Positions 1 to 64,000 of a DNA stretch of 64,000 nucleotides are shown in pieces. A program made the translations under genes and the position numbers. The notes under the pieces were generated by a model, which saw only the letters and a list, made by a program, of their open reading frames with translations, searched no databases and was not told the origin of the DNA. This DNA comes from Mesostigma viride (lineage: Eukaryota > Streptophyta > Mesostigmatophyceae > Mesostigmatales > Mesostigmataceae): contig RPFO01000065.1 in NCBI GenBank assembly GCA_009746045.1, positions 7,139,210 to 7,203,209 of the forward strand, written 5' to 3'. Position 1 is the first letter of the stretch, and each line of letters opens with the position of its first letter.

Positions 1-108
1 AAACAAGAAACTTGGAAAAACTCAAAATGTACTTGTGCTGGAGTACATTCTTAACGGCTGGCAGGGATAGAGTACGCCAGGCATTGCCAGCGGAAGGCCA
101 AGAGGGCA

Positions 109-837
109 ATGGTGAGGTCCATGGCGGAGAACAGTCTGGCCAGGGAGCGCGCAGCACGGGAGGCGCAGCATCGGGAGATGAAGCGACTCCGTGCGAAGGC
201 GCACGACGCAGCAGAGAAGACCCGGCGTCACCAGGCGAGGCTGGACGCGGCGATGAAGAGGTCAGAGGCGACACTGGCAACAATGGTGGGCCCGGCGAGG
301 CGTGAGCAGGAGGCTCGGTTGGCAAGGAAGAGCAGGAGGAATGCTCGTGCCCTAGATAGGCGCATGCGCAAGGAGGAGCGGGCTCTGCGCAGGTATCAGG
401 AGGCGGCCAGGACCTGGGCTCTGCAGGGAGAATTCGGAGACGCAATCCGGTTTGAGCGTGGTCTGGCGCCACATGAGCCGCTGCCGGAGGACGCTGTATT
501 GGACTTCATGCGTACCCCACAGCCAGCAAGGGCCCAGCGAGGAACGGCCTTGTTAAACGCGCGTGAGCGTGTTCGCGCTGGCGCAGACACACCCCACCCC
601 CACCCCCACACCCAAACACACCATGCAGACCGACACGGACCTGGAGCTGGACCGCATCGCTGCACTACTCCACCAGGAGCTGGACGCAGCGGAGGCCAAC
701 CCGACCAAGCGGGCGCGGGCAGCAGAGGCAATCGAGCAACTGCTGAGGGCCGCCAAGCGGGTCCGCCAAGGAAAGTGGCAGGAGGGGTGTGGACCATCGT
801 CTACATTCCAGAGGTCGCATCCAGAGGAGGATGGTGA
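109..837 (+). pseudogene. Arg/Ala-rich coiled-coil ORF at the 5' side of the copia element
   Basis: This is a 242-codon open frame. The first ~150 residues are rich in Arg, Glu and Ala with coiled-coil character. The plausible coding sense continues to about position 555, then appears to pass into the next frame, where the 563-1417 ORF starts. It resembles the N-terminal part of a retroelement gag more than a host gene, because it leads directly into the gag/pol ORFs. No domain is recognised. The last third of this frame (His/Pro and Gly/Arg rich) is probably only a shadow. Confidence 0.4.
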
Positions 838-1417
838 CGAGGGGAAGGACGGGGGAGCACCAGGGGGAGGGGCACCAGCAAGCACCGGGGGTATGGCGGG
901 CGGCAGCAACGCTGGAGCGAAAACCCAGCAGCAGCAGCAGCCACAGCATCAGCAGCAGCAGCAGCAGCAGCCGCGGCAGCAACAGCAACAGCAACCGCAG
1001 CAGCAGCAGCAGCAGCAGCAACCTCAACCACAAGCGACTGTCGCTGTAACACAGCGACCCAGGTTTGATGCATCCCGTAGGGAAGATAGGATTACCTTCC
1101 CAGGTCTAGCTGAGGGGTTTGTGCAAGAGGATGCACTTGAGTTTCTTTTCAAGATAGAACACTCATGGTCCCATGATAATATCCGTGATTGGTTTCCTGC
1201 TCTTAGGGTGTCTAACACGATCCACCAATCTGCACCTAGCATAAAACAAATGGTGCAGATGTATGAGAGGAGGGCAAGCACGCCTGGGGCAGATGAGGTG
1301 CAAATCTTCACAGAATTCATAGCAGACCTAAAAGGGCTCTTGACCAAGGGGGAACACCTGCAGGCTCTCAAGGGGTTCACATGGTTGCATGGCTTCATAC
1401 AAAGTCAACAAGTCTGA
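563..1417 (+). CDS. Copia gag-like protein with polyglutamine tract
   Basis: This 284-codon frame has an N-terminal helical segment, a Gly/Pro-rich linker, a long polyglutamine block coded by CAG/CAA repeats (about 929-1030), and then a conserved-looking segment (about 1060-1410) with the aromatic/acidic pattern of LTR-retrotransposon capsid domains. It overlaps the following ORF (starts 1389) in another frame, which could be a programmed or mutational frameshift. The role as structural gag is inferred from position and composition. Confidence 0.5.
   Translation: MSVFALAQTHPTPTPTPKHTMQTDTDLELDRIAALLHQELDAAEANPTKRARAAEAIEQLLRAAKRVRQGKWQEGCGPSSTFQRSHPEEDGDEGKDGGAPGGGAPASTGGMAGGSNAGAKTQQQQQPQHQQQQQQQPRQQQQQQPQQQQQQQQPQPQATVAVTQRPRFDASRREDRITFPGLAEGFVQEDALEFLFKIEHSWSHDNIRDWFPALRVSNTIHQSAPSIKQMVQMYERRASTPGADEVQIFTEFIADLKGLLTKGEHLQALKGFTWLHGFIQSQQV
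929..1032 (+). repeat. CAG/CAA microsatellite coding for polyglutamine
   Basis: Runs of CAG with interspersed CAA, CAT and CCG codons lie inside the gag-like ORF. Confidence 0.85.
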
Positions 1418-3353
1418 CTACGTACGGGACAACAAACAGTATGTCCTGTACATAGACAGGGACGAAGAGTTGAAGAAGCTCAACTCTAAGTACCTGATCC
1501 ATCAGTGGCTCACCAAAGCCGAGTTAGACAAGAACACCAACGCAGTTCTGCTGGCTGGCCTCAAAGACAAGTGGGATGATTTTAGGGGGGCCATGTTGTT
1601 CATTCAGCAGAGCCTAGAACCCTTCTCCACTGTCAAGGAACCCAAGGTTAACAAAGTCCAAGGGGGGGGTAGTCAGGACGGTGCAGGGCCTAGCAGGAAG
1701 AAGCTCATCAAGGAGGTGGTAGCTCAGGTCAAGGCGGTGTTCAAGGGTCCCCAGCAAGGTAAGAAGGCAGGGGGGTCATCCAAACAGCAGGGAAAATCAG
1801 ACAAGGGGGGAAAGGGGAACACAGGCAGTAAGGCAGGGCCCTCTCAGGGGCCTAGTCAAAAAGGTAAGCCTCACGACTCCACCCTTTACTGCACCAGGTG
1901 CTCATGCAAGGGGCATGAGAGGGTTGACTGCTGGAAGGGCAAACCCGAACTTGGATCTGATGTGGATGTGTGCCCAGGTTGCTGGGAGCCCCGCCACCCG
2001 TTACCTGCAGGGGGACGCTGCAACAAGCCCAGGAAGGGAGCCTCGACGGGGCGCACCCCAAAACAAGCCAGCACTCAGGACGACTGTAAGTCTCCTGTAC
2101 CCTGGTTTCTTAATGGCCGTGTACCCTCTATTTGCTCTGTATTGCCTGACAGTGAGGACGTGGATTGGGACCTGGCTTATGACATGACGTTAGCACAGGT
2201 GGCCCAAGACCCCACTATAGCCTCCTTAGATGCAGCAGCAGATAAGGTTATATCCTATGCCAGGTTAGCCCAGCAGCTACACAAGGCAATGGGGCATGAG
2301 GCAGTGGCAGAAAGGCTGGCCAATAAAATTGATGGCCGTGACCTGGAACAGATGTGCAGGCATGTCAGGAAGCACTGTGAAGCGTGCCAACTGCATGCAC
2401 CTAAACCCAAGAGATGGCATGTGGCCACCCCACCACTGGCTAGAGGAAAGCTAGTAGGGGATGTGATACACCTGGTGAAGGACACGGTGTATTACTTGGT
2501 CCTAAAAGATGCCTGGTCTAGGTTTGTTGTGATAGAACCCTTGCCAGGCATGGCCAATGAACAACTGCACAGAGCCCTGCTGATTGCACTAGCACGGTAT
2601 CATCCTCAGGAAAAACTAATGCTGGATCAGCAGTTCACGTGGATACAAGATTATCCTGATCTGCCCAAGATAGACATTGCTGGGGCTCAAGATCATGAAC
2701 GCCAGGGGATGATTGAACGTACCATGCGTGCTATCAGGGACCTCATAAAGAAAAATGAGTCCAGGACAGCAGAGTCTGGGAGCTATGCTGATAGGACAGC
2801 GTGGGCAGCTGAGGTGTGCAGAACTCTGAACACCAAACCACTCATGTCTTCTCCTTTTGGTGAAATCACACCAATTGGCCTGCAATCAGGTAGCTACTCT
2901 CAGGAGGTACTAGACCACTACAACACGCAAAGGCAACACTTGGCCAAGTTGCTGGCAAAAAAGGATAAAAGTAATGCCAGGCCTGTGTTTGAAGTGGGGG
3001 ATCAGGTACTCTACTATAGGGAGGGGGAAGGGAACAAAGCCCACTCTGGTAGATGGCATGGTCCAGCTGAAATCATCAGGTTGTCAGAAACAGGTGACAC
3101 GGTGACTATTCAGCATCACAGAGAGCGAATGGTTGGCAAGCATAGACTGAAGCTTTATTACCCTCCTTTGGCAGACGTGTCAGGGGTAGAATTCTTGGAC
3201 ATGGATTCAGAGCCTCAGTCTGGTGGGTTGGTCTCACCCAGTGAACTGGCCAGGGACATAGCTGATGCAAGCAACACAACCATAGAAGCTCCTGTGTTCC
3301 TCAGTGTCCATCTTCCCAGTAAAAGTCCTAAATTTAGGACCAAGTGGAATTAA
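1389..3353 (+). CDS. Copia gag C-terminus with CCHC knuckle plus integrase
   Basis: The 654-codon ORF has a zinc knuckle CTRCSCKGHERVDC (CX2CX4HX4C, about 1889-1932) followed by a second Cys/His-rich segment. An integrase follows. Its HHCC zinc site is seen at about 2280-2397 (HKAMGH, then CEAC). A D,D,E core follows, with Asp in GDVIH, Asp in LMLDQQF and Glu in GMIERTMR. A C-terminal part contains RWHGPAEII, as in other retroelement integrases. No protease lies between the knuckle and the integrase, where copia elements normally have one. The last three codons and the stop come from the inserted segment that starts within 3322-3342, so the original ORF was longer. Confidence 0.8.
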   Translation: MASYKVNKSDYVRDNKQYVLYIDRDEELKKLNSKYLIHQWLTKAELDKNTNAVLLAGLKDKWDDFRGAMLFIQQSLEPFSTVKEPKVNKVQGGGSQDGAGPSRKKLIKEVVAQVKAVFKGPQQGKKAGGSSKQQGKSDKGGKGNTGSKAGPSQGPSQKGKPHDSTLYCTRCSCKGHERVDCWKGKPELGSDVDVCPGCWEPRHPLPAGGRCNKPRKGASTGRTPKQASTQDDCKSPVPWFLNGRVPSICSVLPDSEDVDWDLAYDMTLAQVAQDPTIASLDAAADKVISYARLAQQLHKAMGHEAVAERLANKIDGRDLEQMCRHVRKHCEACQLHAPKPKRWHVATPPLARGKLVGDVIHLVKDTVYYLVLKDAWSRFVVIEPLPGMANEQLHRALLIALARYHPQEKLMLDQQFTWIQDYPDLPKIDIAGAQDHERQGMIERTMRAIRDLIKKNESRTAESGSYADRTAWAAEVCRTLNTKPLMSSPFGEITPIGLQSGSYSQEVLDHYNTQRQHLAKLLAKKDKSNARPVFEVGDQVLYYREGEGNKAHSGRWHGPAEIIRLSETGDTVTIQHHRERMVGKHRLKLYYPPLADVSGVEFLDMDSEPQSGGLVSPSELARDIADASNTTIEAPVFLSVHLPSKSPKFRTKWN

Positions 3354-5062
3354 ATAATATATATGCAAACATTAAAATTTGACCCTGGCATTCGTGCCCA
3401 TGACAGATAACACACTTTTTTAGTTTCTATCAAAAACCTGGGGTCAAATAATTACATTTAGTGCATGAATGGGCCCTGCCACCTGCCAGACCTCAAAGCG
3501 CGAATTTGGCCAAAATGTGGGTTTTAGGACCATTAGGACCAATTATTGTCAACGCATGACCATGCTATCCACACGGTCCCTTGAGCATCTTACAAGCGCT
3601 AGGGGACCCTACGAGGCCTTGGGATGGCGGGGCAGCGTATAACAAGGCCATACCCTGCTGTGGCTGCCTCTATATATACGCGTGATTAACGGTGTCACAG
3701 ATGGTGCAGGTAATGCAATATAGGGTTGCATGGTTGCTGAGGTTGCCCGGCTTGAACATGGCCCACCCCTTGCGGTAAACTTTCTCTAAGCATATGCCAA
3801 ACCTTCTTTGACATCACGGACATGCTGGCCACCACCCAGCGATGAAAAAACATTGCATTTGCATTGCAACTAACACATGAATGCAGCCAAATCAAGTTAC
3901 AAAACAACGTTGTGCTAACATGCAACGCTTTGTGAGCGAATTCAGGGTGCATGTAACACGTAAACCATACTGTATATACTGTCTGAGAACACCCTGAACG
4001 ACTGCAGGCCATAGGACCATGGTTTATAACTAACACATGAGTAAAACTGCTCTTACGCATGTGTGTTTTAGCTGCAGCGGACGACAAAGATAGAGACGTA
4101 AAAAATTGTATGACGTAAACCAACTATGTGTGACAGTTATGTGCACAGAGAGCGTCCCCTCTTTTTAGGCATAGCTGGCTGACTCAAAACACCACGACAG
4201 CGTTGCCAGTTACACTCATGATCTAGGACAACCCGGCACTTACCTGCTACTTACGTCGCCTCATTCCAGATGGTTGCAAAAAAGTCGCTGAAATCCGCAG
4301 CGAGGTCAGCTTTCCGAGAGCTGAGCGCACCAAAGCTGGCCAACCGGTTCGACAATGATATAAACCACGCTTGTGCTGCGTTCTAGGTCCAAGAAATACC
4401 GAAAGTGAAGACCTATAAGGTGCGCTCGCTGCCCAGCCTGAACGTCCCTAAAACATGGTCGACAATGGAAATCGGGCAAGAATATCACGGCCCAGGCGCT
4501 CCCATGTCAAATACTCCGTTTCTAAACTCCATACTATAATAAAAATCGTCCACAAAAATTTCCTGGCTTGATTCGCACCACCATTGCTAATACACTAACA
4601 TGTTTGTGCCAAAATCGACCCTCCGCGAGCAGGCGATCTGCGACCCATTTGTGTTGTGCCGCTGTGCTACAGCGCTACACATAAAAACTTGCGCAGAAAA
4701 TATTCACAGCCTTTAAGCATAACTAACAACCTTTCGTTTTTGCTACTGGTCGCCCGAAATGATAAATGCACGTGAAAACGCCGGCCACGATTGTCAGGTC
4801 GCCATATCCACCTCACTTCATTCCCGCACCCACTTTTTCGCTCCAAAATCGGTTATATTTTTGGTCGAGGTACCTACTTTCCCGCCATTATACCCGGTAC
4901 CCGGGTACGGAATCCGGGTACCATGTGCCGGTACCACGGGTCGGGTACATCATGCCGGGTACGGTCCACATGGGGTACGGTCCATATAGTGACCCCCCCC
5001 CCCGGTACCTCGGTTATAGTGACCACTAGGACGATTTAGGACAAAGTCCTAAATTTAGGACC
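3322..5062. mobile_element. 1.7-kb insertion in the copia pol, bounded by a 20-bp direct repeat
   Basis: The 20-mer AAAGTCCTAAATTTAGGACC occurs at 3322-3341 and again at 5043-5062. Copia-like coding stops just after the first copy and linker-like coding resumes just after the second. The interior (3342-5042) has no recognisable gene. It includes AT-rich DNA, TAGGACC motifs and, at 4895-5010, a cluster of GGTACCCGGGTAC-type palindromes. The repeat may be a target-site duplication or part of the element's termini; its core is itself palindromic. The frames on the two sides do not join exactly, so one later indel is assumed. Confidence 0.55.
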
Positions 5063-5173
5063 GTGGGATGATTAACATCAGTGGTGCAGCCCCACCACAG
5101 CCCAATGGTCCATCTGGGCAGGAGGAACGTGCACTGGATGAGCAGCAGGTCGCTCCTCTCTCATCTCAGGAAC
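5063..5173 (+). pseudogene. Copia pol linker remnant between two insertions
   Basis: A short open stretch reads as a Pro/Gln/Glu-rich linker (for example GAAPPQPNGPSGQEER, 5075 onward) and ends in SSQEP at the left edge of the CACTA-type insertion. Removing that insertion and one copy of its 3-bp duplication joins it in frame to the PR-RT ORF. Confidence 0.5.
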
Positions 5174-5760
5174 CACTACATTTCGCCGCCTAGGACACCT
5201 TTTTTAGCGGGGAATGTGGGTCGGTCAAGTAGGGGAAAACGGTGGCAGGTCTCCGAGCGTCAGATACTTGGAAATTTCGTTACGTTCGTATCGAGAGTAG
5301 ATTTCTGACAATTTTCCTCGTTCGGACAGAGCCACAGTGAATATCAGCATCCGTCCAGTACCAAAGCATGGACCTAGCAGAAATTCCGTCAGACATCTCG
5401 GAAGTAGCAATTTTTAGTATCGAGCGCACTTGCGCTAGTGTTCAGTACGAATTCGGCCTCCGTCAGGTCAGCAAGCGGCGTGGGAATATACTGAACTGAA
5501 CAAAACGGTGGACTGTACTAAGAAATTCGTACTCAAATTTCGTCATCGGAATCGGAGGGAAATCTTCGACCAAGGACTAGAGATTTCATCAAATTTTCAG
5601 AACTGGCCAATTGATGCCAAATGGCGCGATTCTAGATAACAAGTGTTGCTTTACTGGTATCCGACGGTGCCGAACTTCGAAATTGAATTTGTAACCCCCG
5701 CCGTATTGACGGAACCACATTCTCGCATAAATTGGGTTTCCGCGGTGGCGAAATGTAGTG
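5174..5760. mobile_element. CACTA-type non-autonomous DNA transposon (587 bp)
   Basis: The left end CACTACATTTCGCC (5174-5187) is the exact inverse complement of the right end GGCGAAATGTAGTG (5747-5760). The inverted match continues imperfectly for 3 more bases. The flanking triplets AAC (5171-5173) and AGC (5761-5763) fit the 3-bp target duplication of CACTA/EnSpm transposons with one substitution. The interior has no transposase. Excision in silico restores an open copia frame, which supports the boundaries. Confidence 0.75.
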
Positions 5761-7949
5761 AGCCACAAGTAGCAGCAGATCCTGTTGTCCCCAGGAATAA
5801 ATTTGCTGAGGCTCTAAAAGCTCTACACAGAGCACACACTGCCAAGGCACAAATGGCAGCAGGTGCAGCACAAGTCAATGCTGTGGGTGAATCTGACCAG
5901 GATCCCAGTATTCTGGCAGTAGACACACAGGCACAGGTGAGCATCATCAGTGCACAAGCTGTATCTGGCCTAAGTCTGCAACGCTCGCCCTGGGCTAGAG
6001 TGTCAGATTTTTCAGGCAAAACAAAAATGGCAGTCAAAGGCCAAGTGCTAATTCCCATTCTGGGTGTGCCCACTCCCTTCCAGGTAGTAGAGGGCTACAA
6101 GGGGAATGCACTGCTGGGGGAACCATTTGTCTCATACCCTGGAGTAGTCATCTCAGCTGGGAGGTTGAGTGTGACTGGGGTGGGGCAGGTCACCCTGGAC
6201 CATTTTAAAATTCCTTTAACACAGATCAGTGATGGCCTGGAAGCAGCCATCAATGCTGTCAACATAAAATACCTCCCAGGTCAGGAACCCTGTGTTGACT
6301 CCCTCATTCATTCTCAGAAGTTACACCCCTCTGCGTTTGGGCTTGGTAGATGGGACATAGCGTCCATGTCTCCCTTGTCCTATGATGATGTGGTCAAAGA
6401 CTGTCAAACGCAGATTGGTTTTCTGAAATGGATGGAAGCCTTTAACAGGGCTAGAGAGGAATGGGTTTGTCCTGATCCACGTAGCAAGTCCCAGGTACCA
6501 CCTGTAACACCGATTGAGGCACTGCCACAAGGGGCCAGAAAGCTCAGACTGAAGTTTGTCTGCAAGCATAAACCCCAGGCAGATGGGACACCTCCCATTT
6601 TTCATGCCAGACCTTGTGTCACGGAGTTCAGGGGCTCCACTGAGCTAACAGAGGCTGAGCTGTATACCCCTGGTATTCAGCAGACGTCTCTTAAGGTCCT
6701 GTTGGCCACTTTCCTTCACCATCTGAATGCTGGTAAGGACTACGTGTGTAAAGCCACTGACATTAAACGAGCCTTCCTTAAAGGCAACCCTGACATAGCC
6801 CAAAAGGTGTGGAGGGGTCAAGTCTATGTGGTAAACACTCCCAAAGTCTGGTCTGGGGACATCAAGGAACCTCATTTAAGGCCCAACTTGGGGGTAGAAG
6901 GGCTTCAGTCAGCACCTAAAATTTTCAGGTTGTCAGCCCAAGAGGTCTTCCTGAAGCTGGGGGCCCAGTATGATGATATTGACCCTTGTTTCTTCACCAT
7001 CCCTCATCCTGCTGGTATGATGATGTTTGTGTGGCATGGGGATGATCAGCTCATTACTGGTCCCAGGGCAGCTGTGGAGGATTTCATTGCTCAAGTGTCT
7101 GCTAGCTTTGAATTAGGCAAGCAGCTGGAGCTGGGGAAAGACCCTGTCAAGTTCTGTGGCATCATTCTGAACCTGTTTAAGGAGCAGAAGGAGTGGGTGT
7201 GTTCTCTCAAAGCATCCCCTGAGTATGTCATGTCTTGCAAGGATGTTCTTCCCTCTGACATCACTCCTGATCTCTGCCCCACTATTAGGGGTAAGCTAGG
7301 TTGGCTATGTGCCACTTGTGCTCCTCATCTGGCCGTGGTTAGCAGAGTGGATGATGATGTTCTCATGGAGGTAGGGTCTAGGGCTATTAAACAGGTGTTA
7401 CATGATGGTCCTCCCCTTATTCTTCATGCCTTGGATCTGTTCCAACCCATTCACATCACATGCATGATGGACAGTTCCATGGAGTCACGGGTAGTCACTA
7501 AGGTACAAGCCAGAGAGGCAGGTCTCTTTATGTTGTCTAACCCCACTGGCAAGCAGTCTTTGGTTTCCTGGTTCAGTAGACTCCACAAGCGCAAGGCAGT
7601 CAGCAGCAATGTAGCTGAATGCCGTGCTGTGGTATCTGCTGTGTTACATGCCAGGTACTTGAACCATCTGCTGGTGTGGTTGCAGCATCAGGCTGGTAGT
7701 TATGCTGGTGTCAAATCCCATCTGCTGACTGACAGTCAATCCCTTCTCTCTTTCCTGGACAACCCCTTGGCTGTGCACACCGATTTGGACTGGATTGTCC
7801 TCAAGCAGGAGTGTACCTATCTGGAGTCCAAGACTCACATCCGAGACCCTGACAATGCAGCAGACGCACTCACAAAAGTGCCACAGGCTGCAGGGCCTCA
7901 GTACAGAGTCCTATACAAGCTGATGAACCCATACAATGGCAGAGGGTGA
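5761..7949 (+). CDS. Copia retropepsin-like, reverse transcriptase and RNase H polyprotein part
   Basis: The frame is open from 5643, but the first ~40 codons are CACTA-element sequence. From 5761 it codes a retropepsin-like segment: AVDTQAQVSII at 5917-5949, where DTQ replaces the usual DTG/DSG and may make it inactive, with ALLGEPF downstream at 6109. A copia-type RT follows, with KATDIKRAFLKG at about 6751-6786 and the polymerase box FVWHGDDQLI at 7027-7056, where HGDD stands for YVDD. The RNase H domain has SSNVAECRAV at 7602-7631 and a late LTDSQSLL. The C-terminus, with DPDNAADALTK, is typical of the family. The protease lies after the integrase, an order not usual for copia elements. 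Confidence 0.85.
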
Positions 7950-8786
7950 AGTGCCTCAGCCCAGGGCTATTAGCACCAGATAGGAGGGTGGTCATGGGGT
8001 GCCAGGGTCTGAAGTGTCCCACCCGTAAGGCTCTCTTTGCGTCACTAAAGCTTGAGGTCAGAAGGGTCCTCCTTTATTGATGGCTTGTACTTTGTCAATA
8101 AAACGTGTGGTCATCTTTTTCTGGCAATGGTTTTTCCCAAACACAGGCACCCAATCAGTGAGGATGTTGTATCCAACACGGAGGAGCTATGGGCGCTTTT
8201 ATAAATGCATCTCTTTCAGTGTCATGGTTGTCCCTGTGGGAAACCTTGCTTATCAGTAGTGGTTGGCATATGAGTGGGTTGTGGGAAGAGTCTTCCCCTC
8301 ACTCCCCAAGAAAAGTAATAATGGGAGTTATTCTAGGGCTTCAGGCCTAGACTATCAGTACACGTGGCGTTGTCCCCGTCTCCCAAGTGGGATACGGACA
8401 TGGACGGTAGTGTAGTACACTGGACATATCTCTACTAGGATTTAGATCCGCACGTGCCAGGATGGGCACGTGGGTGCTAGATATTAGCACTGAGATATGT
8501 AGTGCACACGCACGTGGGTATTCACGTGGTAGGGTTTATGAGCTGTGATGCAGACCACAAGGTGGTTGCAGTGCTAGTCCTGTACGGAGGTCCTAGGGGA
8601 GGTCCAGGACCGTCCACGTAGTGCTGTTAGGCAGTCGTTGCCTGTGGGCATCGTATCAGTCCTAGCTGGAGTAGATCTAGCTGGACGGAGCCAGCACCTC
8701 ATTGGTTAGCACTAGTACAGGATAGCTAGGTTACCCTAACCTACGTGCCCATGCAATCCAGCCTGGCAAGCTTGCATGGGTTGATA
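7950..8786. other. Non-coding interval between copia and gypsy remnants
   Basis: No ORF is recognised. The first ~300 bp may be the copia 3' LTR. The part from about 8340 has several CACGTG-like motifs and may be the 3' non-coding end of the minus-strand gypsy element. No repeated LTR pair was found by eye. Confidence 0.35.
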
Positions 8787-9455
8787 TTATGCCAGCCATT
8801 GCATAATCCAACACACGTTCGCATCCATTTGCACGAGTGCATTAACTATCTTATTATCCTGGTGCCAATCTAATCCTAGTAATACATCAGCGGTAGTGAT
8901 AGGGCCTATAGTGGCCGTCAGGTTGACAGTACGTCCTTGTATAACCATGGGAAGGGACACCGTACCCGGGGAATGACTGGTGCGACCATCAGCATAATGA
9001 ACAGTAACGGGTTTGGTGTGAGGGGTAGGGACTAGTCCTAAACGTCTAACTAGGGCCTCGCTCACAAAGGAGCTAGCCGCACCGCTATCTACCAACACAG
9101 AGACATTCAAGAGTTCATCAGCATGCAAGAAGGGGTCTACAACAGTGTGAGGGACGGTTAAACCACCATTCAAGAACATAAGAGGACGCACACGTAGTGG
9201 TAGGGATGATTCAGCTCCTACAGAGGTTATAAAAACAGGCAAGCAAAAATTAATATCTGGGGTACTATCTAAGGACCTGTCCAGGTTACCCCCGGCTGAC
9301 AGGCCTACTGTTCCCCCTCCCCCCCAAATCCATAGGAACGAACCCCGAAGAAGACCCTGGCGGAAAAGCCACTGCTGGAGGGTCACGAGGGATTGAAGAG
9401 GGTGCGGGAGCCTGATTATCATAGGGGAACCCTGGGGATCCTGTCTGCACAGCAT
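8787..9455 (-). pseudogene. Gypsy retropepsin-like protease fragment
   Basis: From about 9240 downward the frame codes a retropepsin fold. The active-site motif VLVDSGAASSFVSE (about 9060-9101) is followed by a glycine/hydrophobic flap region and then DVLLGLDWHQ (about 8867-8896), the usual second signature of gypsy proteases. The first ~70 residues overlap gag in another frame and are probably not all translated. The frame ends soon after the protease where RT would normally begin. Confidence 0.7.
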
Positions 9456-11034
9456 TCAGCCTACTAGGGGTAGCTGAAGGAATGCGTCCTGAAGTGGGAC
9501 GAATAGGAGCACGCTGAGGGGTACGAGGAGGGCGAGCGTCGGGATGAGGGGGAGCACCCGAAAGGAACTTGGGGCATTCACGTTTAAGGTGACCTACTTC
9601 CTTACAATGATAGCAGGTAATATGAGAGACATCCAGAGCTGAAAGGTCAGTCACACAGATATCTAATTCTTCTACATAGGAGTTTTCCTCCTCAGGGGTA
9701 AGGCTTATATTATTAATACGGGAACGGGTAGGAAGAGAAGGTGTGGAGAAGAAATCTGCTACTCGTAAAAGATGCTGACGCACATGCTTGAGGGGCAGGT
9801 CAGTAAAACGGTAGGCAGAGAACTGGCGCTTGACTTCACGCAATAAGGGTCTACTGAGGCCCTGAAGGAAGCGAGCACGTACTTCTGCACCCGACAAATC
9901 CCTAATTCGTACCATCTGAGCATCAAACTCTTTCATATATTCTTTGAAGGACTTGGTACCCTGCTGCAAGGTGCCAAAGGATAATCTATCCTGCCAATCT
10001 GCATCGGGAGGGACTAAATGGTTCTCTAAACGCTTGAACAATTCTGCTACAGAGTTTGGGTAGGCATGAGAGGCAAGAGACTCACACTGGATGAGGTTAG
10101 CAAGTTCAGGAGTAATGCAGGTAGTAAGATAATGAGGAACTAGTACAGCATCAGAGAGGCGCCACCTATTGTGGTTCTGCCAGGACTCTGTGTTCTGGGT
10201 GAGCAACATAATGAAGGTGAAAAACTGTTGAGGGGTAGACTTGACATCCAGCTTAGGAAGGTTGGCAAAGAGGGGAAGAGCAGGAGGCTTAGGGGGATTA
10301 GAAGAATCAGTTTTTCCCATAGGGCCACTATCTTCCACTGCTACATAAGCGGGATAGAAGGAAGGGATAGGAAAAGTCTTGGGTAGGGGTCTAGAGGGAG
10401 CCACCGTTTCCGGATGGTGCCCATAGGAGAAGGGGACAGTATATTGCTCACGAAGAGAGGAATAGGCAAAATGATCATAATTCCTATCATCTAGGGGCAT
10501 GGTACTGAAATCATTATTAACTTCTAAATCAGCCACACGGGTAGGAACCTGGGCAGCCTCATAGGCCGTCTCAGGGTAGGACCAGGAAGCAGGTGGGAAA
10601 AAGGGGACTGCACTAGGGCGCCCAGAAGGGCCGACAGGGGCCGAGGTACGACCCGTGTTAATAGCAGGCATTGAAGGCACAGGGTGGGAAGGAGGCCTAG
10701 GAGCATTGTTAGTGTGTGAGGACCTGCTGGAGGGGTGAGCCAAGGTTGCAGAAGGGGCAGGGGCCTGGTTCACAACGAAAGAAGGTTCCTCACTAAATCT
10801 GACTTGGGAAATACGTTGTTCATAGGTAGGTGGGGTAATTGAGGGACGACGGCGACCACCAGCAACAGGAGAAGGCGGTGAGGTACGCAGAATACCTTGA
10901 GGAGTGAGATGGTGTACCGTTTCCAAGGAGTCCCGTCGGTTACCACGAGTATTGTTATTGTTAATGTTATTAGTAGTAGTATTATTATTATTATTGGTAG
11001 GTATAGGCGACATATCTCCACCCACTGGATCCAT
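9286..11034 (-). CDS. Gypsy gag polyprotein with CCHC knuckle
   Basis: The 582-codon ORF has an Asn-rich N-terminus coded by ATT/GTT-type repeats on the plus strand (about 10945-11000), a Pro/Ser-rich linker, and a capsid-like domain (about residues 240-400) with PQQFFTFIMLLTQ, DWQDRLSFGTL and ARFLQGLS patterns typical of Retrotrans_gag. It ends with the knuckle CYHCKEVGHLKREC (CX2CX4HX4C). The domain series and the downstream protease identify it as gag. The ORF itself is uninterrupted. Confidence 0.8.
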   Translation of the reverse strand: MDPVGGDMSPIPTNNNNNTTTNNINNNNTRGNRRDSLETVHHLTPQGILRTSPPSPVAGGRRRPSITPPTYEQRISQVRFSEEPSFVVNQAPAPSATLAHPSSRSSHTNNAPRPPSHPVPSMPAINTGRTSAPVGPSGRPSAVPFFPPASWSYPETAYEAAQVPTRVADLEVNNDFSTMPLDDRNYDHFAYSSLREQYTVPFSYGHHPETVAPSRPLPKTFPIPSFYPAYVAVEDSGPMGKTDSSNPPKPPALPLFANLPKLDVKSTPQQFFTFIMLLTQNTESWQNHNRWRLSDAVLVPHYLTTCITPELANLIQCESLASHAYPNSVAELFKRLENHLVPPDADWQDRLSFGTLQQGTKSFKEYMKEFDAQMVRIRDLSGAEVRARFLQGLSRPLLREVKRQFSAYRFTDLPLKHVRQHLLRVADFFSTPSLPTRSRINNISLTPEEENSYVEELDICVTDLSALDVSHITCYHCKEVGHLKRECPKFLSGAPPHPDARPPRTPQRAPIRPTSGRIPSATPSRLNAVQTGSPGFPYDNQAPAPSSIPRDPPAVAFPPGSSSGFVPMDLGGRGNSRPVSRG

Positions 11035-11127
11035 CTTTAATTACGTAAAGGAATAGGAATCAAAAGAAGAAAGCAACAAAAGAAAAAGGAAAAACCTTGA
11101 AGGTCTGCAGCAGGAACAAAATTAAAA

Positions 11128-11520
11128 TCAATCCTTTTTAACAACAGTAATGGATAGGGAACCAAACTCCAAAGTGAGAGGAGTATCTGAAGCAGATGCA
11201 GATGCAGCCCGTTTAGGGGGAGAAGAAGGAGGGGTAGCAAAGACTAGAGCTTCTACTGGAGGGCGACCATGAGGAGTAGGGCGTACATGCAGGCCTAAAT
11301 CTGTTTGGCTATGATCTATAAGGAACTGCTGAGCTTCTTCAAAGGACATAAATTTCTTATACCTAATTACGTTATATTCACGATTCTGAACGATCTTCCT
11401 AGCGTCGGACCAAGAAAGGAAAATGGAGGACCATTGAGGCGTAATCACTACGTAATATTTAGCTAGACTATTATCGCTAGAAGAATGGGAAGGAGCAGTA
11501 AAAGATCGCCGTTGGCTCAT
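11128..11520 (-). CDS. Small ORF with Cauli_VI / RNase H1 N-terminal-like domain
   Basis: This 130-codon ORF begins 486 bp upstream of the gag start. Residues ~20-70 (YYVVITPQW, then YKKFMSFEEAQQFL) fit the small fold shared by the N-terminal hybrid-binding domain of RNase H1 and the caulimovirus translation activator family (Cauli_VI): a YYVV strand, an aromatic/acidic middle and an F-S-(L/F)-EEA-x-x-F-L helix. The rest is Pro/Ser-rich. It may be an extra ORF of the gypsy element or a host gene fragment. The family assignment is by motif only. Confidence 0.55.
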   Translation of the reverse strand: MSQRRSFTAPSHSSSDNSLAKYYVVITPQWSSIFLSWSDARKIVQNREYNVIRYKKFMSFEEAQQFLIDHSQTDLGLHVRPTPHGRPPVEALVFATPPSSPPKRAASASASDTPLTLEFGSLSITVVKKD

Positions 11521-12888
11521 GGTAACGCACCTGGTAGATCTTGAGCAGTCAAATGAGGAGAACGAGGAGAAGGCGACTTATCTCGGGTGTCTGAAACCGA
11601 ACCAGATTGACGACGCACGTAGGGACGATGTTTCCAGCGCCAGGTGGTCGTAAGTATCCGGTTTCAAGAATTCTGCGTCCGGCGAAGGGTCGTCTAAATA
11701 CGAAGCAGGCACGATGCAGAAAAAGGGTAATCTACGAGACGCTAGCCGTCTCTCTATCGTCGAACCAAAACCAGCAACTGTCTACGGCAGTAAACCATCT
11801 TTCTAAGGAAACAAGACGAGGAGCAGGAGCTATATACGAAAGGATTTTCCGCTTCGAGCAGGTCTAACGTCTAGGCAGGGCGTGTCCTGAATCAGGCAGC
11901 ACTATCCTCCTAGCTTGACGGCGACCCGCCCATTACCTGTCAAGTACGTGTCGTCTTCTTTTTCCCAGCCGCGGAAGGGTTGATTCAATGACGTATGTTG
12001 CAAAGGATCGTCGTCTCGCTCTCTATCTAAACTACCTCCGAGTCCATTGTTACGCCGCAAGCCTCGGCCGCCACCTCTACCTCTACCTGTCCTGATACTA
12101 CCTAAACTAGTGAGGCTGCTTCTATTTACACCCCTAGCGAAAGACGACCGAGACGAACCAGATCTCAATGCATTTACATATGTACTACTGTAATACGCCA
12201 TAGGCAATTTAATCAAACCCGTTTACTCCAGGAAAAGAGGAAGGAAACACAACTAAACTGCCGTGACCCAAGCTAATATGTGCTAATTCATTTAACACAC
12301 GCCGAGTGACCACACAAGGAGTGGAACGTGCATAAATGGTCACCAACGGTCCAACAGGCTCGGGCCGACCTGGCCCTCGCCTGCAGAAACACAGAAACAC
12401 AAGCAGGTGCACAGATGCACGCCTGTCCACTACATTCTACAAAAGGATAAGGACCACTAATATAGTACGCGGCGCGGCGCCCAAAGGCACCCACTATACC
12501 ACAGTACTGTTACGGGGACAATCATGTCCAAACTAGAACTGCACGTAACCTAGGAACAACCGAGGCCAAGGACCTAATTTACGTCCGTAACTACAACGAA
12601 TTGTTACGCGACGTAACATTAAGAACACGAAAGACATCCGCGAGTTTAAGGGTGTGCGTAGAAACAATGACGGGGATATGGAAGTTTACACGCACTTTGT
12701 CGATAACGTGAAGGGCTGGGAGCCATGCAATTAACGTTAACAAGCTCGACGGATCCGCAGACCTGCATATGCTGACAGTCTTTCATCGCCAAGGGAAAGG
12801 GCAGCGGAGGCAGCATCCCCCGGCCGTGAGAACCGTGTGACCATCAAGGAATTGCGTGCTGCCTGGTCTGCCTGCATGAAGGAGGAGC
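11521..12888. other. Unassigned interval
   Basis: Only short ORFs are present, none recognised. The minus-strand frame 12216-11902 is Arg/Ser/Gly rich and could be a coding remnant. The 5' LTR of the gypsy element might lie here but has no visible partner. Confidence 0.3.
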
Positions 12889-12950
12889 GAGCTCGGCCGG
12901 ATTGCATACGAGACATATATGCAGCTCGGCCGGATTGCATACGAGACAGC
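12889..12950. repeat. Tandem duplication next to the GAC/GAA tract
   Basis: The segment AGCTCGGCCGGATTGCATAC plus six more bases occurs twice, at about 12889 and 12923. Confidence 0.8.
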
Positions 12951-12967
12951 TCACCCCATCTCAGGCG

Positions 12968-13008
12968 AGGAAGAAGAAGAAGACGACGACGAAGACGACG
13001 ACGACGAA

Positions 13009-13100
<92 letters not shown>

Positions 13101-13221
13101 AGACGACGAAGAAGAAGAAGAAGAAGAAGAAGAAGAAGAAGAAGAAGAAGAAGAAGAAGAAGAAGAAGAAGAAGAAGAAGAAGAAGAAGAAGAAGAAGAA
13201 GAAGAAGAAGAAGAAGAAGAA
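12968..13221. repeat. GAC then GAA trinucleotide microsatellite (left part)
   Basis: A (GAAGAC/GAC)n run to about 13108 is followed by uninterrupted (GAA)n to 13221. In one plus frame it would code an Asp then Glu tract after SGEEEEEDDDED. The array stops at the first base of the terminal inverted repeat at 13222 and resumes at 20029. Confidence 0.95.
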
Positions 13222-13745
13222 CACCGGGAAGGGGGGTGTGACATTTTGTGATATTTTGTGACATATCACGTGACATTTTGTGATGTGGATGTGACAAAAT
13301 GTGACATTTTGTGATTTTTTGTGACAAAAGTGTGATATTCTGTGACATTTCGTGACAAATCATGTGATAAAACCAGCATATTCTGTGATTATCTTTGTGA
13401 CAAAAACAAGGAAATTATCACAAAATATCAATGTCACGACTTGATAAAACGCACTGACAAAATCCGTGACATTATCACTGATATATCACGAAAAAAGGGT
13501 GACAAATCCGTGACATTATCACGAAAAAAAGGGTGACAAATCCGTGACATTATCACGAAAAAAGGGTGACAAATCCGTGACATTATCACTGATATATCAA
13601 GAAAAAAAGGGTGACGAAATCCGTGACATTGTCACTGATATATCAGGAAAAAAAGGGTGACAAAGCCGTGACAATGTCACTGATAAATCTAGGGAGAAAA
13701 CAGTGACATAAAACCACGGGCGATCATGACATATCACACAGATAT
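13222..13745. repeat. Left terminal/subterminal GTGACA-TGTGATA array
   Basis: After the terminal repeat, GTGACATTTTGTGATATTTT-type motifs recur to about 13370. Then come five ~40-60 bp units (about 13440-13690) containing CCGTGACATTATCAC, GATATATCA and AAAAAAGGGTGACAAA. Confidence 0.85.
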
Positions 13746-14309
13746 ATCAGAACACATTCCAAAGCAAAACGGATGAAAAGCACAGCTCGCGATTTCTTTA
13801 TTACAAATATAAAGATAAATGTAACAGATCTTCATTCTTCATTCTTGATTCTTCATTCTTCAACAGTGATTATCGATCAGTGACAATTTGCAAACGCCGG
13901 CTTGGCGCTTGTCGTTGCGTGACAGAAATCTCAGAATGTTCCTGGAATGCATTAAAAAACGCACATGCGCAAGAAACATTAACGGATGGTTGGTGTCAGT
14001 TGTCTCATCTGCCACCGCACCCTAGAAAACCAATTCATGAACAAGAAAGCGCTCGATATAGATCAAGAAAACAAAAACAAACCTGCACAGTCATGGCGCC
14101 TAGATGACGATGTTAAGTGGACGACGACGAGGAGGCCGGCACCTTGTCTCCCTGTGAGCAGAAAAAAAAAGGCAAGTTTGAACACTCAAGATTTGTCATA
14201 GCCTTTCACAGCCTCGATCAATAGAAATGCACATCAAAATCAATGTGTTGCCTAGAACATCCTTGAATGGGTTTCAAGAACAGCAAGGCGGCCTCCCCCG
14301 CCCGCAAAC

Positions 14310-14590
14310 TCATAATCCCAGTGTTTACAACCCCCTCATGAGGGGGTTGTAAAATTGCAATCAGTCATTAAAAAAAAAAAAAAAATCCCAGTTTCACACA
14401 CTGCCCACTCATAAATAATCCCAGTTTCTGACAGCCCCCGCTCAGCCCACTCATGAACAACCCAGTTTAGACCCCCCCCACTCATACACTATCCCAGTTT
14501 CCCACAGCCCCCACTCAGCCCACTCTGACATTAACCACCCCAGTTTAGACACCCCCTCTCATGAATAAGCCCAGTTTCCCACAGTCACCT
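14310..14590. repeat. Degenerate C-rich tandem repeat
   Basis: Recurring blocks of ATCCCAGTTT, CACAGCCCCC(A/G)CTCAGCCCA and CTCATGAA, about 65-75 bp per pair of blocks. It is preceded by a short AACCCCCTCATGAGGGGGTT palindrome (about 14330-14350). Confidence 0.7.
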
Positions 14591-14664
14591 GAGAAACCGC
14601 GCAACCTGGGGTCAGTCAGGTCAGTCACAGCCGGTGCGGCGCTAGATTACAATACCGGTCCGAT

Positions 14665-15560
14665 GTAGTGTAGTGGGGTGGGTGGGTGGGTGGGTGGGGG
14701 AAGGGGGGGGGGGTTCCCCCTCCTTTGGCGGGTGTCAAGGGGGACATTGGTAGGGGTTGATGATTTAGTAGTTGTGGAACGCAGTTGTAAATGTGGGTAG
14801 CTCGTGCGTAGGTCACAGGTTCGTGTGAGGGGTGGGGATGCTTGGGTTGCCGTGGTGGCTTGCCTATGGTACGTAGGTGCCTGAATACAGTGGTGGGCAG
14901 GTGCACTTCGTGCACCCAGAGCAGGTGGCAGTTTACATTCCCCCACCTGCAAGAAGTAGCCAAGAGTGTATTAAAGGCCATATGCCCCTTCTCAGGGCTA
15001 TGTGCTACATATACTCCCAACGGAGTTATGTTCCTAATTAATTAATTAATTAATGGTACGTAGGCGGGCTTGGCGATGGTCTATGCAGCAGGGTCAGTTA
15101 TGGTTGAGTGGACAAGGGGTTGGTTGCCCCGGAGGCCGGGGTGGGCGGGGTTGGTTATGGTTCATGTGGATGGTGGGGTGGAGTCATCGTATATTAGGGC
15201 AGCGGGGGGTGGGGTCACTGGGCGGGGTGCAGTGGTGTAGGGGAACCTCGTTGTGGGGCGGGTGGTTGGTTTAGTGGATGGTTTGCGATGTTGGTGTGGA
15301 ATGTGGTGGAGGTAATACGGAAGGGTGGTAGTCACATAGGTTGGCTAGGGGGACTCAAGGTGGATGGTCGGGTGGGTCAGCGTATGGTTTGGGGAGGAGG
15401 GCAGTGTATGGTTTGGGGAGGAGGGCGGTGTTACGGTGTTGTGGGGGACCTCAGGGTGGGGGCGAGAGTGGTCCGTAGTCAGGGGGGGATGGATAGCGGC
15501 ATGTGGATGTCCGTAATGTATCTTTGTGGGTGGGGTGGGTATGGAACAGGCAGGGGAGTG
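14665..15560. other. Strand-biased G/T-rich stretch
   Basis: The plus strand is strongly G-rich, with GGTGGGTGGGTGG runs and GGGGAGGAGGGC duplications (about 15390-15430), interrupted by retroposon B1. The ORFs here are Gly/Trp-rich on one strand and His/Pro-rich on the other and are compositional artefacts. No gene is seen. Confidence 0.6.
14866..15064 (+). mobile_element. TSD-bounded short retroposon with (TAAT)n tail (copy B1)
   Basis: The 12-mer ATGGTACGTAGG flanks the insert (14866-14877 and 15053-15064). The insert ends in CTCCCAACGGAGTTATG-type hairpin sequence followed by an AATT-repeat tail (about 15034-15054). Length ~175 bp. The duplication plus simple-repeat tail is the signature of target-primed reverse transcription. 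It shares only the CTCCCAACGG hairpin element and the tail with copies A1-A4. Confidence 0.75.
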
Positions 15561-15639
15561 GGGCGAGTGGGGATTAGCAGGGTGGAGGGTGCTGGCATTG
15601 TGGCGGGATGGTTGGAGGCACATGGACACACATAATGGC

Positions 15640-18600
15640 AAGAGTAACTGCATGCATAGCAACATGGGACCAGCTGTTCCGAGAACATCTGAAACCCTCA
15701 CCATGCAACAACCAACAGCAACCAGCAACTGCCAACAGTGACAACGTTCGCAAGATGTGACGCCAAGGCCATTGGAGATCCTGATGTAATTTCGGGGGGT
15801 TCCTAGTCCTGCCGTGTACTTAACTTAATTCAGGGCCGCACACTTCGTGTGGTGCAGTGGTGCAGCAAGGGCTCATGGCCGGTATGGTGGTAGCCGGTAG
15901 GTGAAGACCTTGCTGCGAATCGAGGGCGTGATATTGCATGGGAAAATGATGCCGAGAGTCTCAGGGCGTCTCGCGTGGTGACAGCTGCAGCGTGTGGGCC
16001 GAGGAGCTCGAGATGCAGGTCTCGTCGGTACATGTGGGCCACTGGAGAGGGCGCCAATGTGATGGAGGCCTTTCCATCGTGCCAGTTGGACATCACTCAA
16101 CAGCCAAAGGGGCGGCTGCATTGGCGGTGGGGCTAGAATTCTGGTAACTGCACAGAATTGACCCAAGAAAGCTCGAATCGCGGGCATGGGCAGGCAAGGT
16201 AAAAGAGGGAAACATTGCGCCAGCGGTTGAGGAAAGATGGCCTGTTTACAGTGCTGGGCCTCAGAAGGAGTCGAGGCGTCGGCTCAGTTGGCAGGGCGAC
16301 GATAAGTCTGTCAAAGCTGCGCATGGGTGGCGCAATGAGAGCTCATTAGGAAGGTCTCGCGCAGGAGGTTTCGATAGGCTAAAATTTTTCTCAGTCCTCG
16401 AAGATTAGGCGGGTGAAAATCGTAAATCCGCCATAGCCGCCATTTAAAAAATTTTCCCGCTTTCCATGGGATATACTGCCTAGCCTTACAGTAGCCAAAT
16501 GGATTTGCGTGCGCCTCAGTCCATGCACCTAGTCGTTCGCCATCGGTTTCGGCGCAATATTTGAATTTTGCGCAAGGATCCTGACGGGTTGATTCCAGAC
16601 TTGCGCTTGTTGCGAAAGATTATTGATTTATTGTCCATTCATTCCAGACTCCCAAGCTAGGGGCCGCCGTCGACTGTAGTCTGAACGGTACGGCTAACAG
16701 TTACGATGCCAGGCCAGCAGCAAGCGGTCAAAACCAAGCGATACTAGAGAGTCATGTCAGTCGTCTTTTTACTGGTTTCGTCAGTCAGTTATTCCTCATG
16801 TATGTCAAACTACTTCTACTCGGAGAGATATGTAGTAGCGGCGAAATCGGAAGGGGACGTGGGCAGGGGGGGGGCGGGAAGTACGACTGATGCAATATAC
16901 CGTACGTTAGTTATCGTCACAAAGCGAGTGACTGACGATAGTAAAGGGCCTCTAATGACGACAGTGATGACGATAGTATTTGGCACTGATGAGTGATGAC
17001 AGGAAGAGCGATGACCCCAAGTTACCAGACTTTGCGACGTTGATGAGACTTAGCGAATTGCGAGCCCTCATTCCAGTGGTTGCGCGGGTGTTACCGTTGA
17101 AGTTGAAGTTAAGACGACGCGAAAAAAAAAATTACTTGACTTGAACATCTATCCACGCTGCACAGGTGGGAAAGGTGGAAGGGAGCTGCGATCGGCTCGC
17201 AGCCAAGGCGGGATTATGTGCCTTTTGATTTCCAGCAATGTCGCTTCTGTATGAACGCACGTGGTGGTTGGAATAGGAGCATAGGCTCACTGATGACCGT
17301 CGTGATTTATGTAGCCATTAGGGCGTCGTCTTAAATGAATTCAGGAGCGAGCTCGGACAAGGCTACAAGCAGCCATCGGGGGAGAAACATAGGCATGGTC
17401 TGGAATAAAGCTTTAATCGATCTGTTCGCTCAGTGGTAGGCACAGCACATTCGGACATCCAGAAGCTGCCCACTCTTTACCAGTTGAGGTGAGCAAGGAA
17501 TTCCTCGCCTGAAATTCTAATAAGTTTGCATCGACTTTAACATGCATGCCGTACGCACGTGGCATTCTCACGTATCGCCCTAGGGCCAAGGCTGCTATGG
17601 GCCGCTCGGTTTCATGCCAAGTTAGCCGTGCTTGCCATGAATGCTGCAGCAGTTTCACTATCTCATTCGTACAAGGTCAATAGACTATGCAAACGACATC
17701 CGATTTAGTTTTCATGAAGGGCATAACCTTGTTCAGATTGAGAGTTGCATGACATGGGCTGCTCTTGCGCCACTTTCCTTGTCTTAACCTACTGATTCTC
17801 TGTTTATGCTTTCGGTCGTTATACATTCGTATGTGTGCATCTGTGTTGCCATTGTGGTGTCAATTTTGCGCGTGTACTTGTGATGCCTGATACCGTTGGA
17901 CTTGCACGCGGCCCCATCGCATGTGGCAGCGACAAGCTCTTGGTCACCTGTCCAGCGCGGCGAATTCTTGATGGTGAGCAACGGTGATCATTCTTTATGT
18001 AGTGCTCATTCCTCAAATTATCAACGTGCTGTGCGTGTCAGCCACCATTGGCCTTGTTCTTCCAGCTTCAGTGCATGATTTTTTTGTAGCCCGCTGGTGA
18101 TGCTCTGAGCTACAAATAGTTTGCATTATTTGTACCAATTCCTTCGCTGTCGGTAGAATCTTCTTTGCAATCCAGTAGCCTTGGTTGACATTCATGGCAT
18201 TGCTGGACTATATCTCGCTTCCTTGCATGGGTAGCATCTTTGCATATTTATCCTTTTTGCTCAGATCACAGCTTTTTTCATTCCCTCCCCCCCGCTCCCC
18301 ACCCTGAACGACTCCTGCTAGTGTCAACTGCAGACGTAGAGCCTTCAGCCTCGTTAGAGTTCATCCTACCTGTAACGGGGCATATTGTTGGTTGATTGGC
18401 CTTGCATTTTCTTGGCACTATTCAGGCGTTTCTTTCTTATTGCCGTATTAACCATACAGAGATTGCAATGAAGTAGATTGTGAGGCCTCTTGGCATGTTA
18501 GGGAACCTTTGCGACTCCAGGATTTCTGGGTGTGCAGTTCCCTACAACTTGTGAGGCATGTAGATACAATTTAGGTGAACATCTATGGCCAATTTTTTTT

Positions 18601-18830
18601 CTCGAGCACCCCTGTCTCTCTCTTGGCCCAGTATCTCACCTTTCTTTGTCCTAAAATTAGGCCGGTACTCATAGATAGCCACGCAACTGCTGCGATCTCC
18701 CCCGCATCCTTACATACAAGTGAACTGAAGTCATGCAAAGTTGTTGGCACGTCCAGCGCGTAGCGTTCATCTCACTAACAAATTTTTGTGTGTACCGATG
18801 CGTGCTTTGCCGGATGATGTATTTTTGTCT
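15640..18830. other. Interior of the 6.8-kb TIR element without recognised genes
   Basis: Only short ORFs in mixed frames. No transposase, RT or helicase motifs are visible on either strand. Composition is less biased than at the flanks. Confidence 0.5.
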
Positions 18831-18839
18831 TGCATGCAG

Positions 18840-19080
18840 GCAATATACCTAACACAGTCGGGCCGGGCACATCCGTCAGTCCAACACGGCGAGAGGCCAC
18901 ATGCGGATGCAGATTTTGTAGGCTCTGAGCCTTCAATGGTCACATTGCCGTAGCACTCGACAGTGTCCTGTGATTGTTTCTAGAGAGTCATCCAGTTACT
19001 TCAGCAATGGTGGCTGGGACAGCCCTCGTGATGGTTTCGGTGATGATGAGGATGATGACTTTGATGACGAGGACTGTTGA
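18840..19080 (+). CDS. Possible 3'-terminal exons of an unrecognised gene inside the TIR element
   Basis: After an AG at 18839, a frame of 38 codons runs to a TAG (about 18840-18953). After an AG at 18995, a frame of 27 codons ends in an acidic tail GFGDDEDDDFDDEDC and TGA at 19078-19080. The second looks like a genuine acidic C-terminus. No upstream exon could be linked and the family is unknown. It may be a captured host gene fragment or chance. Confidence 0.22.
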
Positions 19081-19734
19081 GCCCCGTTGTACTTCTCGGT
19101 CAACAGATTTTATATTGCATTTGTGAGATGATTGTGGGTGTCCATTTTGCACACCACCCACAGCCATGCTTGAGTGCACCGTTCCTTGTGTGTGTATCAA
19201 TACAGTTTGTGTTCGTATTTGATCAGTTGTGCCATTTCATCGGGTTGTTGCATGCCATCTGAATATGTTCACTCCCCGTTGCCATTTTATCATACTAGTG
19301 TTGTGAGCTCAGAGCAATGGATGCATGATGCAGTGTTGTGATTCAGTGTAGATATTGACGATTTTACCTTTGATCAGCACGATGGATGCTTGGCCAGCGA
19401 TGGGTCGGAGGTTGACACTTGATGACCGTGATGATCATTGCCCTGAATGTTCAATATTGGTGTTTTTCTTAACATCCCAGTCGATATTTTTGCAATAAAC
19501 CATGTCTCCCATGGCTCATGACATTGTGGTGCATTTTATCATGCACCTGAGAGTGTTTCCAGCTTGTTTTGTCAGTTCCTTTCAGTACGCTTGCCCCGTA
19601 CCGCTGCACGTGTTGTCTCTCCTGGCATTGCCACCGTGTCGTGTCCCACCTTGGCCTTTTCCTTCTCCGTCTCTGCTGCGGCACGCACTTCCTTGCTGCG
19701 GATGTGCATTATGCGTGCTTTGTGATATATCACT

Positions 19735-20028
19735 TCCCCTGAGTGGTTGTGATTTATCATCTTGTCACATTTTGTTTTTCTGTGGGTTTGTGACATTTTG
19801 TGACACTTTGACATTTTGTGATAGTGACGTTATCACAAAATATGCTGGTTTTATCACGTTTGTCACGTTTTGTCACAATCATGACATGTCTCGATCACAA
19901 TTTGTCACAGTTTTATCACATTTTGTCACATTTTGTCACGTTTTATCATTTTTTTATCACAAAATGTCACAAAAGTGACATTTTGTGATAAAAAAATATC
20001 ACAAAATGTCACAGACCCCTTCCCGGTG
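19735..20028. repeat. Right subterminal/terminal GTGACA-TGTGATA array
   Basis: TTTTGTGACATTTTGTGACA and TATCACAAAATGTCACA motifs in alternating orientation could form cruciforms (19960-20012). The array ends with the terminal inverted repeat ...CCCCTTCCCGGTG at 20028. Confidence 0.85.
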
Positions 20029-20814
20029 AAGAAGAAGAAGAAGAAGAAGAAGAAGAAGAAGAAGAAGAAGAAGAAGAAGAAGAAGAAGAAGAAGAAGAAG
20101 AAGAAGAAGAAGAAGAAGAAGAAGAAGAAGAAGAAGAAGAAGAAGAAGAAGAAGAAGAAGAAGAAGAAGAAGAAGAAGAAGAAGAAGAAGAAGAAGAAGA
20201 AGAAGAAGAAGAAGAAGAAGAAGAAGAAGAAGAAGAAGAAGAAGAAGAAGAAGAAGAAGAAGAAGAAGAAGAAGAAGAAGAAGAAGAAGAAGAAGAAGAA
20301 GAAGAAGAAGAAGAAGAAGAAGAAGAAGAAGAAGAAAGAAGAAGAAGAAGAAGAAGAAGAAGAAGAAGAAGAAGAAGAAGAAGAAGAAGAAGAAGAAGAA
20401 GAAGAAGAAGAAGAAGAAGAAGAAGAAGAAGAAGAAGAAGAAGAAGAAGAAGAAGAAGAAGAAGAAGAAGAAGAAGAAGAAGAAGAAGAAGAAGAAGAAG
20501 AAGAAGAAGAAGAAGAAGAAGAAGAAGAAGAAGAAGAAGAAGAAGAAGAAGAAGAAGAAGAAGAAGAAGAAGAAGAAGAAGAAGAAGAAGAAGAAGAAGA
20601 AGAAGAAGAAGAAGAAGAAGAAGAAGAAGAAGAAGAAGAAGAAGAAGAAGAAGAAGAAGAAGAAGAAGAAGAAAGAAGAAGAAGAAGAAGAAGAAGAGAA
20701 GAAGAAGAAAGAAGAAGAAGAAAGAAGAAGAAGAAGAAGAAGAAGAAGAAGAAGAAGAAGAAGAAGAAGAAGAAGAAGAAGAAGAAGAAGAAGAAGAAGA
20801 AGAAGAAGAAGAAG

Positions 20815-20844
<30 letters not shown>
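20029..20844. repeat. (GAA)n microsatellite, about 0.8 kb (right part)
   Basis: Almost pure AAG/GAA repeats with single-base slips near 20333, 20672, 20698, 20708 and 20720, so no frame runs through as one homopolymer. It joins directly to coding-like sequence at 20845. Confidence 0.97.
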
Positions 20845-20845
<1 letters not shown>

Positions 20846-21197
20846 CGACGTCGAGAATAACACACCTGAGAAGACAGCCATGCCAGCTGCAGCACCCCAG
20901 CCGTCGAAGGTGCAAGAAGCCGTCGTTCGCCCTCCCGCCAAGCGCGTCAACTTCGAAGAAGACGGGAAGCTCAAGCCGGCATTGAAGAAGCAGAACACCG
21001 GCACCAAGACACCAGCACCGTCCCCTCCTAAGGCAGCAGGGCCTTCAGCTGCAGCACCTGCTGCAACGACCGCGTCCCCCGCTAAGGCGGCAGGCTCTTC
21101 AGCCACTCCACCTGCTCCAAAGAAATCCTCAAATGTGAAGCAGGCCCGTGGCAGCAGCCGAGGCAGCTGTCAGGATTGCCCTGGCCATGCAGGCTGA
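20845..21197 (+). CDS. K/P/A-rich coding remnant after the acidic tract
   Basis: In the frame of the ATG at 20880, the Glu-coding part of the GAA array reads into VDVENNTPEKTAM and then a Lys/Pro/Ala-rich sequence containing KRVNFEEDGKLKPALKKQ. An acidic tract followed by a basic Pro/Ala tail resembles nucleolar/chromatin proteins of the nucleoplasmin-like/HD2 type, but no domain is present to prove it. The frame stops at 21195-21197. Another frame (21212-21295) gives a plausible C-terminus SDEEIKDTLNTFATIQQKK before TGA, so a splice or frameshift may lie between. Left of the TIR element an Asp/Glu tract continues in the corresponding sense (12955-13221). Confidence 0.4.
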
Positions 21198-21366
21198 CAT
21201 GAGTCAAAAATCTGAAAGATCAGGGGCTAGCTCGATCTGACGAGGAAATTAAGGATACACTCAACACGTTCGCAACCATTCAGCAGAAGAAGTGAATGGT
21301 GTTACTATAATTTGTGGAATGCACACACAAACACAAGCGTGTGGTGATAAAGGCTTATTTTGATGA

Positions 21367-21713
21367 GCATTTACATTAATTAATTAATTAATTGAACTCG
21401 TGCTCCCGTTGGGGAGTCACGGAGCACCGAAGTGCTTTTAATCCCTGTGTGTGCACTACAGGAGAAAGGGCAGAGACCCCCAGTCTCCTTCATGCCAAAG
21501 GCATGCCACAGCTGCAATCGGGCGCGGCTAGCTAAAAGGACAGGCTAACGATCCGGCAAACTGTGGGTGCAATAAGACCCATGTGAGCATATTATCATAG
21601 CAAGGAGCGTGGGCAAGTAATCTGAACATAGCCAGGGCGTAGCATGGCTGTACTAGAACTAGGCTAAGGCTATGGCTGGTTGTGTACCGTGCGTTGGCGG
21701 CACGCATTTACAT
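21367..21713 (-). mobile_element. Short retroposon with (TTAA)n tail and 10-bp TSD (copy A1)
   Basis: GCATTTACAT occurs at 21367-21376 and 21704-21713. Read on the minus strand, the ~327-bp insert ends with a hairpin (GTGCTCCGTGACTCC then AACGGGAGCAC) and an AATT-repeat tail next to the left duplication. The same sequence recurs at 46874-47250, 49047-49284 and, as a 3' fragment, at 55729-55790. No tRNA-like box A/B promoter was evident, so SINE versus 5'-truncated LINE is open. Confidence 0.85.
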
Positions 21714-22103
21714 AGTGTCAGAATGCATGAAATCATTTTATTGTGAATGATAATAATCAAGTAAATTAATTGTCCATGCATGCCCACGTGTAATGTATTT
21801 TCCTGTGCTAGTAACTGTCACACCCCAGGGGGTGCCAGGTTGTTTTCCTGTGGATGAATGTGAATGTCAGGTGGACCTCTGGGGTCACCTTGGGTTTTTG
21901 TAGGGTGGGGGGGCTGCCTTGTCCCGTGAGTGGGGAATGCGGTGGCACCCGCGCAGTTCTACCTCACCTACCAGGCCCATATAGGGTAAGAAGCTGGTCC
22001 TTGAGCACGTCCGCATTAAGGGTGGTTGATGTCTCACCTGGCTTCTGGGGGAAACGGCGCAGCACCACTCGGCATTCGGGGCGAGCGCAGTAATGTAGGT
22101 GGC
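21714..22103. other. Interval between retroposon A1 and coiled-coil remnant
   Basis: No gene is identified. The minus strand at about 22090-21960 still has coding-like sense (PQKPGETSTTLNADVLKDQL), probably continuing the neighbouring remnant in another frame. Confidence 0.35.
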
Positions 22104-22979
22104 CTACCGTTGCTGGGCCTGGCGAAGGTCCTCAAGCTCTTGGAGTTTCGTAGCGATGGCGTCTGTGGTCGAGGCGGTCACTGACCGCGCAGCAGGTCCG
22201 CGTAGGAGTGCGGCAAGACGGGCTATCATCTGCCGGCCGGACCGTGGGCTGGGCTGCGATGGTGGCCGTCTGCGCTGCAATCGCCGGGACCTGCGCGCCA
22301 GGGCGTCGGTCTGGGCGGCGATGGATTCTAGCTTCTTAACGAGCAGGACGCACTTGCCCTCCACCTGATTTAGGCGAGCAACAAGTGCAGCATGCGCCTC
22401 ATGCAGATGCCTGCGCCGCGGTCTGCAGCGCCACGAGCTGAGGTTGGAGCTTGTGGGCGATCTTGGCTTCCTCATTGGAGACCCGGGCCTCCACCGTGTT
22501 GAGCGTCGTGTTCAGGGAGGTTACTTTAGCTTCTCGGCCAACGGGCACTCGGGCAGGTCATGTGCTCCTCCAGCACTGCTCTGATGTCATCCTTGCAGAG
22601 AGAGGGAGCTGATGTGGCTGCCGGCTGCGCAGCTGGGCCGGGCTGGGTGGCGGAGCTTAGCGACGAGGTCGCGTTCAGTTAGCTGGAAGAAGCTGAAAAG
22701 GGTAGCGAGGCGGTGGGTGAGCTCTGGCAGGGCGAGGAACTCCTCCAGGTCGTCGGCAGGGATGGGCCCAACGGGCCCACGTAGCTTGCGTTCCAGTGCT
22801 AATAAGTACTGGACTATCTCGGCGCATTCTGCGTTGGTCAGTTTCAGCCAGCCGCTGAAAGAAAAGCTTGCGTAGTCTAGGTAAGTACTGTCGGGCCATT
22901 TGCTTTTCATCGTAGCAGGGTTTCTTGGGCTCGGGCGAGGCGCTTGGCGATGGGTTTGAGGGCCCAGACGGCTGGGCAA
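22104..22979 (-). pseudogene. Coiled-coil, gag-like protein remnant
   Basis: The minus-strand frame 22979-22587 codes 130 residues with WLKLTNAECAEIVQYL and FLALPELTHRLATLF. Coding sense then passes through other frames (TLNTVEARVSNEEAKIAHKL, then DAIATKLQELEDLRQAQQR in 22475-22104), giving coiled-coil segments interrupted by frameshifts. The order of a helical N-terminal domain followed by coiled coils resembles algal retroelement gag proteins, but no zinc knuckle follows. The family is not recognised and the locus appears broken. Confidence 0.4.
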
Positions 22980-23077
22980 AGGACGATGGCGAGTGGGTTG
23001 GGCTGGGAGCCGGAAAGCTCCTTTTCCAAATTAACCGCGTTTTGCTTTCGGAGTCATCATCGCTGGAATCTTGTCAC

Positions 23078-23285
23078 GTGGATGGATGGACGGACGGACA
23101 GACGGACGGACGGATGGATGGATGGATCGATGGATCTGGATGGGTGCATGCAATCCTACCAGTCTATCGTATCTAGTTACAAACAATCCTACTGGTCTTT
23201 ATCTATAGTGTGCCAGACCCTAGGGGCTTGCCTATCATTCTTCCCGCACTTGCAAACACGTGGCTTCCCCACTATAAGCTATGCT
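23078..23285 (-). mobile_element. Dispersed repeat with (GGAT)n run, copy 1
   Basis: A GGAT/GGAC run (23083-23130) leads into GGGTGCATGCAATCCTACC and ends near TTGCAAACACGTGGCTTCC. The same order occurs at 55797-55980 with ~70% similarity by eye. The simple repeat at one end suggests a retroposon tail read on the minus strand. Confidence 0.5.
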
Positions 23286-23324
23286 TCTTACTACCTATTC
23301 AAATAATATTAATAATAATAATGC

Positions 23325-23530
23325 CTATGGTATTGCATGCTTGCATTGCACCCACAGTGTTGCGCCCCGGCCCCATGCTGTGGAGAGAGCGCTCTGCGGC
23401 CTGCCCACTTGTGGCAGTGAGAGAAGCTAGGGCACCCAGTCCCTCGATCCCCGTTGTGTATAGAGTTTGAAGGTTCTTTTAATCTGTATTGGCACCCACG
23501 TGACGCAGTCACCTGCTTATTCATTATTGA
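23325..23530 (+). mobile_element. Retroposon of subfamily C (copy C1)
   Basis: It contains ATTGCACCCACAGTGTTGCG, a GGAGAGAGCGCTCTG palindrome, GAGAAGCTAGGGCACCC and a 3' hairpin CACGTGACGCAGTCAC followed by an AT-rich tail. It matches copy C2 (34000-34270, opposite strand) along its length and shares ATTGCACCCACAGT with subfamily A. No clear target duplication was found. Confidence 0.6.
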
Positions 23531-24118
23531 TGGTTTAGTGGTGGTTTCTTGTCGATCCACTGTGCGGCCGAGCGGTCCTTGCTATACTTCTACCGCATTT
23601 CATGCTGGCTTTTTCCCCTTTTCTTCACACTTCTCTTGTTTACTATGCAAACCTTTTTATTATTTGTCTGTGTACTCCCTGTCTCTCTTCATGCAGATCT
23701 TCCTGCGGATAGCCGTACGCGGCTTCCGCGGACTTCACGCCTTTCCTGTCAGACGAGTACTTCTAGCTCTTACACGACGTTGGAATGACAAGCATCCAGT
23801 TAGTAGTTGTTTGACTTAGCGTACATGTCACGGATCCATGGGCGCTATGCCGTCTGCACACTAGAGTTGGGTACTGGCAGTCGGAAACTGTCAGGAGTTA
23901 GTGCAATAGGTGGAGCAATGGGGAGTTCCGGCCGTAGCCGGGTTTCACCAGCGCCCGCACGAGAAATGCGGCGCCTACGGCGGTACACTCGGTGACGGAC
24001 GCCAGTGCTGTTGCCGCTGGCACTGACCGAGGGTGACGGACGTCGGTATGCTGAAGCTGGCGGTGGACGACGGTGACGAACGTCGGAAGCTTATTAGATA
24101 ATTAAATTATTCTCCAGT
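23531..24118. other. Unassigned interval with GACGG-rich 3' part
   Basis: No gene is recognised. At 23990-24090 the segments GGTGACGGACG(C/T)C and GGTGACGAACGTCGG form a short degenerate repeat just downstream of the minus-strand MscS gene's stop. Confidence 0.4.
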
Positions 24119-24997
24119 TCAAGGCTTCACCGGGGCCTTGCGGCGGTTACCCGGGACGACCACAATTGGGCTCGCATACACCAACGCCGACGGCAAAGCG
24201 ACAAACTTGGACGCGTCCCCCCCCCCGTTATGCTCCAGATGCACATACCGGTAGTCGATCGCGAGCACCTTCCCCGTGAAGTTCAACACGGTGATCGTGT
24301 CGCCTGCCTCAAATGGCTTCTGCAGCACGAGCGACAGCCCCGCCAGGTAATTCGTCGCGGCGTCCTTGAGCGCAAAGCCCACCACGACCGACGACGCGCC
24401 CACGGCAGTCAGAATGGGCTTCGTGTCCACGCCCGCGGTCCCCAGCGCGGATGCCAGCACAACGCCGTACGTGCCGAGCGCCAATGACTGCGCGGCCAGG
24501 CGGCGCATGTCTGCGTCCTTTACGGGCCGAGAGAGAAGCCGGTCGAACAGGCGGGCCAGGCGGCCCATCTTGAGTTTGTTGTGACGGTGCTCGTCCTGCT
24601 GGGGGGGTGTCTCTGGGGAGCCAGCTGGCCCCGCTGAGGGGTTGGGGATCGCGGGGTCGGGCGCAGGAGGGTTCCGTGGGACGGAACTTGTGGGATTGGA
24701 ATCGGCAAGATTCGGTGGGGTGGCCGTCGTGGGGTTGGGAGCGGCGGCGTTTGCGGAGGTGGGGTTTGAAGTAGGGCTTGGGGTGGCCGCGGGCTCCCCT
24801 GCGGGGGGGGTGGCGAACAGGCGCACACTGCCCTTGGCGGATCCGATGGCTGCCCATTCGGCCGATACTGGGGAGCCCTGGTCCCATCCGGACCTCAGGA
24901 AGGAGGTGACAAGGGTGGGTCGTGGGCGGGTCAATGATATATTCATGAATGCACGTGACGACAGATAGGCGGGGAGGCGCCGGCAGGCCGTCTGCAT
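24119..24997 (-). CDS. Mitochondrial-type MscS-like mechanosensitive ion channel
   Basis: The 292-residue single-exon ORF has a basic, Ser/Ala/Arg-rich N-terminus (residues 1-40) that looks like a mitochondrial transit peptide. A Pro/Ala/Thr-rich spacer (65-135) is followed by the MscS pore helix and beta domain: residues 171-222, with VVVGFALKDAATNYLAGL, correspond to the pore-lining helix (GLALQGSLSNLAAG in bacterial MscS), and LQKPFEAGDTITVLNFTGKV (225-244) to the start of the beta domain. ALVYASPIVV fits the end of that domain. The family forms heptameric membrane channels that release ions under tension. Compactness and the lack of the extra N-terminal helices resemble the organellar MSL1 class. 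Mitochondrial location is inferred from the leader. Confidence 0.85.
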   Translation of the reverse strand: MQTACRRLPAYLSSRAFMNISLTRPRPTLVTSFLRSGWDQGSPVSAEWAAIGSAKGSVRLFATPPAGEPAATPSPTSNPTSANAAAPNPTTATPPNLADSNPTSSVPRNPPAPDPAIPNPSAGPAGSPETPPQQDEHRHNKLKMGRLARLFDRLLSRPVKDADMRRLAAQSLALGTYGVVLASALGTAGVDTKPILTAVGASSVVVGFALKDAATNYLAGLSLVLQKPFEAGDTITVLNFTGKVLAIDYRYVHLEHNGGGDASKFVALPSALVYASPIVVVPGNRRKAPVKP

Positions 24998-26751
24998 CGT
25001 GGTTGCCGTGCAGCTGTACGCGACCCGGTGGAATGACCCAGCTGCGTTGTGCTGACTCGACCCAGTTGAGAGGGCCGAAAGTAGTAGGGTATGGTGACCG
25101 GAATGGCGTGCTTTTCCGGAGAGCTCGGCTTAGGTTAGAGGTGGATGCATGGCATGTCGCGCCCAGGGCAGGCAGTCGGTCGATCTGCTCCGACCCTGTG
25201 TTCGAGTGTGCACGCGCAAATGTTTCAGAGTTCAACGGGTGGAGACGGCGGAAGAGAGGCATGAAGAAGAGGAAAGAGGCATGAGAAGGAAAGAGAGGGA
25301 CCAGGGTGCAGTTGGACATCTTGAAAGAGACGGGGAGTAGTGGCCATTAAGCATACAGCAAGAGGTCATAAACCTTAGCAACTTGATATCGTGAAAGAGA
25401 AAGGTTGTTGTGGCTAACAGGCAGACAGAAATAGGTCACAAACCTAACTAATTCGATATCATGAAAGAGAAAGGTTGTGGTGGCTAGCAGGAAGACAACA
25501 TGAAGGCTTAGTCCTTCCTTGACGGATATAAACGGGTGCATCTCCTTTTCCTGCCGAGTGTGACGTATCTCCGTACGACGTCATTCGTCTAACCATAAAA
25601 TCAATCCATAAGGTGAAAATTCTCTCGAACATTGCATGGCACTGTCAAATTAATATCGCTCATTAGGCACCAATGATTGACGGAGTCAACTCGTAAGTGT
25701 CTCCGCGCGAATTACTAGCTGCATGCCATTAATTTGGAAATTAATCAACTCACGCGCTGCACTACGACAGGGAGCAGATCAGAATCCTTTACAACATACA
25801 AGGAACTCCATGCCATTCTCCTTCGAAATTGTAGCACAAGCTCTGCAGAGAATATGGATATTACCTTCAAGGCCGACAATTTTATTTCTAACTCGGATTC
25901 CGAGGAGATATAACTTGGATTCCGAGGAGATGGCAACGCGCCCGTCGCTCAATAAAACCACCCAGGAAGATCCGAAAAGCGTACAGCACTATCAGTAGCA
26001 AAATTTTACAGCTGCAATGACGATCCCGGCAATCAATCGTCCTAATTACGCATTAACGACTTGGAATATATAGAGGACGCCCCAGTCGATTTGCTGTATG
26101 TACACAAAGCAGTCACGAAAGAAATGCCTCGCGAGTCGAGAGCATCATATGCCGGCGACCGGAGTCAAGAGCCCACAGTTCCTCGTTAAGCCCTTCCCTT
26201 ATTATTTAGATCCCCAACGTACAGGAGCTCATACAGACTACATAGTCTGGTAGTTGTGGGAAAGAAAATAGCAGGGGCCGCGAAATTAAAGGCACCATGC
26301 ATCTGCCAGCTTGACACAACGTCTTGACAGTTGACAGCGTGTTGATGAGTGTTGAGTCACTGACTCACTGTACTACATATGTATGAGGGCAACAACAAAA
26401 TAATTATTCGAGCAGGGGGAAAGCCAGCAGCATTATTATTATTGCAAATGTCTGGGGTCTCGGGTCTCGGCGTCTCGGCCATCGAATTTGCCAAAGTCCA
26501 GTGACACAAGCTACACATACCGGTACATTACAAGGCAAACTCGGCGTGTGTATTATGATGCCAACCGAAGGGGCCTTGCCACGGTGTCACAGTGGTTCAG
26601 CTGAAGGTGGACATATCACATACCTGGTTAAAACAGACGATGCACAAACAATCCCAAAGCAATTCGTGTCATGTTATAACCTGCTGCTCTCGCCATTGCT
26701 TCTTCTCATGCGTCCGCACTAGTCAGCGTTTGAAGAATTTCCCTTTACCTC
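24998..26751. other. Intergenic region between divergent MscS and REP genes
   Basis: No further gene is seen. As the two genes are divergent, it should contain both promoters. A partial tandem duplication lies at 25340-25500. Confidence 0.5.
25340..25500. repeat. Tandem duplication, ~68-bp unit, about 2.3 copies
   Basis: The blocks GATATCGTGAAAGAGAAAGG, TTGTTGTGGCTAACAGGCAG and GGTCATAAACC recur with small changes. Confidence 0.75.
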
Positions 26752-44998
<18,247 letters not shown>

Positions 44999-45389
44999 AT
45001 CTACAAAGAGAGTGATGAAATACTAATTTCTAAAATGATAAACTTTCTTGATTGTAAGGCGTGACTTTTTACCTGTTACCATGCAACCTCAAATCCAACG
45101 AGTGGGGAGAGAGCCTGAGCCATCAGACATGACAGTTGTATTTCAAAGGAAAGTCCATACTAGAAGGGCATTGTGCAACGGTTTGTAACCACATTGGCAC
45201 GGCAACGTTGGCATACTATGCGTAGTTCTTAAATGCCTGAAAGTAGCCCATCTACGAAGTGGCGGCATATAGTAATACAGCTTCAGTGCCGTAGGAAATA
45301 GTGGCCCTGGGGGCTAGAGTTAACACAGTCTTTTGGCATTTCCGACCAATCACGCAGGTTAGTTTGATTACACTATCTAACATAGTACC

Positions 45390-45855
45390 ATAGTTACCAC
45401 TCGGCCATCCGGCAGGCGACCAAGGAGCAGGAGGACCTTCATGTCCGCGAGTACTTCGCCCGCCTGGGCGATATGTCCTCACCTGGCGTGCCCCAGGCCG
45501 CGAGCGGCAGGGCCGCCACCCGTGGACTTTTCGTGATAGACTCGGCATGGACATGTGCTACCCTAGACGTGACGGGCTCACACCCGGGCAGCCTCCTGGT
45601 TTGTCTGTAATATGGCCGCAGATGGTGCGCAAGGATAGGTGGCAAGTAGTGATGAAGGAGACCACCCCCAAGCCTGTGGGGGCTCCGCGTGTGACCGAGT
45701 ATGGCATTCATAGCGATTCGGGCCGCGGTGCCCACACCCCTGTAACTAGGACCTAGATAGCTTATTATACCATCCATTCCATCCCATGTTCCCCTCCCAC
45801 TGAGGACTTATGCTCCCGTGACGCAGTCACGTGTCTATTAATTACTTAATTAATC
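45390..45855 (+). mobile_element. LINE 3' fragment, plus strand
   Basis: Coding-like sequence EDLHVREYFARLGDM (about 45433-45477) and the following 3' region match, in inverse orientation, the minus-strand LINE at 45870-46300. It ends with a hairpin CCGTGACGCAGTCACGTG and the tail TCTATTAATTACTTAATTAA (45812-45851). Confidence 0.7.
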
Positions 45856-46295
45856 TAACATAGAAACCTTGGCCTATTTATTAATCAATCAAATAATTAA
45901 TTTATTGATTAATTAATAGACACGTGACGGCGGCACGTGAGCATAAGTCCTCAGTGGGAAGGGAACATGGGACGGAAGGGAGGATGTAAGCTATCTAAGT
46001 CCTATGTAGCTACAGGGTTGTGGGCACCACGGCCCAAATCGCTATGAATGCCATACGCGGTCACACGCGGAGCCCCCACAGACTTGGGGGTGGTCTCCTT
46101 CATCACTACATGTACTTGCCATCTATCCTTGTGTACCATCGATCTGCCTCCATATTACAGACAAACCAGGAGGCTGCCCGGGTGTAAGCCCGTCATGTCT
46201 AGGGTAGCACATGGCCATGCCGAGTCTATCACATGCAAAAAGTCCACGGGTGGCAGCCCTGCCGTGCGCGGCCTGGGGCACGCCAGGTGAGGACA
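45475..46295. repeat. Long imperfect palindrome made of two convergent LINE 3' ends
   Basis: Arms of roughly 370-400 bp (45475-45855 and 45900-46295) are inverse complements with scattered changes, with an AT-rich centre near 45870. Confidence 0.88.
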
Positions 46296-46800
46296 TAACG
46301 CCCAGGCTGGGCGGGCTTGGTGCCAGCTAGTCTATCTGATGTGTCTACCTGATCTGTGCGGGCAAGGTGCCCGTCTATAGGCCCAGGCGCCTGACAGTGC
46401 ATGCCTAAGAATGTGGGAAATATAGGGCAAATCAGCGTACAAATCCTCATTACTAATGTGCAAACCAAAGGGGATGTTAAGGGCCTTGCGCAGCATCTTG
46501 GTGACGGCGCCGTCGAGTCGTTGCTCCAGCTCCTGCGTCAGTGTCCAGGTCTCGGCGCCGTAGGTCAGGATCGTCAGAATGACGACCTTGAAGAGGTCAC
46601 GCTTGACGATCCGGGGTAGGGCGGGGTTGCTCCACCAGCGGCGGTGGTCATGGGGTTGCGCCCACACCATGCCGATGCGTGTCGTCAGGTCGTCCTCGCA
46701 GTCGGGAAGCCAACTGCCGAGCAGCTTGGAGCGGCCTGAAGTAGGGTATAGTTGACCGCGGTGTCGTCTAAGAGGCGGAGTGTGGGCGGGGGGCCTATAA
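45870..46800 (-). mobile_element. LINE fragment: C-terminal reverse transcriptase region and 3' end, minus strand
   Basis: The minus-strand frame 46670-46332 codes KRDLFKVVILTILTYGAETW followed by TLTQELEQRLDGAVTKMLRK, a signature of the C-terminal part of non-LTR retrotransposon ORF2 (post-RT segment). Coding sense degenerates downstream. The element ends in a CACGTG hairpin and an AATT-type tail around 45880-45925, tail-to-tail with the plus-strand copy. A second copy of the RT segment lies at 55610-56166. Confidence 0.8.
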
Positions 46801-46862
46801 CGCCCTTGGCCCTATAACGCCCTGGACCTTGGCCTATAATGCCGCCTATATGGCATTGCCGC

Positions 46863-47260
46863 ATATGGCATTGCCGCTAAGGCAGCCATGCCTAGAATGT
46901 TGCCTAGCTGTGCCAACACACCTAGTCACGTGCCGCCAACGCACGGTACACAACCAGCCATAGCCTTAGCCTAGTCCTAGTACAGCCATGCTACGCCCTG
47001 GCTATGTTCAGATTACTTGCCCACGCTCCTTGCTATGATATGCTCACATGGGTCTTATTGCACCCACAGTTTGCCGGATCGTTAGCCTGTCCTTTTAGCT
47101 AGCCGCGCCCGATTGCAGCTGTGGCATGCCTTTGGCATGAAGGAGACTGGGGGTCTCTGCCCTTTCTCCTGTAGTGCACACACAGGGATTAAAAGCACTT
47201 CGGTGCTCCGTGACTCCCCAACGGGAGCACGAGTTTAATTAATTAATTAATATGGCATTG
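46863..47260 (+). mobile_element. Retroposon copy A2 (plus strand)
   Basis: Same sequence as A1 on the opposite strand, ending in the hairpin and a TTAATTAATTAATTAA tail (47234-47250). ATATGGCATTG occurs at both sides (46863-46873 and 47250-47260). Its 5' end extends ~55 bp beyond A1. The left duplication is ambiguous because TATGGCATTG is itself repeated nearby at 46849. Confidence 0.75.
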
Positions 47261-47262
47261 AT

Positions 47263-47742
47263 GTGCTCGGTGTTCAAGAGCACCGGCGCTCCTTTGAGGG
47301 TCCCGCTCAGCGTGTCACCCTTGCACTCCAGTCAGTGGCAACTGCTGTGCGGCCCGGCGCATGCGCCAGGTCAAGGGGGGGTGGGCTTGTTGCATGTGCT
47401 CCCCCACTGCTGCCGCCCAACTCGTGGACCACAAACTTTGCTCTAATCGGATCCTTCAGTGCACTTTCCGCTCCCTTGAAGGATGGACCCCCATTATGCT
47501 CTCGGGTCATTGTCGGCTATGCCCCACATGCTGGGCACCCTGCCGGAGAGCGCGAAGCGTTTTTCAACCAGATGCTCGACCTTGAGCGACAGATCCCACG
47601 TCAATACATCGTTGCCATCTTGGTGGATGCCAACGCAACCCTGCCCATGCCGGCAGGGCCGTGCGGGGGCTGCATGTACGCGCCGCGCCTAACCGACAGC
47701 AACATGCCAACACCCCCCTCCTTGAGCTTAACTACTCACTGA
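47263..47742 (+). pseudogene. LINE endonuclease-domain fragment
   Basis: In the frame of 47263 the sequence VIVGYAPHAGHPAGEREAFF (47507-47566), then QYIVAILVDANATLP, fits the central part of the apurinic-like endonuclease domain of LINE ORF2 proteins (the Y-A-P-H and (G/V)D-x-N-A motifs). The N-terminal and C-terminal parts are missing or out of frame. Confidence 0.65.
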
Positions 47743-47998
47743 GGGTGACTTGACAGCTGCCAATAGTTGTCAAGCATTACAAATGATGCTGGGCAGGGCT
47801 CGGAAAAATACTGTCGAAACAACACATTGAAATAATAAACGTATTTATGCATTATTCTGTCCCGGTCTTCTGTTATGCAATATATCAGTTTGCCGCACGT
47901 GATGTTGATTACCTGGATGCGGACAATGAATCGACCGGCGAGACTCATGTCGCTGGTCACAATGGTTGCCACAATGGTTGCAGTCTTGCCACGGGTTG

Positions 47999-48346
47999 TT
48001 AAGATATAACCATGGCAGACTTAAGTTTAGCGTCTGGTGTCTAGAAGGTTCCATGTGCACAACGCATACTGCATTGCCATACTTGTAACGACATTGCAGG
48101 ATAAGGTTTCTAGGCATCTCTAGAAGGTTGACGCTGTAAATATATAAATTAAGGCAATGGCTGCGGCCCCTTGGCCGCTGTTTATTGCCTTAATTTATAC
48201 ATTTACAGCGTCAACCTTCTAGAGATGCCTAGAAACCTTATCCTGCAAATATGTCGTTACAAGTATGGCAATGCAGTATGCGTTGTGCACATGGAACCTT
48301 CTAGACACCAGACGCTAAACTTAAGTCTGCCATGGTTATATCTTAA
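47999..48346. repeat. 348-bp near-perfect palindrome with TTAA ends
   Basis: Left arm (starts TTAAGATATAACCATGGCAG) and right arm (ends CTGCCATGGTTATATCTTAA) are inverse complements with only a few differences. A short GC-rich centre CTGCGGCCCCTTGGCCGC lies at about 48160-48177. It could be a foldback element or an inverted duplication. Confidence 0.95.
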
Positions 48347-48689
48347 GGAGTCATGGGAGGGGGATAGGAAGGGGCGGGAGGGCACGCGGAAGACCACCGG
48401 TTAGGACTCCTAGTACCAGAGTATCTAGAGTCACGGTCACAAGGAAGCCGGTCCGTGGTGGATGTAGCGCAGGAGGACACCCCACCGTGGAACGAGACGC
48501 CAAAAAGTAAAAACAGTAGTAGGAAGAAGGCCAATGCCAGGAAGCGCAAGAACGCTCTAGCCGAATTACGGCAAAGGGGTGCATGGTCCTTTGACCGCCG
48601 AGCTAAATGCGCTAGCACCTGCAGATAGAGAAGCAAACCGGCGGCAACGCATGGCTGTAGAGGTGGACTATGCAAATAGGCGGGCTGAA

Positions 48690-48965
48690 CAGCTACAGGG
48701 CGCAGCGGCCACCCGGCAAGCGCGCGCAGCGACCGATCCAGACTAGGCTGGCACTTAGGCTGGCTCGATCAGCAACAACAAACTGCAGAGGCTGACCGGC
48801 AAGCGCGAGCAGCGACCGATCCAGACTATGCACTTAGGCTGGCTCGGCAACAACAAACTGCAGAGGCCAACCAGCAAGCGCGCGCAGCGACCGATCCAGA
48901 CTATGCACTTAGGCTGGCTCAGCAACAACAAACTGCAGAGGCCAACCGGCAAGAGCGCATGGCTG
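48690..48965 (+). repeat. ~75-bp coding tandem repeat in the Helitron N-terminal region
   Basis: About 3.5 copies. In one frame they code AATDPDYALRLA(R/Q)QQQTAE plus AN(Q/R)QAR. Confidence 0.85.
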
Positions 48966-49036
48966 TAGAGGTGCCAGGAGTATGCAGACCGGAGAAGGCA
49001 ACAGTTACAGGGATCTCAAGCAACGTTCCAAGAGCG

Positions 49037-49294
49037 TATCTCTAATTAATTAATTAATTAATTAAACTCGTGCTCCCGTTGGGGAGTCACGGAGCACCGA
49101 AGTGCTTTTAATCCCTGTGTGTGCACTACAGGAGAAAGGGCAGAGACCCCCAGTCTCCTTCATGCCAAAGGCATGCCACAGCTGCAATCGGGCGCGGCTA
49201 GCGAAAAGGACAGGCTAACGATCCGGCAAACTGTGGGTGCAATAAGACCCATGTGAGCATATCATAGCAAGGAGCGTGGGCAAGTATCTCTAAT
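49037..49294 (-). mobile_element. Retroposon copy A3 inserted in the Helitron ORF
   Basis: TATCTCTAAT occurs at 49037-49046 and 49285-49294. The ~238-bp insert is a 5'-truncated version of A1, tail to the left. Removing it with one duplication joins QERISN to DPDRAGQR in one frame, so the site is precise. Confidence 0.93.
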
Positions 49295-49825
49295 GATCCA
49301 GATCGTGCAGGACAGCGGCTTGCCTCTCGTAGACATTATGAGCAGAACCGGGCAGAGCGTCGGCGTTTAGACAACGATTATGATGAGCAGCGATCCGCGC
49401 AGCTAAAGGCTATTATCCAAGCTCGTGTGAAGGAACGTGCTAGTCAACCAGAATACGCTCAGCGGCGCAGGGATCAAGTCGATAAGGCATCGGCCAACCG
49501 AATTGCGCTAGCCCAATTGGCGGCGAAGCCAACAACTGATGTGCAGCGACAAAGTAATGTAGTCCGCCGAACGAGGGAAGCCTCACTTGCGCGGGGGGAT
49601 CCTCAAAAGCCGGAGCCTTGGCATTCTATTCAATGTTTCCATGAGAAGTTGGCTAGCATCCCCATCCCAGAGTGCACTACATGTAATGAGCGGTGGCCCG
49701 ATATGATTATGGCGCGGTCTCCTGCAAACTTGTGCGATCGTTCCTCCAAGGACAAGGGAGTTGTAAAGAAGTTCTCGGTGGACAATGATATGGACGGCCA
49801 ATGCCGGAAGGGCTGTCCGAGCTGA
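49293..49825 (+). pseudogene. Helitron N-terminal region, first frame
   Basis: The frame reads NDPDRAGQRLASRRHYEQ onward, highly charged, then CFHEKLASIPIPECTTCNER (about 49632-49691), a Cys-containing motif typical of the N-terminal segment of Helitron proteins. It leaves frame near 49798, just before the next segment. Confidence 0.7.
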
Positions 49826-50235
49826 CCATTGTAGAGGAGGCTCTTATTTCGCGGATCTCTACGTGCATGAGCATGTATAGGATGCCTCACGGGGCCATTG
49901 GCTACCGTGGCCATGTATGTAACGTGCCGCAACGGGTGGAAGAGGTAGTGGAACAGCTTCCACGGCGGGTAGGTGCCTTGGACATCTTGGTAGTAAGGAG
50001 GAAGGGGAGGGCTGGCACACACAAAGATTTCAAAGTGCGGCGTGAGGCAATCGTGAAATGGCTTGTCTGGCTACAAAAGCACAACCCGTTATATCATGAT
50101 ATTCAAATTGATGCAGCGGCACTGGATGCCTTGCCTAGTAATGACTATGTTATGGAGCAGCTGCCTATCTTGGAAGAGGATGGTGCAGAGGGCAACGAGG
50201 AGCAAGGGCCTGCGGGGACTGGGGCGCGAGTCTGA
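49801..50235 (+). pseudogene. Helitron N-terminal region, second frame
   Basis: PEGLSELTIVEEALISRIS and MYRMPHGAIGYRGHVCNVPQ are the standard segment of Helitron proteins after the Cys motif. It begins in a frame different from the upstream part and ends in a Glu/Gly-rich spacer. Confidence 0.75.
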
Positions 50236-50448
50236 TGGCATTGCCGATGGGCCTTGCCCAACAATGGATGACCCCGACGCTCCGTTGCCATCCTCAGGCG
50301 CAGTAAGGGAGCCCGCACTTGCACTAGAAGCGCAAACCATCCAACGCATGTTCGTTAGACGACCTCAGGGGCGAGCCTAGGCAGGCCAGGCATGCAGGAA
50401 ATGAGCCCATAGCATGCATGGCCTGAGCATGGCCAAGACCCGATCAAC

Positions 50449-50934
50449 GAGTATAACCACGAAGGTTATTTCTCAATGGCGTTTCCAACACTATTCCCCT
50501 ATGGGAAACCCATCCTCGAGGGATCCGCTGAGCATCCGGCTCATCCATGGGGTTGCGCACTACACTCGGTGCGCGTTATTACTGTTTCAATGTCCGAGTA
50601 TATGCGCCATTTAATGATGTACCGCGACGGTCGCTTTGCCCAACATGCTCGCTTCCGATATGCTGCATTGAACACCGTGATGAGGTGGCAAGCAATGAGT
50701 GTATCAAAGGTATTTGTTCGTAGGAATTGCCCGAACCTTAGCTTTGAAGAACTAAAGCAACGTATCGAAGCAGGAGATGTGTCTGTTGTCAACCAACTGC
50801 TCCGCTGGGGTGGCGTCTTGCGTGGCACTCCGCAATATTGGGCGAAAGAACGGAGCAGAGCATCCGCATTCCTTTACTTTCACCATTTCTTTTACGACAC
50901 AATGCCAACTTTTCTACACTACCTCAGCTGCTGA
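50449..50934 (+). pseudogene. Helitron_like_N domain fragment
   Basis: EYNHEGYFSMAFPTLFPYGK (50449-50508), then a domain with QLLRWGGVLRGTPQYWAKER (50788-50847), is diagnostic of Helitron helicase-like N-terminal domains. Coding passes into the 50777-52042 frame near 50840-50860. Confidence 0.85.
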
Positions 50935-52190
50935 GCTGCATTGGCCGCATTTACATCGGCTGTTCCCAGACCATGGTGCATATTTGGGCAACGAGGGGTT
51001 GTCAGAGCAGCAACAACTCAAACTAAGGCAAGCGGCGGTCAACTCAAATCCAGCTTTATGTGCGTGGCATTTCCATCACTTCAACGAGCTTTGGCATAGC
51101 GAGGTGTTGTATGGGGCGCAGGGCTGGGTCGACGATTTTGGTCGATATGAGTTCGCACAAAACCGGGGTATGACACACTGCCACAGCCTCGGTGTGGTTC
51201 AAGGGGCACCCACGATAACAGAAATCGAGGATATGCTAGCCATTCTAGACATGGGGCGCACTGAGGAGTATGCCACCGCAGTGCAACATGTTCTATATTG
51301 GATAAGAGATAACATCGGGTTAAACGTCGTGGCACCCCGGGTGTTGTGCCCATCATGCATGGCCGCCCCCGACGGTGGAAAAAACGCACCACCCGCTGTG
51401 TGCCCCCTTAGACGGTCGTGGTTGGATATTCCAGACACCGAGGAAGATCGGGCCAAGGATTTTGAAGACTTAGTAAATCGGGTTATGATCCATAAATGCA
51501 ACTCATATTGTTTAAAGTTGCAGCCCGACCGCGTCACCCGCAAATGTAGGATGGCCGGGTACGATGGTAGTGCCGCTTTCCGGCGTGCGTGCTCGTGCGC
51601 TTCCTGTGCACCTAGACATTGTGGTGGTGCTACACGCCCGCCGCATGCGCATCACGGCACGGAATGTACTGCATGTAAGGATGAAGCTGAACAGGCCATG
51701 GCATCCGGTGAAAATGAGGACATGCCTGCCTGTTACTGGAGGGTGGAGAAGGACATGAGGGGGCAGTGGGTCGTTGTCCCCCCGCGCAACCACCCCAAAA
51801 TGGTTATGGCGACTCCTTGGCATTCGTGTGGGTGTCGATCGAATTGTGACATGCAGTATATATGCAGTTTCCGCGCGCTGCATGGTGAGCTATGTGCTAC
51901 TAAAGTATCAAACCAAGGCGGAGAAGAAATCCTCCGCATGCATTCCAGTCAATGTTCCAAGACATCTTCCGCGATGTGGCGCAACGCGCCACTGCGGCGG
52001 ACCGTACCCCAACCTTGCAAGGCGCCCTCAACAAGGTGTTAAACATTGGGATAGGGGCAAGGGACTACAGCTCTGTGGAGACATGCCATCTGTTGCTCGG
52101 ACTTCCTCTGACGCGGTGCTCACGTACAACGGTTGACGTCCCGCTCGATGGCGGGGCCTTCCAGCTGAAGATGGAGATGGGATTCGGCTA
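50840..52190 (+). pseudogene. Helitron Rep (HUH endonuclease) domain
   Basis: The frame 50777-52042 codes SAAELHWPHLHRLFPDH, then FGRYEFAQNRGMTHCHSLG (about 51137-51193), where HCH is the two-histidine metal site of rolling-circle replication proteins. Cys-rich segments follow. The tyrosine-bearing part appears in another frame (SYVLLKYQTKAEK, about 51882-51920), so a frameshift separates the metal site from the catalytic tyrosines. Function: nicking and joining of DNA strands in rolling-circle transposition (family knowledge). Confidence 0.8.
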
Positions 52191-52309
52191 GCCAAAACGT
52201 GGAAGCAATGGTACGCCGCTCGGCCAGCCGACTTAGAGGAGGTAACTTTCTATGAGCTTGTGGCACAATTCAACAAGGAATACAGTGGGCGCAAGGTCCG
52301 TTAGCAGTC

Positions 52310-53162
52310 CCCGTGTTCAAGCCTTGGAGACCCGCAACTCCCACTGACCCTAACCACGAGGAGTATTGCCGGATGAAGCTGCTCATGCATGTTGCATGCG
52401 GAGGGAAGAGGGAGACGTGCTACAACGGTTTAGGGTGGATAACTACACTGCGGCATTTTATGAGTGGGTGGAGTCGGGGGAAGCACCGCTGGTCGTGCAG
52501 AGCGAGTTTTTATCGGCTGTTGAAGACGAGCTCGCAGCGATGCAAATGGGAGATGATCGAGAGCAGCACTCAGATTTAGAAGAGGAAGAAGGTGATGCAC
52601 GGGAAACGGATGATGAGCTTGCTTTGTTTCAAGTGCTTCCGAGTTTCCGGAATGATGATGCCTTCATCTCTCCGGTACCGATGCTAACCACGACTGGGAG
52701 GAGGCTGGACGTGCTTGGCACGTCAATCCCGTCGATATAGAGGGTTGAATAATGCACCACAAGGAGTCTGGCCTTGAAGGTGTTGACCTTGACGAGCACC
52801 TTGCAAGCATCCACCTCGACCGCCTGAATGCTAACCAGGCATTTGTTGTCGATATTGTCGCAGAACGGTTGACACGCATGCTGCAACCTGGTGCCTCCGT
52901 TGAGCAGCTGCTGTTATATATCATGGGGACCGCGGGCACAGGGAAATCTTACACAGTCCACGCGATTTTGAAAAAGGTGTTGCAAATCACGAATGGTCAA
53001 CGGTCTGCCATCGCGCTGGCGGCCCCAAGTGGGTGCGCTGCGCTTAACATAAAAGGGCAAACCCTTCACTCGTTGCTTTCGTTGCCAGTTAACGAAGCAT
53101 TTGAGGAGTTAGAAGACGAAAAACTGTTCGCGCTTCAGGCTAGGTGTGAGCATCATATTTAA
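52310..53162 (+). pseudogene. PIF1-type Helitron helicase fragment
   Basis: Segments in several frames (52313-52579, 52366-52740, 52752-53162) lead to a DNA helicase start. LNANQAFVVDIVAERL is the Q-like motif. YIMGTAGTGKSYTVHAILKK (52918-52977) is the Walker A motif. AIALAAPSGCAALNIKGQTL (53010-53069) is motif Ia. The frame stops at 53160-53162 with no Walker B or later motif, so the helicase is truncated. Confidence 0.85.
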
Positions 53163-53429
53163 TGCCCCCCTACTACTACCACCCTGAAAGGACCTTTCAC
53201 CGGGGGGTTCAAATGCTGCACAAGACATAGGAACATAATAGGAGGAAAATCATAGGAGAGAGAAAAAAACTGTTCAGTTGTGGGCACGCACATTACATTG
53301 GAGCGGTAAGTTATGACATGGCTGTACCAAGGATATCACGGGGAACAGCGTGGTCGTGGTTAGTGGGCGTGGGAGCGTACCTACACCTGTTAGCTAGTTA
53401 TAAAGTGTGTAAACAGGGTGCGTGCAGGG

Positions 53430-54840
53430 TCAAAGACACATGGGGAGCGTACCTGGATTGTCTTGCGCCATATTAGGGGTGTGCGCTGGTAGCCCGGGGC
53501 CATCCCCCCCCTGGAGCGCCCCGGCAACTGCGCCAAGAAAGTAAACGGCAAGGCGCGTGCAGGAAGACAAGAATGATCGCGGTCGTCATAATGGGTAACG
53601 TCATCGCTAGCATGCTCCCTTAGTTAGTGTGCATCGCTAGCATGCTTCCGTAGTGTGCGGCCCTAGCATGCTCCCTTAGTGTGCAGCCCTAGCATGCTTC
53701 CGTAGTGTGCATCGCTAGCATGCTTCCATAGTGTGCAGCCCTAGCATGCTCCCTTAGTTAGTGTGCAGCCCTAGCATGCTCCCTTAGTGTGCGGCCCTAG
53801 CATGCTTCCGTAGTGCGCATCGCTAGCATGCTTCCATAGTGTGCAGCCCTAGCATGCTCCCTTAGTTAGTGTGCAGCCCTAGCATGCTTCCGTAGTGTGC
53901 ATCGCTAGCATGCTTCCGTAGTGTGCATCGCTAGCATGCTTCCGTAGTGTGCAGCCCTAGCATGCTCCCTTAGTGTGCGGCCCTAGCATGCTCCCGGCTT
54001 AGTGTGCATCGCTAGCATGCTTCCATAGTGTGCATCGCTAGTTTCAGGTGTTTTGTTTTGTTTTGTTTTTTTATTATACTTAGGGAAGTTTCCAGCACGT
54101 CCTTTTAATTTAACTTAGTCCTTGGTGATTCCCAAGCATGCATTCTTAGTTTGTGTGCATCCCCATTAGGAACTAACCACATTTCCATCTCATGCTTTTG
54201 TGTGCTTGATTTTTTGTTACTTGCAGGTGCTAAGGTTGTTATGACGGCGCTAGCTTGCAAGCTAGTCAATTGACTACGACAAGCCCAACAACATCAGCCC
54301 CGACTACAGAAAGGCGCAAAAGACACATAGGGAGCGTACCTGGATTGTCTTGCGCCATAGGGACCGTGTGCGCTGGTAGCCCGGGGCCATCACCCCCCTG
54401 GAGCGCCCCGGCAACTGCACCATTGAAAGTAAACGGCAAGGCGCGTGCAGGAAGACAAGAATGATCGCGGTCGTCATAATGGGTAACGTTTCCAGCATCG
54501 TAACGTGTTTTAGCGACCCAACGACATCAGCCCCGACTACAGAAAGGCGCAAAAGACACATGGGGAGCGTACTTGGATTGTCTTGCGCCATAGGGACCGT
54601 GTGCGCTGGTAGCCCGGGGCCATCACCCCCCTGGAGCGCCCCGGCAACTGCACCAAGAAAGTAAACGGCAACGCGCGTGCAGGAAGACAAGAATGATCGC
54701 GGTCGTCATAATCGGTAACACTTCCAGTGCTCATCGTAACGTGTTTTAGCGACCCAACGACATCAGCCCCGACTACAGAAAGGCGCAAAAGACACATGGG
54801 GAGCGTACCTGGATTGTCTAGCTTGCGCCATAGGGTTCGC
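53430..54840. repeat. ~237-bp satellite, about 3.5 copies, split by a 26-bp array
   Basis: Units contain CAAAAGACACATGGGGAGCG, TAGCCCGGGGCCATC, GGAGCGCCCCGGCAACTGC and GATCGCGGTCGTCATAATGG. They lie at about 53430-53600, 54290-54524, 54525-54760 and 54760-54840. Between the first and second sit the 26-bp repeats. Confidence 0.92.
53605..54045. repeat. 26-bp tandem array rich in GCTAGCATGC
   Basis: About 17 units of GCTAGCATGCTTCCGTAGTG plus TGCATC, alternating with CAGCCCTAGC and CTCCCTTAG variants and occasional 4-bp TTAG insertions. It starts at the GGTAACG point of the 237-bp unit. Confidence 0.95.
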
Positions 54841-55149
54841 TGGCATTCCGACCACAGCGGTCATAATCATGATCATCATTAGAATTGATGAAATGATTTT
54901 GGTCCGGCACATCATGGGCATCGTATCAGATTATGGGATACAGCTGCGCTGGTTGTATCCTTGATAGCGTTGAATCTCACAATGGTGCGGGCGTACCGTA
55001 AAACAACAATTTCTTTCATTTTTTCATTTCGGGCGCATTGCTGGTGCCGAGTACATATCAGTTAGGTTGCCTGCAGTGGACCGGTTTCTCTCTCTGCGCG
55101 CAAATTCGGGACATGGCCTGACCCCCGACCCCTTATGCTTGCAAATTCG

Positions 55150-55330
55150 GGACAAATTCGGTGGATGGATGGATGGATGGATGGATTGACGGATTTTCAT
55201 CCCCTATTCCTACGTTTTCTCACGTGTACGGCCTTATAAGCTTCGCCCCTTTCAGGCGAACCTAACGGTTCTTCCGAAAATGGGCTCCGCCAGATTAATG
55301 TTATGCGCCAGGCGCGTGCCTGCTTTGCTC
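55150..55330 (-). mobile_element. Dispersed repeat D with (GGAT)n tail (copy D2)
   Basis: (GGAT)n at 55162-55186, then GACGGATTTTCATCCCCTAT to CTCCGCCAGATTAATGTTA. It matches D1 in REP intron 1 with an internal 6-10 bp length difference. Confidence 0.65.
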
Positions 55331-55434
55331 TGCTTGCTGGCCGCGCACCTGGCCTAGTGATCAAGAGTTCTAGGTTGGGGAAGGGGGGCCGACCAACCAG
55401 CAGAATTAGTAAACTCGCAGACTGACCTCATCAT

Positions 55435-56190
55435 TGTACGGCATCATGCTAATTGAGAAGCCGGCCTACTCCGGAGTCTGCCCAACTTTGGCCGGGCGCT
55501 CGAGGCTCGTGCTGCCGGTCTAGAAATCAGCCTCAAAACGGAGGCCATGGCCCTCGGTCACGCTGGGCCCCCGCCCCCACTCCGCCTCTAAGACGACACC
55601 GAGGTAAATTACCCTACTTCAGGCCGCTTCAAGCTGCTAGGCAGTACTTGGCTTCCCGACTGCGAAGGTCGACATGACGATCCGGATAGGCATGGCGTGG
55701 GCGCAGCTTCATGCACACTGCCACTAATTAATTAATTAATTAATTAATTAATTAGACTCGTGCTCCCGTTGGGGAGTCACGGAGCATTAACCCCGATGGA
55801 TGGATGGATGGGTGCAAACAGTCCTACCGGTCTAATCTATCTACATCAGCTACCTACGACATCTATCTAACAGCATTCTAACTACAACATCTATCTAGAC
55901 AGCTGCACGCTGCCCTAGGGGAGCTGTCTGGCGTGCCTCCCACGGGTTTGCACACGCGGGCACTTCCCCACTGGGGGGGGCGCGTTGTCTGCCACTAATG
56001 GAGCAGCCCCGCCTTACCCCGCGGATAGTCAAGCGCGACCTGTTCAAGGTCGTCATTCTGACGATCCTGATCTACGGCGCCGAGACATGGACGCTGACGC
56101 AGGAGCTGGAGCAACGACTCGACGGCGACCTCACCAAGATGCTGTGCAAGGCGCTTTATATCCCATTTTGAATTAATTAGTTAATTGAAA
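55435..56190 (+). mobile_element. LINE fragment (C-terminal RT region) carrying a nested retroposon
   Basis: LEISLKTEAMALGHAGPPPP (about 55520-55582) and, after the nested insertion, LTPRIVKRDLFKVV with ILIYGAETWTLTQELEQRL (56012-56118) match the minus-strand LINE at 46332-46790. It ends at about 56168 followed by AATTAATTAG-type tail sequence. Stops in frame show it is dead. Confidence 0.8.
55719..55999 (-). mobile_element. Chimeric retroposon copy A4 nested in the LINE
   Basis: TGCCACTAAT occurs at 55719-55728 and 55990-55999, and the homologous LINE at ~46650 is uninterrupted there. Reading leftward, the insert ends in the A-type hairpin and an AATT tail (55729-55752). Beyond the hairpin it continues, not as A sequence, but as the (GGAT)-containing repeat seen at 23083-23280. 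It is thus a fusion of two repeat families. Confidence 0.85.
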
Positions 56191-56365
56191 ATAATGCGGT
56201 ATGGGGGGCCACCGGGTAACTTACGGTAGATGCAGTGTAGGATCTGAAGCATTACTAATGAAAGAATGGGAAAATAAAAAGGAAGCTTATTAGTATAAAG
56301 ACTTGCACACGAGCTGTAAGACATTCATAAGGATAACACCAAGGATGTTCACCTGCCATGTGCTA

Positions 56366-58333
56366 CTACTTCATGCAAGGACAGCATGACTCGCTAAACT
56401 CTGTAACGCCGCGCTGTACCCCCAATGATAGTGTCTTCTTCATAATCCTCCAACCATTGAGGGGCTTACCCCTATTCATAAAAGGCTCGCGGCAAACGTC
56501 GTTCAGTGGCGTTGCTTTCAAGCCATTGGCATCGACCCACTTGGAGCTGACAAAAACGTAAGGCGCTGAGCAATTAAGAGCAGGCAGGCCAGCGCCATGA
56601 TCACTTGGTGGGCTGCCGGTGAGCGGCTGCCCCCGTAAGATCCCCAGTTGAGACTCGGCGCCAGTTGTGACAGACCTTGGCCCTGCAGAGAATTCCAACG
56701 CACTTTCCGGGATGAACATTCCATTGATGGCTGCGAGCGCGGCGGTCACACGTCGCTCGTTATCGGCCGAATTGCCCAGGAACTCGGCATCGATTCGATC
56801 CAGCACGGTGCTCCCTGGCAGGAACTTGCGTGCAAATGGCGTGCCGCACCCCGTGAGAAACCCCCAGTGCTGCTCGGACGCGTTCAGCGTGGTCGGGTGC
56901 GCCGCGTTGGGCCTCCACGTCGTGCACATGAGCGGGTAATGCACCCACGCACGATGGCGGGGCGAGTTGGCCAGCACGGTCGGGTAGAAAATCTCGTCCG
57001 AGGCGAACGAGCTGGAGAGATGCACCAGCGCATCGCGCACCGTGCCCTCAGGGTCCGCGACGAAAAACTCGCATGTCGCGCGGCTGAAGACGTACGAGGG
57101 CGGGACGGTCTTACACCATTGAAACGACAGCTGGTCTTTCCCCAGCGGCACTCGCAAAAAGTGCGAGAGGATGTTTCGCTGCGTGCTCGCTGCCGATGGG
57201 CTGTATGCCGAGACATTGCGGTTGCGACCCAGGAGTATCCCATGCGCAATCGCGGGGTCGTCCACGAGGTAGCGATGCCATTTCGAAGGCTTTCCCAGCG
57301 GCAGCAGCCCATACTCCTCGTGCGCGGGCATGAAGTCCATCGGTGCGGGGAGCGACATGAGCACGCGCCGCAATGACTTCTGGGTCATGAGCGGGTAGTC
57401 GGACCCCGAGAGATTGATCCAGTACGACCATCTCACGGCCGGCTTGTCGAGCCGCAGCAGCATAGACATGAGCCGCAGCGCCGTGGTGACCATCGAGACA
57501 CCCCCCCACACGACGCCCGTGCGAGGCACGACGAACGCCATGCCGCGCAGCAGGGGGTCCTTCCCCAGGGCCGCCTCCAGCGCAACAAGCTCCTCCCCCG
57601 GCGCCTTGGCGTCCAGGTGGACGGCCACCACGTTGTCCTCGTGGTAGATCGCGCGCAGCAGGCGCAGGCAGCCGGACACCTCGGCAGTCCTCGCCCGTGT
57701 CAGGAGGATCGAGTAGGCGATGCCCATGCGGTCACTGTCCATTAACTGCCGTCGTACCGCTCCTTGCGCCGCAGCGCCAGTGAGGTGGTCACTATAATCG
57801 CCTGAGCCGTGGTCAGGACTGGCATCTGAGGCACCCTTGTCGTACTTTTTTTTTTTTTTTTTAATGCTGCCTGACATGCGGTGATCATTGCTGTCTGCTG
57901 TGCCATTTTGGTATGTACGAGCCCAGCCCCGCCTCAACTCCACGTCGTGGGGGATGCGACTGCAATTGCACAGCAGTGGGGGGGACTGCCAACCCTGGTC
58001 GGGTCCTGGGAGCTGCTGTGTGGTGACGTTGGCACCTGTAGTTACCTGGGGAGGCCGTTGCACGGCTTGACCGATGGCGGAGAGATTTGACCTTAAGCCC
58101 GGCCCAGCTGCAGGCAGAATGCCCACCTGCTTCTTCCATAAACTTTGTATGTGGTCTGCCGCAGGTGTGCCCGTGACGCGCTTTTCACTGGATGGGGGAT
58201 GCACCGTGGCAGCGCCTGTAGTGCTAAAATTGGTGAAACTGGCAGCCAGGTGCAGGGCGGCAGCCACGTATACAAGGAAGGCAGGTACAAAGTAGCCAGG
58301 TACACAAGGAAGGGAGGTACAAAGTAGCCGCAT
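56366..58333 (-). CDS. Family GT14 (Core-2/I-branching, xylosyltransferase-like) glycosyltransferase
   Basis: The 655-residue single-exon ORF has a hydrophobic segment at residues ~13-33 fitting a type II membrane anchor, then a low-complexity stem with several N-x-S/T sites and a Lys run (158-163). The Branch domain spans about 204-530. It has IAYSILLTRARTAEVSGCL (start), VVAVHLDAKAP (235-245), SYWINLSGSDYPLM (303-316), QWCKTVPPSYVFSRATCEFF (the W-x-x-L-S-R region) and SSFASDEIFYPTVLANSP (the D-E-x-(F/Y)-(F/Y)-x-T motif). The family transfers GlcNAc, xylose or glucuronic acid to glycans in the Golgi; the exact sugar is not predictable here. The start lies in a small tandem duplication (58255-58330), so a shorter or longer N-terminus is possible. 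Confidence 0.92.
   Translation of the reverse strand: MRLLCTSLPCVPGYFVPAFLVYVAAALHLAASFTNFSTTGAATVHPPSSEKRVTGTPAADHIQSLWKKQVGILPAAGPGLRSNLSAIGQAVQRPPQVTTGANVTTQQLPGPDQGWQSPPLLCNCSRIPHDVELRRGWARTYQNGTADSNDHRMSGSIKKKKKKYDKGASDASPDHGSGDYSDHLTGAAAQGAVRRQLMDSDRMGIAYSILLTRARTAEVSGCLRLLRAIYHEDNVVAVHLDAKAPGEELVALEAALGKDPLLRGMAFVVPRTGVVWGGVSMVTTALRLMSMLLRLDKPAVRWSYWINLSGSDYPLMTQKSLRRVLMSLPAPMDFMPAHEEYGLLPLGKPSKWHRYLVDDPAIAHGILLGRNRNVSAYSPSAASTQRNILSHFLRVPLGKDQLSFQWCKTVPPSYVFSRATCEFFVADPEGTVRDALVHLSSSFASDEIFYPTVLANSPRHRAWVHYPLMCTTWRPNAAHPTTLNASEQHWGFLTGCGTPFARKFLPGSTVLDRIDAEFLGNSADNERRVTAALAAINGMFIPESALEFSAGPRSVTTGAESQLGILRGQPLTGSPPSDHGAGLPALNCSAPYVFVSSKWVDANGLKATPLNDVCREPFMNRGKPLNGWRIMKKTLSLGVQRGVTEFSESCCPCMK
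58255..58330. repeat. ~30-bp tandem duplication over the GT14 start codon region
   Basis: GGTACAAAGTAGCCAGGTAC and ACAAGGAAGG blocks occur about 2.5 times. Confidence 0.8.
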
Positions 58334-58599
58334 GCACAGGAAGGCAGCCCATACGAGGATGAAAGAGTGTTGTTAAACAACCAGGATGTGGAACCATGGT
58401 ATTTCACTGTGAGTCGGCCCGTCCTTGCGTTGATGACTGTTCATGTACCATCAAGACTCGCGAACAACAATCAATTTCCTGCAGCCATGCATTTAGGTTT
58501 TTGATACATTTAGCTTTGGAAACTGTATCGTTGTGGCTGCTAGGCCGCAACAAGGTTATTCACGTGCGGCCGTGGCGCCATGGTGTTAACCTAAGTCAG

Positions 58600-58875
58600 T
58601 TACTGCAGACCCCAGTACAGCCTTCCTTTCTTCTTGCTATTCATTCACCGCAGACCCCAGTACGACGTTCCTTTCTTTTTGCTATTTACCGCAGACCAGT
58701 CAGCAGAGAGTACTCCTTTCTTCTTGCTATTCACTGCAGACTTGCCTCTGTACAGAGATCCTTTCTTCACTTGCTATATTTACCGCAGACCTCGAACTAC
58801 AGCATTACTTTTTTTCGCTGTGTACCTCGGACCTCATGCAGTACAGTGTTCCTTTCCTCTTGCTATGTGTAGTGA
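58600..58875. repeat. ~43-bp degenerate tandem repeat upstream of the GT14 gene
   Basis: About six units of GCAGACCCCAGTAC followed by TTCCTTTCTTCTTGCTATT, with variable spacing. Confidence 0.85.
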
Positions 58876-60865
58876 TCGCTTGATCCTGTGGGACGCTATA
58901 GAGATTAAAAGAACCATGAACATACACAGTTGTCCATATCAAGATGATGACATGGCATGCTATACCCTCCTGTCAGGACCTACTAATCACCCACCCAGCC
59001 CATCTAAATGACCCCTGGCATGCCCCCTACAGAAGTACCCCCCAGTTAGGACCTAGGTTATACCCCTCTGGTCCAAACCCCGATCTGTCCTCAGAAGGTT
59101 AAACGCTAAGAATTAAGCTCAATAAATTGATGATATAATAATGAATTGGATATATATAACTCTCACCTTGGCACCAGGGCCTTCTTGTTTAGAATGAGCG
59201 GCGCGTCGCCAGAATGCAGCTTGGGATGATGAGACTTCTTGGAGCTGACTTGGCCTGGGATATTGCTTGCCGCGGCGATAAAAATTACCCAGAGGCTTAG
59301 TAAGGAATAGGCACTACGCCTGGCCATATTGCGGCAGTCCTATCCAACCCTAGCTATAGTCAGCTGGGTTGCCAGCTCACATCGAATGAGTTGTGACGTG
59401 ACCGCATCACGTATAAGGACACGAGGCAAATTTACCAGCGAGCATCCACTGTTGCCTACCTGCTTACCAGCTGAAGCGCCGATGTTACAGGTTCTTCTCG
59501 AATTAAAAGGCTCATTCAGAAACAAAATTAAGGACGTAGTTGGCCTACCTAATAATACTGAATGAGGGTGTACATCGCATATATAGTAGGAATCTCACGC
59601 GACGCAGTTACGTGTAAATAAATGTATAGTAGGAAAACTGGAAAAGCTGATTCCCATGACGACTGATTCCCATGACGACATCGTATATATATCCTGCAAA
59701 AGCCCGTAAAAAAAAAGTTACCCCGGCCCGCTCGATACGTGTGGACTGTGGTATGTGGAGTACCAAGCTAATAGCGATCATCATGCCGCGCCCGAATAAT
59801 ATTGTCGGCCGGCCGGCTCACAGGCTGTCAGTCGGATCCCACGCCGGCCATATCTAAACATATTAAACGCCAGACTGCGATCCTCCTCGGGAGTCGGGGC
59901 TCGGAGAGACCAATATATAGGCGTTTAATATATCCGGCCCTCGGCCGCTACTGTATAGAGATTCTCTGCTGCCCATGTGCTTCACGTACCAATCGTAATG
60001 CTTCCCGTGATAATGCACTCGCGTCCGATCAAAATGTCGAGAAAGCAAACAGTCTACACGCGATAAAACTGGGCTGCTAGCTTTTCAGGACTGGTTTTAC
60101 CATGCCTTAAAATTCCATTAGCTTACTTTTAAAACCATGGCTGACTAATTTTGGCTAATTTGCAGGTATTTGTGCCGCACCGCCCGCATGCATGGCCCGG
60201 GACGAGTCTCGAAGACGTAAGGGCATTACGTCGGAGTTTACGTACAGATCTGGAATAAAAAAACAGATCTGCATATACGCCTAGCCATCTGTATTTTTCG
60301 GGCCCTAACTTTTCAGATCTGTCAAAAGCTCCAAAATAAAATGTCCCCTGTCGGTTTTCTAGCTACCAAACAAACAAAGGAAGTGTAACTACAATTCTTT
60401 GACTGTCAAAAGTGCTTCTTTCGCGGTAAGAAACAAAGAAAATAATATAAAATCTTTGACCGCACATGCAGGAGCATATACCTGGGGAAGGGGGAAGGAG
60501 CTTGACTTTGGAAAGACGTGGAGTAGTTCGCACATGGGCACACGATACATACATGTAGCAAGTTCAGGGCAAAATATGCGTGCTGACTGCTGACGGGGCA
60601 CCACGGCGCGCGTGCGAGTGCCACCCCTGGTCACAATTACAGCCAGCTGTGCCACGTGATCGATGGCCATGGCGTAGCACCGCGTGGCCCAGCCATTATT
60701 GATGCCAGTAGGAAATATCTCCTCAGATATTAACATGTCGAACGTGGATTAATGGAATAGGACTGTTTTTTGATCGCCGGGGTTTGGTTTGAACTGAAAA
60801 TCCACATGGTAAATTGGCACGTTGACCCCATACTGTGATCTGGGCCAACTCGCTGCTGGGAGACC
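58876..60865. other. Intergenic region between divergent GT14 and ICP55-like genes
   Basis: No gene is recognised; ORFs are short and in mixed frames. Two sequences resembling the retroposon hairpins (GTGACGTGACCGCATCACG at 59394 and CGCGACGCAGTTACGTG at 59597) occur without full elements. Confidence 0.4.
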
Positions 60866-63325
60866 ATGGCATTCCGTCTGTTGCGAGATTGCCATCGTCT
60901 ATTTAACCAGCCCAGAGTTCTTCGGCCTGCTACCCAAGGCCACTGGAGCAGCTCCACGTGGTCGTTGCTTCTGCAGACCAATGCTGGCAGTGTGTATTCC
61001 ATCTCGTTATTTTCCACGGTCGCCGGGCAAGCGCGTGCAGGTCAACCGACGTATGCGACGCATCCTGAGGTATGTATCCAGATGGCTGGGCGGTCATTCC
61101 GTTATCACGGATTTGTTAAATTATTTCATCGCCGAACTGCTAGCTCGACCTAACCGTATCGTTCCAGTATGGTGGCTGGGCCAGTTGGCTGACGTACGTC
61201 CTGCGCGGTGCAGGATTAACAAAACCATGGGGCGTTTGTGCGTTATGGTAACACATGCCATGATAGCCCAGCGTTGGAAGCTAGGCGCCTCGTCCGAGTG
61301 CACCATTGTGCGATGAGGCAATTTTCTCTTTTGTACACTTCCTTCCGCCTAAACAATCCAGGATTCTAGACAGTGACACGCACGTCTAGTGACAACGCCC
61401 GGTATTTCACCTCTGCCAATGATTCTACGATAGCCTTTTCGAGAGGAAGGCCGGCTTGCCGAGGCGATAGCTTCGTGCCACGTCGTACATGCAGGCTTCC
61501 TGTGGTCCTTGCTTGGAGGGTCGACAGACCATGGGCTTGCGTAGCTCATATTGGACGGACACGCAGTTTTATCGCCAACCACGGCGCATACTGGCCCAAA
61601 ACTAGTAGATCGCTGACCGTCAGCCATCTTGTTCAAGAACGCTTAATGAAAATGTCGCAGGAATGTTTAATGATTCTATGACGTGTTTCTGACGCTAAAA
61701 TGGTAAGGAAATAATAGGCATGACTTGCTACATTGACAGGTTGATGGGTAGTGATTTTATTAGCAACGTTACCTGGGCGGAGTAGTCTGTTTTGATCAAG
61801 CACAGCTGATGCGATATATTTGTGTATATGTATCGTCAACCCACCACCACCACCATCATCATTGCCACCACATACGCATGCGCCCGTGCACACACACACA
61901 ATCCCCCCCATTCTCCCCTTTTGCCCTCCGCCTCACACCCCTATGCGTGGTCCCTCACAGATCTTCAGCGCCCCTGCGCTGATTTCTAATGATTTGCCTT
62001 CACACGAGCTCCTTCTCTCCTCAACGCACTCCGTGTATCCACCCCAGGCAACCAGCAATGAGAAACTATGAACTATTCTGGATAACTTCATTGAGAGAGA
62101 TAGCAAACAGGATCCCCGAACGTAGTCTCTAGGTTCCCATAATGTAGTTCCTTACAAGACCCCCTGACGGGATCCCCTGGCATGATTTCTGACAAACTCC
62201 CCTAATCGTGGGTTTCCTTTATTGAACGTTCACTCTGCATGATGCCTTCCTTTGCACAACCCAAAGCCAAACCATTTTTTCTTTCGCACAACAACTTGTT
62301 TCCCCCGGCTCCCAAACTTTCATACCCACTGCGTTTGGCCTTGCCCTCAACCACTTCACCATCCAAAAATAGATCGTGGGCCCCGACGAGCTTACCCCCG
62401 GCATCAAGGTGAGCGAGTATGCGGCCCGTCGCGCAGCGCTGTTGGAGCGGCTGCCCCCCAAGAGCGCTGTCCTGCTCACGTCACAACCCGCGCAGTACAT
62501 GTCGGGCATCATACCGTACCCGTACCGCCAGGTGAGTGCGGGGGGGGGTGCTAGGGGGGGCAGGGGTGTGGGGGGTAGTGCTATGCAGGGCATGGGGTAC
62601 AGGGCAGTGAAAATTTGGTCGGATACTCAGATTTGGACACCGGACCTATAGCACGATTTCGCGACTTTAGGGGTCTCCTGATCCTAAAGCATCCCAAACT
62701 ATTGCCCAACTGCGAAAAGGCTCGTTACGGGAGAGCAGTGCTTGTGTGTCTGAAATTCCCTCATATTTACCAGCGGACATCATCTAACTGCGCCAGCCCC
62801 AGGGGGGTGAAAGTGACTCACTGTGTAAGTAATAGACAGCGGGGCACAGAATAGGGGGGCATGCGGCAGGCCCATGGTATAGAAACCAGGCATAAGGCCT
62901 CCACATAGAAACCAAGCGTAAAGCACCCATATAGAAAGCATGCGTAAGGCCCCCACATAGAAAGCATGCGTAAGGCCTCCATATAGAAACCTGGCATAAG
63001 GCCTCCATATAGAAACCAAGCGTAAGATATATGTGTGTCTAGCTTTGCGTACCGCCTAGGACGCCACCCTGGCATGCATGCATGTCGCTGCCCCTCACAA
63101 CGCTGTCGTCTACTGCCCCATTCATCTCGGCGTTGCCCTTCATCTTCTGAATCCCCCCTGCCTCATGAGTCCCAAAGGGGCTCCTGCCTACTGACCTAAA
63201 GAGAGGTAGTGGCTCCTGCCCTCGTGGCTGGGCTTTCCTTGCTCTGATGCTGTCGCAGGACGCCGATTTCTTCTACTTCACGGGGCTGACACAGCCAGCC
63301 TGTGCGATGCTGCTCGAGAGAGGAG
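60866..63325 (+). CDS. ICP55/XPNPEP3-type mitochondrial Xaa-Pro aminopeptidase, 5' part
   Basis: Three exons are visible: 60866-61069 (68 codons), 62373-62531 and 63259-63325. Phases fit (0, 0, then 1) and the gene continues past the right edge. Exon 1 codes an Arg/Ser-rich mitochondrial leader ending GQPTYATHPE. Exon 2 codes ELTPGIKVSEYAARRAALLE and AVLLTSQPAQYMSGIIPYPY. Exon 3 codes DADFFYFTGLTQPACAMLLE. These are the successive blocks of the aminopeptidase P N-terminal domain (AMP_N) in the ICP55 subfamily (GQPTxxTHP, E-(L/I)-TPGI, P-Y-x-x-RQDAD-(Y/F)-x-Y-x-TG). The enzyme trims one residue from imported proteins after the processing peptidase (family knowledge). The metal-binding catalytic domain lies outside the window. 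Confidence 0.87.
62876..63035. repeat. ~24-bp tandem repeat in ICP55-like intron 2
   Basis: About six units of CATATAGAAACCAAGCGTAA plus GGCC, with alternating CAGGCATAA and GCATGCGTAA variants. Confidence 0.93.
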
Positions 63326-63489
63326 GTAGGGCGGTCATGAATCGTGTCCAGAAGTATGATGATCAGTGCATGACAACGATGACGATGGCGATTACGACCA
63401 CCAATACCAACACCAACACGACCAACAACACCATCCTTCCTTCCTGTGGGTTGGTTCTCAGCATCAGCCCCCCACACCCACACTCACCC

Positions 63490-63622
63490 TACTAATGCTA
63501 CCTACTAATGCTACCTACTAATACTACCTACTAATGCTACCCACTAATGCTACCTACTAATGCTACCTACTAATGCTACCCACTAATGCTACCTACTAAT
63601 GCTACCTACTAATGCTACCGCT
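63490..63622. repeat. ~13-bp (CTACTAATGCTAC)n repeat in ICP55-like intron 3
   Basis: About ten units, with ACC and CCC variants. Confidence 0.95.
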
Positions 63623-63674
63623 AGCAATAAAGCTCATGTACTGGTAATCTTTCAGGCCTGCGCTCATCGATCTG

Positions 63675-63955
63675 GTTGCTGGTTGCTGGTTGGTGGTTGG
63701 TGGTTGGTGGTTGGTGGTTGGTGGTCGCTGGTTGCTGGTTGCTGGTCGCTGGTCGCTGGTCGCTGGTCGCTGGTCGCTGGTCGCTGGTCGCTGGTCGCTG
63801 GTCGCTGGTCGCTGGTCGCTGGTCGCTGGTCGCTGGTCGCTGGTCGCTGGTCGCTGGTCGCTGGTCGCTGGTCGCTGGTCGCTGGTCGCTGGTCGCTGGT
63901 CGCTGGTCGCTGGTCGCTGGTCGCTGGTCGCTGGTCGCTGGTCGCTGGTCGCTGG
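63675..63955. repeat. 7-bp (TCGCTGG)n minisatellite in ICP55-like intron 3
   Basis: A short TTGCTGG/TTGGTGG lead-in, then about 34 nearly perfect TCGCTGG units. Confidence 0.97.
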
Positions 63956-64000
63956 CCGTCTCAGCAACCTCTTACTAGTCATAGGCAGGAGTATAAGGCT

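Follow-up and report, generated by a model that had tools for sequence, protein, structure and literature searches.

Among the closest described systems for the element discussed here are the plant CACTA (En/Spm) transposons, exemplified by the non-autonomous LsC1 of lettuce, as far as the available portions of the sources go (PMC8195511, PMC4158355, PMC10741241). The TRC branch of CACTA elements is found in animals and fungi, and the accessible text on it reports a 2-bp target duplication in 7 of 14 copies of SmTRC1 of Schistosoma (PMC1636069) and terminal inverted repeats (TIRs) beginning with CCC in TRC of Aedes (PMC1636069) and Spongebob of Hydra (PMC4298943). In the available part of another source, Plavaka elements are given duplications of 2 or 3 bp and termini of the type TGT..ACA or CATCA..TGATG, and fungal EnSpm elements CAC..GTG ends with a 3-bp duplication (PMC12730594).

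The locus analysed here lies in a window of 64,000 nucleotides, which is the whole stretch under study, from contig RPFO01000065.1 of Mesostigma viride. One ORF with 100% identity to a Mesvir1 protein fits this host or a very close one. Mesostigma is a member of the earliest-diverging streptophyte lineage. Paired inverted termini, varied flanks, 2-bp duplications, empty sites and near-identical copies establish positions 13222-20028 as a transposable element. The paired ends, duplications, copies and empty sites, together with a linked TNP2 transposase, point to a recently amplified non-autonomous element of the CACTA/EnSpm superfamily. In other words, the interval is, with a probability of roughly 0.88, a recent insertion of a non-autonomous cut-and-paste CACTA/EnSpm transposon that is present in dozens of near-identical copies in Mesostigma viride and has a TNP2-type transposase partner; it was very probably moved in trans. 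Its main features are the following:

13222..20028, + strand: non-autonomous CACTA-type DNA transposon with CACCG...CGGTG termini, 6807 bp, with near-identical copies elsewhere
13222..13257, + strand: left terminal inverted repeat, 36 bp, 34/36 identical to the right end
19993..20028, - strand: right terminal inverted repeat, 36 bp, reverse complement relative to the left end
14387..14584, + strand: tandem repeat of a 73-bp unit inside the element; the CACTAG-ended sister copies L036 and L037 carry additional units

The left end and the reverse complement of the right end agree at 34 of 36 positions, and when the left 36-mer is compared without gaps with every position of the window, its next-best placements reach 23/36 on the minus strand and 22/36 on the plus strand. 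At the left edge, GAAGAAGAA is followed directly by CACCGGG, and at the right edge CCCGGTG is followed by AAGAAGAAG, so that a GAA tract abuts both ends exactly. The original prediction, made from the window, had proposed just such ends at the edges of a GAA array and an element lacking a visible transposase, and both proposals hold, as a six-frame Pfam scan of the element was empty at E≤1. No Rfam match was found in the element. Near 18967-19077, a reading frame with SSSYFSNGGWDSPRDGFGDDEDDDFDDEDC directly before its stop is the same in all 16 aligned copies; its coding score of 9.3 falls inside the shuffled range (maximum 9.8, 30 shuffles), and it shows at least 3 residue differences in sister copies.

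Each end carries an array of the motif GTGAY (GTGAC or GTGAT, counted on both strands):

13237..13370, + strand: outer array of the left subterminal region, with 13 GTGAY in forward orientation spaced 10-12 bp apart (10.5 on average), motif positions 13238-13364
13455..13737, + strand: inner left array, units of 33 to 46 bp with GTGAC...TATCAC pairs, indel-rich between copies
19722..20014, - strand: right subterminal array, mainly reverse GTGAY, many at 9-11 bp or multiples
13364..13389, + strand: inner block GTGATAAAACCAGCATATTCTGTGAT, left copy
19832..19857, - strand: inner block GTGATAAAACCAGCATATTTTGTGAT, right copy

On the left, 38 motifs lie within 13222-13800, compared with a simulated mean of 2.1 and a maximum of 8 (1000 simulations); on the right, there are 23 within 19700-20028 (mean 1.2, maximum 5). 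The proposal that the same motif occurs in both orientations at each end is thus borne out, and the arrays correspond to the 10-20 bp subterminal repeats in both orientations that characterize CACTA/EnSpm elements. The two inner blocks have GTGATAAAACCAGCATATT in common, at 13364-13382 (+) and 19839-19857 (-), where 0.02 occurrences would be expected, and no further match with up to 3 mismatches exists in the window. The phasing of the GTGAY array at 10.5 bp is an unusual trait of the element, and such an evenly phased array offers a clean substrate for studying subterminal DNA binding by CACTA proteins.

Exact CACCGGGAAGGGG ends occur 66 times genome-wide, with none for the reversed control, and the CACCG ends form 27 inward pairs, 22 of which span 6.6-6.9 kb. 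Divergence across 16 aligned CACCG copies is 0.01-1.19%. A sister family with canonical CACTAGGAAGGGG termini (CACTAG) has 111 exact ends genome-wide (control 0), including at least 44 inward pairs among the 100 ends listed of the 111. No wrong-orientation neighbours closer than 20 kb are present among the listed ends of both families, and the stretches common to the two, both ends included, are 92-97% alike. Other copies with inverted ends and distinct flanks, which the original prediction had called for, therefore exist. Two bacterial contigs contain TIR matches, which have only the pattern in common with the element and seem coincidental; no match turned up in viral contigs.

Several CACCG copies are longer: L031 holds an N run, and insertions of other sequence are present in L032, L024, L029, L023 and C335. 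These were considered as possible autonomous elements; the scanned parts of the inserts contain no transposase domain. This Pfam scan (E≤0.01) covered the extra DNA of L024, L029, L032 (1.95 kb of it) and C335, and its sole hit, in L032, was to a profile of the RNase D HRDC domain and fell under the cut-off of that profile. An ORF in the L024 insert appears reverse transcriptase-like by eye, with no Pfam match.

A transposase domain is found between ends of the sister type, in agreement with the predicted partner elsewhere in the genome. The TNP2 transposase domain PF02992, as expected of an autonomous CACTA/EnSpm partner, lies within exact CACTAG pairs 12.5-14.8 kb apart at G000:C1457:2810600-2825375, C1724:147843-160299 and C1813:200710-214917. 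At locus L058 (C143), PF02992 (E=1.2e-27) and PF13960 (DUF4218, E=6.4e-7) are located upstream of a CACTAG right end that shares 94% identity with the right end of the sister copy L036 over 337 bp; no left end is present within the 10 kb read there. The L058 transposase is spread over exons, and two ORFs of 276 and 294 aa on the other strand, examined as a possible second protein (TnpA/ORF2), gave no Pfam hit at E≤0.1. No TET/JBP domain was found in the frames scanned in the window element and L058. Nothing in the window element is clearly left over from the L058 transposase exons (the best of them in tblastn, the TNP2 exon, has an E of 0.098), and the partnership accordingly rests on shared ends; a separate 294-aa ORF, which lies outside these exons, matches the window element at a tblastn E of 0.001. 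A protein search, with a query that read through introns and a length rule applied, returned no relatives of the transposase, and there were none among solved structures.

It is conceivable, though unlikely, that the CACCG subfamily was moved by a separate autonomous CACCG-ended element with its own transposase rather than by the CACTAG TNP2 elements. The changed pentamer is present at both ends of the CACCG copies, and an isolated CACCG end at C1945:485089 (L034) has a similar TIR of 65 bp next to otherwise different GTGAY subterminal sequence, which would suit such an origin. However, the 92-97% likeness of the parts common to both families extends to the ends, neither the window element nor the scanned extra DNA of L024, L029, L032 and C335 contains a transposase domain, and no CACCG-ended autonomous element came to light.

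Under the preferred reading, mobilization by a TNP2-type transposase from the CACTAG family, this enzyme, perhaps with a second TnpA-like protein, would recognise both the outermost 13-36 bp and the GTGAY arrays with their helical phasing. It would then join both ends and excise the element, which would insert at a 2-bp staggered cut. Although its terminal pentamer carries two changes, the CACCG subfamily may depend on this transposase or a close relative of it, and the window copy would have reached the GAC/GAA tract by the same TNP2 route.

The insertion site comprises these features:

12970..13221, + strand: target GAC/GAA tract left of the insertion
20029..20844, + strand: target GAA tract right of the insertion, with related empty loci G000:C1713 and G000:C1635
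13220..13221, no strand: AA, the 2-bp target duplication on the left side, its length taken from other copies
20029..20030, no strand: AA, the 2-bp target duplication on the right side, its length likewise taken from other copies

The window alone leaves the duplication length ambiguous, allowing 1, 2, 5, 8, 11 bp and so on. Among the copies compared, a 2-bp duplication is seen in 17 of 21 CACCG copies (the window copy included) and in 11 of 11 CACTAG copies, with chance probabilities, at 1/16 per site, of 1e-16 (for a 15/17 subset) and 6e-14 (11/11). A plant-type 3-bp duplication fits one of the 21 CACCG copies and none of the 11 CACTAG copies. The four CACCG copies lacking the 2-bp duplication are L018 and C335, which have altered left ends, L028, with no duplication, and L023, with just a 4-bp match. 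The original prediction had allowed 2, 5 or 8 bp; the first value stands, and the other two do not fit non-repetitive flanks. The duplicated dinucleotides (TG, CA, GG, CC, CG, AA, GA, TT, TC and TA) are too varied for Tc1/mariner, which duplicates TA.

Because of the AAGAAGAA flank, KDZ/Zisupton and other superfamilies with 8-bp duplications were considered first. That the element belongs to the KDZ (Zisupton/Kyakuja/Dileera), hAT or P-like transposons, with a duplication of 5 or 8 bp, is now highly improbable. The GAA flank fits 2, 5, 8 and 11 bp alike, and Zisupton duplications are 8 bp in the available text (PMC12730594), but unique flanks accept 2 bp and not 5 or 8, which removes both hAT (5-8 bp) and KDZ/Zisupton (7-8 bp), with lengths as given in the same portion of that source (PMC12730594). 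Moreover, an identical empty site has a single CG where the filled site has two, and the transposase linked to sister TIRs is TNP2.

The CACTA/EnSpm reading is also in accord with the empty sites, whose existence had been anticipated. Joining the two flanks of L029 gives a sequence with 36 matches of 100% identity over 121 bp, and joining those of L014 gives one with a single match, at 92%. Two empty loci are related to the window's own site: at C1713:1991275-1991774 its two flanks form a continuous alignment, and at C1635:1762783-1763133 they are separated by 47 bp. The insertion does lie in a GAA microsatellite, as proposed, but GAA is not the characteristic target, because, judged by eye, some 17 of 20 further CACCG copies with both ends read lie outside simple repeats, which also argues against strict microsatellite targeting; the exceptions are L011 (CAG), L030 (short tandem) and C335 (GATC, one side). 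A reading of the acidic GAA/GAC tract as part of a gene was dropped, since no protein matches the ORF of the right flank. Spread of satellite or segmentally duplicated DNA by recombination or with assembly errors might account for the long subterminal arrays, the GAA tracts and same-flank contig pairs such as L013/L015 and L025/L026, yet has a negligible probability, as all these copies share one end point although their flanks differ, 2-bp duplications accompany them and empty sites exist. An ordinary satellite lacking paired ends and empty sites, which would have undone the prediction, is not what is seen.

The element of the window is thus a member of a known superfamily, CACTA/EnSpm, and therefore just the family and the terminal variant are new, as far as literature listings go; to this extent it is the undescribed transposon that had been proposed. 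Its subfamily has CACCG...CGGTG termini in place of CACTA...TAGTG (or CACTG), while exact CACTAG is found in the sister family and the three transposase-bearing TIR pairs. The CACCG termini are unusual, and so is a 2-bp duplication together with a plant-type transposase. The CACCG subfamily suggests that the pentamer by which CACTA elements are defined and mined is not needed for spread, and searches keyed on CACTA and 3-bp duplications would miss it.

Within the limits of the available source text, plant CACTA elements differ from those of Mesostigma in having a 3-bp instead of a 2-bp duplication, and in ending with CACTA or CACTG where the window subfamily ends with CACCG (PMC8195511, PMC4158355, PMC10741241). 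The TRC branch shares the superfamily, the 2-bp duplication and the use of paralogous empty sites as evidence, as far as the accessible portions describe it (PMC1636069, PMC4298943). In contrast to TRC elements with their CCC-starting TIRs, those of Mesostigma begin with CACTA or CACCG, and a linked locus encodes TNP2 and DUF4218 domains. Plavaka and fungal EnSpm resemble the Mesostigma element as members of a CMC-related group, the former also in its duplications of 2 (or 3) bp and the latter in its CAC..GTG ends, but the Mesostigma termini differ from those of Plavaka and the 2-bp duplication from that of fungal EnSpm, according to the part of the source at hand (PMC12730594). A further difference is that the frames scanned here lack a TET/JBP domain. 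A tentative synthesis, possible rather than probable, is that Mesostigma CACTA elements unite land-plant traits (CACTA ends, TNP2 and DUF4218) with the 2-bp duplication of animal TRC, and that one subfamily, now recently amplified, exchanged its terminal pentamer for CACCG along with a corresponding shift in transposase preference. If this were true, a 2-bp duplication in one of the earliest-branching streptophytes would make the 3-bp stagger of land plants a later change. A recently amplified Mesostigma CACTA family with 2-bp duplications makes the time of origin of the plant 3-bp staggered cut testable.

The non-autonomous transposon at 13222-20028 of the window (6807 bp) is bounded by paired inverted ends, as the original prediction held. 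Its 36-bp terminal inverted repeats (TIRs; 13222-13257 and 19993-20028) match at 34/36 positions, and the best placement of the left 36-mer elsewhere in the window, compared without gaps, reaches 23/36. Both ends stop at the edge of the GAA tract, and both carry the subterminal arrays already noted, of GTGAC/GTGAT (GTGAY) motifs, with 38 in 579 bases on the left (simulated mean 2.1, maximum 8) and 23 in 329 bases on the right (mean 1.2, maximum 5). On the left, the outermost 13 forward motifs (13238-13364) follow at steps of 10, 10, 12, 10, 11, 10, 10, 10, 11, 10, 10 and 12 bases, and with this mean spacing of 10.5 bases they would all face the same side of the DNA helix. Similarly, reverse motifs at 19853-20008 are separated by 9-11 bases or by about two or three times those steps. 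The two ends also share a 19-base inner block, present in a single copy at each and in inverted orientation. The element also contains a TAAT run (15034-15054).

The searched assembly comprises 440 Mb in 2243 contigs, the window being C1468:7139210-7203209; the genome paper gives a size estimate of 329 Mb with 38.7% repeats (PMC7027972). The left 379 bases of the element have at least 40 genome matches (40 scored of 196 candidates): 29 at 98-100% identity, one at 96% and ten at 93-95%, seven of these ten being of the CACTAG type, a sister family. Among 20 matches fetched, the right end is present in 18 and absent from L024 and the short stretch L015; 16 of the two-ended copies measure 6763-6881 bp and the others 8177 and 8636 bp. 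The exact 20-mer CACCG TIR pattern marks 66 ends in the whole genome (reversed control, 0). As anticipated, these reveal further copies, forming 27 inward-facing pairs less than 20 kb long, of which 22 measure 6.6-6.9 kb; a 17.1-kb pair at C2145 spans the end of another copy. Twelve ends have no partner, and no wrongly oriented neighbours occur among the 66. Sixteen aligned copies, including the window's, diverge by 0.01-1.19% (0.01% between the window copy and L014), and the family has therefore spread recently. A lone CACCG-type left end (L034, G000:C1945:485089), whose GTGAY subterminal sequence diverges beyond 65 bp, possibly represents a third related family.

A TIR search allowing up to three mismatches found 189 ends (control, 0), and many among the first 100 read CACTAGGAAGGGG, the signature termini of CACTA elements. 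It is through these termini of the sister family that the window element is identified as CACTA. The exact CACTAG pattern occurs at 111 ends (control, 0); the 100 listed include 44 inward pairs, 37 at 7.4-7.7 kb, and 12 unpaired ends. The window element matches two sister copies, L036 and L037, at 92-93% identity over its first 1.37 kb and at 93-97% over element positions 3303-6802, and its middle has no match to them above 50 bp. In other words, the ends are alike and the middles unrelated, resembling CACTA families on record with common ends and unlike middles (PMC8195511).

No transposase had been visible in the element, and a six-frame Pfam search of its whole length gave no match at E<=1; Rfam gave none at gathering thresholds. 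The partner expected elsewhere was called rightly. PF02992 (Transposase_21), the profile of the CACTA transposase TNP2, matches the genome at 150 places or more (239 candidates, 150 scored) and gave no match in 14 control genomes. One, at C143:10609, lies 3.5 kb (3528 bp) inside a CACTAG right end. In the 10 kb around it (L058), this end is 94% identical over 337 bases to the right end of L036, and a PF02992 exon (E=1.2e-27) is followed downstream, in the same direction, by a DUF4218 exon (E=6.4e-7); no left end was found in these 10 kb. Matches of 97.0 bits, equal in score to that on C143, lie inside exact CACTAG pairs on three contigs.

CACTAG pairs bearing PF02992, located from TIR-pattern and domain (profile) match positions
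C1457: 14,776 bp; right end to domain 5466 bp
C1724: 12,457 bp; right end to domain 3523 bp
C1813: 14,208 bp; right end to domain 3523 bp

Because no clear trace of the L058 transposase exons is present in the 6.8-kb element (best E for the TNP2 exon, 0.098), the latter does not appear to have arisen from the L058 element by simple deletion; a 294-aa ORF of L058 outside these exons gives E 0.001 against the 6.8-kb element. Among the longer CACCG copies, a scan of the extra DNA of L024, L029 and C335, and of that of L032 apart from a 0.9-kb insert, found no transposase domain. Several other near-identical PF02992 groups, such as a large one scoring 60.2 bits and one scoring 98.0 bits, suggest more recently active CACTA families in the genome. 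At L033 (G000:C1:10684580-10688579), a 34-bp TIR piece leads directly into a long ORF that by eye looks GIY-YIG- and Penelope-like; transposon copy L024 carries an inserted stretch of this sequence.

CACTA elements move by cut-and-paste, the transposase TnpD/TNP2 acting at the TIRs and a second protein, TnpA, binding the subterminal repeats (PMC8195511, PMC4158355). In Mesostigma, such binding would most obviously take place at the phased GTGAY arrays, with the CACTAG elements of 12.5-14.8 kb as the likely source of enzyme. Binding at GTGAY with enzyme supplied by CACTAG elements is the most likely arrangement.

The target duplication was predicted as 2, 5 or 8 bp; the 2-bp length is what the copies uphold. 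The GAA repeat flanking the window copy is by itself compatible with several lengths. Scoring covered 21 CACCG-type copies with both ends (window, L011-L014, L016-L023, L026-L030, L031, L032, C335); L025, with the left flank of L026 and a shifted right end, was excluded, as were L015 and L024, which lack the right end. A 2-bp direct repeat is present in 17/21, L011 and the window fitting longer duplications too because both sit in repeats. Of the remaining four, L018 and C335 have altered left termini, L028 has no duplication and L023 only a 4-bp match. A 3-bp duplication is compatible with L016 only. In CACTAG-type pairs, 2 bp were found in 11/11 examined and 3 bp in 0/11.

Empty sites were sought with the joined flanks of 15 copies (one duplication removed in 13) and two unique window flank pieces, 40 of 7331 candidates being scored. 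The joined L029 flanks occur intact at 36 places, 100% identical over 121 bases, with a single CG versus two at the insertion, which directly supports insertion with a 2-bp duplication. Those of L014 have one match, at 92%. For the window, both flanks align at C1713 as a single 500-base stretch (83%), and at C1635 the left flank's last 47 bases (89%) and the right flank (93%) lie 47 bases apart. By these identity levels, both are related, element-free and probably paralogous sites. The window further contains the following features.

1344-7946 and 9289-11040: Copia-type pieces (RVT_2, and an integrase match below cut-off), together with a retrotransposon ORF of gag/zinc-knuckle type near the insertion
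21375-21704, 46929-47251 and 49045-49286: dispersed repeat, copies up to 326 bp long and 98-99.6% identical, one end bearing a TTAA/TAAT run
35720-35822: TTTAGGG-like units in an interstitial array
50413-53159, forward strand: Helitron remains with Helitron_like_N and PIF1 helicase domains
56369-58372, reverse strand: Core-2/I-branching enzyme ORF (Pfam Branch)

The dispersed repeat looks like a short interspersed element, and the TTTAGGG-like units correspond to the plant-type telomere repeat. The 553-aa translation of 56369-58027 (reverse strand) is 100% identical to a EukProt protein labelled Mesvir1, and a second protein under that label is 89% identical to the Core-2/I-branching ORF. Read as Mesostigma viride, the label assigns the window to this species or a very close one, classified in Streptophyta, Mesostigmatophyceae.

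The main text of the Mesostigma genome paper contains no mention of CACTA, EnSpm or En-Spm (PMC7027972), and no description of the window family was found among the openly licensed papers listed. Within a known superfamily, the element forms a new family, as far as these papers go, and one with variant termini; it is not a new kind of element, and its bearing is on CACTA history. Its subfamily exchanged CACTA for CACCG at the two termini in the course of amplifying. For plant CACTA elements, the literature gives termini of CACTA or CACTG and target duplications of 3 bp (PMC10741241, PMC4158355, PMC8195511); the CACTAG-type Mesostigma elements share the CACTA ends, whereas the duplications in Mesostigma are of 2 bp. 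The latter are common to the animal TRC branch, in which Aedes and Hydra TIRs begin with CCC (PMC1636069, PMC4298943), in contrast to CACTA or CACCG in Mesostigma. The Mesostigma elements bring together CACTA ends, TNP2, DUF4218 and a 2-bp duplication.
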